A DNA stretch of 47,955 nucleotides from a virus: IMG/VR virus record IMGVR_UViG_3300049825_000166, positions 1 to 47,955 of that record; one strand, 5' to 3'. The notes beneath the pieces were generated by a model, which did not search any database, was not told the DNA's origin, and saw only the letters and a list, made by a program, of their open reading frames with translations. A program made the position numbers and the translations under genes. Below, one piece after another: positions 1-47,955 of the stretch. How positions within the stretch are numbered: the first letter of the stretch is position 1; each line of letters opens with the position of its first letter.

Positions 1-57
1 AGCGAGATGCCTACCTGGGTCGATCGCCCGCAACCCGCACCCGCAGTCCTCCTGGTG
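1..57. repeat. Terminal direct repeat, left copy
   Basis: These 57 bases are identical to the last 57 of the window (47899-47955). Joining the two copies restores an open reading frame that runs through the junction. The simplest reading is an assembly overlap of a circular or circularly permuted phage genome. A short physical terminal redundancy cannot be excluded from sequence alone. Confidence 0.95.
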
Positions 58-126
58 CCATTCCTTCGTCACAGGCACCCGCGTGATGACATGGTTCGCG
101 AGGGTGACTGGTTCCGGGGTGTTCAC
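1..126 (-). CDS. Small phage protein, 5' part; continues at the right end of the window
   Basis: This is the N-terminal part of a gene split by the window ends. The start is GTG at 126-124, overlapping the TGA of the upstream gene (123-125). Reading leftward through the terminal repeat and on from 47898 gives a 96-residue protein ending at 47734. The first residues read MNTPEPVTLANHVITRVPV, followed by a DCGCGLR stretch with two close cysteines that falls in the terminal repeat. No family is recognised. The middle is rich in charged residues with heptad-like spacing. It sits in the leftward operon between a membrane protein and a small unknown, with stop/start overlaps on both sides. Confidence 0.7.
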   Translation of the reverse strand, partial: MNTPEPVTLANHVITRVPVTKEWHQEDCGCGLRAIDPGRHLA

Positions 127-953
127 GGCGTCACCGGGACCGGCGGGGTGAACGACACGCGGAAGATGTTGGGTGACGGCGGGTCAGTCTCAACCGACTC
201 GACTTCCGCCGGCTGGAACGGCTCGGGACCATCACCGTCAGGATCGACGACACACGTTACCGTTCCGGGTGCAAACTGTGGGGGGTTTGGGTCATCGATG
301 GGGGTTGTTGCCTCTGGCGGTGTTGTAACGTGGTCACCTTGCTCCCACGATTGACGTACCCCGACGGTAATAGATCTCTTGGCTCCAACCGCGAACAAGG
401 TGACACGTGGGTTCCTACCACAGTTTTCGTGCCGTGCAATGATGGTGATGGTTGCGGACGCAAGTCCAATAACATCCTTGTAATGGCAGTCTCGGTTATC
501 AATCGCAAACGCGATGTCGGGGCCGGAACCTTTCCATTGCACGTTGAGATCACGGGACCCTGGAGTTATGTTTTTCACGGGGAAGCCGCGAAAATCTTGG
601 GGGAAATTCTGTTCGATGTAGGTAACCGATTCACCGGGAGGTATGGTAATGGCAGACACCCGTGTGGATTGCTCGGCCTTTGCCACACCTGCCGTGAATA
701 GGCCAAGGCAAAAGCCGACAAGCAACCCAATGTAGTACCGCTTCCACCGTTGCCAATGGTTGCGCCCTTCGTAACACTCAACGATGCGTTGTTTTTCCCG
801 GTTGAAAGCATTAGAAATCTCGTCTGCTTGCTCGCGAATATATTGATGGACTTCCATTGTGTACTTTTCTTGCCGAGCAAAATGTTCTAGGGGCAACTGA
901 ACAGCTTCGTCAAGGATCACTTGCTTGAATCTTTTCCCTTTATCCTCTTTCAT
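123..953 (-). CDS. Membrane-anchored or secreted phage protein, unknown function
   Basis: This 276-residue protein is not assigned to a family. Residues 1-70 are charged and probably helical. A single hydrophobic segment spans about 73-92 and ends in an AKAE motif that resembles a signal-peptidase site, so the rest is predicted outside the cytoplasm, either anchored or released. The distal part is beta-rich with a few cysteines, then a proline-, threonine- and aspartate-rich C-terminal tail. The ATG overlaps the stop of the upstream gene (ATGA), showing translational coupling. An early-expressed envelope protein could act in superinfection exclusion or host-envelope change, but this is conjecture. 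Confidence 0.7.
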   Translation of the reverse strand: MKEDKGKRFKQVILDEAVQLPLEHFARQEKYTMEVHQYIREQADEISNAFNREKQRIVECYEGRNHWQRWKRYYIGLLVGFCLGLFTAGVAKAEQSTRVSAITIPPGESVTYIEQNFPQDFRGFPVKNITPGSRDLNVQWKGSGPDIAFAIDNRDCHYKDVIGLASATITIIARHENCGRNPRVTLFAVGAKRSITVGVRQSWEQGDHVTTPPEATTPIDDPNPPQFAPGTVTCVVDPDGDGPEPFQPAEVESVETDPPSPNIFRVSFTPPVPVTP

Positions 954-1147
954 TCCATAACCTCCAATGTCATGTGTAGTGAAGACGGATTACCCATCGA
1001 CTCTAGCACACTTTTCGACACATACAGGGTACCGACCACTTCAGAGACGCCTTCGTCTACACGTTCTTTGAAACGCATCTTGGTTTTGGTTTCCCGTTCA
1101 AGATCGAACAGAGCGCCAACTTGCGCCACTGTAGGCGATTCACTCAC
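950..1147 (-). CDS. Small conserved-looking unknown protein
   Basis: This gene encodes 65 residues. I chose GTG at 1147 because AAGGAG lies 8 bases upstream and the start overlaps the previous stop by 8 bases. The longer open frame, up to 1279, would run far into the upstream gene. The sequence is charged and soluble-looking (LFDLERETKTKMRFKERVD) with no transmembrane segment. Function is unknown. The stop overlaps the next gene's ATG, so it belongs to the leftward operon. Confidence 0.65.
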   Translation of the reverse strand: MSESPTVAQVGALFDLERETKTKMRFKERVDEGVSEVVGTLYVSKSVLESMGNPSSLHMTLEVME

Positions 1148-1688
1148 TTGTTTTGCTCCTTTGTCGTGAGGCCCGACGACGTCGAGCCCGATTGGGGTCA
1201 CGGAATCTACCGTCACCTTCGAAGGTGATGGCGATGGGGTTCCAGCGCTGAACGATGGCACTCCGATGACTGACCCCACAGACGGGGCAGTTCATAGACG
1301 GCATGTTGACATCAATGCCTCCGTCAAGCGTGAATCCTGTACGCTTGACAAATCGGCGAAGCTTGATGCAATATGGACACCACCACACGCCCTGACGGTT
1401 GAGCTTGTTGAGTGGGCGCACCATTGCGGAAAATATCCGGGTGCCGTCGGGCTTACGTTTGGGGGGATTGAACGTCACGTGTTGTGGGCGCAGGTGCTCA
1501 GGTGGGGGAAATCCCATATTTTTGCATCGCAAAGTCGGGTGGATTTTTCCGGCTTCAACGGCCTTCGTGTAAAGTCTCAAGGCCTCAGCCATATCGTCAC
1601 CACAATCGTGGCGTACGAGCTTTCGCTTTTTGCTGACCCAGATCACTTCCCATCGTGCCCGGCCAGCATTGTCCGGTGAGTTGATCAA
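1140..1688 (-). CDS. Zinc-ribbon-containing early protein, first gene of the leftward operon
   Basis: This gene encodes 182 residues from a TTG at 1688, preceded by AAGGGAG at suitable spacing. A GTG at 1760 is possible but lies upstream of the predicted transcript start. Two CxxC pairs, WWCPYC and MNCPVCG, form a likely zinc ribbon in the second half, followed by a strongly basic C-terminus (RRRRASRQRSK) suited to nucleic-acid binding. It may be a transcription-associated or nucleic-acid-binding protein. It is the first gene after the leftward promoter at 1745-1772, so it is probably expressed early. Confidence 0.65.
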   Translation of the reverse strand: MINSPDNAGRARWEVIWVSKKRKLVRHDCGDDMAEALRLYTKAVEAGKIHPTLRCKNMGFPPPEHLRPQHVTFNPPKRKPDGTRIFSAMVRPLNKLNRQGVWWCPYCIKLRRFVKRTGFTLDGGIDVNMPSMNCPVCGVSHRSAIVQRWNPIAITFEGDGRFRDPNRARRRRASRQRSKTSE

Positions 1689-1744
1689 CCCCGAGGCTCC
1701 CTTCGTAGGTTGGATAACGCTTATGTGGTGGGCATTGCCCTGGC

Positions 1745-1772
1745 AGCATAGCACACGCACTACGCCTAGTAA
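1745..1772 (-). promoter_or_regulatory. Leftward promoter candidate (extended -10)
   Basis: On the minus strand TTACTA (1772-1767) is followed after 16 bases by TATGCT (1750-1745), preceded by TGC, giving the extended -10 TGCTATGCT. The same nine bases occur at two rightward sites near 7900 and 8200. It lies 57 bases ahead of the TTG start at 1688 and would drive the whole leftward early and replication unit. Confidence 0.6.
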
Positions 1773-1795
1773 GCAGCGGGCTTTTCAGGCATTCC

Positions 1796-1824
1796 TTGCA
1801 TTATGGCTCACGGTGTCGTATGAT
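1796..1824 (+). promoter_or_regulatory. Rightward sigma70-type promoter
   Basis: TTGCAT at 1796-1801 and TATGAT at 1819-1824 are separated by exactly 17 bases, a strong housekeeping-sigma match. Its -35 lies 24 bases from the -35 of the leftward promoter, making a compact divergent control region. Transcription would start near 1831 and read the gene at 2071. Confidence 0.7.
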
Positions 1825-1830
1825 GACGAT

Positions 1831-2070
1831 TGCAAAGGCAAGTAGGCTTTGAAGGGAGCGCGTCTTGCTGCAACTGAGTAGCCCATTGGAACTGAAGCTC
1901 ATTCCGAGGTACCTAGCGGTATACGAACATGCTGACTACCCGTTGGCCACACTCACAGTCGCGACTCCCGATGAGCCGCCACTTCAACGAGCTTTTCGCA
2001 TAGCAGGTTGTGGAAAGCGCATCATGAGCTTGGCACAAGTCTTGCTCTCACCAACCGAAGGAGATACACA
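1831..2070 (+). other. Leader region of about 240 bases
   Basis: This region is the untranslated leader of the 2071 gene if the promoter at 1796 is used. A second start is possible: TTG at 1865 has AAGGGAG six bases upstream and is in frame with the 2071 gene, which would add about 69 residues. I see no strong hairpin. It may be either a regulatory leader or an N-terminal extension. Confidence 0.4.
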
Positions 2071-2563
2071 GATGGCCCGTGCAAAGAAGACCGTTGAGCT
2101 TGACGACCTGGAGGACCTCGAGGACCTGGAGGACCTGGAAGACGAGGCCCCTGCGCCGAAGCGGAAGACCAAGGCAACGACGACGACCAAGAAGTCCAAG
2201 CCCGCTCCCGAGCCGGATGAAGATGACGAGGATGACGAGGATGACGAGGAGGAAGAGACTCCCGCACCCAAGAAGTCCAAGAAGGGCAAGGCCGCTCCGG
2301 CCAAGAAGGGCGGACGTCCCAAGGGCGCGACTGGCCCGCGTGCAACCCCCGAGGGTATGATGTCCGTGGAGGATGTCGCCGAGGCTGCCGGTGTCGATGG
2401 CCGTACCGTGCGCATCTATTGCCGCGAGAACGACATCGAGAAGAACGAGGAGCATTCGCGCTACCTGTTCACCGAGAAGCGCGGTAACGCACTGGCCAGC
2501 AAGATCAAGGCCAGCCGGTCCAAGGGCAAGAAGTCCAAGAAGGCCGCGGACGACGAGGAGTAG
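2071..2563 (+). CDS. Histone/Lsr2-like nucleoid protein with acidic and basic tracts
   Basis: This 163-residue protein begins at an ATG with AAGGAG eight bases upstream. It opens with a repeated DLE unit, then alternates lysine-rich segments (PKRKTK, KKSKKGK) with a run of Asp/Glu. Next comes an AT-hook-like GGRPKG. A compact C-terminal domain from about residue 95 reads SVEDVAEAAGVDGRTVRIY and resembles a helix-turn-helix. A related domain occurs in the 3343-3660 protein. It most likely binds DNA and organises phage or host chromatin, or silences genes. It has its own promoter and a strong terminator, as expected for an abundant protein. Confidence 0.7.
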
Positions 2564-2590
2564 CCTACCGGCTACATAACCGTAAGTGTG

Positions 2591-2630
2591 GAGGTTCCCC
2601 TGGCTTCGGTTGGGGGAACCTCTACTTCTT
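2591..2630 (+). terminator. Intrinsic-type terminator with UUCG loop
   Basis: GAGGTTCCCC (2591-2600) pairs perfectly with GGGGAACCTC (2613-2622). The inner bases extend the stem to a TTCG tetraloop at 2605-2608. TACTTCTT follows, a modest U-rich tail. It lies directly after the nucleoid-protein gene. Confidence 0.8.
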
Positions 2631-2644
2631 GAAAGGAGGGAGAT

Positions 2645-2980
2645 ATGATCTACATCAAGCACGACGGCATAGTCTGCTTTGCGTTCCACAAAGTAAGTGT
2701 CGCTGAAACCGCGATGTCGTTGATGGCCAAGGATCCAGACCTTTGTGGCTACTACCTAGATTATGACGACCACATTGTGGGCCTGATGGTGGCCGCTTGG
2801 GCCGAGCGTGAAGGTAGTAGTGAGCGCAAGGCCTTGCAGATGGAGGTTCGCCAGTTCTTCGACGTCGGCGGAGGTACGCTTACGGTTACGGATTGGCGTC
2901 GTATCCAACGCAAAACCGAAACCAAGGTTGCGCGGATGGTGGCCGATGTGCAAGCCCGTGCTCACGTAGAAGGTGCCTGA
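2645..2980 (+). CDS. Unknown phage protein
   Basis: This gene encodes 111 residues. The ATG follows AAGGAGGGAG closely, a very strong ribosome site. The protein is mixed alpha/beta with a C-terminal helix rich in Arg/Lys (WRRIQRKTETKVARM). No family is recognised. It is coupled to the next gene by a TGATG overlap, so the two probably work together. Confidence 0.6.
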   Translation: MIYIKHDGIVCFAFHKVSVAETAMSLMAKDPDLCGYYLDYDDHIVGLMVAAWAEREGSSERKALQMEVRQFFDVGGGTLTVTDWRRIQRKTETKVARMVADVQARAHVEGA

Positions 2981-3258
2981 TGGCCACTGATCTCCAAGAC
3001 ATCCGAGACCGCCTCAAGCACGACGAGGCGATCCTTCTCATCGCTCGGGACAAACTCACGGCGAAGGAGATTCAGGAGATCCGCGATCGCGGCGTTCTCC
3101 TGGCCGTTGTGAATGGGCAGGGAAGGGAGGTCCAACGGTTGCGCGACGGTCTCAACGAGATTGCCGTGCTTGGCCTTGCCTACGACGGCGATTCATGGCT
3201 CCCCAACGATCTCGGCGAGATGGCCCAACGTTTGCTAGGAAATGTTAAGGAATGGTAA
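2980..3258 (+). CDS. Unknown small protein
   Basis: This gene encodes 92 residues starting at the ATG that overlaps the preceding stop (TGATG). It is predominantly helical and charged (LQDIRDRLKHDEAILLIARD), soluble and without cysteines. No family is recognised. It is the last gene of a two-gene unit ahead of the promoter at 3275. Confidence 0.6.
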   Translation: MATDLQDIRDRLKHDEAILLIARDKLTAKEIQEIRDRGVLLAVVNGQGREVQRLRDGLNEIAVLGLAYDGDSWLPNDLGEMAQRLLGNVKEW

Positions 3259-3274
3259 AGTCCTAAAGATGTCC

Positions 3275-3303
3275 TTGCTTTTCGCCGTTGGGTAGGTTAG
3301 ATT
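3275..3303 (+). promoter_or_regulatory. Promoter candidate ahead of the basic DNA-binding protein
   Basis: TTGCTT (3275-3280) and TAGATT (3298-3303) are separated by 17 bases. Start of transcription would fall near 3310, giving a leader of about 33 bases before the ATG at 3343. Confidence 0.5.
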
Positions 3304-3342
3304 CTTCCCATCAAGCAATCACGTCCCCAGGAGGGCAACATC

Positions 3343-3660
3343 ATGGCCGCAACAACCACCATCACCAAGTCCGACATCAAGCAAGGTCTCGCCGTCGCCC
3401 GTAAGGCCAAGGCAGCAACCGTCAAGCCCGCTCCGGTCAAGGCCACCAAGTCGGTCTCCAAGCCCAAGGCCACTACGTCAGTCACGGTCAAGGATGGGCG
3501 CGTCGTGTCCGTCTCTGCCGCGCAGGTTGCCCGGGACAACGGCCTCGACGGTCGCCGGTTCCGCGCATACCTCCGCGCCATGGATATGCCGCGTAAGTTC
3601 GCCACCAAGGCCGAGGTCACCAAGGCCGTCAAGGCCTTCCAGGCAGCGGTCACCAAGTAA
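3343..3660 (+). CDS. Small basic Lsr2/histone-like DNA-binding protein
   Basis: This 105-residue, very lysine/alanine-rich protein has an AGGAGG ribosome site. Residues 1-50 are low-complexity repeats of Ala, Lys and Pro. The second half, with VSAAQVARDNGLDGRRFRAY and a following helix, looks like a helix-turn-helix and resembles the C-terminal domain of the 2071 protein. It probably binds DNA non-specifically or in AT-rich tracts. The gene stands alone between a promoter and a terminator, consistent with strong independent expression. Confidence 0.7.
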   Translation: MAATTTITKSDIKQGLAVARKAKAATVKPAPVKATKSVSKPKATTSVTVKDGRVVSVSAAQVARDNGLDGRRFRAYLRAMDMPRKFATKAEVTKAVKAFQAAVTK

Positions 3661-3680
3661 GGCCAGCTTCACCGTTCCAA

Positions 3681-3707
3681 GCCTCTGGCACCTTCGGGTG
3701 CCTTTGG
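3681..3707 (+). terminator. Terminator hairpin with UUCG loop
   Basis: GGCACC (3687-3692), TTCG and GGTGCC (3697-3702) form a perfect hairpin, flanked by GCC/GGC that can extend it, with TTT immediately after the inner stem. It follows the basic DNA-binding gene. Confidence 0.7.
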
Positions 3708-3739
3708 CATTGAAAAGCAACACGAAGGGAGTACCTACC

Positions 3740-4189
3740 ATGCCCGAAACACCTAAGGTTCAATGCTCGGCTTTGTACAGCCCTATTCAGCGTTGCGTTC
3801 GTACTGACGTAAATGATGCCGGTCTGTGTTCTGTACACCAAGCTTCTAAGAGCACCGAGCAACAGTACGTCTACATCGTCCACGTCGTTGAGCATTTGAA
3901 TCCCGGAGACCCGCCTCCGGTTATAGTTTTTGGTTGGGCCTATCCCACACTTGAACTTGCTATTGAGGCAGCCCTGACAACGTGGGAGCCCGACGAAGAT
4001 GAGCAAGACCTAGAGTGGGTGAAAGTTTGGCGGGAAACCATTCAGGTTACCACAGCTAACTACATCAACGGCAGTGGCTACGTGTGGTCCGCCACCGACG
4101 ACGAAGGCTACTACACCGCAAACATCCAGCAGATGCCCGTGGGCGCACCCGCGTCCACCCTACGCGACAAGCAGAACACCGATGTATGA
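3740..4189 (+). CDS. Unknown phage protein
   Basis: This gene encodes 149 residues, with ATG at 3740 preceded by AAGGGAG. The N-terminus carries spaced cysteines and a histidine (residues about 9-34; CSALYSPIQRC, LCSVH), a possible small zinc-binding module. The rest is acidic and aromatic-rich (WAYPTLELAIEAALTTWEP). The longer open frame upstream is only the shadow of the previous gene. No family is recognised. Confidence 0.55.
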   Translation: MPETPKVQCSALYSPIQRCVRTDVNDAGLCSVHQASKSTEQQYVYIVHVVEHLNPGDPPPVIVFGWAYPTLELAIEAALTTWEPDEDEQDLEWVKVWRETIQVTTANYINGSGYVWSATDDEGYYTANIQQMPVGAPASTLRDKQNTDV

Positions 4190-4412
4190 GATCCTAATCG
4201 TCACCTACAATGGGAATAAAGGCTACTACGCTTCTTTCGGTGAAGAAACCTTTGATAGCAGTGAAGCGGCTCTTCGTTGGGCTAAGGGGTTGGCTTTGCA
4301 AACCGGAAAATGCTACGGCGTTTTTCAAAAAGGAAAACAAACTCCGGCCCATGAAACCAGTTTCTATTACAAGACCCGGAACCTAAAACGTGGGGAGAAC
4401 AACGATGCCTAA
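4182..4412 (+). CDS. Unknown small protein
   Basis: This gene encodes 76 residues. Its ATG overlaps the end of the previous gene by 8 bases. The sequence is compact and aromatic-rich (YEILIVTYNGNKGYYASFGE), probably a single alpha/beta fold ending in a basic tail. Function is unknown. Confidence 0.55.
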   Translation: MYEILIVTYNGNKGYYASFGEETFDSSEAALRWAKGLALQTGKCYGVFQKGKQTPAHETSFYYKTRNLKRGENNDA

Positions 4413-4686
4413 GGAAACAACGACAAGCAAGCCACGTCCGCCTCTGCGCAAGGGAGGCTTTGCTGCACGCCTGCTACAGCGTAAGCCCGTATGCCAGTGC
4501 TGGGACTGCCTACGTGCGCAGGGCCTCACGCCACCGCGTGGGCTCGCAGCGCGTCACACAGACTTTACCGGCACGCAGTACCGCACCGACAATGGCCAAG
4601 TTGATCGGCAGGCCATGGAGGCCAAGAAGGTTGAGGCCAAGGAAGCCGAGCTGAAGGTCGACGCTGGCATGGGGTCACGGTCGTGA
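4405..4686 (+). CDS. Unknown small basic protein with cysteine cluster
   Basis: This gene encodes 93 residues. GGGGAG lies 9 bases before the ATG at 4405. A CQCWDC cluster with basic surroundings suggests metal or nucleic-acid binding, and the C-terminus is a charged helix of Glu/Lys/Ala. Overlaps on both sides place it in the 3740-4961 operon. Confidence 0.5.
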   Translation: MPKETTTSKPRPPLRKGGFAARLLQRKPVCQCWDCLRAQGLTPPRGLAARHTDFTGTQYRTDNGQVDRQAMEAKKVEAKEAELKVDAGMGSRS

Positions 4687-4961
4687 TCCTGGCTACAGAT
4701 AAACTACACGAAGGTGAGCTTGTGGTGGAGCTTGAAGGTGGTACTCGCCTTACTCTGCTTGCACCCGCACTTGCGGCCCCAGTAAAGGACGCTTTGGCAC
4801 TGGCCGCTCTTGGCCGTGATATCGCGCAGATTGCCGCTGAGCTTCACTTGTCCGTGAAAGGCGTTTGCTATCGTTTGGCGCAAGCACGAAAAGCCTTTGG
4901 CGCTCGTACCACTCACGAGGCTGTTGCCCGTGCGTATCGTTCCGGGGCCTTGGATTCCTAA
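4683..4961 (+). CDS. LuxR/GerE-type helix-turn-helix regulator
   Basis: This 92-residue protein starts at GTG overlapping the previous stop. Residues from about 37 to the end (LALAALGRDIAQIAAELHLS, then VKGVCYRLAQARKAFGARTT) match the four-helix LuxR/GerE DNA-binding domain. The usual sensory domain is replaced by only about 35 residues. It is likely a stand-alone transcription factor controlling phage or host promoters. The DNA target is unknown. Confidence 0.75.
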   Translation: MILATDKLHEGELVVELEGGTRLTLLAPALAAPVKDALALAALGRDIAQIAAELHLSVKGVCYRLAQARKAFGARTTHEAVARAYRSGALDS

Positions 4962-5033
4962 AGGCCTGGTAGGATTTCGCCGTTACATGTTGTACACGTT
5001 GGTGATCTTAACAAAACGAAAGTAGGTTTGGGA

Positions 5034-5228
5034 ATGGCATCTTGGCAAAACGAAACGGATGAAGAGGTAACCTCGTACGGGAAGGATGTGGTGGATCAGC
5101 TTATGCCCGGTATGTCGCGTGTGACCCGGATAGTACGGGCAATCACTTGGTACTCCTTGTGGGTCGGTGGCTTGTTCTTGGTCATCTACCTGTTTGCGGC
5201 TTTGGTGGGAAGCACTCTGTTCCGGTAG
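5034..5228 (+). CDS. Small single-pass membrane protein
   Basis: This gene encodes 64 residues from ATG 5034, with a weak upstream purine stretch. Residues 1-40 are polar. About 42-63 (WVGGLFLVIYLFAALVG) form one clear transmembrane helix. It may be an envelope-acting early protein. No family is recognised. A hairpin follows at 5261. Confidence 0.55.
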   Translation: MASWQNETDEEVTSYGKDVVDQLMPGMSRVTRIVRAITWYSLWVGGLFLVIYLFAALVGSTLFR

Positions 5229-5260
5229 TCCGTTTGGGTAAAAAGGTGGAGGGGGGGTGA

Positions 5261-5284
5261 AAGGGGCGCTTCGGTGTCCCTTTC
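5261..5284 (+). terminator. Hairpin with UUCG loop, likely terminator
   Basis: AAAGGGGCGC (5261-5270) pairs with GTGTCCCTTT (5275-5284) around TTCG, a 10-bp stem including two G-T pairs. The downstream sequence lacks a long T-tract. It is the third UUCG-capped hairpin in this block. Confidence 0.55.
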
Positions 5285-5517
5285 GATTGAGACCGTTTGA
5301 CGCACTGGGAAGCCATATGGGACGTTGCGTTGGCTAAAACCACTGGCTACCCAGGTTAGGCGGTGCGGAGCCTGCATATGCCGTCCTGTGCCGTCCCTGG
5401 CCTACTCGAGTGGTACGTAATGGCCTGTAGGTGTGTGTAGAGGGGGGTTTTGAGGTGAGAAAACCCTACAGGGATCAATGCGACGGGCAGGATAGGGAAG
5501 GTATACGAAGGACCATA
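5285..5517 (+). other. Non-coding interval with a small inverted repeat
   Basis: No convincing gene is seen. GGGTTTT (about 5445-5451) and AAAACCC (about 5460-5466) form a 7-bp inverted repeat ahead of the small gene at 5518. A TTGACG at about 5298 has no good -10 partner. Confidence 0.4.
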
Positions 5518-5628
5518 ATGCGAGTCGTAGCGTCAGCGAAGAATGGTCGTTGGATGCGCTTGTACTACGTACTGCGCACCACGACCCTCGCTTTGGTCAT
5601 CGTATCCTTCCTTTCCAACCGTCGTTAG
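5518..5628 (+). CDS. Very small membrane peptide
   Basis: This gene encodes 36 residues from ATG 5518 with AAGGA five bases upstream. A basic N-terminus is followed by a hydrophobic segment (TTTLALVIVSFL). The stop codon overlaps the stop of the convergent primase-helicase gene. The good ribosome site supports translation, but a short open frame of this size may be chance. Confidence 0.4.
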   Translation: MRVVASAKNGRWMRLYYVLRTTTLALVIVSFLSNRR

Positions 5629-7778
5629 TCCCTTTCGGGGGGATAGGCACGAAGAAGGGACTTGCCGTTTCTTGTGACTTTGCGAATACGGTAGTCATTG
5701 TCTTGGGCCAATTCTTTGATCCGTTGGGTAGGAAGGCCAGTCTGGCGCGAGAGAGTGTGGATCATGAATGGTTCGTCGGGTAGTGACAAGGACGCCGAAC
5801 CCGAACCGGAAGGAAGTCCACCGGCAGCTTCGATCACGGCCGAGGTTACTTGTTCAGCCATCTCATCCGCCGAGTCCTTGTCGGACTTGTATGGCTCGAC
5901 ACTGGCGGAATACACGTAGTCATGTTCGGTGCCGAGATCGAACGTAACCTTGAAACTGTCGGGGGATCCGTGGCTACGATGTTCGCCGCTGATGATTACT
6001 TCGAGTGGGGTCTTGGTGGTCTGTACGTACATTGCAGACGCAAGCCAACGGTGAAAGACACCCGTACCTGAGATGCGGTGGGCCATGCGTCGAGATGACC
6101 CAGACTCTTGACGAGGCTTATGGTAGTGATGTACGATCAGAATGCCAGTGTTGTACTTCTGCTTGAGTCGTAGCAGGTTCGTTAGGATGGGGATGATGTC
6201 GTTGGCACTGTTCTCGTCAACGCCACGGGCCATTAGATAGAGTGGGTCCAACACGACCAAGTGTGGCCGAAGCTTGCGAATGCGAGTCTCAAGCCAACGC
6301 ATCCAGGTCTCGTCTGTGAGTGAGAACCCTTCGTTGTTGAGCAAGTGGATCGGCAGGTCTTTACCGAAGTCAAGGGTTACGTCGCCGTTATGGTCAGACG
6401 TCGTGGCCGGGCCAAGGCCTCGGGAGCCCGCTATACGAAGCAAGCGGTCGTGTACGTCACCCGGTGTGTTTTCTTCTTGGATGATGATAACAGGTCCGTG
6501 CCGAGGTACGGCGAAGGTATTGAGGAAAGGTGTGCCGCTGGCAATACTAACGCCGAGGTCAAGGGTAAATAGGGATTTGAGGGACTTGGGTTCACCGGCA
6601 AGTACGCCGTGTGCTGCTGAGGACCAGATACCTTCTACGAGCCAAGTGGCCCGAGGTAGTGGTCGTGTCATGAAGTCACGGAAGCTGGTTAGTTGTGGGA
6701 GCTTGGTGCGTACAGGTTTGTCGTCGGTGGTATCGATGTCTGTTAGGTTACGGTCAGTACGGTCAGCACGATCAACACGATTGGCCTGAGATTCCTTAGC
6801 TTGGCGCTTGAGATCAACCGGATCTGATTCGTCAACGTCAAGTGCAAGGGCGGCTTTGCGGATCTCATTGACCAGCATGGGTACTTCACGGGTTTGTCCG
6901 CGGTATTTGTTCCACACGCTGGCACGTACGAGAACGAACGTTTGCTCAGGTGTGCAACCTGCACGTAAAAGTAAACCCTCAAGCTCCCAGAGTTTTGCTG
7001 AACGATCGTCGCCGTTGACTACCGACTTGGCCGAGAGTAACTGTCGGGCGCGAACGGACATAGACTTACGCATCTGGTTGAAAACCGTACGGTATGTGGG
7101 TAAGTCATCGGGATCGAAGTCTTCGAAACCAGCAGACTCGGATGCCTGAGCGGCATCGGCCAAAGGCTCGATGATACGGGCCAGATCGTGTGAGATGTAT
7201 GTACGGTCAGCGGCACGGCCGGGCAAGGGTACGAGGCGTACGAGCCAGGGTTCGGGATCTTCGACGGTTACGTGCTTTGTGGATACGCTACCGGGGAAGC
7301 GTAGTACCTTCGTCAAACTCCATCCGCCTTTGTCTGCGCCCGTGGCATATGTCATGGCTTGGTTGAGCTTCTCAAGGCTACGTTGGCGAAGTGGTCGGTC
7401 AAGGAGCCAAAGGGCCTGATAACGGCTCGGGCTTGTTTCCCATGCCAAGGTGGGTAGGAGCCCGAGGGCTTCAAGGGATTCTGGTGGTACGTGGTCTAGG
7501 TCGGCGAATAGCCAGCGGCCAGGGTTCGCGTTCTTGCGCAAGCGGCGAGGTTCAGAGAAAGTACAAGGAGTGAAGTAAAGGTCGGTATTGTGTGTGAGAT
7601 AGTTCAGTATGTCAAGTTTGGCCGACCTGAAGTTTTCAAATGGATAATGTAGTGGACGTTCTCCCCATTCGTTGGTCTTGAAGTTCTTCCCCGACAGGAA
7701 TATAGTTCCGGCAGGTTGCTTGCTGTAGACGGCATTCAAGAAAGAGTATGCGACGTCAGGGTCAGGTGTGACTGACAC
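5625..7778 (-). CDS. Primase-helicase (archaeo-eukaryotic-type primase domain plus RecA-like ATPase)
   Basis: This 717-residue replication protein starts at GTG 7778 with AAGGGAG upstream. The open frame extends to 7871 without a ribosome site. The N-terminal third resembles RepB/PrimPol-type primases, with WLFADLDH, ETSPSRYQALW and VLRFPGSVSTKH as metal, substrate and histidine motifs. A linker leads to a RecA-like domain: Walker A GEPKSLKS, Walker B LVVLDPLY, then an HHYHK motif typical of RepA-like helicases. The C-terminus holds a winged-helix-like segment (LSRQTGLPTQRIKELAQDN). It likely unwinds and primes the origin, and it reads away from the iteron-like region at 8054. Confidence 0.85.
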   Translation of the reverse strand: MSVTPDPDVAYSFLNAVYSKQPAGTIFLSGKNFKTNEWGERPLHYPFENFRSAKLDILNYLTHNTDLYFTPCTFSEPRRLRKNANPGRWLFADLDHVPPESLEALGLLPTLAWETSPSRYQALWLLDRPLRQRSLEKLNQAMTYATGADKGGWSLTKVLRFPGSVSTKHVTVEDPEPWLVRLVPLPGRAADRTYISHDLARIIEPLADAAQASESAGFEDFDPDDLPTYRTVFNQMRKSMSVRARQLLSAKSVVNGDDRSAKLWELEGLLLRAGCTPEQTFVLVRASVWNKYRGQTREVPMLVNEIRKAALALDVDESDPVDLKRQAKESQANRVDRADRTDRNLTDIDTTDDKPVRTKLPQLTSFRDFMTRPLPRATWLVEGIWSSAAHGVLAGEPKSLKSLFTLDLGVSIASGTPFLNTFAVPRHGPVIIIQEENTPGDVHDRLLRIAGSRGLGPATTSDHNGDVTLDFGKDLPIHLLNNEGFSLTDETWMRWLETRIRKLRPHLVVLDPLYLMARGVDENSANDIIPILTNLLRLKQKYNTGILIVHHYHKPRQESGSSRRMAHRISGTGVFHRWLASAMYVQTTKTPLEVIISGEHRSHGSPDSFKVTFDLGTEHDYVYSASVEPYKSDKDSADEMAEQVTSAVIEAAGGLPSGSGSASLSLPDEPFMIHTLSRQTGLPTQRIKELAQDNDYRIRKVTRNGKSLLRAYPPERD

Positions 7779-7896
7779 TTTGTGGGTTCTCCCTTCCCGG
7801 TATGCTATGTAGAGTGGTATATGTTGTGTAGCTAACCCGCCATTGTACAGGGGGGAGGCAGCTAATGCCACGTGAAGCTATTGGAAATGGTTTGTG

Positions 7897-7905
7897 TGCT
7901 ATGCT
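7897..7905 (+). promoter_or_regulatory. Extended -10 promoter candidate
   Basis: TGCTATGCT is an exact copy of the extended -10 found at the 1745 leftward promoter. No good -35 is seen 16-18 bases upstream. Transcription from about 7911 would produce the structured RNA that ends in the hairpin at 8008-8052. Confidence 0.4.
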
Positions 7906-8007
7906 GGACCAAGGCAGTCCGGTTACGGCGAAACGTATAGGGCCTGCGAGCTACTCCCTTCGCCCAGGTCTTGTGCGTACGGGCTGTCCCTCCGGGAAGG
8001 AAACGTT

Positions 8008-8052
8008 CCCCCCTTGTCAGTGCGGTCGTGGGCTACCACCTGGCAAGGGGGG
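8008..8052 (+). other. Long GC-rich hairpin
   Basis: CCCCCCTTGTCAG (8008-8020) pairs over 13 positions, with one G-T, with CTGGCAAGGGGGG (8040-8052). The loop contains a second small hairpin, GTGG-GCTA-CCAC. There is no T-tract on either strand. It could end a small RNA, or form part of an origin or leader structure. Confidence 0.65.
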
Positions 8053-8053
8053 A

Positions 8054-8098
8054 GGCGATTGAGAGGCGGGTTAAGAGCCGGGTTGAGGGGCGATTAGA
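8054..8098 (+). repeat. Iteron-like quasi-repeats (4 units)
   Basis: Four consecutive 11-12-base units, GGCGATTGAGA, GGCGGGTTAAGA, GCCGGGTTGAG and GGGCGATTAGA, share a GGCGRKT core in the same orientation. They lie about 280 bases from the start of the primase-helicase gene. The arrangement resembles initiator-binding iterons, but unit similarity is imperfect. Confidence 0.45.
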
Positions 8099-8121
8099 GT
8101 GTATGTGCCAAGGACTGGCCC

Positions 8122-8130
8122 TATATAGCA
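8122..8130 (-). promoter_or_regulatory. Leftward promoter candidate for the primase-helicase
   Basis: The minus strand reads TGCTATATA, an extended -10, with an AT-rich segment (AGTAAT) 18 bases upstream. It points toward the primase-helicase gene, whose start is about 340 bases away, across the repeats and hairpin. Confidence 0.35.
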
Positions 8131-8176
8131 ATACGCGCGTGCGCAATTACTAAGCATGTGCTCGGGAGCCCGCACG

Positions 8177-8206
8177 TTAGGCCTGGGATATCAGGGATGC
8201 TATGCT
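8177..8206 (+). promoter_or_regulatory. Late-operon promoter candidate
   Basis: TTAGGC (8177-8182) and TATGCT (8201-8206) are 18 bases apart, with TGC directly before the -10. It is the third copy of TGCTATGCT in the genome. Transcription would begin near 8213 and enter the late operon through the 8277-8329 hairpin. Confidence 0.5.
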
Positions 8207-8276
8207 ACGGGCAGCGGGTAACGCACTGAAGTCCTTCTTAGTATTCCCGCCTGTTGTACCTTTGGATAGTAACGGG

Positions 8277-8329
8277 GGTGAGAGTTTAGGGGTTGGGTGA
8301 GAATAACCTACGTAACCTAAACTCTCACC
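8277..8329 (+). promoter_or_regulatory. Leader hairpin before the late operon
   Basis: GGTGAGAGTTTAGG (8277-8290) and CCTAAACTCTCACC (8316-8329) form a perfect 14-bp stem with a 25-base loop, in which GGTT and AACC can pair further. It lies between the promoter at 8177-8206 and the first late ribosome site. It has no T-tract. A control element (attenuator, protein-binding site or stability hairpin) is likelier than a terminator. Confidence 0.65.
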
Positions 8330-8364
8330 TCTAATCGAACCAAATGCGAAGGGAGCATTTCGGC

Positions 8365-8571
8365 ATGGGTAAGAAAAAGCGAAAGAAGAACCAGGAAGCT
8401 CGGCGGCAAAGTGCCGCTGAACGTACGATGGCTTATGGTGAGTTGAACTTGGCCGAGCGGCTCGGGTTGCTCGAAGGTCGTCGTGGTGCCTCAGCTAAGG
8501 AACGAGCACGACTGGAGCGTGTCGCTGCGCTCGTACGTGCGGAAGAAACCCAACGGGATCTTGTGGCATGA
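8365..8571 (+). CDS. Small basic helical protein, first gene of the rightward unit
   Basis: This gene encodes 68 residues from ATG 8365. AAGGGAG lies about 10 bases upstream, and the ATG-like codon at 8344 has no ribosome site. The N-terminus is extremely basic (MGKKKRKKNQEARRQ) and the rest is helical with Arg/Glu/Ala. It may bind nucleic acid. It is coupled by ATGA overlap to the wall-lyase gene. Confidence 0.6.
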   Translation: MGKKKRKKNQEARRQSAAERTMAYGELNLAERLGLLEGRRGASAKERARLERVAALVRAEETQRDLVA

Positions 8572-8954
8572 GCAAAGACAAATGGCGTATGTGGGCCTTT
8601 ATTTTCTTTGCGGGATTTTGGGTGATGCTTTGGGCCTACGTAGCTGAGGAGGCAAGTGGTCATGGGAAGGGAGTGCCCAACACTGTGGACGTTGCCGCAC
8701 ACAAACATTTTGGAACTGGAAGCCTTGGCCAGAAAGTGCTTCGGGTCGTCAGATGCGAGAGTGGTTACCGTGTCAACGCCCGATCACGCGATGGCCGGTA
8801 CTTCGGACTTCTTCAGTTTGATCTGGGAACATGGCGCTCGGTCGGGGGAACGGGTGACCCTGCGTCTGCATCCGCCGACACGCAGTTGAAACTCGGTCGC
8901 CGTCTGTACAATCGTCGTGGATGGCAGCCCTGGCCAGTATGTGGGAGGGTATGA
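8568..8954 (+). CDS. Rpf/transglycosylase-like cell-wall lyase, membrane anchored
   Basis: This gene encodes 128 residues. A hydrophobic segment at about 8-26 is a signal anchor. From about 55 the sequence VLRVVRCESGYRVNARSRDG and YFGLLQFDLGTW matches the transglycosylase-like/resuscitation-promoting-factor fold, with Glu64 as the expected catalytic acid and a terminal WPVCG typical of the family. It would cleave glycan strands of peptidoglycan. Its position far upstream of the amidase and holin suggests use outside final lysis, such as injection or priming of the wall. Virion association is not shown. Confidence 0.8.
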   Translation: MSKDKWRMWAFIFFAGFWVMLWAYVAEEASGHGKGVPNTVDVAAHKHFGTGSLGQKVLRVVRCESGYRVNARSRDGRYFGLLQFDLGTWRSVGGTGDPASASADTQLKLGRRLYNRRGWQPWPVCGRV

Positions 8955-9139
8955 TGGCTAAGAAAGCGGAGCGACGAACGATTGTTGAACTTCATCATGA
9001 GGATCACGTTGTTGCTCCTTGGTCACTAGTCGTCATATTGCCTGGACAACGTGGGCCTCAATACGCATGCGCACGAGCATCGCCGCCATTCACGCCGATC
9101 ATGCCGACACTTCTTCGTCAAACCCATGGAGCCCCCTGA
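8954..9139 (+). CDS. Unknown small protein
   Basis: This gene encodes 61 residues from ATG 8954. An adjacent ATG at 8951 overlaps the previous TGA, but GGGAGGG sits better for 8954. Short and without a recognised family, it ends in a TGATG overlap with the next gene. Coding status rests on the tight overlaps at both ends. Confidence 0.45.
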   Translation: MAKKAERRTIVELHHEDHVVAPWSLVVILPGQRGPQYACARASPPFTPIMPTLLRQTHGAP

Positions 9140-9345
9140 TGCCTCGCTACTACGTCCGCTCGTATTGGACACACGTCACGATCCTCGATATTCCAGACCT
9201 TGAATGGGTCCCGCCAGGAGACCCTGATGATGAGCCACCTGAAGTTCTGATGGATGCGATGCGCGGAGTCGGTGATCTCACAGACTGGGACATCCAGATC
9301 CTCCCTCCATTGACACCATGGAACGAACGGGAAAGTCATGAGTAA
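9139..9345 (+). CDS. Unknown small acidic protein
   Basis: This gene encodes 68 residues from ATG 9139 overlapping the previous stop. It is acidic with many Pro, Asp and Trp (LEWVPPGDPDDEPPE). No family is recognised. The longer frame beginning at 9019 lies within the previous gene and lacks a ribosome site. Confidence 0.5.
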   Translation: MPRYYVRSYWTHVTILDIPDLEWVPPGDPDDEPPEVLMDAMRGVGDLTDWDIQILPPLTPWNERESHE

Positions 9346-9571
9346 GCTTCGCGTAATACACTCACGGGCGTCGCTTCTCCTGCACGCATTCCTACTTCCG
9401 CGCCACGTTGAAGAGCCATTTCGTGGCGTGCGTATGCGTATCGCATGGTTCGCCTACAGTGTGGGCGCTATCTTCGATCCCCATGATTGGGTGAACGTCG
9501 ATTGGGTCGAGCGTATGCCTACGTACTCAGACCCGGACGCAATTGCCATTGCCCAAGAGTGGGAGGTCTGA
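9338..9571 (+). CDS. Unknown small protein
   Basis: This gene encodes 77 residues. The ATG overlaps the previous gene by 8 bases. Residues 1-45 are moderately hydrophobic and basic, the rest acidic (DWVNVDWVERMPTYSDPDA). No family is recognised. It is part of a chain of small genes before the terminase. Confidence 0.5.
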   Translation: MSKLRVIHSRASLLLHAFLLPRHVEEPFRGVRMRIAWFAYSVGAIFDPHDWVNVDWVERMPTYSDPDAIAIAQEWEV

Positions 9572-9572
9572 C

Positions 9573-9791
9573 ATGACTGTTGAACCTGAAAAGGTAAAGC
9601 GAAGAAACATCGTAGACAAGGCTAACGCTCTTGGGTACTCTATTATGGCCGACGGTTTTGTAACTGCTGGGATAACGGTTTACTCTCTTCATCGTATGTT
9701 CGGTGAGGCTGAATATCGTTCTACTCATCTGGACGCGCTTGAGCGGTTTCTTGACGGTGTCCACGATCGGCGCATAGGGAAGGCGTCGTGA
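9573..9791 (+). CDS. Unknown small protein
   Basis: This gene encodes 72 residues from ATG 9573 with GGGAGG close upstream. It is charged and partly helical (STHLDALERFLDGVHDRRIG). No family is recognised. The upstream in-frame extension overlaps the previous gene and is rejected. Confidence 0.5.
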   Translation: MTVEPEKVKRRNIVDKANALGYSIMADGFVTAGITVYSLHRMFGEAEYRSTHLDALERFLDGVHDRRIGKAS

Positions 9792-9792
9792 T

Positions 9793-10620
9793 ATGGCCGT
9801 CAGTCGATCCAAGATCATGCGCAAGCATCAGCAAGGTGTCAAATGTTCCGGCACTGTCAAGCTGCCCGACGGCACTCGTCGGCGTTGCAAAGGTTGGGCG
9901 ATCATGGGCCTTGCCGTCTGTGCAATGCATGGCGGTAACACGAAGGCAGCCCGTGCAAAGGCCGACCGTGTCATGGCAGAGATGGAGGCCAAGTTCCTGA
10001 TGAAGCGTGAAGCTACCAAGCTACTCAAGCGTCTAGGTGGTCGCCTTGACATTGACCCTGTGGATGCTATCTTCGAATGTGTGCAGGAGTCCGCGGCCAA
10101 CGTTGCGGTGTTGCGCTCATACGTAGAGAAGCTAGATATCGAGGTTGCTGATGATGGTGCCATTGTCTTCCCCGAGAAAGAAATTGAGTGGGACAAGGGA
10201 GGCACATACGTACCGGCCCGCATCCACGCAATTGTCGACCTGTATAACCAAGAACGAGACAGGCTTGTCAAGTTCAGCAAGTTCGCAATCGATGCGGGGC
10301 TGGATGAGCGTAAGGTGCGTGTTGCTGAGTCACAGGCACAAGAGTTGGGACGCGCGTTCGCGGCCACTCTAGATGCAATGGCAGACCGCTTGCCTCAGGA
10401 TGTGCGTGAGGATATGCGGATGCTACTGGCACAGAACCTTCGTGGCCTGGCCGGGCCTCAGCTGTCGTCCGGCATTCCTGATGATGAAGAATTCGATGAC
10501 GAACCGCACGCACCGAAGCAAGGATCTAAGGGCGCACACAAGGGCGCGACTACACCACGTAATCCTCATACCGTAGCAAAGTCAAATCGAGTGAAAGCAA
10601 GGGAGGCAAAGAAAGCATGA
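9793..10620 (+). CDS. Terminase small subunit-like protein
   Basis: This gene encodes 275 residues. The N-terminal 60 residues contain a cysteine/histidine module (KCSGT, RRRCKGW, AVCAMHGG) like the zinc-ribbon start of many actinophage small terminases. A long helical middle (DERKVRVAESQAQELGRAF) follows, then a basic C-terminal tail. Its place shortly before the large terminase supports recognition of phage DNA for packaging. Assignment rests on context and general features rather than a diagnostic motif. Confidence 0.6.
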   Translation: MAVSRSKIMRKHQQGVKCSGTVKLPDGTRRRCKGWAIMGLAVCAMHGGNTKAARAKADRVMAEMEAKFLMKREATKLLKRLGGRLDIDPVDAIFECVQESAANVAVLRSYVEKLDIEVADDGAIVFPEKEIEWDKGGTYVPARIHAIVDLYNQERDRLVKFSKFAIDAGLDERKVRVAESQAQELGRAFAATLDAMADRLPQDVREDMRMLLAQNLRGLAGPQLSSGIPDDEEFDDEPHAPKQGSKGAHKGATTPRNPHTVAKSNRVKAREAKKA

Positions 10621-10892
10621 TCGAGACACACATTCACCCCGAGAACTTCGGTGTTAGCCTGGCGGGTGACTCAGAAACCGGCGAGATCACGGCTCGTATC
10701 TTAATGGTGCAAGCCACTGACGACCAGATGATTGCTGTGCATCTCAACGAGGTACAGGCTCAACGTGCTGCCTTCCTACTCGGCTGTAGTCGTGAAGAGA
10801 TGGTGGAAGAGCGTGAACGCATGGAGGCAGCATCCAAGCTCGAGGTTGCCCGACCGGGTATGGTGCCGCAGGGAGCGAGGTTGCCTCGATGA
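10617..10892 (+). CDS. Unknown protein between terminase genes
   Basis: This gene encodes 91 residues. The ATG overlaps the previous stop (ATGA). The first half is beta-rich, the second helical and charged (LLGCSREEMVEERERMEAAS). No family is recognised. It lies between the terminase subunits, so a packaging role is possible. Confidence 0.5.
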   Translation: MIETHIHPENFGVSLAGDSETGEITARILMVQATDDQMIAVHLNEVQAQRAAFLLGCSREEMVEERERMEAASKLEVARPGMVPQGARLPR

Positions 10893-11128
10893 GTGAGAAG
10901 GTGTTGGACCTCAACCGTAAGGTCAGTGACATGGATATGTATATCCGTGTCGTATGCGCCGACAGCGCCAAAGGCCGCGATCACCGAGTGTACCTTGTCC
11001 GCCCGGCTGTCAATGAGGTTGATATCAGCTCGCTTTGCTCAGGTTTCAACTTTGAGGCTGATGCAGTTGGTATCAACATTCTAACGCTTCGCATTCTCGG
11101 AGCCGTACTTGTGGAAGGCAGAGATTGA
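10889..11128 (+). CDS. Unknown small protein
   Basis: This gene encodes 79 residues from an ATGA overlap with the previous gene. Mixed alpha/beta, soluble and without signals. No family is recognised. It is coupled by TGATG to the next gene. Confidence 0.5.
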   Translation: MSEKVLDLNRKVSDMDMYIRVVCADSAKGRDHRVYLVRPAVNEVDISSLCSGFNFEADAVGINILTLRILGAVLVEGRD

Positions 11129-11313
11129 TGGAACCTACGTGCTTCGTGTGTTACCAAAAGTGTGAAGGCCTAACCAGTACCAACGGCTGGAATATGATCG
11201 ATGACAGGATTACCGCCACGCCGGGTAATCCGTTAGGTGAGCAAGTGTTTTGTGATAAGCACATGCCGGAACCTGTCGGTCGCGTTGCGCCATTGGAAGA
11301 CTGGCCGCAATAG
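11128..11313 (+). CDS. Small cysteine-rich protein
   Basis: This gene encodes 61 residues from ATG 11128. CFVCYQKC near the start and CDKH later could coordinate zinc. No family is recognised. It precedes the large terminase by one base. Confidence 0.5.
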   Translation: MEPTCFVCYQKCEGLTSTNGWNMIDDRITATPGNPLGEQVFCDKHMPEPVGRVAPLEDWPQ

Positions 11314-11314
11314 C

Positions 11315-12853
11315 TTGAGTACCCTGGCACCCAATCCGCTCTGGCTCCTGGCCGACGAGCTAGATCCACCGAATGGTGGTCTGGTTGACGATCCGGTTGC
11401 ATGGGGTCAAGACAAGATGGGTGCCTACTGTTGGAGCAAGATCGATGAGATCTGCCAGTCCGTCGTTGACAACCGCTTCACGGCCGTACACTCGTGTCAC
11501 GGCATTGGTAAGTCTTGGTCTGCCGGTGGCCTGATTGTGCCGTGGTGGATTGACGTTCACCCCGTGGGTAGCGCGAAGGTAGTCACCACGGCACCAACGT
11601 CGGCGCAGGTGGACGCTATCCTCTGGGGTGAGATTGATAGCACTCATGCCAAGCTTCAGATGCGAGGCAAGATCACAGCTAGTGGTTTCCCCAAGTGGCA
11701 TATTGGCCGTCAGCTCGTGGCCTTCGGTCGTAAGCCTCAGGACCTAAAGAATGAAGAGCAGGCACGGCAGGCATTCCAGGGTATCCACGCCAAGTACGTG
11801 CTAGTCGTACTCGACGAGGCGTGTGGCGTACCGGGATGGCTATGGGATGCGGCGATGGCGCTCGTTACTAACCGCTACTGTCGGATCCTTGCCATCGGTA
11901 ACCCGGACGACCCGACGAGCCGGTTCAAGGAAGTATGTATGCAATCCAAGAACTGGAACGTCATTCACGTAGACGCATACGACAGCCCACTGTTCACAGG
12001 CGAGTACGTGCCGGACTACCTGCGTGATCTGCTCATTAGTCCCGAGTGGGTGGAAGAGATGCGTGAGGAGTGGGGCGAGGATTCCCCTATCTTCCAAAGC
12101 AAGGTTCGTGGCCGGTTCCCAGAAGACAGTGAAATTGCGGTCATCCCTTGGTCGTTCATGGTCAAGCGCCGGAACATCGAGGTTGAATACACCGATTGGG
12201 AACTACAACCGAATGAGCTTGGTATTGACCCTGCCGCTGGAGGTGACCAGTTCTCCATTCACTGGCGTACCGGACCGAAGTGGCGAGGCAAGTGGAACTT
12301 CACCCACAAGGACACGATGATTTCTGTGGGCGAGTGTGTGCGTATCATCCTTGAGACAGGTGCCACACGGGTTAAGATCGACAGCATTGGCATCGGAAAG
12401 GGGGTTGCAGATCGACTCACCGAGGTACTGCGTGAGCAAGACATTCCCTGTGAAGTGGTTCAAGTCCACACAGGTACTCCCGCAAGGAGTAAAAAGGGAA
12501 AGCTCTTGTTCAAGTCCCTCCGTTGTCAACTGTGGTGGGAGGTAGGTCGTCGGCCGATGGAGCGTGGGGAGGTTGATCTTTCCGAACTAGATGATCGCAC
12601 CGCTGCCCAGCTTACGTCGGTGCAGTATTCCATCAGCAGCACGGGACGAATTGATATCGAACCCAAGGCCGATACGAAGGCCAGGATCAAAAGGTCTCCC
12701 GATGATGCTGATGCATACCTGTTGGCCTACTTCTCACCCACACTTACGGATCCAGGGCCGGGAGGCAGCGTAAGCAAAGGCCCCGAAACCGAAGAGCCGG
12801 TTATCCGCAAGGGTGACCTCGTACTGAAAGGCCGAAAGTATGCCGACCGATGA
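11315..12853 (+). CDS. terL: Terminase large subunit
   Basis: This gene encodes 512 residues from TTG 11315, directly after the previous stop. The frame upstream lies inside the preceding gene. The ATPase domain shows a Walker A-like HSCHGIGKSW (residues about 59-68) and a Walker B VVLDEA (Asp167, Glu168). The C-terminal nuclease domain has acidic motifs GIDPAAGGD, KIDSIGIGKG and DDADAYLLAY, as in RNase-H-fold terminases. It powers DNA translocation into the prohead and cuts concatemers. The TTG start has only a weak ribosome site, so expression may rely on coupling. Confidence 0.92.
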   Translation: MSTLAPNPLWLLADELDPPNGGLVDDPVAWGQDKMGAYCWSKIDEICQSVVDNRFTAVHSCHGIGKSWSAGGLIVPWWIDVHPVGSAKVVTTAPTSAQVDAILWGEIDSTHAKLQMRGKITASGFPKWHIGRQLVAFGRKPQDLKNEEQARQAFQGIHAKYVLVVLDEACGVPGWLWDAAMALVTNRYCRILAIGNPDDPTSRFKEVCMQSKNWNVIHVDAYDSPLFTGEYVPDYLRDLLISPEWVEEMREEWGEDSPIFQSKVRGRFPEDSEIAVIPWSFMVKRRNIEVEYTDWELQPNELGIDPAAGGDQFSIHWRTGPKWRGKWNFTHKDTMISVGECVRIILETGATRVKIDSIGIGKGVADRLTEVLREQDIPCEVVQVHTGTPARSKKGKLLFKSLRCQLWWEVGRRPMERGEVDLSELDDRTAAQLTSVQYSISSTGRIDIEPKADTKARIKRSPDDADAYLLAYFSPTLTDPGPGGSVSKGPETEEPVIRKGDLVLKGRKYADR

Positions 12854-13067
12854 ACTAACTCCTCGTCAACGTGCTGAGGCTGCTATCGTTCCGCCTGATG
12901 ACACAAGTATTCTTGTTGGATGGGTGTTGGTTTGTGAATGGGCTTCGTCTTCTGGTGAGGGTGCTTACTTGTCCATTCTTCAGTCAGAGGACTTGCCTAG
13001 TTGGAAACGCCACGCCTACGCAGACAAAGCCGGAGATGATGGATATTGGGGTGCTGATGACAGCTAG
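12840..13067 (+). CDS. Unknown small protein
   Basis: This gene encodes 75 residues. The ATG lies inside the 3' end of the large terminase gene. It is acidic, with a tryptophan-rich centre. No family is recognised. Overlaps with both neighbours support it weakly. Confidence 0.45.
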   Translation: MPTDELTPRQRAEAAIVPPDDTSILVGWVLVCEWASSSGEGAYLSILQSEDLPSWKRHAYADKAGDDGYWGADDS

Positions 13068-13182
13068 TCTCACATTCGAATGGTGGAAGGTAGTGGGCGG
13101 AGGCCTTGGCCTAGCGTGGGTGGGTATTCTGTTGTGGATGTTGTGGATCAACTCTAAGCCGAAACGAAAGGGCAAGCGGTAG
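13057..13182 (+). CDS. Very small membrane protein
   Basis: This gene encodes 41 residues from ATG 13057. One transmembrane helix (GGGLGLAWVGILLWMLWI) is followed by a highly basic tail (KPKRKGKR), giving a clear membrane orientation with the tail inside. It ends directly before the portal gene. Its role is unknown. Confidence 0.5.
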   Translation: MTASLTFEWWKVVGGGLGLAWVGILLWMLWINSKPKRKGKR

Positions 13183-14724
13183 ATGGCTACAGGCGTCGAC
13201 TACATACGTGCAAGTAACGGGCAGGCTCCCTTCGTTAGTGGGGAACTTGCTGATGCAGCGACGCAAGACTTCCTTGACAACGAGGCTAGCCGAGATGATC
13301 AACGTTACGAAGATTACCAGATGTATGAGGAGTTTTACCGAGGTGACCACAAGACCAAGCTCACTGACCGGGCACGGCAGTACCTTGAAGGCCACGGTCA
13401 CCACGTCAAGTTCCGGGACAACTTCGCCGAGACTGTAATTGACATCATTGCCGAGCGGCTGGAGATTGTAGGCTTTACTGCCGGTGAAGACGATGTCATC
13501 AGTACGTGGCTTCAGGAGTTTTGGGACCAAGAGCGTATGGACACAGAGCAGACTACCATTCACACTACGGCGCTAATGAAGGCCGACTGTTTCGTGATGG
13601 TGGATTGGGAAGAGCCTGACGAGGATGAGGACGAAGGCCATGCTTGCATTGTGTTCAACGATCCTTCGTTGGTCAAGGTCAAGTACGAAGCTTCGAGTAC
13701 CAAAGAGATGGAGCGGGCAAGTAAGTGTTGGGCTGACTCGATGGAGATCGGCGAGCACACTTACCTAGAGATTGAACGCCTGAACATCTACTACCCTGGC
13801 TATATCGAGAAGTGGTGGCGTGCGCGGTCTGACGGTAGCAAGACGGGCAAGGGTGGGTGGATGAAGTGGGAAACCGTCGGTGAAGAATGGCCGTTGCCTT
13901 GGGTTGACGAAAAGGGTAAGAACCTTGGCATTCCGGTCTTCCACTTCCGCAACCGTTCACTCGGTAAGACGCATGGCTTCAGTGACCTCGAGAACACGAT
14001 TCCCAGTATTGAGTCACTCAACAAGCTGGTGATTGACCTCAATGCCATCGCAGACTCACAAGCTTGGGACCAACGTTGGGGAACCGGCATCAGTGTCAAT
14101 GAAGCGGCCGACTACAAGAACGTGCCCGGCGAAATGTGGGTGCATCCCAATGAAGGCGCGAAGTTCGGGCAATTCGACGCCGCAAGTCTCGAGGGCATCA
14201 TCGCGGCTATTGAGAATGTGTTGTCACGTCTGGCTCGGCGTACACGGTCCCCGATGCACTTGCTCACAGGAGGTGATATGCCAAGTGGTGAGTCGCTGCG
14301 TGCAGCTGAGGCAGGGCTCGTCGCTAAGGTACTCGATCGCAGCAAGACGTATGGCAACACTTGGGAAGACATTATGTTGTTTGTGTTGCGTCTCACTCAG
14401 TCACGGCAAGGGCTCAAGTTCGAGGTACCGCGTAATCTCAAGGTAATGTGGAAGGACCCACAAAGCCGTAACGAGCTTGAGGCCTTGAATGTCGCGTTGC
14501 TCAAGAAGCAGATCGGTGTGAGTAACCGTACGCTTCTCATCGAGCAGGGCTATGATCCTGATCAGGAAGAGAAGCAGAGTACGGAAGAGAAAGAAGCGGC
14601 ACTAGAGCAACAAGCCAAGATGTTTGATGCGGGCAACCTTGGGGGGTTCGGTGGGGGCCAGGATCTGCCTAAAGACAAGAACAAGAAAGACAAGGCAAAG
14701 CCGGATGATAAGGGTGCCAAGTGA
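13183..14724 (+). CDS. Portal protein
   Basis: This gene encodes 513 residues, the usual length for SPP1 gp6-like portals. The position after the large terminase and before a MuF-type head protein is canonical. The N-terminal part includes EEFYRGDHKTKL and a FAETVIDIIAERLEI helix common in actinophage portals. The C-terminus is Gln/Lys/Asp-rich and disordered. Twelve copies would form the DNA entry ring at one capsid vertex. ATGA-type coupling leads into the next gene. Confidence 0.85.
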   Translation: MATGVDYIRASNGQAPFVSGELADAATQDFLDNEASRDDQRYEDYQMYEEFYRGDHKTKLTDRARQYLEGHGHHVKFRDNFAETVIDIIAERLEIVGFTAGEDDVISTWLQEFWDQERMDTEQTTIHTTALMKADCFVMVDWEEPDEDEDEGHACIVFNDPSLVKVKYEASSTKEMERASKCWADSMEIGEHTYLEIERLNIYYPGYIEKWWRARSDGSKTGKGGWMKWETVGEEWPLPWVDEKGKNLGIPVFHFRNRSLGKTHGFSDLENTIPSIESLNKLVIDLNAIADSQAWDQRWGTGISVNEAADYKNVPGEMWVHPNEGAKFGQFDAASLEGIIAAIENVLSRLARRTRSPMHLLTGGDMPSGESLRAAEAGLVAKVLDRSKTYGNTWEDIMLFVLRLTQSRQGLKFEVPRNLKVMWKDPQSRNELEALNVALLKKQIGVSNRTLLIEQGYDPDQEEKQSTEEKEAALEQQAKMFDAGNLGGFGGGQDLPKDKNKKDKAKPDDKGAK

Positions 14725-15158
14725 CCGAAGACCTTCACTTGCTACTTGAGTCTATGGCTCAGGATATTCGGAGCCTAAGTTCTCGTCTCAACAACATGGA
14801 AATTGAGTCTATGGCTCAGGATATTCGGAGCCTAAGTTCCCGTCTCAACAATATGGACACGGAACGTCATCAGGCCCGTCACGGTCGAGCCATGTATGAG
14901 CAAGAGGTCATCCAGCGACTCACCCGTGTGGAATCCGGCGTCAATGTTACCAACGGTCGGGTTACTAAGGCTGAGGAAGAGATCGCCAAGATCAAGGGGT
15001 TCATCGAGGAAGCGAAGGATGCTGTTCTCGAGTCGGCAACCAAGGCTGTCGTCTGGTCTAAGGTCAGGGGCACTCTTGCCCGGCCACTACTGTGGTTCTT
15101 TACAGTTGCGGGAAGTGTAACTATCGGCGTTGTTGTAACAGATTGGATCCACCGTTGA
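14721..15158 (+). CDS. Coiled-coil protein with C-terminal membrane helix and internal duplication
   Basis: This gene encodes 145 residues starting with GTG overlapping the portal stop. Residues about 10-47 contain two nearly identical copies of ESMAQDIRSLSSRLNNM. The middle is coiled coil (VTNGRVTKAEEEIAKIKGFI), and about 118-138 form a transmembrane helix. It has the architecture of small membrane-attached phage proteins of the haemolysin-XhlA or t-holin type, but placement beside the portal is unusual for a holin. Function is unassigned. Confidence 0.6.
   Translation: MTEDLHLLLESMAQDIRSLSSRLNNMEIESMAQDIRSLSSRLNNMDTERHQARHGRAMYEQEVIQRLTRVESGVNVTNGRVTKAEEEIAKIKGFIEEAKDAVLESATKAVVWSKVRGTLARPLLWFFTVAGSVTIGVVVTDWIHR
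14748..14861 (+). repeat. 57-bp in-frame tandem duplication (two units)
   Basis: Units 14748-14804 and 14805-14861 differ at only five or six positions, mostly in the last third or at silent third codon positions. Each encodes 19 residues of coiled-coil sequence. The near identity indicates recent duplication or continuing selection on repeat number. Confidence 0.9.
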
Positions 15159-16282
15159 GCTTAGCTGGCGTATCACGATCTAACCGTATGGACGTCCTGA
15201 AAAGGGAGGCAGTCCTACGGAAGCGATTGACCGAGCAGTATGGGTTCGCCTGGCGTTCAATCGGTGACCGCTTGTCTGAGATTCAATCCCGTGTCGGTGC
15301 CAACACTGTTACGCCCAGCATGGTCTTCGAACAGACTCGACTTCTCAACCTGGCCGGTCAAATACAAGATCAGATCAACAGCTTCGCATCTGCCGCTGCT
15401 ATCGGCATTAGCGAAGAGGATACCGCACTCGTACGTAAGGCGATGGAAGATGCTCAGCGTCAGATCCGTGAGGGTCTCATTGATCCCCCACCGGGTTTCA
15501 GTTTCGAACCACGGCTCCCTACGATGCAAGTGCTCGAGCTTGGTCGCATGATGGGTGATGACGAACCACTCGGGAAGCTGATTAGGAGCGCCGCACCACT
15601 GACGGCTGACCTCGTGCAACAAAGCCTAGTCGGGGGCCTTGTGGCCGGTCTGGGGCCTTCCCAAGTGGCAAGGAACATGGCTGCCGCTGGCGAGCTACCG
15701 TTGCAGAGGGCAAACCTGATCGCACGTACAGAAATGCTTCGTATCTACCGCACTACAACACTCGCAACGTATGCCGCGAACAGTGAGGTAGTTGAAGGCT
15801 GGATGTGGATGTCGGCGCTTGATCGACGTACGTGTCCCACATGTTGGGCAATGCATGGTACGAAACATAAGTTGAATGAAAAGATGGATACGCATCCCGC
15901 TTGCCGATGCACGATGGTACCGTTGACGAAGCCTTGGAGTAAATTAGGTTACAAGGACCACGAAACGAATCATCCAAGGTATGAAATCGCTTTGGGTGCG
16001 GTTCAGTTGGCCACGGTTGCCTATGCGATCCAAAAAGAGGTACTTGGGCCTATGCGCCACAAATTGTGGGTTGAGGGAGCAATTGAACTTCCTCACATGG
16101 TTCAACGTACTCATCACCCAGTTTGGGGAGGAGGACTTCGTCTACGTAATATCGAAGAAACTTTGGTAGCCGCTCAAAACAATGACATAGGTTTCTTTAG
16201 TCTGGAAGAGTTTGCCCTACTAGAAAAGCTAATGTCGGAGCTACGTCCAGCGTTGCGTGAAGAATTGGCAAAGGCCGGTTAG
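15155..16282 (+). CDS. MuF-type minor head (head morphogenesis) protein
   Basis: This gene encodes 375 residues from TTG 15155, overlapping the previous stop; an ATG at 15188 is an alternative. The MuF core is clear: ARTEMLRIYRTTTLATYAAN, then DRRTCPTCWAMHG and THPACRCTMVP, a zinc-binding Cys/His set. Such proteins sit in the head near the portal, and some are injected. The region after the MuF core (about 130 residues, FFSLEEFALLEKLMSEL) has no recognised domain. The gene's stop codon lies inside the tRNA-like element at 16277. Confidence 0.85.
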   Translation: MSLAGVSRSNRMDVLKREAVLRKRLTEQYGFAWRSIGDRLSEIQSRVGANTVTPSMVFEQTRLLNLAGQIQDQINSFASAAAIGISEEDTALVRKAMEDAQRQIREGLIDPPPGFSFEPRLPTMQVLELGRMMGDDEPLGKLIRSAAPLTADLVQQSLVGGLVAGLGPSQVARNMAAAGELPLQRANLIARTEMLRIYRTTTLATYAANSEVVEGWMWMSALDRRTCPTCWAMHGTKHKLNEKMDTHPACRCTMVPLTKPWSKLGYKDHETNHPRYEIALGAVQLATVAYAIQKEVLGPMRHKLWVEGAIELPHMVQRTHHPVWGGGLRLRNIEETLVAAQNNDIGFFSLEEFALLEKLMSELRPALREELAKAG

Positions 16283-16324
16283 TGATGGTTTCATCACATT
16301 TGGGTTCGATTCCCAAACTAATCA
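16277..16324 (+). other. tRNA-like mini-structure (acceptor stem, one hairpin, T-arm)
   Basis: GGTTAGT (16277-16283) can pair with ACTAATC (16317-16323), leaving A16324 as a discriminator-like base. TTGGG-TTCGATT-CCCAA (16300-16316) is a textbook T-arm with the seven-base TTCGATT loop. Between them GTGATG-GTTT-CATCAC (16282-16297) forms one hairpin where D and anticodon arms would be. No anticodon arm and no CCA are encoded, so it is not a normal tRNA. It could be a tRNA mimic, a processing signal or a remnant attachment site. Confidence 0.5.
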
Positions 16325-16327
16325 TGA

Positions 16328-16351
16328 CCCGACGGAGCGAGTCCGCTCGGG
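16328..16351 (+). other. Stem-loop ahead of the scaffold gene
   Basis: CCCGACGGA pairs with TCCGCTCGGG around GCGAG with one bulged base. No T-tract follows. It stands between the tRNA-like element and the scaffold ribosome site and may stabilise the downstream transcript or mark a processing site. Confidence 0.4.
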
Positions 16352-16375
16352 CTGCTAAACAGAAAGGAAGGCGCG

Positions 16376-17062
16376 ATGCCTAACCCTACGCCAGACCCTA
16401 CAGACCCTCCCAAGCCTGACCCTACAGATCCGCCCAATCCGGACCCGACACCCGATCCACCGGATCCGACACCTGATCCGGTTCCACCTAAGTTGCAGGC
16501 TACGCTCGACAACCTGCGTGCTAAGGAGAAGGAAGGACGTCAGGCGGCAAAGGAGCTTGCGGAAGCCAAGGCTCAACTCAAGGCGTTGGAAGACGCGAAG
16601 TTGTCCGACGAAGAGAAGAAAGCCAAGGAGCTAGAGGAGGCCAAGGCAGAGAACCAAAGTACCAAGGCTCTGCTTCAAGCTCAGTCTCTCAAGCTGGGTG
16701 CGTATGCACTACGCGACGAGCTTGGTATTGCAGACGTCGACCTAGCTCTAGCGGTGCTGGATTCCAAATCTGTGGAGTGGAAAGATGGCGAGCCTGTAAA
16801 CCTGAAGGAGTCATTGGAGGCTTTGCTCGCGGCAAAGCCGATCCTAAAGGGTACGCCCGAGCCCACCCGTAAAGGTGGTTCCTCGGACGCAGGTGGTGGA
16901 AGTAACGGTGGAGGGGACGCCGCAAAGGGTCTCTCAGCCGAAGAGCTTGAATGGTGTAAGGATCAGGGCGTCGCCCCTGCCGCTTATGCCAAGTCCAAGA
17001 AGGCAGGTGCGGGTACCCTTCAAGATTACCTCGACGCCCACGCCGCCACAAAGACAACCTAA
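16376..17062 (+). CDS. Capsid scaffold protein
   Basis: This gene encodes 228 residues with AAGGAAGG close before the ATG. The first 36 residues are Pro/Asp/Thr repeats (PDPTDPPKPDPTDPPNPDPT). Next comes a long charged helix (AKELAEAKAQLKALEDAKLS, then KKAKELEEAKAENQ), and a Gly/Ser-rich and basic C-terminus. Such acidic helical proteins directly before the capsid genes act as internal scaffolds for prohead assembly. The proline-rich head is unusual and may be a flexible spacer. Confidence 0.8.
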   Translation: MPNPTPDPTDPPKPDPTDPPNPDPTPDPPDPTPDPVPPKLQATLDNLRAKEKEGRQAAKELAEAKAQLKALEDAKLSDEEKKAKELEEAKAENQSTKALLQAQSLKLGAYALRDELGIADVDLALAVLDSKSVEWKDGEPVNLKESLEALLAAKPILKGTPEPTRKGGSSDAGGGSNGGGDAAKGLSAEELEWCKDQGVAPAAYAKSKKAGAGTLQDYLDAHAATKTT

Positions 17063-17111
17063 GTTCGGGGAATAAGCATGGCCCCGAACGTAACGAAGTA
17101 AGGAGACAAAA

Positions 17112-17525
17112 GTGCCTTTTGAATTCGCCTACCGGCTTTCCGGTGGTGCGCCCACTATCCAGGGTTTGATCATCAACCAAGCGGCTATCAAGCGCGGGGA
17201 TATGGTCAACCTGGCAGCGGGTCAGGTGGCTCTTGCGGCCACAACCAACGCGAACCTTGTGGGACAGGTGCTTGAGACCCGTTCGGGGCTCATTGCCGGT
17301 ACCTCAATCGTGAAGGTCATCACCGATGAAGATGCGGTTTACCGTGTCACAGATCCGGTTGCCCGTTCGATCGGGGCCACGTTGGATATTGCAGGTGCCT
17401 CGGGTGCGCAGACTGTTGCCGCATCCGTCAACAAAGAGTTCGTAGTGATGGCTGACGCCGGAGCGGATGAGCCTACGCTCGTTCGTTTCAACCTTGGCAA
17501 GCACTTCAAGAACAAGGCTCAGTAG
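17112..17525 (+). CDS. Capsid decoration/stabilisation-type protein
   Basis: This gene encodes 137 residues from GTG with AAGGAGA upstream. The beta-rich sequence (IKRGDMVNLAAGQVALAATT, then NANLVGQVLETRSG) resembles small head-decoration proteins of the DUF2190 type found just before major capsid genes. It would bind the outer capsid lattice. Confidence 0.65.
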   Translation: MPFEFAYRLSGGAPTIQGLIINQAAIKRGDMVNLAAGQVALAATTNANLVGQVLETRSGLIAGTSIVKVITDEDAVYRVTDPVARSIGATLDIAGASGAQTVAASVNKEFVVMADAGADEPTLVRFNLGKHFKNKAQ

Positions 17526-17543
17526 AAAGGAGAGTGACCAGAT

Positions 17544-18482
17544 ATGCCTGCTGTTTCCAGTAACTGGGCAGAGCTTATTACCCCTCAGACTACTGAGGCT
17601 TTCTTTGCCGGATTTACAGCCGACGGTCGTCGGTCAAGCATGATCCCGATGTTCTTTCGTATGGAAGCTTCTCAACGTGCATTTGAGGAGCACATCGGTA
17701 TCGGCCAGTTTGGGTCGGACGGTTGGAACTTTGAAGACACGGGTCGTGTGCAGTATGACTCGGTCAACAAGGGTTTCCCCACCCGCTTCAACCACGTTGA
17801 GTTCGCGAAGGGTTTCATCGCCGAGCGTAAGCTTGTGGATGACAACCTGTTCAACACGATCTTCACTCGTGCTGAAGAGCTTGGCGACTCAGCTTTCCGT
17901 ATGCGTGAAAAGTCGGGTGCGAACATCTTTGCCAACGCCTTCACAGACACCGGCATTGACAAGGAGAACTTCGCTATCGGTGGCCCCGACAGTGTCGGCC
18001 TTTGCTCCACGGCGCACCCGTTTTCCCCGACCAACACCGGCCAGACCCAGAGCAACAAGGGTACGTCGGCACTGTCGGAGGCAACCTTGGCTTCCACCCG
18101 TCAGCTCATGTTCGAGTTCACGGATGACCGTGGTGACATCTTCGACATCATGCCAGACGCCATCATTGTGCCTCCAGAGTTGGAAGACACGGCCATCAAG
18201 CTCACGAAGTCAACGCTCGAGCCGGGCACCAACAACAACGCCGTGAACCCGCAGAACGGTCGCTTTACGACCATGATCTGGCACTACCTCACGGATAACA
18301 ACAACTGGTTTATGGTCGACCGTGGCCGGATGAAGCGGGATCTCATCTGGTACGAGCGTATTCCGGTTGAGTTCGGGCGTGAGCAGGACTTCGACACGTT
18401 GGAGACCAAATTCCGGGCTTACATGCGTTATTCACGTGCGTTTCGTGACTGGCGCTGGATTTACGGACACGCGGTCCCGTAG
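17544..18482 (+). CDS. Major capsid protein
   Basis: This gene encodes 312 residues with AAAGGAGAG before the ATG. It follows scaffold and decoration genes in the canonical order. It shares features of Mu gpT-like HK97-fold capsid proteins: RAFEEHIGIGQF, then a PFSPTNTGQTQSNKG loop, then a C-terminal FRAYMRYSRAFRDWRWIYGH. It builds the icosahedral shell. No separate protease is seen, so maturation probably works without cleavage or with an unrecognised protease. Confidence 0.85.
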   Translation: MPAVSSNWAELITPQTTEAFFAGFTADGRRSSMIPMFFRMEASQRAFEEHIGIGQFGSDGWNFEDTGRVQYDSVNKGFPTRFNHVEFAKGFIAERKLVDDNLFNTIFTRAEELGDSAFRMREKSGANIFANAFTDTGIDKENFAIGGPDSVGLCSTAHPFSPTNTGQTQSNKGTSALSEATLASTRQLMFEFTDDRGDIFDIMPDAIIVPPELEDTAIKLTKSTLEPGTNNNAVNPQNGRFTTMIWHYLTDNNNWFMVDRGRMKRDLIWYERIPVEFGREQDFDTLETKFRAYMRYSRAFRDWRWIYGHAVP

Positions 18483-18486
18483 GCTG

Positions 18487-18672
18487 ATGACTAAGCTCGC
18501 AGAACAGTACGAAAAACTCTACCCTGAAACGGGTTGTTCTGAGAGCCAGAAGCACGAGCGGATGGAGCGCATCAACTTCAAGGAGGAGATGCGCTCCGGA
18601 CGCCGTACATCGCGCAACCGCGGATTCGTAGTTCCAGAGTTGCCCTGGCAAAGAAAGGAAGACAATGGCTGA
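18487..18672 (+). CDS. Small basic protein after the capsid gene
   Basis: This gene encodes 61 residues from ATG 18487, four bases after the capsid stop. Highly charged (SQKHERMERINFKEEMRSGR) and soluble. No family is recognised. It overlaps the next gene by 8 bases. Confidence 0.5.
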   Translation: MTKLAEQYEKLYPETGCSESQKHERMERINFKEEMRSGRRTSRNRGFVVPELPWQRKEDNG

Positions 18673-19228
18673 AGTTACACGTGAAGACCTTGATAAGTAT
18701 ACGGTCCCACAGTTGAAGTCCTTGGCCGAGAAGAACGACATTAGCCTCGAGGGTCGTACTCTCAAGGCTGAAATCATCGACGCGTTCTTTGTCGAAGATC
18801 CTACCGAAGCTCCGGCAGTGGTGGACTTGGATCGTGATGGTCTGCTTGACCTGATCGAGGAAGAAGAGCTTGAAATCGAAGGTGACCTTACTGTCCTTAC
18901 GGACGATGACCTTCGTGTGGTTATCACCAAAGCTCGTGAGGGTCAGGTGCCCGCTACCTCAGAGGTAGATGGGGCCGAGAAAGACCCAGAGCCGGAGCCC
19001 AAGGCTGAACCGGAAGAAGTGGTGCCCGTGGATGTGCCCGATGGGGCCGTTCCGGTTACACAGATCAACAAACACACGGCATGGTGCCCGATCTGTGACT
19101 ATTCACAGTATCACCTCCGTCGGGGCCTTGGTAACCTGGCCACCTGTGGTCGGTGTGAAGCAACCTTCGTTCAAGACGAAGAAGGAACTGTTTGGGCTGT
19201 TCCGAAGCCCGAGCCCGAGGAGGAGTAA
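18665..19228 (+). CDS. SAP/Rho-N-like and zinc-ribbon protein of the head region
   Basis: This gene encodes 187 residues. Residues about 5-40 (DKYTVPQLKSLAEKNDISLE, then GRTLKAEIIDAFF) match a SAP/LEM-like or Rho-N helix-hairpin motif. An acidic proline-rich linker follows. The C-terminal WCPIC and ATCGRC pair forms a zinc ribbon. Similar proteins lie behind actinophage capsid genes, role unclear, possibly nucleic-acid contact in the head. Strong RBS (AAAGGAAG). Confidence 0.6.
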   Translation: MAEVTREDLDKYTVPQLKSLAEKNDISLEGRTLKAEIIDAFFVEDPTEAPAVVDLDRDGLLDLIEEEELEIEGDLTVLTDDDLRVVITKAREGQVPATSEVDGAEKDPEPEPKAEPEEVVPVDVPDGAVPVTQINKHTAWCPICDYSQYHLRRGLGNLATCGRCEATFVQDEEGTVWAVPKPEPEEE

Positions 19229-19587
19229 TGGCGCTTCGCATTGTTCCTCTACAAACCAACGCGCTCGGGTCGGCTACGGCTAAGACTCCAGACCCGATCA
19301 ATGGTTGGGTACATTCTGTTCGGGTAGAGGGAGCTGCCCTTGGAGGTACCGCGGATTTCCTTATCACTCGCGATTATGGCGGCACTATCCTCAGCCTGAC
19401 AGACCAACAGGCACCCTTCCAGTTTCAACCTCGGGAAACACTGCATACGAGTGTGGGTGGAAGTGCGTTGGCTGCTTCATCCGAAGGCATTCCCGTTGAG
19501 GGCTATGTCACCGTTCAAGTTACTCAGGCCGTTGCAAACTCCCTCGGCACGGCATTCATCTATTACCGAGAGGACCTCCGCACATGA
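19228..19587 (+). CDS. Probable structural protein of the head
   Basis: This gene encodes 119 residues. The ATG overlaps the previous stop (TAATG). Beta-rich throughout (FLITRDYGGTILSL, FQFQPRETLHTSV). The upstream in-frame extension lies in the previous gene. No firm family. Position among head genes suggests decoration or connector. Confidence 0.5.
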   Translation: MALRIVPLQTNALGSATAKTPDPINGWVHSVRVEGAALGGTADFLITRDYGGTILSLTDQQAPFQFQPRETLHTSVGGSALAASSEGIPVEGYVTVQVTQAVANSLGTAFIYYREDLRT

Positions 19588-20264
19588 GTATCGTTAGTGA
19601 CGTGAGGCCGTCAGGGAGCGTAGAGCTCACCCGACTCAAGCCTCAGGCTGAGGTTCGTACCGCCGGAATCTGGAAGAATTGTCTTCCGTGGTTTGGGCTT
19701 ACGGCTGAGGTCAACAAGTACCGCATTCGCAACTTTCACAACGTGTGGCGTGGTTTGTGGAAGCACACGCTCGCCAACATGCTCGGTATCCCTACGTTCA
19801 CTGGAGTTCTTTGGGCTCGACGATTCCATCTAGACGGCCGAGTGGTTGATCTTGGGGTTATCAGTGTTCGCGTAGTCACTACTGTGGGGGTCAACTTTAT
19901 CGTCGACGCCTTCCAGAACTTGACTGAACCTGAGAACATGAAATTCCATGGTTTCGGTACGGGTGCCGGTGCCGAAGCAGTTGGTAACACCACGTTGACT
20001 ACCGAGCTAACCACTCAGTATCTCGTAGACAACACACGGCTCACGGGTTCACAGACTGAAGGTGCTACGAACGTCTACCGTACAGTCGCCACGTTGGACC
20101 CGGATGCTGACGTAACCATCACAGAACACGGTATCTTCGACCAAGCGTCGAATGCTGGTGGAGTCTTGCTGGACAAGAGCTTGTTCGGTGGCATTGCACT
20201 TACGGGTGCCACAGGTGACGCGCTTCAGGTCACGTACGACCTCACTGTCAACGCTGGCGGTTAG
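19584..20264 (+). CDS. Probable virion structural protein
   Basis: This gene encodes 226 residues with ATGA coupling to the previous gene. The middle and C-terminus (MKFHGFGTGAGAEAVGNTTL, then VTITEHGIFDQASNAGG) are glycine-rich beta structure seen in phage head or fibre proteins. No confident family. A ribosome site is weak, consistent with translational coupling. Confidence 0.55.
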   Translation: MSIVSDVRPSGSVELTRLKPQAEVRTAGIWKNCLPWFGLTAEVNKYRIRNFHNVWRGLWKHTLANMLGIPTFTGVLWARRFHLDGRVVDLGVISVRVVTTVGVNFIVDAFQNLTEPENMKFHGFGTGAGAEAVGNTTLTTELTTQYLVDNTRLTGSQTEGATNVYRTVATLDPDADVTITEHGIFDQASNAGGVLLDKSLFGGIALTGATGDALQVTYDLTVNAGG

Positions 20265-20267
20265 GGT

Positions 20268-20990
20268 ATGACTTCGGCAGAGTACATCAAGCGTAACTCT
20301 CACTTGGATCTGTACGATCTGCTGGAGCGCCGACGTGCCGATGCGAAGTCACCCGACGAGCGTTCGGCACTGGACAAGGTCTATGATGACCTGGCCTTGT
20401 CGGCTATGCATGGGGGTCCCTTCGAGCCTCGGGCCTCCATGCAAACCTGGCGTGAAACACTGGCAATGTCAGTAGCGGATACGGCAATCACCAACAGTGC
20501 CGTAGAAACAATCCTTACCCCGGACCAAAGCATTCCAGCTAACTATCTGATTCCGGGCCGTTGTTTGAAGTGGACATTGTTTGGTAACTCTTCCTTTGTC
20601 ATCACGACTCCGGGAACGCTTACTATGCGTCTTCGGTATGGTGGTGTTGCCGGTACGGTGCTAGCTGCCAGTGGTGCGTACGCTCCCGACCCTACAGCGG
20701 CTCAGGCAAACCGCTCTTGGGGCCTTGAGTGGTATGTGGTAGCCCGTGCCAATGGTACCGCCGCTGCTCACATTTGCTTCGGTAAGTTCTGGCTCAACGA
20801 CGTGGATGACGCAACTGTTACCACGTTGCAAGGTAACCTCAACATGAGCATTGCGCCCGCATCCGCTCCGGCGACTGTCAACATCAACACGACCACGGCC
20901 AACGCCCTGTCCCCGACGGTTACCCACTCGGTGGCTACTGCCGGTACTCAAACCACTTGCCAGATGGCAATCTTGGAATCGCTCTCGTAA
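20268..20990 (+). CDS. Probable virion structural protein
   Basis: This gene encodes 240 residues. A helical N-terminus (SHLDLYDLLERRRADAKSPD) leads into a beta-sandwich-like segment (FVITTPGTLTMRLRYGGVAG), similar in style to virion surface proteins. The stop overlaps the next ATG (TAATG), tying it to the repeat protein that follows. Confidence 0.5.
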   Translation: MTSAEYIKRNSHLDLYDLLERRRADAKSPDERSALDKVYDDLALSAMHGGPFEPRASMQTWRETLAMSVADTAITNSAVETILTPDQSIPANYLIPGRCLKWTLFGNSSFVITTPGTLTMRLRYGGVAGTVLAASGAYAPDPTAAQANRSWGLEWYVVARANGTAAAHICFGKFWLNDVDDATVTTLQGNLNMSIAPASAPATVNINTTTANALSPTVTHSVATAGTQTTCQMAILESLS

Positions 20991-22360
20991 TGACCGTTGT
21001 CGTCTCAGATAGCATCCTTCAAGGATGGCCCGCATATGGTCGGGCTCCTATGCCCATGCGTGGTCCTGGTGTGGATAGGGTTATCGGGCGAAGTCGTATT
21101 CGGCGGGCAGGTGGTGCTCGTAGGGTAACGAACGACCAGTTTGGGGGGTCAACGGGATATGGACGTCCGGCACCCGGCCAACCGTTCACGATCTTTACCT
21201 TAGGCTTGGACGGTTCTATCACGCCCTCAGGCATTGAGGTGAGTTTCGTTAGCACTTTCGAAGCTGGAGCTATTGGTCCCGTTGGTGGGCTGGTGAAAGC
21301 CGTAAGTACCTTCGAATCGGGGGAGCTTAGTTCGGTAGGTTCAATCCTCAAGCTGGTAACAGCAACCAAGGGTGGAACAATATCACCCATTGGTACGCTC
21401 GGCACCTTGAAGGTGGTAGTTCTTGCCCTGGCAGGGACACTAACACCATCGGCGATTATTCAACGGTTGACATCCAAGTTTGCGGGGGGGACACTAACTT
21501 CGAGTGGTACACCTATCAAACTCGCAAACCTGTTTAAGTCGGGAACACTAACGTCGTCAGGTCTTGCGGTCAAAAGGTCATCAGTGTTCAAGGCGGGTTC
21601 GATAACACCAACCGGAACAATAGCCACACTCAAAGCCTTCACAATTGTTCTCGTTGGTTCTTTGGGTCCTTCAGGGGCCGTGAAGACGTTTGTATCACTA
21701 GCCAAATCTGGGCTCATTCAACCTTCAGGGATCCCCCAACGTCTCACAAACAAGTTTCTTTCCGGAAGTCAGTCCCCGACAGGCTCGATAGTCAAGCGTC
21801 CTAACTTGTTCAAGGGTGGAACACTAAACCCGACGGGTACGCCGAGCTTTCTTCGGGCGCTTTTGTTGACCTTATCCGGTAGCCTCTCACCGAGCGGGTC
21901 TGTAGTCAAACGAACTAGCGTGTTCAAGGCCGGTTTACTGTCTCCAACGGGAACAATTACAAGGTTGACGGCTAGGTTCTTGTTCTTGGCAGGGAGCCTT
22001 ATACCTGTGGGGTCGGTGACCAAGTTCGTGACATTGGCTAAGTCCGGAGTGGTTAGTTCGTCCGGGTCCCTTAGTCGTCTGACTAAGAAAATTCTTTCCG
22101 GTATAACGGCTCCGGTCGGCACATCGGTAACACAGTTCTTCCCGGGTACTGGAAGTAACCTTTTCACTTTGCTATTGGGGGGTTCAATTGGCCCCCGAGG
22201 TAGGGCAAGAGGGTTTTCATACTTCCCACCTAACCCGGGAGGTAGCAGCTACACAGGGGATACGGGTACCGGGACTTATGGTGCTGACCCTGCGGATACA
22301 TATGGCGGAATGGATTCCTTCACCTACGGTGGCTCCGATGAATTCACATACGGGGAGTAA
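20990..22360 (+). CDS. Repeat-rich beta protein, probable virion component
   Basis: This gene encodes 456 residues from ATG 20990. About 18 repeats of roughly 20 residues each carry a G-x-[IL]-x-P/S-x-G core (GTLTSSG, GSITPTG, GSLSPSG) separated by basic-hydrophobic linkers such as VFKAG and RLTNKF. This periodicity suggests a beta-solenoid or an extended fibre. The C-terminus is Gly/Tyr/Thr-rich (SYTGDTGTGTYGADPADTYG). It lies between head and connector genes. A head fibre or capsid surface protein is the best guess, and a possible target for the nearby glycosyltransferases. Confidence 0.6.
   Translation: MTVVVSDSILQGWPAYGRAPMPMRGPGVDRVIGRSRIRRAGGARRVTNDQFGGSTGYGRPAPGQPFTIFTLGLDGSITPSGIEVSFVSTFEAGAIGPVGGLVKAVSTFESGELSSVGSILKLVTATKGGTISPIGTLGTLKVVVLALAGTLTPSAIIQRLTSKFAGGTLTSSGTPIKLANLFKSGTLTSSGLAVKRSSVFKAGSITPTGTIATLKAFTIVLVGSLGPSGAVKTFVSLAKSGLIQPSGIPQRLTNKFLSGSQSPTGSIVKRPNLFKGGTLNPTGTPSFLRALLLTLSGSLSPSGSVVKRTSVFKAGLLSPTGTITRLTARFLFLAGSLIPVGSVTKFVTLAKSGVVSSSGSLSRLTKKILSGITAPVGTSVTQFFPGTGSNLFTLLLGGSIGPRGRARGFSYFPPNPGGSSYTGDTGTGTYGADPADTYGGMDSFTYGGSDEFTYGE
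21211..22203 (+). repeat. Coding repeats, about 18 units of roughly 60 bp
   Basis: The repeats are clear at protein level (G-x-[IL]-[TSG]-P-[ST]-G) but diverged at DNA level, so they are ancient or selected rather than freshly expanded. Some units are longer by 6-8 hydrophobic residues, giving an irregular period. Confidence 0.8.
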
Positions 22361-22362
22361 CG

Positions 22363-22788
22363 ATGGCAATCACAACTAACCTGGACAAAGTTCGTCTGGA
22401 AATCGGGGACACCGAAGCTACCTCGTATCTTCTTTCAGATGATGAAATCAACTACTTCCTTACCGAGGAAAGCCAGAATGTGTTACGAGCGGCTTTTCGA
22501 GCTTGCGACGCTTTGGCTCGTAAGTTTGCTCGGGCATATGATTTTGAAACGGATGGCCAAAAGTTTCATCGTTCCCAAGCGTTTGAAGCATTTTCCAAAG
22601 CCGCTGATGCTCTCCGCAAGCGTGCAGGTATTAGTGAGTTTGGGAACACGAATAGTGGGGCAGGTACCATCAAGACTACACGTATCGATGGTTACTCTGA
22701 CGGAGATCAACCCACAAACGAAGATGTACTAACGACCAGTAGCAATCCACGACGTAGGTACTACGGACAGGAAGACAGAACACCATGA
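22363..22788 (+). CDS. Head-to-tail connector (adaptor) protein
   Basis: This gene encodes 141 residues. The helical pattern LDKVRLEIGDTEATSYLLSD, with DDEINYFLTE and RACDALARKFARAYDF, is typical of gp15/gp6-like adaptors that bind beneath the portal. It follows a GGGGAG ribosome site. The disordered C-terminus ends in an ATGA overlap with the glycosyltransferase gene, so the sugar cassette was inserted directly after it. Confidence 0.75.
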   Translation: MAITTNLDKVRLEIGDTEATSYLLSDDEINYFLTEESQNVLRAAFRACDALARKFARAYDFETDGQKFHRSQAFEAFSKAADALRKRAGISEFGNTNSGAGTIKTTRIDGYSDGDQPTNEDVLTTSSNPRRRYYGQEDRTP

Positions 22789-23939
22789 GAATACTTTGGC
22801 ACTCGAATGCACCTTGGGCTCCTTCTGGTTATGGGAACCAGACGGCCTTGGTCACCAAACGTTTGAAAGAAATGGGACACGAAGTAGCGATCTCCGCCTT
22901 CTACGGTATTCAAGGGGCGGCCATTGAATGGGACGGTATTCGGGTATACCCCGGAGGCTGGCAGCCCTACGGTAATGATGTCCTTGCGGCACACGCCACG
23001 GACTTCAAGGCCGACCTAATCATCACCCTTGCTGATATGTGGGTACTCGATCCTAACGTGCTCAAGCAGTTCCCTTGCGCTTCATGGGTGCCCGTAGACC
23101 ACGACCCACTACCCCCTAAGGTTCTTCATCACATCCTTGAATCAGAATGTGTGCCGATTGCGATGAGTAAGCATGGGATGAATGCCATGAAAGATGAGGG
23201 ACTTGATCCAATATATGTCCCACATTGTGTAGACACTGAATTCTGGGTTCCATATGGGCCGGAAGAGCGGGAAGCGGCCAGGGACCGACTAGGATGGCCT
23301 CAGGAGGCCTTTGTGGTTGGTTTTGTAGGCACCAACCGGGGTTACCCAAGCCGGAAGTCCCTGCCCCAATCCCTAATGGCGTTTGCGCAGTTCGTGTTGA
23401 GGCACCCGGACTCCTTAATGTACCTTCATACGGAACCCCATGGCGTTGTCGAAGGTATTCACCTTCCCACGTTGTGTTCGCGGTTGGGCCTCAATCCCGA
23501 CAATCTTCGTTGGTTTCCCCCAGACCAGTACATTGCAGGAGCTTCCCCTAAACATCTTCTCGAATGTTACAACGCAATGGATGTCTTGCTCCACCCGAGT
23601 ATGGGAGAAGGTTTTGGTATTCCTATTGTGGAAGCTCAGGCGTGTGGTACTCCCGTTATCACTACGTCATGGACTTCTATGCCAGAACTGACAGAGGTCG
23701 GTTGGTGCGTAGGAGGTGAGCCGTGGTGGACTACACAAAACTCATTCTGGAAGGTACCTAACATCAAGGAACTTGTCGACTCTTTGGAGTCCGCCTATCG
23801 GATGGCGGGAAGAATGCGCACCCGCGCTCGTGGGTTTGCGCTGAATTACGATGCCAACCTAGTAGTCAAAGAAGTTTGGTCAACGGCCCTTGAAACCATC
23901 GATTCAAGAATCAACGGTACTGTAGAAGTGATGGCATGA
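22785..23939 (+). CDS. Glycosyltransferase, GT-B fold (GT4-like)
   Basis: This gene encodes 384 residues. The N-terminal Rossmann domain starts MRILWHSNAPWAPSGYGNQT. The C-terminal domain has VGFVGTNRGYPSRK for the donor phosphate loop and the signature GEGFGIPIVEAQACGTPVIT with the paired Glu residues that hold the nucleotide sugar. It likely transfers a sugar with retention of configuration. Being first of a four-gene cassette amid structural genes, it may modify a virion protein, or modified DNA bases. Confidence 0.85.
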   Translation: MRILWHSNAPWAPSGYGNQTALVTKRLKEMGHEVAISAFYGIQGAAIEWDGIRVYPGGWQPYGNDVLAAHATDFKADLIITLADMWVLDPNVLKQFPCASWVPVDHDPLPPKVLHHILESECVPIAMSKHGMNAMKDEGLDPIYVPHCVDTEFWVPYGPEEREAARDRLGWPQEAFVVGFVGTNRGYPSRKSLPQSLMAFAQFVLRHPDSLMYLHTEPHGVVEGIHLPTLCSRLGLNPDNLRWFPPDQYIAGASPKHLLECYNAMDVLLHPSMGEGFGIPIVEAQACGTPVITTSWTSMPELTEVGWCVGGEPWWTTQNSFWKVPNIKELVDSLESAYRMAGRMRTRARGFALNYDANLVVKEVWSTALETIDSRINGTVEVMA

Positions 23940-24544
23940 GTATGCTTATCATAGTTCCTACAGTTTCGGGCCGTGAAGAGTCTTTAAAACAAACCCTCGA
24001 GGGCTACAGCAGAACCATACCGGATGACACATTTGTTCGCGTTGAATATGGTCACCCCACTTGTGGGGAAGCTTGGAACCAAGGAGTAACTACCTGGAGT
24101 CAAGACCTAAACGTTACCATGATCCACCTAACCGCGGATGATATTGTTCCCGAGCCGGGTTGGTATGAAGCGGCCGTAGAAACTCTCCGACGCGGAGTGA
24201 TGCCCGCACCGAAGGTGTACTCACCTTCTAACCCGGGCCAAGCCAGCTTCGGCCACATGGGTGATGGCCAACTGATGCACATCGACGAAACCCCGGATCG
24301 TACTCCTTGCCGTACCTCAGTCATCCCCACTCTGTGGAGGGAATGGTGGCGTCCTTGTTTGCCGATTCACTACTACAGTGATGATTGGATGTCACTGGTA
24401 GTGCGTCACCAAGCGGTGCCCATTGAAACGGTCAAAGAGTACGCATTCACTCATGGGTTCGCTGATGGTGGTGCTCGTCCGGATATGTACGAACGTATTC
24501 GTCGAGACCGCGCAACCTTCATGTCAGCCGCAGAGGCATTGTGA
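23936..24544 (+). CDS. Glycosyltransferase-like protein, GT-A/GT2 type
   Basis: This gene encodes 202 residues, short for a full GT2 enzyme. It starts MLIIVPTVSGREESLKQTLE, the usual nucleotide-binding strand and turn, and has LTADDIVPEPGW, which fits the DxD metal site. A later YSDDWMS acidic motif is a candidate base or acceptor site. The ATGA overlap joins it to the GT4 gene. Family assignment is probable, substrate unknown. Confidence 0.7.
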   Translation: MSMLIIVPTVSGREESLKQTLEGYSRTIPDDTFVRVEYGHPTCGEAWNQGVTTWSQDLNVTMIHLTADDIVPEPGWYEAAVETLRRGVMPAPKVYSPSNPGQASFGHMGDGQLMHIDETPDRTPCRTSVIPTLWREWWRPCLPIHYYSDDWMSLVVRHQAVPIETVKEYAFTHGFADGGARPDMYERIRRDRATFMSAAEAL

Positions 24545-25353
24545 TGAGAGTAGGATGGATTTCAGACCCTATCTCTGATTATCTCGGCGGAGCTGAATTG
24601 GTGGAGAGAGACCTGCTCGACACTTGTCCAATGGACGCGGAGATAATTCGTTACCAATCGGAACTTGAGCCCCTCCCCAATGTGGATGTGTTTGTTATCC
24701 ATAACGTAACTACCTTTACATCGCGGCTAGCTGAAAGGCTTTCCCGCAAGTCAACTCCTATCATTAAACAGGTTCACGACCTGTGGTTCCATGGCAATGT
24801 CGTACTTCGTAGTTTCCTTCTAGAGTCAGCTACCGTAGTGCTTTTTGGTTCCCAACTACATCGTAAAGCTTTCACTCACGAGGTGAAGGCCCCCTTTGTT
24901 GTTCGCCCCCCTGCCGTAAATGGCGCACGTTACGCCGAACCAAGCACCCATCGAGACAAGCCCCGAGCGGATGCCGTTGCTTGGGTGGGTCGTTTGTTCT
25001 TTGGTAAAGGAATTCAACAGGCTCTACGGTGGGCAGACTCAAACGAAAAAGACATTCATTTCTATGGTTGGGGACCAGAAGCAAGGAGCATCCCCACGAG
25101 CCGTTACTACGGACCTTTGGTGCCCGACGAAGTGCCTCAAGTTCTACAAGAGTACAGCGAATTTGTTTTCTTACCCACTATGAAAGAACCATTCGGGCGT
25201 TCGGTGGTGGAGGCTAAATTCAGTCGGTGTAATCTTATCCTCAACAGTAATGTTGGAGCGGCCGAGTGGTTAGAGCCGTGGAGTCAGATTACTAACTCTT
25301 GTCAAAACTTCTGGACACTTACTCAAGGGATCGCAAGGAAGGCAATCGTATGA
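24544..25353 (+). CDS. Glycosyltransferase, GT-B fold, compact
   Basis: This gene encodes 269 residues from ATG 24544; GTG 24541 is in frame but inside the overlap. It shows GWISDPISDYLGGAELVERD (GGAE loop), AVAWVGRLFFGKGI and EPFGRSVVEAKFSRCN, the EPFGxxxxEA donor-sugar signature. It is shorter than a normal GT4 enzyme, suggesting a reduced acceptor domain. Second GT-B member of the cassette. Confidence 0.8.
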   Translation: MRVGWISDPISDYLGGAELVERDLLDTCPMDAEIIRYQSELEPLPNVDVFVIHNVTTFTSRLAERLSRKSTPIIKQVHDLWFHGNVVLRSFLLESATVVLFGSQLHRKAFTHEVKAPFVVRPPAVNGARYAEPSTHRDKPRADAVAWVGRLFFGKGIQQALRWADSNEKDIHFYGWGPEARSIPTSRYYGPLVPDEVPQVLQEYSEFVFLPTMKEPFGRSVVEAKFSRCNLILNSNVGAAEWLEPWSQITNSCQNFWTLTQGIARKAIV

Positions 25354-26423
25354 ACATTCTCGTAACCGGATCAAGTGGGTTCATCGGAATGCATCTTGTC
25401 CCTGAGTTGGAGCTACGTGGTCATCGGGTATTCGGTATGGACATAAAAGATGGTGACCTGACCTTGCCCTTAGTGGAAGTGGGTCTCACCCGTTTCATCG
25501 AAGTCCATGGAGTGGAGTTGGTTATTCACCTTGCCGCTGTAGTCGGTAGAGAATTTGGGGAAGATGACGTTGCTAATACCATCCACAGTAACGCCCTAAT
25601 GACCACACGGGTAGCTCGTGCGACAGCGGCGGGTAAAGCTCGGCTTATGTACGTGTCTACGTCGGAGATTTACGGCGACCAAGGGCTTCGTGCCTGCCGT
25701 GAGTCTGACCGAAAAACCGTACCTCACAATCTGTATGGCCTGAGTAAGCGGTGGGGTGAAGAAGCGGCGACTCTCTACTGCCCTGTGGGGTTGCAAATCA
25801 TCCGTTTGTCTATGCCCTACGGGCCGGGCCTACCGGCCGGTCGAGGTCGTGCGGCCATCATCAACATGATCTGGCAAGCAACCCATAACAAGTCCATCCC
25901 GGTACACAAGGGGGCGATGCGTTCATGGTGTTGGATTGGGGATACGGCTAGAGGTATTGCGCTTGTGGCGGAGAATGGCGAGCGAGCTCAATCCATGCAC
26001 GCACTAGAAAATGGAATCGGCGCATACAACGTGGGTAATGACCTTGATGAACATACCATGATCGAGGTTGCCGATTATGCCTGCCAACTGGCCGGAGCGT
26101 CGCGTGAACTAATTCGTCTTACGGACGCACCTTCGAACCAGACTGTAATCAAAAGGCTTTCCATGGCAAAGCTTCGTGCCTTGGGATGGACACCAAAAGT
26201 GGATTTGTATGGTGGCATGGAAGCCACACACGAGGTTATCAAGCAGTTCTACACAAAGGAAGGAGAGGTATATGCCAGCCGAGAGGAACTTGCCGAATGT
26301 GTCAGAAACGCAACCCTCCGAGCCAACCCCACCGGAACCGCCAAGCGGTTTGACCACGCCGGAGGCGGATTCGGAGAAGGTCGTGGATGGCCAGCTCAAC
26401 GAGTGGGAGAAGATGGGAGTTAG
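25350..26423 (+). CDS. NAD-dependent nucleotide-sugar epimerase/dehydratase (extended SDR)
   Basis: This gene encodes 357 residues from ATG 25350. It has the NAD-binding GSSGFIG turn, LVIHLAAVVG, STSEIYGDQG and the catalytic YGLSK (Tyr-xxx-Lys). Extended SDR enzymes of this sort epimerise or dehydrate UDP-, GDP- or dTDP-sugars, so it can supply an unusual donor to the three transferases. The enzyme fold ends at about residue 310. The last 50 residues overlap, in another frame, the small gene at 26272, so the tail may be non-essential. Confidence 0.85.
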   Translation: MNILVTGSSGFIGMHLVPELELRGHRVFGMDIKDGDLTLPLVEVGLTRFIEVHGVELVIHLAAVVGREFGEDDVANTIHSNALMTTRVARATAAGKARLMYVSTSEIYGDQGLRACRESDRKTVPHNLYGLSKRWGEEAATLYCPVGLQIIRLSMPYGPGLPAGRGRAAIINMIWQATHNKSIPVHKGAMRSWCWIGDTARGIALVAENGERAQSMHALENGIGAYNVGNDLDEHTMIEVADYACQLAGASRELIRLTDAPSNQTVIKRLSMAKLRALGWTPKVDLYGGMEATHEVIKQFYTKEGEVYASREELAECVRNATLRANPTGTAKRFDHAGGGFGEGRGWPAQRVGEDGS

Positions 26424-26445
26424 GGCTCCACAATCCCACAGATAG
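26272..26445 (+). CDS. Small proline-rich protein overlapping the epimerase gene
   Basis: This gene encodes 57 residues in a different frame from the epimerase. A very strong ribosome site (AAGGAAGGAGAGG) lies just before the ATG, which argues for real translation. The sequence is acidic and proline-rich (ETQPSEPTPPEPPSGL) with a hydrophilic end. It overlaps the epimerase by 152 bases, unusually long for this compact genome. Its role is unknown. Confidence 0.6.
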   Translation: MPAERNLPNVSETQPSEPTPPEPPSGLTTPEADSEKVVDGQLNEWEKMGVRAPQSHR

Positions 26446-26454
26446 GGGTGAGAA

Positions 26455-26817
26455 ATGCTGACGTCAGGTGAACTAAATGAAATGCGGGACGTAACACGAC
26501 AGGTGTTGCCTGGCACGGCAATTCTGATGGCCCCTACGAACGTCCCAGACGGCCAAGGTGGGTTTTCGCTAGCGTATTCGGCTATCGGTACGGTGGCTGC
26601 CCGCTTGGCCCCAGACGATCGTTCTCGTGAAGGTGAACAAACTGTTGGTGACCGCAATGCAGAAGTCGCTAACTGGGTCTGCACGTTCGCTCATGATGTG
26701 AACATAGAAGCTAACTATCGGATCGTGTACCTTGGCCATACGTACGAGGTTTCGTTGCCGCTGCATTGGGATCCGTGGGAAATTGCCCGGCGTGTTCGTG
26801 TTGTGGAGGTGGACTAA
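26455..26817 (+). CDS. Head-tail stopper/joining protein
   Basis: This gene encodes 120 residues, mostly beta (IGTVAARLAPDD, YRIVYLGHTYEVS), in the style of SPP1 gp16/HK97 head-closure proteins. The canonical order adaptor, stopper, gp10-like, terminator holds except for the inserted sugar cassette. It seals the filled head and docks the tail. Confidence 0.7.
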   Translation: MLTSGELNEMRDVTRQVLPGTAILMAPTNVPDGQGGFSLAYSAIGTVAARLAPDDRSREGEQTVGDRNAEVANWVCTFAHDVNIEANYRIVYLGHTYEVSLPLHWDPWEIARRVRVVEVD

Positions 26818-26819
26818 CA

Positions 26820-27143
26820 ATGATGACAATCAATGTTTCCTTCGACACTCACTTCGACAGTTTGGCGGCCCATGCGAAAGTCACTGCAATGAGAACTGTA
26901 GCTAAGGCCGCATTCGATATTCAAGCCTATGGTAAGGAGTTTGCTGCTAAGGACACGGGGTATATGGCAAACGCGATTTACTCTGAGCAAGTCTCTGAAA
27001 TGGAGTGGGAAGTAATCTCCCCGGCTTTCTATTCGGTGTATCAAGAATACGGAACGGTGAAGATGGCTGCACATCCCTTCATGACACCTGCGATCGAGAT
27101 TGTACGTCCGGACTTTGAAAGAGCTATGGGTAATCTTCTATGA
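26820..27143 (+). CDS. HK97 gp10-like tail component
   Basis: This gene encodes 107 residues from ATG 26820. The C-terminal segment YSVYQEYGTVKMAAHPFMTPAI is the hallmark EYGTxxMxAxPFxxPA signature of the gp10-like family at the head-tail junction. It follows three bases after the previous stop and is coupled by ATGA to the next gene. Confidence 0.85.
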   Translation: MMTINVSFDTHFDSLAAHAKVTAMRTVAKAAFDIQAYGKEFAAKDTGYMANAIYSEQVSEMEWEVISPAFYSVYQEYGTVKMAAHPFMTPAIEIVRPDFERAMGNLL

Positions 27144-27574
27144 CGTTCAACCCGAACAGCATCGACATAGCCCTGTATCAAGCCCTTGTGGGGTCAACCG
27201 CTCTTACTAGTCTCCTTACGGGAGGCACTGCAAATCCTGGGGTGTTTCAGCATCGTGCCCCTGAGAACCAAGATCCCCCATATGTGGTTTATGGGAAATC
27301 CGCTAACTCACCTCGGTATGTTTTCACTAAGGTAGCTTATGAATCTGCTATCTACATGGTAAAGGCCATAACCCTCGACCCAACTTCCAAGCTTACCGGA
27401 GATATTCAAACGGAAATTGATAGGGCATTGCAGGATAAGCCCTTGGCAATTGCTGGCCATATCCACATGAGTACCCGACGGGAAGCCGATATTGACTACC
27501 CCGAACCTGCCCCCGGTGGGCAAGAATATCGTCACCGTGGTGCGCTCTATCGCATTACGGCAACTTCAACCTAA
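27140..27574 (+). CDS. Tail terminator/completion protein
   Basis: This gene encodes 144 residues. The pattern DIALYQALVGSTALTSLLTG, then DPPYVVYGKSAN and a TGDIQTEIDRAL helix, fits gpU-like tail terminator proteins. Placed between gp10-like and the major tail protein. It would cap the growing tail tube. Confidence 0.75.
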   Translation: MTFNPNSIDIALYQALVGSTALTSLLTGGTANPGVFQHRAPENQDPPYVVYGKSANSPRYVFTKVAYESAIYMVKAITLDPTSKLTGDIQTEIDRALQDKPLAIAGHIHMSTRREADIDYPEPAPGGQEYRHRGALYRITATST

Positions 27575-27583
27575 GGAGTTTCA

Positions 27584-28000
27584 ATGGCTTTTGGAGCCGG
27601 AAAAGATGCTGTATTTCGACTCGGCAATGTTGGTGGCGTACTCACCGACATTTCCGCTTTCCTTACCGACGTGACTGCACCTTCCATCGACGCGCAAGTT
27701 ACCGAGACCTCCACGTTGGGAGACAACTGGAAAGAGTACACCCGTACCCAGATCGACCCCGGTGAGATCAGTTGTGACGGTATTTACGATCCGGCATTGG
27801 GTACCATGCTTCACGGCTTGGCCACGGCTTCGGAACGAGCATTCGAGTATCACCCTCAGGGAACGGCCACCGGCCGTATCAAATTCTCTGGATCGGCGTT
27901 GCTTTCCAGCATGGAAATGCCTGCCAACATCGACGAGGCAGTTACGATCTCATTTGCACTACAGGCTACCGGAGTGGTGGCTGTTTCCGCCAACCCGTAA
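27584..28000 (+). CDS. Major tail tube protein
   Basis: This gene encodes 138 residues with AAGGAG before the ATG. The beta-rich sequence, with TLGDNWKEYTRTQIDPGEIS, typical ETSTLGDxW motif and IKFSGSALLSSMEMPANIDE, matches siphovirus major tail proteins. It polymerises into the tail tube around the tape measure. It is the last structural gene before the assembly chaperones. Confidence 0.85.
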   Translation: MAFGAGKDAVFRLGNVGGVLTDISAFLTDVTAPSIDAQVTETSTLGDNWKEYTRTQIDPGEISCDGIYDPALGTMLHGLATASERAFEYHPQGTATGRIKFSGSALLSSMEMPANIDEAVTISFALQATGVVAVSANP

Positions 28001-28060
28001 GCCCTACTACCAATGCAACTTTTACTCGACATTCCACAACACTTGCAAGGAGAACCCGAC

Positions 28061-28435
28061 ATGAGTATCAACAACGAGTCACGTATCACACTTGACCAAA
28101 TGCGGGAAGGTTCTGCTGTTCCCACAGAGGAGGTCAAACTTACGAATGGGGGAACGGTTCTGGTTCATGGCCATACCAAGGCCCAGAACCGTTCACTTCG
28201 TCAGCAGGCCACTAAGGAGAATGGCGACTTGGACACAGACCTTCTCGAAGTGTACCTGTTCAAGTTCGGCGTTGTGGAGCCAGATCTCAGCGGCCTTGAA
28301 ATCCCCGAAGTCCTTGACATCTTTGACAAGTGGCCATCTGCGGACATTGATGCCATCAACATGGCTATCACCCGTTGCAATGGTTTTGGAGAAGGCCAGG
28401 TGAAGGCCGAAGCCGAGGCGTTTCGCGCGGAATGA
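28061..28435 (+). CDS. Tail assembly chaperone, upstream part (gpG-like)
   Basis: This gene encodes 124 residues with CAAGGAGAA before the ATG. Acidic and helical, it occupies the invariable place between major tail and tape measure. The TGA at 28433-28435 lies 29 bases after the opening of the downstream chaperone frame, allowing a frameshift fusion as in lambda gpG/gpGT. Confidence 0.8.
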   Translation: MSINNESRITLDQMREGSAVPTEEVKLTNGGTVLVHGHTKAQNRSLRQQATKENGDLDTDLLEVYLFKFGVVEPDLSGLEIPEVLDIFDKWPSADIDAINMAITRCNGFGEGQVKAEAEAFRAE

Positions 28436-28619
28436 CAACGGTGAGCAGTTTCTTTTCGCCTTAGCGGAAAGGTTGGGTATGACAGTGGCACGGATGGAAA
28501 ATGAAATGTCGTGTCACGAATATATGCAATGGGCCGCACTACAGAAACTCCGTAACGAGCAACAAGAACGTGCAGAGAAGCGCGCTAAGTCCAAATCAAC
28601 GGTACGAAAAAGGAGGTGA
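28404..28619 (+). CDS. Tail assembly chaperone, downstream part (gpT-like), expressed by frameshift
   Basis: The open frame runs from just after a TGA at 28401 to a TGA at 28617 and lies in the +1 (equally -2) frame relative to 28061. It encodes QFLFALAERLGMTVARMENE and EMSCHEYMQWAALQKLRNEQ, the typical gpT pattern, ending in a basic tail. Slippage must take place within 28404-28432. Two candidates are TTT-C (28421-28424, +1) and the CGCGCG run (28424-28429, -2). Independent start at ATG 28479 (46 residues, AAAGG upstream) is also possible. Confidence 0.75.
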   Translation, partial: RPKPRRFARNDNGEQFLFALAERLGMTVARMENEMSCHEYMQWAALQKLRNEQQERAEKRAKSKSTVRKRR

Positions 28620-28622
28620 TAT

Positions 28623-31600
28623 ATGGGTGCATTAGGCTCAGCTGCGGGAGTAGCGGGTTCCCTAATGGTGAAGGTCGGGGCTAACATTAGTGAGCTTCAG
28701 TCCAAGATGGGATCCGCTACAAACATCGTAACCAAGACCGCAAAGAGTATCGTTGATGTGGGTGATTCCATCAAGAGGATGGGAGCTAAGGCCACTGTCG
28801 GCATTACCGTCCCCGTTGTGGGCGGAATGCTGGCAGCGGCTAACGCTGCGGGTAACTTCGAGAAGCAAATGAACGTGCTTCAGGCGTCCATGGGTGCTAA
28901 CTCACAGCAGATGAAACAGTTCGGTTCTCTCGCCCAACAACTTGGTAGGGACACTAAGTTGCCTGGGATTAGTGCCGCGGATGCTGCCGCTTCCATGACG
29001 TTGCTCGGTAAGGCCGGGCTAAGTGTTTCTGACGTTATGAAGGGAGTAAGGGGAACCCTACTTCTTTCAACAGCGGCACAGATCGACCAAGCTACGGCAG
29101 CCGACCTAACGGCCAGTGCCTTGAACGCTTTCCAACTCAAGGGCTCGAAGGCTACGATGGTAGCTGACTTGTTGGCAGGATCTGCTCAATCCGCGCAAGG
29201 TGAAATCACCGATATGGGATTTGCCTTGCAGATGGCCGCCACTGTGGGCCATCAATCTGGGCAGAGCATTCAAGATACTGTAACCGCTATCACCCAGCTA
29301 GCTAAAGCGGGTATCAAAGGGTCTGACGCAGGTACCTCCATCAAGACCATGATGTTGCGACTAATGGCCCCCACCAAAGATGTCGCCAAGACCATGAAGG
29401 ACCTTGGCATCAATGTTCGAGACGCTTCGGGCCACATCAAGCCCATGCGGGATTTGATTTCTACCTTCACGGCCGGGATGAGTAAGTTAGGCCCTGCCCA
29501 ACGTGACGCGGCAATGCAACAAATCTTCGGTACGGATGCCATCCGTGCAGGCCTAATCGTCCTTACGGGTGGAGTGAAAGCCTACGACGAACTCAAGGCC
29601 TCTGTGACCAAGTCCGGACAGGCAAGCGCCATAGCCAAGGCCCAGACGGATGGTTACAAGGGCTCCTTGGACCAGTTCAAATCAGCCACAGAGGGAGCGG
29701 CTATCGCATTTGGCTCTATGCTTCTTCCTGCCCTTACGATGGGTATTCATGTTATCACTGAAGTGGTGAGTGCGATTAGTAACTTGCCCGCTCCGGTGCG
29801 TGGGACAATGTTGGCGCTGTTGGGCATGGCGGCTGTGATGGGGCCTCTAGCGATTGTGGCAGTCAACGTCATCCGTAGCTTGGTGATGATGCGTATTGCA
29901 ATCATCGCCTTGAATGCGGCTTCTGCTGTGGGTGTGAGTGGCGCTGGAGCCCTTGCGGGAGCCCTAGGTATTTTGTCCAAGGTGCCGGTGGCAATGTTGG
30001 GTCTAGGTGCCGCTGCCGCTGCCGTAGCTATCATGGGGCTACTAACCCGTACGAACCAAAGCAAGTCCGTAGCGGAACTGTATTCATCAAGTCTTCGACA
30101 ACAAGCAGCGGCCCATCGTGAAGCGGCTGCCGCCGTTAGGGAACAAAAAGCGGCTATGGATGATTTGGCCGGTGTGGTGCTTGATGCCAAGGAAGCCCAA
30201 CTTGGCATGAAGGAATCGACCGCTCGGCTGAGAGACCTTCAGAAGCAGGGCAAGCAGGGTACTGATGAGTATGCCCAAGCTCTTATCAACTCGGAGCGTG
30301 CGGCTATTCGCGTAAGGGATGCTAATCGTCGTCAAACAGAATCACAACAGAAAGTAATTGAGTCAAGTAGTAAGTCTGTAGTAGCGACCCAGAAGGAAAT
30401 TGACATTGCCCGGAAGGCAATGGTTGAAGCCCAAGGCAGAGCTTCAATAGCCCTTACTTTGGTGAAGAGCGAGCGCGAACGTGTAGCTATTCTCAACACG
30501 GTAACAGCGGCTGAGAACAATTACAAGAAGACCCTATCTAACGCAGTAGTTGCTCATAAGGGAGCTGGAAAGGCCGCGACCGAGGCTAGTAATTCGATTA
30601 AGCGAGGCGCGGATAAAAGTTCCGCAGCGTCTAAGTCCGCGCAAAAAGCCTTAGCAGATGTCAAGCAACAGAACATCGACGCCGCTGCCAAGGTTGCGGA
30701 ATTCATTTCAATCCAAACTGCGGCTGACGGTGCTCGAGCTTCGGTAGCTGGAGTAAGCTCTGCTATTCAAGCCCTAAACGGTTCCGTAGCTAATGTCACA
30801 GTGAATACACGACAAACCGTAAGTGGTCCGGCAGGTCCGGCAGGTCCGGGCGGAGTAAAGGGTACCAAAGAAGCGGGAGAAGATCCTGTATTCAAGCAAA
30901 TGCGTTCCTTACGCGAACAACTATCCAAGGTTCTTGCTTCCATAAAGAAGGAGCCGATTAGTAAGGAACAAAAAGCTTCTGCCCTGCAGGATAAGATCGA
31001 AAAAATCCTACAGGCTGCTCGTGACGTGATTGATGCTCAACGATCTTCCCTTGGGTCAAAGATGTCAGGTTTGGCTGGCTACATGACCAAAGCCTTTGAA
31101 GACCAAACCGAAGTAGGTATGCGGGGAATTCAGAATCGTTTCAAAACGGATTTTGATCGAATCGATAACGAGCTAAAGAATGCCATCAGTAAGGTTGACT
31201 CAGAGCTAAGGAATTCTCTGAGTAGTATTGATGCTCAACAAAGTGCTCTTACCCCCGCGGAAGCTATCCTAAAATCCATGGAGGATTCACAGGCTTCACA
31301 GCGTTTGGCAGACGCCATTAGTGAAGCCCAAACCTCCCTTAGGGATGCATACAAAACCCGGGACCCGAAACAAATTACAGCCGCACGAAAAGCCCTTGAT
31401 AGCGCATTGTATGACCAACAACTTGCCGCTATCCGAGCAACGGCTAGTCTGGAAAGAGAAGCGGCTAACTCCGCAGCTGATCGAGCAAGAACAGAAGCGG
31501 AAAACCATGCGGCTAATCTTCGGTCCAATCTTGAAGGGCAAGCCGAGATCGAAAGGGCTGGACTTGAAGCCCGGCAAGAACAAGAAATCCGTCATTACGA

Positions 31601-32138
31601 AGCCTCTCGTGAAATTCAACGGCAAGCACTGGAATCTCAATTGGCCGCGTTGGAGACACAATTTGCCAAGGGTAAGACTTCCACCAAAGCTGCACAAGAT
31701 GCCATTGTGGCCTTGCTGAACAAGTACGGCATCGATTACCGTGAATCCGGCAATCGCTTAGGTGAAGCTTTTGCTGCTGGACTTATTGATCAAATCTCTA
31801 AGGTTCAAGGTGCCGCTAAGGCCGTGGCATTGGCCGTTGCCAAGTACCTCAAACTTCGCTCACCCGCGGATAAAGGGCCGCTATCTACATTGGATACTTG
31901 GTGGTCCCCGATGGGCGACACTTTGATGAAGGGTATGGACCCAGGTGCCGTGATGGCCGGAGCTTACGTTGGAGCCAGTGGTATGAGTATGGGCGGAGGA
32001 GTGCGGCCCGCCACTGTTGTCCACATTCACGTAGAGGGTAATACCTTCTTAGGGTCCGACCGTGAAACCGCGGAAAAACTTGGTCGTATCCTTAGGCCTG
32101 TTCTTGATCAACAGGTTGGGCTGACCATTGGCCGCTAG
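28623..32138 (+). CDS. Tape measure protein
   Basis: This is the longest gene, 1171 residues, with AAGGAGGTGAT before the ATG. It starts with helical segments and a phage-related minor tail core (GRDTKLPGISAADAAASMTL, LLGKAGLSVSDVMKG). Hydrophobic segments lie at about 390-470, then long coiled coils rich in Ala, Arg, Glu and Gln, and a short collagen-like GPAGPAGPGG near residue 740. It sets tail length and can insert into the host membrane for DNA entry. Length predicts a tail of about 175 nm by the usual 1.5 angstrom-per-residue rule. Confidence 0.95.
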   Translation: MGALGSAAGVAGSLMVKVGANISELQSKMGSATNIVTKTAKSIVDVGDSIKRMGAKATVGITVPVVGGMLAAANAAGNFEKQMNVLQASMGANSQQMKQFGSLAQQLGRDTKLPGISAADAAASMTLLGKAGLSVSDVMKGVRGTLLLSTAAQIDQATAADLTASALNAFQLKGSKATMVADLLAGSAQSAQGEITDMGFALQMAATVGHQSGQSIQDTVTAITQLAKAGIKGSDAGTSIKTMMLRLMAPTKDVAKTMKDLGINVRDASGHIKPMRDLISTFTAGMSKLGPAQRDAAMQQIFGTDAIRAGLIVLTGGVKAYDELKASVTKSGQASAIAKAQTDGYKGSLDQFKSATEGAAIAFGSMLLPALTMGIHVITEVVSAISNLPAPVRGTMLALLGMAAVMGPLAIVAVNVIRSLVMMRIAIIALNAASAVGVSGAGALAGALGILSKVPVAMLGLGAAAAAVAIMGLLTRTNQSKSVAELYSSSLRQQAAAHREAAAAVREQKAAMDDLAGVVLDAKEAQLGMKESTARLRDLQKQGKQGTDEYAQALINSERAAIRVRDANRRQTESQQKVIESSSKSVVATQKEIDIARKAMVEAQGRASIALTLVKSERERVAILNTVTAAENNYKKTLSNAVVAHKGAGKAATEASNSIKRGADKSSAASKSAQKALADVKQQNIDAAAKVAEFISIQTAADGARASVAGVSSAIQALNGSVANVTVNTRQTVSGPAGPAGPGGVKGTKEAGEDPVFKQMRSLREQLSKVLASIKKEPISKEQKASALQDKIEKILQAARDVIDAQRSSLGSKMSGLAGYMTKAFEDQTEVGMRGIQNRFKTDFDRIDNELKNAISKVDSELRNSLSSIDAQQSALTPAEAILKSMEDSQASQRLADAISEAQTSLRDAYKTRDPKQITAARKALDSALYDQQLAAIRATASLEREAANSAADRARTEAENHAANLRSNLEGQAEIERAGLEARQEQEIRHYEASREIQRQALESQLAALETQFAKGKTSTKAAQDAIVALLNKYGIDYRESGNRLGEAFAAGLIDQISKVQGAAKAVALAVAKYLKLRSPADKGPLSTLDTWWSPMGDTLMKGMDPGAVMAGAYVGASGMSMGGGVRPATVVHIHVEGNTFLGSDRETAEKLGRILRPVLDQQVGLTIGR

Positions 32139-33360
32139 TACAGTCACCTACGAAGTTCATGTCGGTTGGGATAATCTTCCCTCTGACGCATTCAAGATAG
32201 GCACTAGTCAGTTCAACTCTCTATCCAAGCTTTACCATCCACTAAGTTCTGCGTTCGGAGGAACCAACGACTCAATCGGCACCGACGTAAAATCTTTCCA
32301 AACCAAACGTGGTCGAGATGACGCTTTGGATCAGATGGGTATGGGTACAGCCACCCTCATCCTAAAAGAACCCAACCTTCTAAGCGGAAAATATAACCCA
32401 CGAAACTCTTCTTCCCCCCTTTTTGGAAAGCTGAAACCGGGCAAGCCACTTAGGATCCGTGCCATTCACAACTCCATCACCTACCCTATCTTCTTCGGGT
32501 ACATTAGCCTCATAGATTATCGTCCCGAGTCTTACGAATCGGTGATCATAGCCCAAGACGCCTTCAGCGTACTCAACCGAGTTGACCCCACGATCGGCTT
32601 AGTCGGGGGGGCTAACACCCAATTTCTTTTGTGGACAATACTTGAGGCTTGTTCTATACCTGAATCCTTTCGGTTTCCTGCGATAGGAACCAACGGTGAC
32701 AAAGTCCCTTTGTTTAGTTCAGACGGAACCTCTAGCGGGCTAACCATTGCATCTAATCTACTCAAAGTGGAAAGGGGAAACCTTTTTGTAGGACGTGACG
32801 GAATATTTGTCTACAACCCTCGGGGATTTCGGAACAGCGGTGCGGCCCCCTTTGCCATGCCTAATGGTGTCACCATTACCCCACGAGGGTCGGTGGATGC
32901 CGAAAAGATCCGGAATCGTGCGTCGGCAGCAAGAACCGGAGGCATCCCACAGGTTTACCAAGACAATCTCAGTGTGGATGAATTTGGCCCTGCGGATATT
33001 GACAACATTGTGTCTGACTACCTAAATTCCGACGAACAAGCCCTTAGCTTGGCGGGCCATATAGTCAACCGGAAGAGGGGGGTTATTTCTACCGTATGGG
33101 ACGCAAGGTTGGTTTTGAATACTACGGATGCACTTATGGTTGCGGGGTTGGGTAGGGAGTTGGATAATTCTATTTCCGTTAGTGAGGTTTTGGCGGTTGG
33201 AAACTTTTGGGTAGAGTCCATCGAACACTCTGTTTCCGAGGGAGGTAAATTGCATGAGATGCTTTTGGGCCTATCAGAAAAACAGGGTTCGGACGATCCT
33301 TTCAAGATAGGTACTTCTACAATCAATGGGCCTCAGGGCCTTGTATGGGGCTCGGTTTAG
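32128..33360 (+). CDS. Distal tail/baseplate-like minor tail protein
   Basis: This gene encodes 410 residues from TTG 32128, overlapping the tape-measure stop. Beta-rich with SVSEVLAVGNFWVESIEHSV near the C-terminus, it follows the tape measure as tail-tip hub proteins do (gp27-like, minor tail protein). It likely forms the tail tip on which the following fibre-like proteins are mounted. Confidence 0.65.
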   Translation: MAASTVTYEVHVGWDNLPSDAFKIGTSQFNSLSKLYHPLSSAFGGTNDSIGTDVKSFQTKRGRDDALDQMGMGTATLILKEPNLLSGKYNPRNSSSPLFGKLKPGKPLRIRAIHNSITYPIFFGYISLIDYRPESYESVIIAQDAFSVLNRVDPTIGLVGGANTQFLLWTILEACSIPESFRFPAIGTNGDKVPLFSSDGTSSGLTIASNLLKVERGNLFVGRDGIFVYNPRGFRNSGAAPFAMPNGVTITPRGSVDAEKIRNRASAARTGGIPQVYQDNLSVDEFGPADIDNIVSDYLNSDEQALSLAGHIVNRKRGVISTVWDARLVLNTTDALMVAGLGRELDNSISVSEVLAVGNFWVESIEHSVSEGGKLHEMLLGLSEKQGSDDPFKIGTSTINGPQGLVWGSV

Positions 33361-33939
33361 GTGGCTAAATTCTATTACGAGGTTCCCATTCGGAATACCG
33401 GGGACTACATAACAGAAACCCTTTGGGATAGGTATATTCGGGACAATATCAATAATCTAATGATCCCGCCAGTATATCGAGGTGAAAGTCCCGGAGTTTC
33501 GTACAGTTGGGTCAACAACGTCTTTGTTCCCCTAGCACCAACTACCGCTGTGATTGACACAGACGGTATCCACCCACAAAGCGTCTTGAATGAGTCCTAC
33601 CCAACTTTTCGTACGCCAGGGGTATATGTGATAGGCCTTACGGGAAGAATAGGACGGTCATCATTTGTATGGAATTTTAGGGTTGACCTTTACAAAAGGT
33701 ACCTGGATAACTCTTCCCAGGCAGAACGCCTGGCTTCTTTCTCAGACTTCGTGGCTGAGTCCGGAGAACAAGATGCGGCTAGTGGGGGCCGGGAACATTC
33801 GATGGGATCTGTTGCGGAATTCAGTGTAAAAGACAGCATTGAAGGATACTTTTTTGCTTCTAAAACTGGTGCCGGAGCCAGCCCTGTAGCAAACTTTGGG
33901 TCATTGGTGTATACCGCTGTATGGGGAGGCAATTCGTGA
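33361..33939 (+). CDS. Fibre-like tail protein, paralogue 1 of 4
   Basis: This gene encodes 192 residues from GTG directly after the previous stop. It begins with the shared N-terminal module (KFYYEVPIRNTGDYITETLW then IRDNINNLM). The following segment looks like a C1q/jelly-roll beta sandwich (AVIDTDGIHP, FRTPGVYVIGLTG, YTAVWGG). N-terminal conservation with a divergent body fits an attachment domain plus variable receptor-binding head. It has an insertion near residues 110-145 that the others lack. Confidence 0.65.
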   Translation: MAKFYYEVPIRNTGDYITETLWDRYIRDNINNLMIPPVYRGESPGVSYSWVNNVFVPLAPTTAVIDTDGIHPQSVLNESYPTFRTPGVYVIGLTGRIGRSSFVWNFRVDLYKRYLDNSSQAERLASFSDFVAESGEQDAASGGREHSMGSVAEFSVKDSIEGYFFASKTGAGASPVANFGSLVYTAVWGGNS

Positions 33940-34454
33940 CCAAGGCATACACCAATGTTCCGGACAAAGTTTCCGGTGATGTTTTCTCAGAAACCATGTG
34001 GGATGTTAGTATCCGAGATAACATCAACAACCTAATATCACCGGCGATGTGCTCTGTTTTCCAGTCACAAGCCATAGCCGCCTTGTCCGATCCCACATTC
34101 ACTACAATCAACTACGCCACTGAGTTACTCGACACAGATGCGATGCATGACAATGTAACAAACAACTCTCGGATAACGGCAAATACCGCCGGACTTTATG
34201 TAGCATCTTCTTTGGCCACATGGCCGCTAGGGCCGGGATACCGGATAATCCGCTTCTTTCAAAATGGGGCTACTGTAACTCAAACATCATTCGAGCATGG
34301 CGGGGTTGTTCCCGGCATAGCTCATGGGCAAATGCTATCCGAATTGTGGGACGCCAGTGCCACTCACTTTCGAGAAATTCAGGTTCAGAGTAATAGCAAC
34401 GCTCTAACCGTCAGCTCATGGTTTCACGCTGTATGGGTTGGGAAGAAAACATGA
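33936..34454 (+). CDS. Fibre-like tail protein, paralogue 2 of 4
   Basis: This gene encodes 172 residues from GTG overlapping the previous stop. It shares AYTNVPDKVSGDVFSETMWD and SIRDNINNL with the first and fourth copies, then the AxLLDTDAMHD turn, NTAGLYVASSL and a final FHAVWVGK. The fold prediction is a C1q-like jelly roll, probably trimeric. Confidence 0.65.
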   Translation: MTKAYTNVPDKVSGDVFSETMWDVSIRDNINNLISPAMCSVFQSQAIAALSDPTFTTINYATELLDTDAMHDNVTNNSRITANTAGLYVASSLATWPLGPGYRIIRFFQNGATVTQTSFEHGGVVPGIAHGQMLSELWDASATHFREIQVQSNSNALTVSSWFHAVWVGKKT

Positions 34455-34948
34455 AAAACTTCTATACAGTTCCAGATAAGGCTTCAACGGACGTTTTCAT
34501 AGAGTCACTGTGGAACCAAAACATTCGAGACAACCTAAACAACAAAATCACCCCACCGATGGCCAAGATCCAACAGGTTGGCAACCTAACACTCACTACG
34601 GCAGTTGTAACCACTATCCCCTTAGCCCTTGTACTTTTTGACACTGATGAAATGGCGACTAGTTTTTCTTATCTAGATGTCAATACCGCGGGAATGTATC
34701 TTCTAGGTGGTGAGGCTTCTTTTGCGCCATCTACTACGGGCTATCGCCTTATCAACTGTTCTGGTTTTGCTAACCAACATGCAATTCGTCCGGGAATAAA
34801 CCAACCGGATTTTTGTAACATGCCCCCTACATCAAATGGTGCGAGTACCGGAACCAAAATAACCTTCGTGGGTTACCAATCCAGTGGAGGAAATCTTGTG
34901 ATAAGTTTGGCTAACGAGTGGGCAATTTGGGTAGGAAGGACTAGTTAA
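34451..34948 (+). CDS. Fibre-like tail protein, paralogue 3 of 4
   Basis: This gene encodes 165 residues from ATGA overlap with copy 2. It keeps FYTVPDKASTDVFIESLW, IRDNLNN, VLFDTDEMA, NTAGMYLLGGEA and the last-strand AIWVGRTS. It is the most divergent of the set in the N-terminal repeat. Confidence 0.65.
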   Translation: MKNFYTVPDKASTDVFIESLWNQNIRDNLNNKITPPMAKIQQVGNLTLTTAVVTTIPLALVLFDTDEMATSFSYLDVNTAGMYLLGGEASFAPSTTGYRLINCSGFANQHAIRPGINQPDFCNMPPTSNGASTGTKITFVGYQSSGGNLVISLANEWAIWVGRTS

Positions 34949-35487
34949 TGGCGAAAGTATACACGACCATACCCGATAAGGCGGGTGGCGACACCTTCAC
35001 AGAAGTGATGTGGGATGTAAGTATTCGAGACAATGTGAATAATCTTATGTCCCCGGCAGCTTGCAAGGTTAGGGCCGGAACTACACAGGTGATAGTCACC
35101 GGTACCATAACAGACAAAAACTTCGATACAGAGGTTTTTGATACAGACGGAATGCATGATAACGTAACAAACAACCCGAGGATCACGCCCACTACCGCGG
35201 GATTATATGTTTGTACCGCAGGAGTCCTTTGGAACGGGGGGTCAACTGGTTACCGACAGTTACTCCTGAACTTCAATGCAGCCATTTTCTTATCGACTTC
35301 TCTCCAAACTGGGATAGCAGCAGTTGCTGAACAAGGAACGTCGGCAATAGAGTCTTTCAATGGGACCACCGATTACGTAAAGGCTCAAGTTACACATACC
35401 CAAGGCGCAAACGAAACTCTAACGGCAAGTACTGCAAGTGACTTCAGGCCCCATCTTTCTGCTGTATGGATTGGTAGGGCCTCATGA
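34948..35487 (+). CDS. Fibre-like tail protein, paralogue 4 of 4
   Basis: This gene encodes 179 residues from a TAATG overlap. It has VYTTIPDKAGGDTFTEVMWD, SIRDNVNNLMSP, EVFDTDGMHDNVTNNPRITP and a final LSAVWIGRAS. It is closest to copy 2, with the shared DxMHDNVTNN segment. The four copies likely arose by tandem duplication of a single receptor-binding module. Confidence 0.65.
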   Translation: MAKVYTTIPDKAGGDTFTEVMWDVSIRDNVNNLMSPAACKVRAGTTQVIVTGTITDKNFDTEVFDTDGMHDNVTNNPRITPTTAGLYVCTAGVLWNGGSTGYRQLLLNFNAAIFLSTSLQTGIAAVAEQGTSAIESFNGTTDYVKAQVTHTQGANETLTASTASDFRPHLSAVWIGRAS

Positions 35488-35711
35488 GACCCATACGTCC
35501 GGAAGAATTTATGGCGCTTCAAGCTAATGCTCAAATCATTGAGCAAGAGCGTAAGGTACGAGCTATGAGAGATACATTCCTTCAGGCCTTACCCGTCGCC
35601 CGTGAAGGTGGCCTCTCTGCCACAGAGCTGAGTGATGCGTGGTACATCGATCGATCTCTTATCAAACGGACTACAGATGAAATACACCGCGAAAGGAAGT
35701 ACCAAAGGTGA
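35484..35711 (+). CDS. Small helical protein with HTH-like segment
   Basis: This gene encodes 75 residues from ATGA overlap. The C-terminal half (SATELSDAWYIDRSLIKRTT) looks like a helix-turn-helix or winged-helix fragment. It sits between fibre and lysis genes, where a regulator of lysis timing could act. That role is speculative. Confidence 0.5.
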   Translation: MRPIRPEEFMALQANAQIIEQERKVRAMRDTFLQALPVAREGGLSATELSDAWYIDRSLIKRTTDEIHRERKYQR

Positions 35712-36520
35712 GAAAACGACTGTTCATCCCGGCTATTCACAAGTACACCGGAAGACTCTATAAACCGAACCTGATTGTGGCCCACGCAACGGCTGGACGT
35801 AAAGACAAACAAGAGTCGGCTGAAGGAGTGGCTCACTACTTTCAGAACCCAAACTCCGGCGGTTCAACCCAATGGGTTAGCGACGACGTTGTTGATGTCC
35901 GTTGTGTAGCAGACGAGGATACATGCTGGGGAGCCAAGAACCACAATTCCAACGGATTGCACTTTGAAATCTGCGGGCACCCGGACTGGAGTCGTGCGGA
36001 ATGGCTTGAACACATTGAGGCTATCAAGGGCTCAGCCGTCTTGATGGCGGAGGCAATGACAAAGCACCGGATCCCGTTCGTGTACCCCGCACCTATCGTC
36101 AACGGTCGGGCTCAGAACGGTATTCACGGGCATTACGGGCTACCTGGCAATGACCACACGGATCCCGCGCCCGGCCCTGGCCGTCATGGTGGATTTCCGT
36201 GGGATGTACTTTTGTCTGAGATCAAGAAGAATCTAGGGCTCGGCCATACCGTCGGTACGTCGAAGCCCGCTCAGGCCCTTACCCGTGCCGCAGAACTTCG
36301 CAAACGGGAAAAGGTTATCGTACGGTTCCAGTACGCGGACGGCACGTATCGCATCTGGCGTGGATGGGCTCAGGCCCAAAGTGTGTTGAAATATCTGGCG
36401 GATGGTCAACCCCTCAAAGATACCACTGTGGTTGATATCAACTGGCAAGGCAACTGGTTCCCGAAAGACCAACAGAAGTCTCGTAACATCGCAAATTCAA
36501 TCTACTCACGCTTCGCATAG
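35708..36520 (+). CDS. Endolysin: N-acetylmuramoyl-L-alanine amidase
   Basis: This gene encodes 270 residues from GTG overlapping the previous stop. The amidase_2 domain spans about 20-170, with zinc-ligand histidines in IVAHATAGR, IHGHYGLPG and the DHTDPGPG-like stretch NDHTDPAPGPG. The C-terminal 80 residues (VRFQYADGTYRIWRGWAQAQ) probably bind the cell wall. It cuts the bond between muramic acid and the stem peptide and acts with the adjacent holin. Confidence 0.88.
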   Translation: MRKRLFIPAIHKYTGRLYKPNLIVAHATAGRKDKQESAEGVAHYFQNPNSGGSTQWVSDDVVDVRCVADEDTCWGAKNHNSNGLHFEICGHPDWSRAEWLEHIEAIKGSAVLMAEAMTKHRIPFVYPAPIVNGRAQNGIHGHYGLPGNDHTDPAPGPGRHGGFPWDVLLSEIKKNLGLGHTVGTSKPAQALTRAAELRKREKVIVRFQYADGTYRIWRGWAQAQSVLKYLADGQPLKDTTVVDINWQGNWFPKDQQKSRNIANSIYSRFA

Positions 36521-36528
36521 GAGGCAAC

Positions 36529-36774
36529 ATGAAACGACTCTGGAACTGGATCAAGCCATACGGCACCAAGGCGAAAGCCGCTTTCTTCGGCGGTGTTATT
36601 GCCTTGGGTCTTATCGCTATCCAAGACCCCGACTTACTTGACCTTGTAGGTACCGTCCCGGACATTGGACCGATTCCTACAAACAAGCTCATCTATGTTC
36701 TTATCCCACTTGTCACCATGTGGTTGAAGCGGGCGGAGCGACCAGCGGATCCGGGTCCGCCGATCGCCCCCTAA
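36529..36774 (+). CDS. Holin
   Basis: This gene encodes 81 residues with AGGAGG before the ATG. Two hydrophobic stretches, AFFGGVIALGLIAIQDP and KLIYVLIPLVTMWL, separated by a proline-glycine turn, and a charged C-terminus give the common small-holin topology. Position directly after the amidase supports membrane pore formation at lysis time. The gene ends two bases before the converging VRR-NUC gene. Confidence 0.8.
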   Translation: MKRLWNWIKPYGTKAKAAFFGGVIALGLIAIQDPDLLDLVGTVPDIGPIPTNKLIYVLIPLVTMWLKRAERPADPGPPIAP

Positions 36775-36776
36775 AC

Positions 36777-37076
36777 TTACTTTCCCGCTTTATGGTCAAG
36801 GAGGTCGAGAAGTTCTTCGGCCTCCTTGACTGACGTGATAAGCCGTGCGACTCCCTTGGCTTTCCTTACCTCTTCAAGAGTGTGAGCTTGAATGTCGGTA
36901 AGTGTACTTTCACGGCCGGGCAGCTTTACCTCAAGCCCTACGAACCGTCCCCGATAGCACAGGATGACATCTGGGAGCCCCGCACGTTGGTAGTGGCCAC
37001 CAAACACCTTGAACGCAAAGGCCCCCCTCTTACGGAGGGCCTTTACGATGTTGCGGCTGAGTTGAGCTTCAGTCAC
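36777..37076 (-). CDS. VRR-NUC-type nuclease / resolvase-like protein
   Basis: This gene encodes 99 residues from GTG overlapping the previous stop. It shows the VRR-NUC core: QLSRNIVKALRKRGAFAFKV, then GLPDVILCYRGRFVGLEVKL, with Asp in PDVI and ExK in LEVK as catalytic residues, then a helix with IQAHTLEEVRKAKG. Stand-alone VRR-NUC proteins act as structure-specific nucleases or resolvases in phage recombination. Last gene of the leftward unit. Confidence 0.85.
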   Translation of the reverse strand: MTEAQLSRNIVKALRKRGAFAFKVFGGHYQRAGLPDVILCYRGRFVGLEVKLPGRESTLTDIQAHTLEEVRKAKGVARLITSVKEAEELLDLLDHKAGK

Positions 37077-37702
37077 TACAGGTCTTCAAGGTCCAGATCA
37101 TCGATGTCCTCGTCATCCTCGTCATCCTCGTCATCGTCGACTTTCTTGGACTTCTTCTTAGCTTTCTTCTTAGGGGCAGGCTCCTCATCTTCGTCATCTT
37201 CGTCATCTTCGTCATCATCTTCGATGTCTTCGTCATCTTCCTCAACGTCGTCATCGTCTTCTGTGTCATCGTCATCCAAGTCATCCGCATCGTCAACGTG
37301 AATGAACCCTTCGAAGGTCACACGGCTTCGTGCGGTGTAGCCTTCACGCGGAGCTTCCTTATCAATCTCAATGAAAAGCTCCGAGCCCTTGATAGCTGCC
37401 GCAATCTTGGCCAATTGCACCTTGGCCGGTACCTTCTTACCACATGCCTCGAGAAGCGTACGGAAGCGGCTGTATGCTTTGGGTGTGGCCCACAGAGTGT
37501 CCTTAAACTTCTTCTGGTCATACTTACCTCCGAGGAAGGCCATCGTGACCTCAAGGCCCGGAGTGTCTTTCTGGCCCGACGTTACCGGCTTGGCAGACAA
37601 GATACGCACCTTGTATGTGCCATTCTTGACACGAGGATTGCCTCCGCCCGAATCCTCGGCCTTTGCGAAGTCAACAATGAAATCTTCGACTGTCTTTGCC
37701 AT
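37076..37702 (-). CDS. Single-strand DNA-binding-like protein with very long acidic tail
   Basis: This gene encodes 208 residues. Residues 25-135 (VKNGTYKVRILSAKPVTSGQ, LEVTMAFLGGKYDQKKFKDT) resemble phage DUF669/SSB-like OB folds found beside Sak-type annealing proteins. From about 137 to the end it is Asp/Glu-rich with one basic block (PAPKKKAKKKSKK). The tail can serve as protein-docking arm, like the acidic tip of bacterial SSB but many times longer. It works with the Sak4-like and Cas4-like neighbours. Confidence 0.7.
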   Translation of the reverse strand: MAKTVEDFIVDFAKAEDSGGGNPRVKNGTYKVRILSAKPVTSGQKDTPGLEVTMAFLGGKYDQKKFKDTLWATPKAYSRFRTLLEACGKKVPAKVQLAKIAAAIKGSELFIEIDKEAPREGYTARSRVTFEGFIHVDDADDLDDDDTEDDDDVEEDDEDIEDDDEDDEDDEDEEPAPKKKAKKKSKKVDDDEDDEDDEDIDDLDLEDL

Positions 37703-37704
37703 GC

Positions 37705-38493
37705 TTAGTCCTGCTCTTTCTTGTAGTCATTCCACGCTTCGATTACCGTGGCCATGTTTGGTTTGTCAACGTAGTCGCCGAGGCGATTGGTACGGTCTTT
37801 GAGTGATTTGTGAATTGTGTCCTTACCCACACGCATACGGTCTTCCCATACGCGACGAACTTTGCCAGCCTTGTCTCGTTTGCGGACTTCGCGGGGTTCC
37901 ATGAAGCCCACTATAGCCACAGACAAGGCCGTGCCCCGTGATCCCGCCGGAAGATCTATGGTGACCGAATCAAGGATTTCCCTTTCTTTGTCAAGGAATT
38001 GGGCGCGGGGTAGCGCCGTGAAGACAATATGTGCAGGAAGGCCAAGGAAGGCGGACAACATACCAACCATCAATACCTTGCACCGGCCGAAATCTTGCAT
38101 TGTAGGCTGACCTCGGACACGGTTCTGCTTACGGCCTTCGGCCTCATTGAGTACGAAGTCCATGCATAGGTTCTGCATTCCGGTTAGGCCGTCAATAGCC
38201 AGCGATTCGTACTTGTGTTTTCCGCGTTTGTAATACCAGTAGACGTCCCCAAACTCCGGCCACTCTTCGATCTCGATGACCCGTGCCCCCGATCCAACTG
38301 CAGACCGCGTGCCCGCCGGTTCTTGGACGCTAAGGATCAGGCAGTTCGGCGCTGAAGCGGCGAAACGGGTCTTACCCGATCCTTGGCTACCGTATACACA
38401 AGCTTTCACGTGGGGACTAGTGTCATCCACGGATTTAATGCGTTTGACGGTTTTGCGGATAGACTCTACGTCATGTGTTTTACCAACAGACAT
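37705..38493 (-). CDS. Sak4-like RecA-family recombination ATPase
   Basis: This gene encodes 262 residues from ATG overlapping the nuclease stop. Walker A is YGSQGSGKTRF (residues 34-44). YESLAIDGLTGMQ supplies Walker B. An NAT-like AAATP-binding core of single RecA domain fits the Sak4 group of single-strand annealing proteins in phages. It is flanked by a Cas4-like exonuclease and an SSB-like gene, a standard phage recombination set. Confidence 0.8.
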   Translation of the reverse strand: MSVGKTHDVESIRKTVKRIKSVDDTSPHVKACVYGSQGSGKTRFAASAPNCLILSVQEPAGTRSAVGSGARVIEIEEWPEFGDVYWYYKRGKHKYESLAIDGLTGMQNLCMDFVLNEAEGRKQNRVRGQPTMQDFGRCKVLMVGMLSAFLGLPAHIVFTALPRAQFLDKEREILDSVTIDLPAGSRGTALSVAIVGFMEPREVRKRDKAGKVRRVWEDRMRVGKDTIHKSLKDRTNRLGDYVDKPNMATVIEAWNDYKKEQD

Positions 38494-39449
38494 CAGTCCT
38501 CCTCGTAGGTGTTACGTGAGTTGAACTTCATTCGGACTACTTCAGAAATATCGCCCCCCATAAGTTGGATAGAACAAGGATCTAGGTATGAACACATCCA
38601 CTGACACTCCTTCATGGGTGACCGAGGAAAGTGGTTGAGTGCCTCAGCTTGTTTGATTTCATGTGTGGTCATCATTAGTTCACGCATGAGTTGCTTGACA
38701 AGCGCCGGATCACGGGGTAAGCGTGTGCGCCGAAACCAGGTGTCACTCCTTAGCTTGAGCATTTCAAGAAAGGGTTTGTATTTCTTAGGGTCAAGGCCCT
38801 GGTTGAGAATTTCACGATAATACGAATACACATCACACTTTATGTTCCTGCGTTGCTCAAGTCCTCCGGATTTCAGAACCTTTGGCAATGTGGGGGGTAC
38901 CGTGATGACCTCATTGAACATGGCTCCGCGGAGGGGTTTGTACCCGAGCTTCTCAGCTGCCCAGAAGTAACGAGCCAACTGAGTATCGAGTAGCATAAAT
39001 GTCTCAGGCATGAAGTTCTTGACAGTCTTGTGGTCCCAGATCCAAAGGCCTCCATCGGGCTCCTCCACAACGAGGTCGATAATGAAACGAAACTTATCTC
39101 CATTGGGAAGTGTAACGGTCTCGTCAAGCTCTGAGTCCACCACGTGAAGCTTGTCGTCGACGCCGTGCCAATGTTGGAGGTACGAGGTCATGATGCGCTC
39201 AGTTTCGGCGGGCAAGTCCCCATACTCTTCTTGCTCTTCCTCGAATAGTTCCCCGAACCCGGCTGCAAGCTCGGCGTGGCAGACACGCCAGTCATTACCA
39301 TCGTAGTGGTTCATAAGCATTTGGTGAAGCCAATCGCCTCGCTTTAGGGGTAGTGCTGGGCGCTTGGGTTTCAGGCCGAGTACGTATGCGAATTCGTATT
39401 GCTTCGGACAACGGCGGTAGCACTTGGCTTTCGAGTTTGAGATGATCAT
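38493..39449 (-). CDS. Cas4/RecB-like iron-sulfur exonuclease
   Basis: This gene encodes 318 residues from ATG 39449, with AGGTGAG upstream. The long frame to 39515 overlaps the previous gene. The PD-(D/E)xK core shows RFIIDLVVEEPDGG and WIWDHKT. Cys10/Cys14 (KCYRRCPKQYEF) and the C-terminal CQWMCSYLDPC give the cysteine set that holds a [4Fe-4S] cluster in Cas4/AddB enzymes. It resects DNA ends to load the Sak4-like annealase. Confidence 0.85.
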   Translation of the reverse strand: MIISNSKAKCYRRCPKQYEFAYVLGLKPKRPALPLKRGDWLHQMLMNHYDGNDWRVCHAELAAGFGELFEEEQEEYGDLPAETERIMTSYLQHWHGVDDKLHVVDSELDETVTLPNGDKFRFIIDLVVEEPDGGLWIWDHKTVKNFMPETFMLLDTQLARYFWAAEKLGYKPLRGAMFNEVITVPPTLPKVLKSGGLEQRRNIKCDVYSYYREILNQGLDPKKYKPFLEMLKLRSDTWFRRTRLPRDPALVKQLMRELMMTTHEIKQAEALNHFPRSPMKECQWMCSYLDPCSIQLMGGDISEVVRMKFNSRNTYEED

Positions 39450-39453
39450 TGCG

Positions 39454-39690
39454 TCACTCACCTGTTTGCAGTCCGAGGCCGAATTTTCTTGTGGCTTGAG
39501 CAACCTTGAACACATTGTCTGCTAACTTCCCCACATACTCACGCTCCTCTTCTGTAAAGCTCTTGGCCAAAAGGCCATTTCGATTAGACGGTTGGTGAAG
39601 TTCACGAAGCCTATGGCCTATAGTGTCGAGTATGATAAACCATGCAAGACACATACTTCCGGCCGCTTTTCTTTTGGTTAGCCTTCCCAT
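39454..39690 (-). CDS. Unknown small protein
   Basis: This gene encodes 78 residues from ATG 39690, overlapping the polymerase 3' end by 13 bases. Helical, with a charged C-terminal half (FTEEEREYVGKLADNVFKVA). It sits between polymerase and nuclease genes and is possibly a small replication accessory. No family is recognised. Confidence 0.5.
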   Translation of the reverse strand: MGRLTKRKAAGSMCLAWFIILDTIGHRLRELHQPSNRNGLLAKSFTEEEREYVGKLADNVFKVAQATRKFGLGLQTGE

Positions 39691-42155
39691 GGTCCAGTTT
39701 CTCCCCAATGTTGACCCACTTCCATATCCGCCACGATCGGGACCGTAATGTCCGGGCCGAAGGTGTCTTTGACGTAGTCAAGGTCTTCCATGGTATCCTT
39801 GATTTCACGACAGTAACGGTTGACATACTTGTATGGATCCTTTGGCGGCCCGGCTTTCACCTGGAACAAGAGAGAGTCGTGGACCGTACCCACAATGAAA
39901 GCCCGATCCTGAGGCAATGAGTCGTGAAGTCGTACCAGTGACATGAGCATTAGGTCAGAAGCAAATGACTGGACAGGTGAGTTGATGGCTTGCCGCTCAG
40001 CCTCGTTGCGTACTCCCTTTTCTTGTGATTGGATGTCCGGTAGGTGCCGAATACGGCCAATAGGTGACACGACCCGTTTGTAGCGATTGGCAAGCCGACG
40101 TTGGCGTTCGTGCCAGGGCCGCAGACGTGGGTAGTCGTTGAAGAAACCGTTACGGTCTTTTTCAGCTTCCTCAAGGGTGACCACCAGCTCGTAGTTATCG
40201 AATGCATATTGCACGAACTTTTCTGCGCCCATGCCGTAGATATACCCGAAATTCACCGCCTTGGCTTTTTTACGTTCTTCCTTAGCTATTTGTTCTTGAA
40301 TCTTACCCGTCATCTTCACGGCACGATTCATATGGATATCTTCGCCGCGCAGATACTGGCTGATCATTGTGGTTTCGTTAGCGAGCCATGCCGCGATACG
40401 TAGTTCAACTTGCGAATAGTCAGCCTGCACGAAAAACCAACCGGGCGGAGCACCAAGAATGGAACGAATAAAGGGGTCTCGGGGTACTTGTTGGATACCA
40501 CCTTCACCAGACAAGCGGCCAGTGACTGTACCGAAAAGTTTATAGTTGGAATGAATGCGGCCATTGTTATCCATATGTTGGAACATGAATGGCAGAAGAT
40601 AACGACTAAGATAAAGTTCCCATTTGCGGTATTTCATGATGGCAAGTGGAATACGATGTTGATGCTGGAGTCTCAGAAGTACAGATTCCTTAGTGCTCCG
40701 GGCACCCCTAGCCGTCTTTTCAATAACCGGAAGACCTAAGTGGTCGAACAGAAGCTTAGCCATATGGACGGGGGATCGGGGATTGAAAGGGTTGGCCTTG
40801 ACCCGACCGGCCTTCGTCTTGGTATCGGTTAGCCCTTCTGGCACTTGTTTACGGATCCAAGCCAGTATCTTTTCACGATTTTCAACAGACTGATCGTGAC
40901 GTTTTTGCCAACGTTGGGGATCAAGCCAAACACCCGCACGCTCAATATCCACCAATGCGTTCGAAGCTGGCATCATCAGGTGCGTGAATACCTTTTCCAA
41001 CCGGGCATCTTTAACCAATTCACGTTTGAACGGGTCACGTAAGCGTCGTGTGTAATCTGTGTCTTTGCCATTATACTCTACGAGGCGCTTTAGCGGCATC
41101 CCATAGGCATCCCTAAGGTCCTCCCCTACGTCGTAGGCCTCGGCCCCTAGTTCGGTGCGCGAAAGGTTCTTAAGGCCTTTGGGACGATTCTCCTCCAGCA
41201 TGTGAGCCGCAAGCATGGTGTCGAACCCCTGTGGGATGTTCACGCCTTTCGCGGCCATCCATCTTGCGTCGAACTTGCCGTTATGGCCTATGTACTCACA
41301 GTTAGGTCGCTCGAGCGCCGGACGAAGGTAGTCAAGGATTACTTGCGGATTTGGCCAGGGTTGAGACTCATGCCATAGGGGTACGACCACAGAAAGGCCA
41401 GGGTCCCACGTGAATGAGATGGATACGATACACGAGTCTTCACCATGCCACTCTTGAAAGTTGGTACGCTTATGGCTTTTACGCTTGTCTGCGAAGGTGA
41501 ACGTTTCAATGTCGTATGCAAGGACATCCACCTTCATCAGTTTCTTACGAAGAGCGACTAAGGCTTCTTTCGTGCGTACCACTTTGGTGAGGGTTTCCGG
41601 GCTAGTAGCTTCGCCACGGGTGAGCGCCCCGAATCGTTGCATATCCATAGCAAACGTCTTCGCCCATGAAGGGTTACGGAGAATAGCGGCTGGGTGAAGT
41701 GTGGGCATGATGGCCGCTTCCTCACCATTCAACCTTTGGCGTTCAATGGTCCCGGCATACTTAGTAATCCCAGACCTGCCAAGCAAAGCTTGAAGAGCAA
41801 CGTTGCCGAGCAAGAGTACGAATCGTGGATGCACCTTGTCAATCTCAGCAAAGAGGTAGTGGGCCGCACACGTCTTGATTTCAGCTCGTTCTGGGGTACG
41901 GTTATCAGGCGGACGACACTTGACCACATTGGTGATGTAGCACTGAGCGCGATCGATAACCGCTAGCTCGGCCAGGGCCTTGTCAAGTAGCTTACCTGCC
42001 GAACCGAGGAATGGCGAACCTTCACTGTCTTCACGTTGGCCAGGTGCTTCACCCACAATCATGATGTCCGCATCTAATGGTCCCGAGCCCGGCATACAGA
42101 CATAATTCGCGGACTCGTTCAAAGGACACAAGACGCAATTGTGGTCGAAGAGCAT
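39678..42155 (-). CDS. Fused family-4 uracil-DNA glycosylase and DNA polymerase I
   Basis: This gene encodes 825 residues. Residues 1-180 are an apparently intact family-4 UDG: cluster cysteines C7, C10, C80 and C96, motif GEAPGQRED (35-43) and the second motif LHPAAIL with His154. A 3'-5' exonuclease follows (LAYDIETF with D215/E217, HNGKFDARW, YNGKDTDYT). The polymerase palm and fingers carry QADYSQVELR, KAVNFGYIYGM and VHDSLLF (Ser in place of the usual Glu after His-Asp). It replicates phage DNA and may remove or sense uracil ahead of synthesis. A UDG-like N-terminus is known in the SPO1 polymerase. Confidence 0.92.
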   Translation of the reverse strand: MLFDHNCVLCPLNESANYVCMPGSGPLDADIMIVGEAPGQREDSEGSPFLGSAGKLLDKALAELAVIDRAQCYITNVVKCRPPDNRTPERAEIKTCAAHYLFAEIDKVHPRFVLLLGNVALQALLGRSGITKYAGTIERQRLNGEEAAIMPTLHPAAILRNPSWAKTFAMDMQRFGALTRGEATSPETLTKVVRTKEALVALRKKLMKVDVLAYDIETFTFADKRKSHKRTNFQEWHGEDSCIVSISFTWDPGLSVVVPLWHESQPWPNPQVILDYLRPALERPNCEYIGHNGKFDARWMAAKGVNIPQGFDTMLAAHMLEENRPKGLKNLSRTELGAEAYDVGEDLRDAYGMPLKRLVEYNGKDTDYTRRLRDPFKRELVKDARLEKVFTHLMMPASNALVDIERAGVWLDPQRWQKRHDQSVENREKILAWIRKQVPEGLTDTKTKAGRVKANPFNPRSPVHMAKLLFDHLGLPVIEKTARGARSTKESVLLRLQHQHRIPLAIMKYRKWELYLSRYLLPFMFQHMDNNGRIHSNYKLFGTVTGRLSGEGGIQQVPRDPFIRSILGAPPGWFFVQADYSQVELRIAAWLANETTMISQYLRGEDIHMNRAVKMTGKIQEQIAKEERKKAKAVNFGYIYGMGAEKFVQYAFDNYELVVTLEEAEKDRNGFFNDYPRLRPWHERQRRLANRYKRVVSPIGRIRHLPDIQSQEKGVRNEAERQAINSPVQSFASDLMLMSLVRLHDSLPQDRAFIVGTVHDSLLFQVKAGPPKDPYKYVNRYCREIKDTMEDLDYVKDTFGPDITVPIVADMEVGQHWGETGPWEG

Positions 42156-42607
42156 TAGAGTGCCTTAGATTCGTGGTCTTGTCCACGAAAGTGATCTACG
42201 GTAATCCCAAACGTAACAAGATTGCCCGAGGCACCTTCACGATAAGGCAAACCATAACTTACCTTACTGATTCCAGCTTGGTGGATCAACATGGCACACC
42301 GGAGACAAGGTTCGTGGGTGGAAAACAACGTACTGCCCCGAAGACTAATACCTAAGTCGGCCGCTCGAGCAATAGCGTTAGCCTCCGCATGGAGAGTGCG
42401 TGTACATCCTCCTTCAGGCCCTATTTGACAACCGCCGTCAATACAGTGGCGCTGCCCAGAAGGAGCCCCGTTGTATCCATGGCTAAGGATATGCCAATCT
42501 TTTGATATGATAACACAACCGACTTGTGCCCGCTCACATGTAGCCCGTTGAGCAAAGAGACTAGCTATTTCATGGAACAATTGACGACGCCAAATCCGAT
42601 CAGGCAC
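42155..42607 (-). CDS. Deoxycytidylate (dCMP) deaminase
   Basis: This gene encodes 150 residues from GTG with AAGGAAGG five bases upstream. The zinc site is HAEANAIA (His73, Glu75) and EPCLRCAM (Cys101, Cys104), as in ComEB/T4 Cd-type enzymes. It converts dCMP to dUMP, feeding thymidylate synthesis. TAATG coupling to the polymerase ties it to replication. Beside a putative dCMP-modifying enzyme it may balance pyrimidine pools. Confidence 0.9.
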   Translation of the reverse strand: MPDRIWRRQLFHEIASLFAQRATCERAQVGCVIISKDWHILSHGYNGAPSGQRHCIDGGCQIGPEGGCTRTLHAEANAIARAADLGISLRGSTLFSTHEPCLRCAMLIHQAGISKVSYGLPYREGASGNLVTFGITVDHFRGQDHESKAL

Positions 42608-43445
42608 GAGTACCTTCCTTCACCAATCGCTCAAGCCGTGAAAGCTCGGGCTTGAAGATGTGCAATGACATCATCCACATCGTGAGCGTGCCCGGTACCA
42701 CACTTTGCCATTGCGTCATTCCTGGTTCCCGTTCAAAGGGTTCGCGGTCCTTTAGTTGTTTGAGCACCCATTGCCCGAGTCGAGCGGCCAGGTATACATC
42801 ATCAACAAAATGCCGGAACAGGTCGCAAGACCGAATCACATAGTTGACATGGAGTTGGCTATCACGACGCATGAAGTGGTAACCGAGTGAGCACGGTACC
42901 CGTTCGCCGTGATGTGCTCCGGTGTCTTCTGGGAACCAGATGGGTAGGTACGCTTGACGAGTGGTGGGTTCACGCCACAAGAGATTGACCACGTCGTCTA
43001 GGTCACCGTAACGGTAACGGATCCCCGTGCGTGATTCAAGTTTCCCAAGCGGCTTAGAAAAGGCGTCATCGGCGAACCGAGGCCACATTCGTTCCATGTA
43101 TGTGTGACTGAATTCACCTTGTTCTTTGTGTTTCTCGACGTTACCCGCGTACCAAGGCCATAGGTGAAATGTGTCCCCCGGGTTGAGCGGGTCACCACCA
43201 ACACGCTCCTGAAACTGTAGTTCGGCCCACGGCGTTGAAGGCTTGACGTCATCATGTAGGTCTTGCCACGTCGCCGGGATCTGGTATTCTACGACTACGT
43301 TTTGGGTTTCGAATGTTTCAACCTGTGGAACGTTTTTGAGGGCCTGCCAATGCCCGGTGTTTACTTCCCTTCCCGACTGTAAGAGCTCGTACATTGCATA
43401 GTGATACAAGGTATCAAAGTCGGGGTGATCACGAATAGTCTCCAT
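42600..43445 (-). CDS. Thymidylate-synthase-fold enzyme, probable dCMP hydroxymethylase type
   Basis: This gene encodes 281 residues. The TS core is visible: RQAYLPIWFPED (phosphate-binding Arg region), VPCSLGYHF with catalytic Cys185, and VIRSCDLFRHFVDDVYLAAR. Counting from the Arg-Ser pair, the residue matching E. coli ThyA Asn177 is Asp216. This change converts dUMP to dCMP specificity in T4 dCMP hydroxymethylase and in engineered TS. The expected reaction is therefore addition of a one-carbon group to dCMP C5. Family membership is strong, the substrate is inferred. It is coupled by TAATG to a second TS-like gene. Confidence 0.8.
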   Translation of the reverse strand: METIRDHPDFDTLYHYAMYELLQSGREVNTGHWQALKNVPQVETFETQNVVVEYQIPATWQDLHDDVKPSTPWAELQFQERVGGDPLNPGDTFHLWPWYAGNVEKHKEQGEFSHTYMERMWPRFADDAFSKPLGKLESRTGIRYRYGDLDDVVNLLWREPTTRQAYLPIWFPEDTGAHHGERVPCSLGYHFMRRDSQLHVNYVIRSCDLFRHFVDDVYLAARLGQWVLKQLKDREPFEREPGMTQWQSVVPGTLTMWMMSLHIFKPELSRLERLVKEGTRA

Positions 43446-44341
43446 TACTCTCCCTTCGGCCTACGTGGGTGGGCCTGGTATGAACCGGCTTTGTGTTCCG
43501 GCAGTTCGATGAACATCTTCGGTAGTAGCTCCAACGAGTCAAGGGGTATTGACGGGAACCCCGGCCCTTCTTTGACAATCAGGTATCGTTGGAACATGCG
43601 TTGAAGCTGATTGTATTTGATGTCTTCCAAAGGCTTTTCTTCTTGCCTCCACCCTTCGAGCTGGCCCATCATCTTACGGGTCATGGCCAGTACGGGGTAG
43701 TCTGCGCCTTCCCTACGGGCCTTAGTGGCCCACTTGCTTTCTCGTTCAAACGTGTCAACGTAAGACAAAGATTTGAACCCGTGCCAAGCCAGCGCGTCAA
43801 GGCACCAACGGAACTTGATATCTTCAACTTCGAAGCCCCCATCACGTGCAATCTCACGGGCGATGACCCAAGCTAGTGCAAGGTCAATGGCACCCACCCA
43901 TGCGATGTAGCTCACGCGTGAATGCATCACAAGTGTGGGGGGCATATCTCTCTTGCTACTATTCTGGTATGTGAATGCCATCATACAGTTTCCCCAAGTG
44001 TGGCGCTCCACTCCATCTGCCGTACGAGCCGACGCACAGAACATCTGTGCAATCATCCCTCGCTTGCCATGGCTCTTGTTGATCATGCGGCAACGAGACA
44101 AGAAGTTGCTGACTTGGAATGGATCCAGGTAGTCACGTTGCAAACGAGGAAATCTAGCTTTGGTCATCCACAGGTCGGTGCCGATGTCGATATCGAATTC
44201 CATGGACTCAGCCTGCAAGACGTGATTGAACATTACAGCTTGGGTAGCACCATAGTTGTCCAGTTGGTCCCTACGGGACCAGAGCATGTGACTACAGGCT
44301 CCGAGCCAAAGGTCGGTGAGAGTGGGGAAAGATTTATGCAT
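43445..44341 (-). CDS. Second, divergent thymidylate-synthase-fold protein
   Basis: This gene encodes 298 residues. GNCMMAFTYQ (Cys119), then PPTLVMHSRVSYIAWVGAID fits the TS catalytic-Cys and nucleotide-binding segments, with Arg142 and, eleven residues on, Asp153 at the dUMP/dCMP selector position. Spacing is three residues longer than in the neighbour. It may be a second pyrimidine C5-modifying enzyme, or a partner subunit in a heterodimer, since TS active sites form across a dimer. The fold call is weaker than for the neighbouring gene. Confidence 0.6.
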   Translation of the reverse strand: MHKSFPTLTDLWLGACSHMLWSRRDQLDNYGATQAVMFNHVLQAESMEFDIDIGTDLWMTKARFPRLQRDYLDPFQVSNFLSRCRMINKSHGKRGMIAQMFCASARTADGVERHTWGNCMMAFTYQNSSKRDMPPTLVMHSRVSYIAWVGAIDLALAWVIAREIARDGGFEVEDIKFRWCLDALAWHGFKSLSYVDTFERESKWATKARREGADYPVLAMTRKMMGQLEGWRQEEKPLEDIKYNQLQRMFQRYLIVKEGPGFPSIPLDSLELLPKMFIELPEHKAGSYQAHPRRPKGE

Positions 44342-44810
44342 CTACATTGGTAAGATCTACGTGTGGATGAAATCCAATAGTAGTACCTAACTGACTAGCG
44401 CCGGGAACGTACTCTAAGGTTTGTGTCCCTAACGCCACAGGTACAGGTCCGCCAAGAGGTAATGTCGTTTGGCCGTCGTGCGGGTTGTCTTTCCAGTTCC
44501 TCTTGCTGACGACCTTGTTCCAGGTGTCAATCACTTGTTGTTCAAGGTCGAAACCTTCGAACCGGGCCACGCTCATGAGATAGATAACAATATCTGCGGC
44601 AGCGTCCTTGACCGCTTCGGTATGTTCTTCGTGTGTACCACGGATGCCTTGGTCACGCTTGAGCATGGCATGGGCCATCTCACCGACTTCTTCGGTCACT
44701 CCGAGCAGAGCCCGCATGGCGTCCATGTTTGGGAAGTTATCGGCTTCCCAAGCATCACGCGCTTGCTGAACCTCACGAAGTGTTGTTACAGATTTCGCAT
44801 TACTCGACAT
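44334..44810 (-). CDS. MazG-type nucleotide pyrophosphohydrolase
   Basis: This gene encodes 158 residues with GGGAGGAAGC before the ATG. The all-alpha NTP-pyrophosphatase motifs are present: VTEEVGEMAHAML (Glu40/41/44) and VKDAAADIVIYL (Asp69/73). Such enzymes hydrolyse dNTPs to dNMP and pyrophosphate. Next to dCMP-type TS enzymes it could remove unmodified dCTP, as dCTPase does in T4, or act on signalling nucleotides. The C-terminal 50 residues are unordered. Confidence 0.85.
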   Translation of the reverse strand: MSSNAKSVTTLREVQQARDAWEADNFPNMDAMRALLGVTEEVGEMAHAMLKRDQGIRGTHEEHTEAVKDAAADIVIYLMSVARFEGFDLEQQVIDTWNKVVSKRNWKDNPHDGQTTLPLGGPVPVALGTQTLEYVPGASQLGTTIGFHPHVDLTNVDA

Positions 44811-45340
44811 GCTTCCTCCCAGTTTCTGATCTCGTGTGCGGATTCGTCAATCGCACTGGCTACGAAAGGGTTGATGGTGACCATAAAGTCGGTGGTGGGG
44901 ATGATGTACCCCATAGATAGGGCTTTGTACCAATCCCAAATCTGTTGAATGTTGTCTTTCACGGGTTGAGGTTGGCCGCTCAAAATCAACTCATCTACGT
45001 GAGGTAGACAAATGAATACCAGCGCGGGCAAATGTGTCAAGATACCTTGATACATACGTACTTCGGGGACGGTCAGTTGACATTCTCGTCTGAGGCAGTT
45101 GGAATAAGCCAACTCCGAATAATACAGCCTGTCGAATACGGGGATACGTGGGGGGTTGGAAACTGTATGCCCGAAAGCTACCTGGTAATCCCTTCTCACA
45201 CTGTCTGCCAAAGTCTCACGATTACCTCTGTTGCGATCAAAAACCCGGTATCGTTCTGGATCTAGTGGCCCACCTTCGGCCGTTAGCTGTTTCATCAACG
45301 TGGTTTTGCCCGCTCCATCTGGGCCTTCAAAGATCACCAT
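44786..45340 (-). CDS. Deoxynucleoside monophosphate kinase, thymidylate-kinase-like
   Basis: This gene encodes 184 residues from ATG 45340, sharing an A with the upstream TAA. The longer frame to 45493 lies inside the preceding gene. Walker A is GPDGAGKTT (6-14) and the DR(Y)xxS motif is VFDRLYYSELAYS. It phosphorylates a dNMP using ATP. In this setting the substrate may be a modified dCMP (T4 gp1 analogue) or dTMP. Confidence 0.82.
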   Translation of the reverse strand: MVIFEGPDGAGKTTLMKQLTAEGGPLDPERYRVFDRNRGNRETLADSVRRDYQVAFGHTVSNPPRIPVFDRLYYSELAYSNCLRRECQLTVPEVRMYQGILTHLPALVFICLPHVDELILSGQPQPVKDNIQQIWDWYKALSMGYIIPTTDFMVTINPFVASAIDESAHEIRNWEEACRVMRNL

Positions 45341-45621
45341 TATTCCGGCTTCCTTAGGTAGACTTTGTTCATCTGTCTGCGATGCGGTACCCGTTGTATC
45401 AAACCCATTTTCTCTAAGCAAGTTAGGTCCCAACGCAGCTGACGGTACGTCGGTTGCGGTAATCCCGCCAGGGTAACATCGTCTACTGCACAATCCAATA
45501 CAGCGGGCTCAAGAATACCGAATGGCGGGTGCGGCGGTCCCGGATCTTTACGATAACACAAACTGCGGATGGTAGACATCAACACCTGCCGTCTCATTCG
45601 TATCACTTGTGGTCGAGTCAC
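45340..45621 (-). CDS. Winged-helix-like small protein
   Basis: This gene encodes 93 residues from GTG overlapping the helicase stop. The C-terminal segment TYRQLRWDLTCLEKMGLIQR looks like a recognition helix and wing of a winged-helix fold. It might regulate the replication operon or help initiator loading. No family is recognised. Confidence 0.55.
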   Translation of the reverse strand: MTRPQVIRMRRQVLMSTIRSLCYRKDPGPPHPPFGILEPAVLDCAVDDVTLAGLPQPTYRQLRWDLTCLEKMGLIQRVPHRRQMNKVYLRKPE

Positions 45622-47012
45622 TTTTCTCCCTTCAATTTCGAAGTGATTTGCTCAACTCTTTTTGGGTTTTCGGTCAATAGCTGGGCAACGTCCTTTTTCA
45701 ATTGCATTGCCTCATAGTTGACCTCTTGGCGTGTACCATGTGCGATCAGGTAGTCGTATTGTAGTGTTCTCTTTTCTTGGTACTTTTCAATACGACGGAT
45801 GAACTGGTCATGGATAACATAGCTTTCCGAGATGGAATAGATCATCATGGTGTCAGCGGCGCTCAGGTCGATAGACTCACGAGCCGTGGCTAGCTGAGCT
45901 ATGAAAGCCACCTTGTCTTTCGTGTCTTGGAAATCCTTGATACGACGTTTACGTTCGGCTCCACGAGGTACGCCACCATGAAACATGATAACGCGAAAGC
46001 CGGCTTTCTTAGCCGCTAGGGCCGCATCGCGTAGCTCAGGCAAGAACCGACAACCAACGACAACCTTGAGGATACCTTCATCGGCATAATGTTGGAATCT
46101 TGCTTCAGCTACACGCACTTGGTCTGACCCCACACGTCGGTAGCGGCCGTCGGGCAGCTTCAGCCAGCCACCGGCTATCTGGGAACACCGTAGGTGCCTA
46201 CTGAGTACGATAACCGAGGTTACCGTTACGTCACCCGCCTGCACTACTGACTTCTTTTCCATATCAGCGTAAGCCTTTAGACCTCTTCCGGTCAAATGGT
46301 AACGAATCACATTCACCTGTGGTGGTTCCCCTGGCACATAGGGTTCGATGACCACAAAGGTTTTCATGCGTTTCATCACCCACTTTAGGTTGATGTATCG
46401 CAACACTTCGTGACCGCCATGACCGCCAAAGATAGCAATGCGGTTCTTGAATGCGCTGAAGTGTGTGCCAAAAAGGCCAGGATCCCAGAACTTTGCTTGA
46501 CCAAATACATAGAAGGGTTTGCGGTGGAACATCGTGCCCGTCATGAGCAAGCGAAAACGGGCTCGGCGTCCTAGGTCGTACACCTTCTTAGATTGGAGTG
46601 TGGAAGGGTTGCCGATACGATGGGCTTCATCTACGATAACGATGTCAGCGTCAAAGTCAATTAGTTCGTGGTTGTCCATCGCAACCCAACGTCGGCTACC
46701 TTTCTCTGGGTAATATCTCTTGAATGTAGATTCGAAGTTGACCATTTTCCACTCAAGCGGTATGTCGTCTGGTAAGTGTTTTGGGATTTCATCCTCCCAC
46801 ACGCCGAGTGCGTCGATGGGTGCGATAACGAGCACACGTCGAGCACCCTCGAGTAGGTGCATACATGCGGCGAAGTCAATAGCTGTTTTAGTCTTGCCCC
46901 ATCGCATCGGCACCTGTAGACCGCCGCCACGTTGTTTCACAAGCCGCTTCAGTGCTCGGTGCTGGTGAGGTCTAGGCTTGGTCTTGTATTGGTATTTCAA
47001 GGTATTTCCCAT
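45618..47012 (-). CDS. DEAH/SNF2-type superfamily 2 helicase
   Basis: This gene encodes 464 residues. I favour ATG 47012; an upstream TTG at 47030 is possible. Motif I is PMRWGKTKTA, motif II VIVDEAHRI, motif III LLMTGTMF. In the second domain are FHGGVPRGAERKRRI and motif VI QFIRRIEKY. Such phage SF2 enzymes, similar to SNF2 and RapA types, translocate on duplex DNA during replication or repair. N- and C-terminal extensions are short, so only the core motor is present. Confidence 0.85.
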   Translation of the reverse strand: MGNTLKYQYKTKPRPHQHRALKRLVKQRGGGLQVPMRWGKTKTAIDFAACMHLLEGARRVLVIAPIDALGVWEDEIPKHLPDDIPLEWKMVNFESTFKRYYPEKGSRRWVAMDNHELIDFDADIVIVDEAHRIGNPSTLQSKKVYDLGRRARFRLLMTGTMFHRKPFYVFGQAKFWDPGLFGTHFSAFKNRIAIFGGHGGHEVLRYINLKWVMKRMKTFVVIEPYVPGEPPQVNVIRYHLTGRGLKAYADMEKKSVVQAGDVTVTSVIVLSRHLRCSQIAGGWLKLPDGRYRRVGSDQVRVAEARFQHYADEGILKVVVGCRFLPELRDAALAAKKAGFRVIMFHGGVPRGAERKRRIKDFQDTKDKVAFIAQLATARESIDLSAADTMMIYSISESYVIHDQFIRRIEKYQEKRTLQYDYLIAHGTRQEVNYEAMQLKKDVAQLLTENPKRVEQITSKLKGEK

Positions 47013-47434
47013 TCCTCTTTGGTGGGCCAAAAGTATGGGAGGTCGTTAGGAACCTTGGGCCAGAATTTGCCATAGTGGTTAGGATCTTTACGCACCAAGT
47101 TTGATCTGTGGGATCTATGGAAAACTTGGAGCCCTAACCATGGGGGCAACCAAACGTACGAACCGGGCTTTGGCTTTCGTTCCTCAAACCACGGTAGTAA
47201 CGTGTCTTTGAATCCTCGGCTAAGCCACTCCCGGCAAACTATGTATCCGTATAGGGCTAAGGCTTGCTCACACCCCCTCCACATATGAACGGCTGGGTGG
47301 TTTTGCCATCCATAAGTAGGGTCATCTAATGCCGTCCAGATTTGTTTGGCCTCAACTCGTTGTTTCCCTAACCGCTTGTTATCTAAAACTTGTGTGGAGT
47401 GATTGAAGTCGCTATATGGGAGAAAGGTTTGCAT
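46997..47434 (-). CDS. Pyrimidine-dimer DNA glycosylase-like protein (MSMEG_6728-like)
   Basis: This gene encodes 145 residues from ATG 47434. MQTFLPYSDFNHSTQVLDNK, RLGKQRVEAKQIW and HPAVHMWRG are the pattern of an actinobacterial family linked to T4 endonuclease V-type glycosylases. If active, it would excise UV dimers. Many members are uncharacterised, so the repair role is inferred from family annotation. It overlaps the helicase start. Confidence 0.7.
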   Translation of the reverse strand: MQTFLPYSDFNHSTQVLDNKRLGKQRVEAKQIWTALDDPTYGWQNHPAVHMWRGCEQALALYGYIVCREWLSRGFKDTLLPWFEERKPKPGSYVWLPPWLGLQVFHRSHRSNLVRKDPNHYGKFWPKVPNDLPYFWPTKEEWEIP

Positions 47435-47737
47435 TTATTGCACGCCCTCCGCGATCGAAGGCCACGACGGGGTGACCCCGGATAACAACGAATGGATACA
47501 AGATTCGAGCATGCGGGCAGGCATCATTCGATATGTGGAACCAGGCGATCCACACCAAGACACATACTTCACGGCGTCTCTGAGCGCCTGCTCCAGGTCC
47601 GTGATCCTGGCTGCTTGCGCGTCGATGTGCTCCACGACCTCGCGGGCCGTCTGCACGCTCATCGGTTCTACGTACCTCGCCGGATCGTAAGCCGCTATTT
47701 GTGCGATGGTGCGGATCCTGTCAATCTCGGGGATCAC
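47435..47737 (-). CDS. Unknown small helical protein
   Basis: This gene encodes 100 residues from GTG 47737, overlapping the previous stop. The longer frame to 47890 lies in the junction gene. Helical centre REVVEHIDAQAARITDLEQA (possible coiled coil), then a region with cysteines (YVSWCGSPGSTYR). No family is recognised. Confidence 0.55.
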   Translation of the reverse strand: MIPEIDRIRTIAQIAAYDPARYVEPMSVQTAREVVEHIDAQAARITDLEQALRDAVKYVSWCGSPGSTYRMMPARMLESCIHSLLSGVTPSWPSIAEGVQ

Positions 47738-47955
47738 GTCTCGTCTCCTTCTACCCGCACCAGGCGGAGGACCTCGCTGTAGAACAGCAGTGCTGCTGCG
47801 GCATTGCTCATGTTGTTGCTGCCAGGCAGCAATTTGAGGTTGCGCTCCGCGCGTTCCCGCAGGTGAGCAAGGACAGCTTCCCGGTGGCACAAGACGTCAG
47901 CGAGATGCCTACCTGGGTCGATCGCCCGCAACCCGCACCCGCAGTCCTCCTGGTG
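47734..47955 (-). CDS. Small phage protein, 3' part of the gene that crosses the junction
   Basis: This is the continuation of the gene that starts at 126. The part encoded here includes LADVLCHREAVLAHLRERAE and SNNMSNAAAALLFYSEVLRL, helical and charged, ending at 47734 with GTGA overlap with the next gene. Read by itself, this end gives a false TTG start at 47931. Joined across the ends it makes 96 residues. Confidence 0.7.
   Translation of the reverse strand, partial: HQEDCGCGLRAIDPGRHLADVLCHREAVLAHLRERAERNLKLLPGSNNMSNAAAALLFYSEVLRLVRVEGDET
47899..47955. repeat. Terminal direct repeat, right copy
   Basis: Identical to bases 1-57. It marks the overlap of a circular assembly, so real genome length is about 47,898 bp if this is not a physical duplicate. 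Confidence 0.95.

Follow-up and report, generated by a model that had tools for sequence, protein, structure and literature searches.

Intact and catalysis-lost family-4 UDG domains fused to a family A DNA polymerase in an environmental phage and its relatives

What does a uracil-DNA glycosylase (UDG) domain do when it forms the N-terminus of a phage DNA polymerase? This question is raised by a gene in the virus record IMGVR_UViG_3300049825_000166, the whole of which (positions 1 to 47,955; 47,955 bp) is referred to here as the window. A first-pass annotation proposed that the gene encodes a complete family-4 UDG joined to the replicative polymerase, with uracil removed or sensed at the fork.

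Gene structure and neighbourhood

The fusion is encoded at 39678..42155, as first annotated, but that annotation gave no strand: the gene runs from 42155 to 39678 on the minus strand, starts with ATG and comprises 825 codons without an internal stop, while the plus-strand reading is stop-rich. Three domains follow one another in the 825 aa chain: a family-4 UDG domain (residues 1-178; 41622..42155, minus) identified with Pfam UDG (residues 22-164, E-value: 2e-33), TIGR00758 and PDB 4zbx, a 3'-5' exonuclease domain (residues 192-380; 41016..41582, minus; Pfam DNA_pol_A_exo1 over the same residues, E-value: 2e-16) and a family A polymerase domain (residues 432-819; 39699..40862, minus; Pfam DNA_pol_A over the same residues, E-value: 3e-80). 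No substitution of exonuclease residues D215, E217, D296 and D365 or of polymerase residues D579, K632, H759 and D760 occurs in 48 aligned sequences. The exonuclease is thus as complete as had been claimed, and the presence of polymerase motifs A, B and C together with the DxE/D/D residues identifies the protein as a family A polymerase with proofreading. An AlphaFold2 model of the fusion from 48 aligned sequences has a pLDDT of 92.5 and a pTM of 0.89, and its polymerase part resembles Klenow-type enzymes (Z 34-37). The UDG fold was assigned from sequence; the VIA-align and Foldseek lists for the full model were filled by polymerase structures. A stop or frameshift between the domains, which the annotation had raised as a possible objection, was not found in the ORF, and an assembly artefact can be excluded because dozens of other, independent contigs encode this fused chain as well.

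The fusion belongs to a replication cassette with the order helicase, kinase, MazG/dUTPase, TS_B, TS_A, dCMP deaminase, UDG-Pol, PDDEXK exonuclease, Sak4, DUF669 and VRR nuclease. In the window these genes include, all on the minus strand, a SNF2/DEAD-type helicase (45618..47030), a deoxynucleotide (thymidylate-like) kinase (44786..45493, with a TTG start that is the longest possible), a MazG-like/dUTPase-like pyrophosphohydrolase (44334..44810, annotated at the same position as a dUTPase in relatives), the thymidylate-synthase-fold enzymes TS_B (43445..44341) and TS_A (42600..43445), a dCMP deaminase (42155..42607) whose stop overlaps the polymerase start (TAATG), a PD-(D/E)XK (Cas4/RecB-like) exonuclease (38493..39515), a Sak4-like recombinase (37705..38493) and, beside the latter, a DUF669-like protein whose long, low-complexity tail is acidic (37076..37702). 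With small insertions or replacements, the order is common to phages of Streptomyces, Gordonia, Mycobacterium, Pseudomonas, Serratia and Yersinia and is also found in nearly all of the intact and degraded viral loci described below. No other DNA polymerase was detected among the window genes scanned, and a primase is encoded elsewhere in the window. As the sole polymerase among these genes, adjoining the helicase, Sak4 and exonuclease genes, the fusion can reasonably be called a replicative polymerase. Promoter and terminator scans gave signals at or below shuffle level. Outside the cassette, a tRNA-Ser (CGA) gene was identified between head genes at 16272-16355 (+).

Family membership of the UDG domain

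The N-terminal domain scores 155.0 bits against TIGR00758 ("UDG family 4"; cut-off 125.3 bits), which, together with the uninterrupted reading frame into exonuclease and PolA, bears out the proposed fusion of a family-4 UDG with a polymerase. The narrower NF040953 (Arch_udg) cut-off was not reached (164 vs 250 bits). Membership in UdgX was rejected for three reasons. First, the domain scores 117 bits against a UdgX cut-off of 190 bits. Second, its motif A is GEAPG rather than GEQPG. Third, the sequence contains no KRRIH. Among solved structures, the family-4 UDGs 4zbx (E-value: 5e-36) and 1ui0 (E-value: 2e-33) are the closest.

The domain contains four cysteines in the 4Fe-4S-type spacing of family-4 UDGs (C-x2-C ... 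C-x15-C), which are predicted to bind the cluster: C7 and C10 within CVLC (42126..42137, minus), invariant in 48 aligned sequences and in both the intact and the cysteine-only clades defined below, and C80 and C96 within an aligned segment (41868..41918, minus), also invariant. Motif A, GEAPGQRED, occupies residues 35-43 (42027..42053, minus; GEAPG at 35-39), the TN motif is present (N76), and motif B, HPAAILRN, occupies residues 154-161 (41673..41696, minus; HPAAILR at 154-160, with H154 and R160). Both motifs agree with the family-4 definitions GE(A/G)PG and HP(S/A)..R (PMC10359453), and the alignment places the four cysteines, GEAPGQRED and the HPA motif with His154 where the first-pass annotation had them. 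H154 is invariant in the intact clade and R160 in the intact and cysteine-only clades. The standalone family-4 enzymes TthUDGA (1ui0) and Sulfolobus UDG (4zbx) share the cluster cysteines, GE(A/G)PG..E, TN and HPA..R with the window's domain but are not fused to a polymerase. The aligned standalone enzymes also lack a fifth cysteine, C20 (42096..42098, minus), that is invariant in the main cassette lineage, including its catalysis-lost members.

Distribution and known relatives

The UDG-exo-Pol architecture is already known; its intact state and a natural series of losses are the new part. Pseudomonas phage PaBG and relatives (11 phages) were described with this architecture in 2020, and the PaBG UDG domain was proposed to remove uracil (PMC7412058). 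By the arrangement seen in PaBG and SPO1, where exonuclease and PolA follow a UDG-superfamily domain in a single chain, the window's protein is of the same type, and its domain order matches that of PaBG gp205 and the Lupandier jumbo-phage DNA polymerase I. However, the PaBG domain falls below the Pfam UDG cut-off and, in our alignment of gp205 (L023, 5605-8703), lacks the cluster cysteines, motif A (GEAPG) and the motif B HP with its histidine. A similar contrast applies to Bacillus phage SPO1. As the first-pass annotation stated, its DNA polymerase gp31 carries a UDG-like N-terminus on a family A polymerase, as do those of its kin (tblastn; SPO1 E-value: 7e-13), but a functional parallel is not supported, as the SPO1 domain has no cluster cysteines, QENP in place of GEAPG and S in place of N76. 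Thus the PaBG and SPO1 domains are without the catalytic residues that a large environmental family, including the window, retains. The UDG-containing Pol I of Thermus phage phiLo does keep the cluster cysteines and catalytic motifs, but this 1175 aa protein is very distant (branch length 5.0) and no cassette genes are annotated beside it. It matches the deposited structure 9qhs from residue 34 to residue 1175, numbered on the annotated ORF, and the deposited chain is 33 residues shorter at its start; our literature search found no publication describing this structure.

A viral scan with the single sequence found no relatives, and a profile scan of IMG/VR found at least 590. Among phage-collection records, 161 align with 80% or more of the query. 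The search for polymerases of the same domain order suggested by the first-pass annotation therefore succeeds in PaBG, SPO1, phiLo and the IMG/VR set. Only four of 80 GTDB loci (L104, L105, L149 and L138) contain the fusion, and the phage cassette accompanies it in three; in the remainder, PolA matches begin past query residue 130 and represent cellular PolA without UDG. Within the data searched, the fusion therefore appears to be a viral trait, and a cellular origin was rejected.

Loss of catalytic residues and selection on the domain

An alignment of 98 proteins was sorted by catalytic and cluster residues. All of C7, C10, C80, C96, E36, P38, G39, N76 and H154 are present in 65 of the 98, the window's protein included, a share that is biased upward because the 80 viral relatives were chosen by similarity to mostly intact queries. 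In sixteen proteins (the L086-L103 group and Zuko), the four cysteines remain, whereas E36, N76 and H154 are gone together, along with loop 42-51 (including F49 and G51). PMBT14, P744, Serbin and LysYB1 retain the cysteines and H154, but N76 is absent and motif A is degraded to GDxPN or a comparable sequence. The cluster has been lost as well in Gordonia phages, Muddy, SPO1, EalM132 and PaBG. In Muddy, a cultured mycobacteriophage (L009, 5812-8157), what is left of the UDG on the polymerase is truncated, has lost catalysis and goes unrecognized by Pfam.

On a polymerase tree (quick search, SH-aLRT supports, midpoint root), the window groups with L024-L026 (support 100), the Actino-type degraded set forms one clade (support 100) and PMBT14, P744 and Serbin lie beside the intact MW202455 (support 95). 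As the two degraded sets are separate, catalysis was lost at least twice in the cassette family. Based on parsimony and on the intact standalone family-4 enzymes, we infer that the intact domain is ancestral.

Every catalytic and cluster residue is invariant in 62 intact sequences whose polymerase identity falls to about 40%. In this clade the UDG domain evolves no faster than the polymerase (identity 0.463 vs 0.468 in the 40-50% bin), while in the cysteine-only clade its identity is the lower of the two (0.441 vs 0.574). Nei-Gojobori dN/dS values for the domain, some with saturated dS, were 0.05-0.18 in six close intact pairs, 0.08-0.32 in cysteine-only pairs (mostly below 0.21, with one pair at 0.32) and 0.26 and 0.49 in two cluster-less pairs. 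The catalysis-lost clade (support 100) keeps C7, C10, C20, C80, C96, G117, G129, I130 and R160 at 100%; of these, C20, G117, G129, I130 and R160 are common to the intact and cysteine-only clades. It has also fixed E119, S128, K132, R134, T152 and G163, which vary in the intact clade. This pattern, in a clade less divergent than the intact one, looks like changed function rather than decay. At the level of sequence, these comparisons show that the UDG, exonuclease and polymerase active sites of the window's protein are intact and all under purifying selection, and that the UDG domain is retained under purifying selection in relatives that lack its active site.

Probable uracil excision and possible DNA holding

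Because the hydrolytic motifs are strictly conserved, the window's domain likely excises uracil, and the earlier suggestion of a potentially active N-terminus is upheld to that extent. The explanation that we favour, and consider fairly probable, is a single-chain replicase whose family-4 UDG excises uracil near the site of synthesis and gives an extra grip on DNA. In this chain the Fe-S UDG would occupy the N-terminal place where cellular Pol I has its 5' nuclease. Since it is covalently linked to the polymerase, the UDG would act close to synthesis. Uracil would most likely arise as dUMP misincorporated for dTMP, with dUTP misincorporation as the simplest source; the MazG/dUTPase-like neighbour would form the first barrier and the UDG the back-up, and the abasic sites would be left for host (or phage) nucleases.

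A point against this explanation is that, if the glycosylase acted on the template strand, it would leave abasic sites that block synthesis. A possible partner for processing them is the predicted product of a pyrimidine-dimer DNA glycosylase family gene at 46997..47434 (minus; PF03013, E-value: 1e-22; MSMEG_6728 family, E-value: 5e-52), which overlaps the helicase start in the replication operon and has no match in PHROGs. T4 endonuclease V, of the pyrimidine-dimer glycosylase family, also cleaves abasic sites. The gene is not a core partner, since no more than three other loci were seen to carry it; the scanned window genes yielded this Pyr_excise-family protein but no phage AP endonuclease.

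The survival of the domain after loss of catalysis suggests, in part by analogy, a second and non-catalytic role such as DNA holding. Two points make holding the most economical choice: R160 is universal in the intact and cysteine-only clades, and a double role is known for vaccinia D4. In UdgX, R184 of the same motif B has a role in substrate binding (PMC10359453). In vaccinia, the UDG D4 serves the polymerase as a processivity factor, and D4 catalytic-site mutants still replicate in culture according to a study cited in the same article, which describes conflicting data on the need for poxvirus UDG catalysis (PMC10253040). The poxvirus D4/A20/E9 holoenzyme resembles the window's protein in that its viral replicase incorporates a UDG, and the part that D4 plays in replication is reported to be separable from catalysis. 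However, D4 is a family-1 UNG and a separate subunit working with a family B polymerase, whereas the window's domain is family 4 and fused to a family A polymerase; homology was rejected on this basis and the comparison is one of analogy.

The D4 precedent and the several lineages that keep the domain under purifying selection without catalytic residues could also mean that the UDG is mainly a structural, DNA-tethering (processivity) module and that uracil excision is incidental in the window's protein. We regard this as rather unlikely, because a structural role would not require all catalytic residues to be invariant across the deep divergence of the window's clade.

The dCMP deaminase and predicted modified bases

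The first-pass annotation also coupled the UDG to the adjacent dCMP deaminase and, by its comparison with SPO1, implied an hmU-DNA setting. The overlap of the deaminase stop with the polymerase start agrees with such coupling, as does the presence of the deaminase beside 36 of 39 intact UDG-Pols; however, it equally accompanies all 17 of the UDG-Pols that kept the cysteines and lost catalysis. Locus L031 contains the helicase, the kinase and an intact UDG-Pol, and no TS_B, TS_A, deaminase or MazG gene was detected between the kinase and the UDG-Pol (3600-8000). Similarly, the flanks of MaInes and vir526, both with an intact UDG, contain no deaminase or TS genes. Given these counts and L031, deaminase and glycosylase do not co-vary, and the claimed coupling is weakly supported.

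The SPO1-like part of the proposal depends on the thymidylate-synthase-fold pair. TS_A, of the thymidylate-synthase superfamily, has the catalytic Cys, and its best PDB sequence match and nearest solved relative is the CMP hydroxymethylase MilA (E-value: 3e-8), followed by 9iqc, whose chain is named thymidylate synthase. In the fold search, the entry title of 9iqc is that of a riboflavin-dependent dCMP enzyme, a relative of the dCMP hydroxylase AfhB of phage HY126. Against TS_A, the L. casei mutant 1njc, which is specific for dCMP, outscores the wild type. TS_B has no Pfam match and no PDB sequence match, and profile-profile comparison with TS_A gave no hit; its Cys119, Arg142 and Asp153 are invariant, and its model (pLDDT 88) matches MilA and the phage dCMP hydroxylase AfhB first, with TM-scores of 0.4-0.56 that indicate likeness at the fold level only. 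Eleven residues past the phosphate arginine (E. coli position 177), Asp is found in 63 of 63 TS_B and 71 of 78 TS_A sequences. The seven Asn rows of the TS_A alignment include SPO1, LysYB1, EalM132, M6 and PaBG, five phages outside the cassette. Asp177 switches preference to dCMP and is enriched, as is co-occurring dCMP deaminase noted, in phage contigs with modified cytosine (PMC8670742). The TS homologue neighbouring the polymerase in SPO1 is thus of the dUMP (Asn) type, whereas the window's neighbours are of the Asp type, and with the five named phages as internal controls the hmU setting implied by the analogy was rejected. An additional gene annotated as an FAD-dependent thymidylate synthase in MW202455 fits with TS_A and TS_B not making dTMP. 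From the Asp at position 177 and the fold similarity to MilA and AfhB, modified cytosine rather than hmU is therefore the better prediction for the cassette phages, one residue and a fold likeness being its basis. Specific coupling of the UDG to the deaminase or to an hmU-DNA lifestyle is accordingly quite unlikely.

Conserved across the cassette family, TS_A and TS_B (42600-44341, minus) are possibly a pair making modified dCMP, either hydroxymethyl or hydroxy. Possible targets for decoration by a glycosyltransferase and a nucleotide-sugar epimerase encoded in the virion block (22785-23936 and 25299-26420, +) are the virion itself and a modified base. In MW202455 (L002, 1839-5602; intact UDG-Pol), a DNA ligase is annotated in the same cluster as the FAD-dependent thymidylate synthase.

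Less likely readings: uracil sensing or an inherited relic

A further reading is that the UDG pocket senses uracil in the template and stalls the polymerase without excision, in the manner of read-ahead by archaeal family B polymerases. The position of the UDG on the polymerase and the retention of R160 in the intact and cysteine-only clades fit this reading, but we think it very unlikely, since hydrolytic motifs A and B are kept in full and the archaeal read-ahead pockets are unrelated and do not hydrolyse. That the fusion is an ordinary relic, inherited as part of an architecture old and widespread in phages and with neither uracil excision nor a second role mattering much, is scarcely credible given the low dN/dS and invariant active sites.

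Significance

Two things are new here: a UDG that is intact in a large environmental family, in contrast to the published PaBG domain without catalytic residues, and the loss of catalysis at least twice in that family with the domain still under purifying selection. The replication role of poxvirus D4 has been described as unique among DNA glycosylases (PMC10253040). We tentatively raise the possibility, which we hold to be somewhat less probable than not, that phages made a glycosylase a built-in replicase module independently of poxviruses, with the fold holding the polymerase on DNA, excision optional, the active site repeatedly discarded while the Fe-S fold was kept, and cytosine probably replaced by a modified base. 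Cultured phages with the same cassette and a degraded domain (Muddy, Serbin and PMBT14) are available for comparison, and L031, in which TS_B, TS_A, deaminase and MazG were not detected, is a natural test of the cassette. Comparing the intact family with its naturally dead sister lineages, an experiment already laid out by nature, could tell repair and DNA-holding roles inside a replicase apart, and the phage series therefore bears on a question that is still debated for poxvirus D4.

Follow-up and report, generated by a model that had tools for sequence, protein, structure and literature searches.

The window analysed here, 47,955 nucleotides of viral DNA (IMG/VR record IMGVR_UViG_3300049825_000166), carries a five-gene operon that we favour, with somewhat better than even confidence, as a nucleotide-level cytosine-modification module in which TS1, a thymidylate synthase (TS)-fold enzyme, would make 5-hydroxymethyl-dCMP. 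The new element is TS2, an uncharacterised TS subfamily paired with TS1; TS1 itself is of a known kind.

Operon architecture and distribution

The first-pass annotation had placed five nucleotide-metabolism genes within 3.2 kb, and all five are found there on the minus strand, overlapping by 1 to 25 nt. They are transcribed in the order kinase (start codon ATG at 45340), MazG-like, TS2, TS1, dCMP deaminase and then UDG–PolA:

39678–42155, minus strand: UDG–PolA fusion polymerase, directly downstream (PF03167, E 2e-33; PF00476, E 3e-80)
42155–42607, minus strand: dCMP deaminase, Cd-like (PF00383, E 1.7e-24; PF14437, E 2.9e-15; HAE and PCxxC motifs)
42600–43445, minus strand: TS1, TS-fold enzyme (PF00303, E 3.8e-5; PHROG 160, E 8e-30; AlphaFold pLDDT 92.1)
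43445–44341, minus strand: TS2, second TS-fold protein (PHROG 13667; AlphaFold pLDDT 91.0; PDB fold matches)
44334–44810, minus strand: MazG-like all-alpha NTP pyrophosphohydrolase, gp56-like role (PF12643, E 5e-4; PF03819, E 9e-4)
44786–45340, minus strand: P-loop dNMP kinase, thymidylate-kinase-like (PHROG 761 thymidylate kinase, E 9e-10; Walker A GPDGAGKT)
45618–47030, minus strand: SNF2-type helicase, directly upstream (PF00176, E 8e-13)

Family matches for the MazG-like protein are weak (best E 5e-4); its positional relatives in other loci, and T4 gp56 itself, match PF08761 (dUTPase_2), and PRA-PH/dUTPase_2 domains occur among the neighbours of TS1+TS2 loci. The wider neighbourhood recurs at these loci, with homologues of the dCMP deaminase at 110 of 115, the SNF2-type helicase at 98 of 115 and the polymerase at 108 of 116 (fused to UDG in 87), and TS2 lies just upstream of TS1 on the same strand in nearly all pairs. 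All five genes resemble the T4 set in role, and the proposed correspondence to Cd, gp42, gp56 and gp1 is supported, as is the cytosine-type (Asp177) character of the TS module described below. T4 uses the gp43 polymerase, not PolA, and we know of no TS2 in T4.

The operon is also present in Muddy, Emalyn-type, Serbin, Triscuit, Zuko and uncultured phages, its carriers comprising Gordonia CT-type, Mycobacterium Muddy/FF47, Microbacterium, Streptomyces, Serratia and Brevundimonas phages. Azira and the CT cluster, Muddy and Serbin share the order kinase, dUTPase/MazG, TS2, TS1, deaminase, PolA, nuclease and ATPase; the Gordonia versions differ in having an inserted lysin B. In these phages the operon is annotated as thymine synthesis, with TS1 as thymidylate synthase and TS2 as a hypothetical protein. 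Our literature search turned up nothing on modified DNA in Muddy, Gordonia or Serbin phages, and no chemistry or DNA analysis for any operon-carrying phage.

TS1 has a cytosine-type selector residue

TS1 residues were equated with those of E. coli TS (EcTS) by alignment, spacing and predicted secondary structure, giving Cys185 (Cys146), Ser186 (His147), Arg205 (Arg166), Asp208 (Asp169), Asp216 (Asn177) and His262 (His207). The first-pass annotation had singled out Asp at the dCMP-selecting position as the key clue, and the alignments bear this out: Asp216 is kept in 76 of 77 TS1 family members and the equivalent TS2 Asp153 in 76 of 78, so that both proteins carry the cytosine-type acid. The Arg-to-Asp spacing is 11 residues in TS, TS1, TS2 and AfhB alike. 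As aligned, the selector Asp is conserved in both families far beyond chance, and cytosine is very probably the substrate class.

The remainder of the TS1 pocket is similarly constrained. The catalytic Cys185 is kept in 76/77, residue 186 is Ser/Thr in 76/77, and both His262 and Asp208 (the folate-pocket Asp of the RSxD motif, Asp171 in T4 gp42) are invariant (77/77). Position 264, which with His262 matches the gp42 3′-OH pair His216/Tyr218, is Phe in 68/77 and Tyr in 3; Glu75 (the Glu58 equivalent) is Asp in many members. A Gln replaces the second phosphate Arg, and Arg182 occupies the place of the T4 hydroxylation residue Asp145. TS1 bears Arg163 and Ser206, a pattern of deoxyribose-preferring enzymes, as opposed to the Lys133/Ala176 that MilA uses for ribose (PMC5175136).

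Fold searches with the TS1 model return PDB matches down to E 1e-12, including TS, MilA and AfhB, and its sequence profile matches MilA and TS N229D. MilA, a CMP hydroxymethylase (PDB 5b6d) that shares the Asp at position 177, is the top solved-structure match of TS1 by sequence and of TS2 by fold. Equivalents of gp42 Cys148, Asp179, Asp171, His216 and Ser169 are all present in TS1, and its RSxD (Asp169) is common to gp42, MilA and TS. It differs from gp42 in Tyr218 to Phe, Arg124 to Gln and the missing Asp145, and in the tree the TS1 family forms a separate clade outside that of gp42 (support 100/98). Matches of TS1 to Salmonella ViI-type proteins are distant (26% over about half the length) and were set aside.

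Taken together, TS1 is predicted to be a dCMP C5-modifying enzyme, probably a hydroxymethylase. Counting for this reading are the TS fold of both proteins, the Asp177-type acid, Ser/Thr147, RSxD, Arg163/Ser206, a C-terminus without the ThyA lid, the extra ThyA/ThyX of relatives, the position of TS2 next to TS1 and the linkage to a deaminase and, in two relatives, a carbamoyltransferase; counting against it are the separate clade, a profile closer to AfhB, Phe264, the Gln, the variable Glu75 and Arg182. Hydroxymethyl is the likelier product of TS1, a call held less firmly than that of the substrate class.

Alternative chemistries for TS1

For Gordonia phage Azira, the published annotation takes the operon to supply dTTP only (PMC10353413), and a dCMP deaminase, a dUTPase-like enzyme, a TS and a thymidylate kinase do make up the textbook route from dCMP through dUMP and dTMP. 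Canonical ThyA has Asn177, His147 and a C-terminal lid, all absent from TS1, and some relatives also encode a genuine ThyA or a ThyX: Triscuit has a separate Asn177 ThyA besides TS1 and TS2, and ctfzr933 has ThyX as well as the TS module. Ordinary dTTP supply by TS1 is thus unlikely and, as a dTTP-only role would also leave TS2 without explanation, we regard such a role for the operon as very improbable.

Methylation of dCMP by TS1 is another alternative; it would yield 5-methyl-dCTP and, as known from Xanthomonas phage XP12, DNA containing 5mC. Asn-to-Asp TS mutants make 5-methyl-dCMP (cited in PMC8670742), so Asp alone does not decide between hydroxymethyl and methyl. Two features of TS1 make methylation improbable: the missing lid and a polar residue, T115, in place of the Val beside the proton-abstracting Tyr. 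In established TS enzymology, the C-terminal lid is required for hydride transfer.

A third possibility invokes AfhB, the dCMP hydroxylase of phage HY126 (PDB 9iqu, 9iqc) and a Mosigvirus 5-hydroxy-dCMP synthase, whose gene, differently from the present setting, adjoins sugar-metabolism genes in Mosigvirus. TS1, TS2 or both would then be flavin-dependent 5-hydroxy-dCMP synthases, and the DNA would contain 5-hydroxycytosine or a glycosylated form rather than hmC. AfhB shares with TS1 the fold (TMt 0.71–0.73), the Cys, the Asp at 177 and an H-x-F motif, and is the best full-length profile match of TS1 among gp42, ThyA and AfhB (83.6 bits, compared with 44 bits for gp42). It is also the best characterised sequence match of TS2, which lacks the folate Asp169. 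Set against this, the Asp169 equivalent is invariant in TS1 (RSCD) where AfhB-type enzymes have Asn (RSQN), the corresponding TS2 residue is Tyr, TS1 forms its own clade, and GT4 glycosyltransferases (the one class searched for) are missing from nearly all carriers. On balance, we consider AfhB-like chemistry unlikely and retain hydroxymethylation as the preferred activity of TS1.

TS2 is a second TS-fold protein

TS2 matches no Pfam or NCBIfam family, only PHROG 13667, whose function is unassigned; Pfam Thymidylat_synt detects 0 of 78 TS2 members, and a scan with the single protein gave no match. That it is a second TS-fold protein, as first annotated, is nonetheless upheld by its AlphaFold model, which retrieves solved TS-fold enzymes including MilA (E 8.9e-7), AfhB (1.6e-6) and TS. 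Foldseek lists 184 PDB matches at E ≤0.001, the best 50 of these 184 all being TS family, and matches in BFVD include gp42 and TS. A wider TS2 profile scores AfhB at 13–15.6 bits, above all 1000 shuffles, and did not find gp42. Profile comparison of TS2 with TS1 or gp42 is not significant with few sequences and weak with 78, so the fold assignment rests on the predicted structure and the wider TS2 profile.

Alignments including the divergent Brevundimonas and myovirus copies proved too variable; the actinophage-only alignment was usable. Cys119 and Arg142 are invariant (78/78), position 153 is Asp in 76 of 78 and Glu in 2, and Tyr145 replaces the folate-contacting Asp169.

An obligate TS1/TS2 heterodimer was considered and rejected: phages with TS1 only keep identical active-site residues, down to the Gln in place of the second phosphate Arg. 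Distance correlations (TS1–TS2 0.49, TS1–Pol 0.55, TS2–Pol 0.88) show shared descent, with no TS1–TS2 complex singled out.

Relation to cytosine-modified phages

The MetaGPA study (eLife 2021, PMC8670742) independently associates cytosine-modified phage DNA with an Asp177-type TS, an NTP-PPase fold and a dCMP deaminase, gives residue 147 as a second TS position tied to modified-C DNA, and describes a 5hmC carbamoyltransferase found through its pairing with TS. The MetaGPA contigs resemble our operon in Asp177, non-His147 and the accompanying Pfam domains (dCMP deaminase, PRA-PH). They sometimes include a carbamoyltransferase, as do the surroundings (within 8 kb) of two TS1 relatives in other phages; the window differs in having none. 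The accessible text of the study does not mention TS2; since TS2 has no Pfam domain, a Pfam-based scan could not list it.

A glycosyltransferase cassette lies outside the module

22785–26423, plus strand: glycosyltransferase/epimerase cassette, between capsid/connector and tail genes

Three glycosyltransferases had been annotated here and proposed to decorate the modified base. The first stands, 22785–23939 being a clear GT4; 24541–25353 has a glycosyltransferase match below the Pfam cut-off, and 23936–24544 has no family match. Glycosylation of hmC in DNA by these three genes (22785–25353) and the adjoining sugar-nucleotide epimerase, as in T4, would fit their sharing a genome with the operon. 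The cassette does not match the T4 alpha/beta DNA glucosyltransferase families, its Pfam matches being to GT4 only, and among 56 TS1/TS2 phages only two give a PF00534 match, neither of which reaches the cut-off. Mae-JY09 and phiPsal1, neither of which has a TS, encode the closest relatives of the cassette, in both cases between capsid and neck genes. Because the cassette sits among head genes, outside the conserved module, we do not retain the proposed decoration of cytosine, which seems very improbable.

Proposed pathway

We assign functions to the MazG-like enzyme, the kinase and the deaminase by analogy with T4. The MazG-like enzyme would hydrolyse dCTP to dCMP, withholding plain C from DNA and supplying TS1. 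Cys185 of TS1 would attack C6 of dCMP, with Asp216 protonating N3; a one-carbon unit from methylene-tetrahydrofolate would be transferred to C5 and water added, giving 5-hydroxymethyl-dCMP. The phage kinase and host kinases would raise this to the triphosphate for incorporation by the phage PolA. Some of the dCMP would be turned by the deaminase into dUMP, from which the host TS, or the ThyA/ThyX of some relatives, would lead to dTTP.

TS2 appears catalytically equipped and would work only alongside TS1; its substrate is probably the TS1 product or dCMP, and its cofactor perhaps flavin rather than folate. We tentatively suggest, as a possibility well short of even, that TS2 founds a new TS-fold branch in which flavin or another cofactor replaces folate, and that it acts in tandem with TS1, either processing the hydroxymethyl-dCMP that TS1 would make or producing another modified pyrimidine nucleotide.

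Implications

The TS fold is among the best studied of all enzyme folds, and in TS2 it has an unassigned branch that retains both its nucleophile and its cytosine-type acid. Carriers can be grown, which makes the chemistry of TS2 directly testable. If the main reading is true, a sizeable group of cultured siphophages, actinobacterial as well as proteobacterial, should have modified cytosine in their DNA, in spite of the thymidylate-synthesis annotation of the operon. How sensitive a phage is to restriction, CRISPR and type IV defences changes when its DNA is modified, which would matter for host range and for work on phages such as Muddy, a therapeutic phage. Should the tandem role of TS2 also hold, siphophages including Muddy would carry a new DNA base made by two TS-fold enzymes acting in series.

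A single operon carries both TS-fold genes

The record, a 47,955-base virus contig that is possibly incomplete, holds a single replication and nucleotide operon spanning 47030 to 37076 on the minus strand, in the order:

SNF2 helicase (−)
44786–45340 (−), dNMP kinase
44334–44810 (−), MazG-like pyrophosphohydrolase
43445–44341 (−), TS2, second TS-fold protein
42600–43445 (−), TS1, first TS-fold protein
42155–42607 (−), dCMP deaminase
39678–42155 (−), UDG–PolA fusion
PD-(D/E)XK nuclease (−)
Sak4-like ATPase (−)
DUF669 protein (−)

All five genes named by the first-pass annotation are present, neighbours overlapping by 1 to 25 nt, with TAATG common to TS2 and TS1 at their junction; translational coupling would produce such a layout. 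Neither ThyX nor a carbamoyltransferase was found in the window. The fusion joins a family-4-like uracil-DNA glycosylase to the N terminus of PolA with 3′–5′ exonuclease; among the 108 polymerases from TS1+TS2 loci 87 keep the fusion, which suggests a link between uracil removal and the operon's nucleotide pool. The window also encodes a pyrimidine-dimer DNA glycosylase, a T4 DenV-like repair enzyme in a siphovirus (46997–47434; PF03013, E 1e-22; also in 12 related loci), and, away from the main replication operon, a 748-aa RepB-primase + AAA_25 protein (5625–7871, minus strand), likely a primase-helicase.

TS1 has a cytosine-type active site

TS1 matches PF00303 weakly (3.8e-5) and PHROG 160 well. 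Its AlphaFold model (77-sequence input, pLDDT 92.1) matches solved TS enzymes (E about 1e-12), and also the CMP hydroxymethylase MilA and the phage HY126 dCMP hydroxylase AfhB. By sequence profile, the closest solved relatives are MilA, AfhB and Lactobacillus casei TS N229D, a mutant that uses dCMP (each E about 1e-9). Among 77 family members, Cys185 and Asp216 (Escherichia coli TS Cys146 and Asn177) each occur in 76, and Arg205, Asp208 and His262 (Arg166, Asp169 and His207) in all; position 186 (His147) is Thr/Ser in 76. Asn177→Asp is the known uracil-to-cytosine nucleotide switch, and 147 is the other position that the MetaGPA study linked to cytosine-modified contigs (PMC8670742). Only one family copy, a tandem duplicate in locus L142, has lost the Cys and the Asp. 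Diverged TS1-like genes (TS1b) directly or closely follow TS2 in some viral contigs:

L142, 9818–10516
L040, 2894–3589
L060, 7880–8584
L034, 11915–12628

Asp216 points to cytosine and leaves the added group unspecified; that TS1 yields some C5-modified dCMP is very probable. Hydroxymethyl is placed first, as the moderately favoured product. The pterin-side Asp169 (RSxD) is retained, as in T4 gp42 (dCMP hydroxymethylase), MilA and TS, which counts for folate-dependent hydroxymethylation, as do Arg163 and Ser206, shared with deoxyribose enzymes (residue roles from PMC5175136), absence of the ThyA C-terminal tail, and a carbamoyltransferase gene lying roughly 1.3 kb upstream of one TS1 relative and 6 kb upstream of another; 5hmC carbamoyltransferase was discovered from such a pairing (PMC8670742). 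AfhB-like 5-hydroxylation is unlikely. In its favour, TS1 aligns better over its full length with AfhB (E 4e-12) than with gp42 (8e-6) in profile comparison and shares H-x-F with AfhB, but AfhB-type flavin enzymes carry RSQN in place of RSxD.

TS2 is a divergent TS-fold protein

None of the 78 TS2 members is recognised by a thymidylate-synthase family of Pfam, and a PDB sequence search returned nothing relevant. The AlphaFold model (pLDDT 91.0) matches MilA (8.9e-7), AfhB (1.6e-6) and many TS structures; of 184 matches with E ≤ 0.001, the best 50 all belong to the TS family. In a profile search against reference proteins and some 12,000 locus ORFs, TS-fold proteins fill the first 18 ranks below TS2 itself. 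AfhB scores 13–15.6 bits, above all 1,000 of its shuffles; gp42 does not exceed all of its own in the 1,000-shuffle test. Cys119 and Arg142 are invariant (78/78), and position 153 is Asp in 76 and Glu in two, with an Arg-to-Asp spacing of 11 as in TS, TS1 and AfhB. Fold matches, profile ranks, these residues and the spacing thus bear out a second TS-fold protein with Asp at the selector position. Asp169 of folate enzymes is mostly replaced by Tyr or Glu, and His207-x-Tyr209 of TS by Gln-x-His in most members (Ala-x-His in the window copy); the overall pattern suggests that TS2 is an active enzyme whose contacts with cofactor or sugar have changed.

TS2 accompanies TS1

A tblastn search places TS2 in 85 phage records, every one from an actinobacterial phage; Brevundimonas phage Strzyga, myovirus ctfzr933 and Serratia phage Serbin carry more divergent copies at the equivalent position. 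The fetched loci hold both genes in 115–116 cases, TS1 alone in 38 and TS2 alone in one, cut at its end, proportions that are not unbiased because loci were collected via the two proteins. No intact fetched locus has TS2 without TS1. TS2 always shares the strand of TS1 and lies ≤1.1 kb upstream in nearly all cases, often with a 4-nt overlap; in L098, TS1 sits between two TS2 genes (8888–9715 and 11062–11862). Since TS1-alone phages keep the same active site, TS1 can apparently do without TS2. A dCMP deaminase and a polymerase each occur in 110 of 115 paired loci. Triscuit additionally encodes a canonical Asn177 ThyA and ctfzr933 a ThyX, so these two phages probably do not rely on TS1 for dTMP.

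The glycosyltransferases belong to the head region

A glycosyltransferase/epimerase cassette (22785–26423) lies between capsid-connector and tail genes, and Microcystis phage Mae-JY09 and Pontimonas phage phiPsal1 have similar cassettes at this position. The two phages carry relatives of the window's best glycosyltransferase (44% and 37%), both between major capsid and head–tail connection genes, and have neither TS1 nor any TS domain. Among 56 TS1/TS2 phages, two match PF00534, each below cut-off. Inserted in the head region, the cassette more likely decorates virion or host surface than hmC, and the proposed role in decorating hmC is not supported. Between capsid and glycosyltransferase genes, 20957–22360 encodes a predicted 467-aa protein of about 20-residue repeats (GSLTPSGxxxK...), with no tandem DNA repeat detected there.

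Relation to known systems

The proposed T4-like pathway holds as a resemblance in role, but TS1 forms its own clade (support 100/98) outside gp42, AfhB and ThyA. Its kind is already known from MetaGPA, and TS1 adds one more member to it. For Gordonia phage Azira the same operon was published as thymine synthesis, with four genes named and TS2 not among them (PMC10353413); the related phages Cleo, Emalyn and Button have Asp in their TS1, which argues against that reading. We found no description of the TS2 subfamily in the literature. The new part is TS2, a TS subfamily fixed upstream of a cytosine-type TS.
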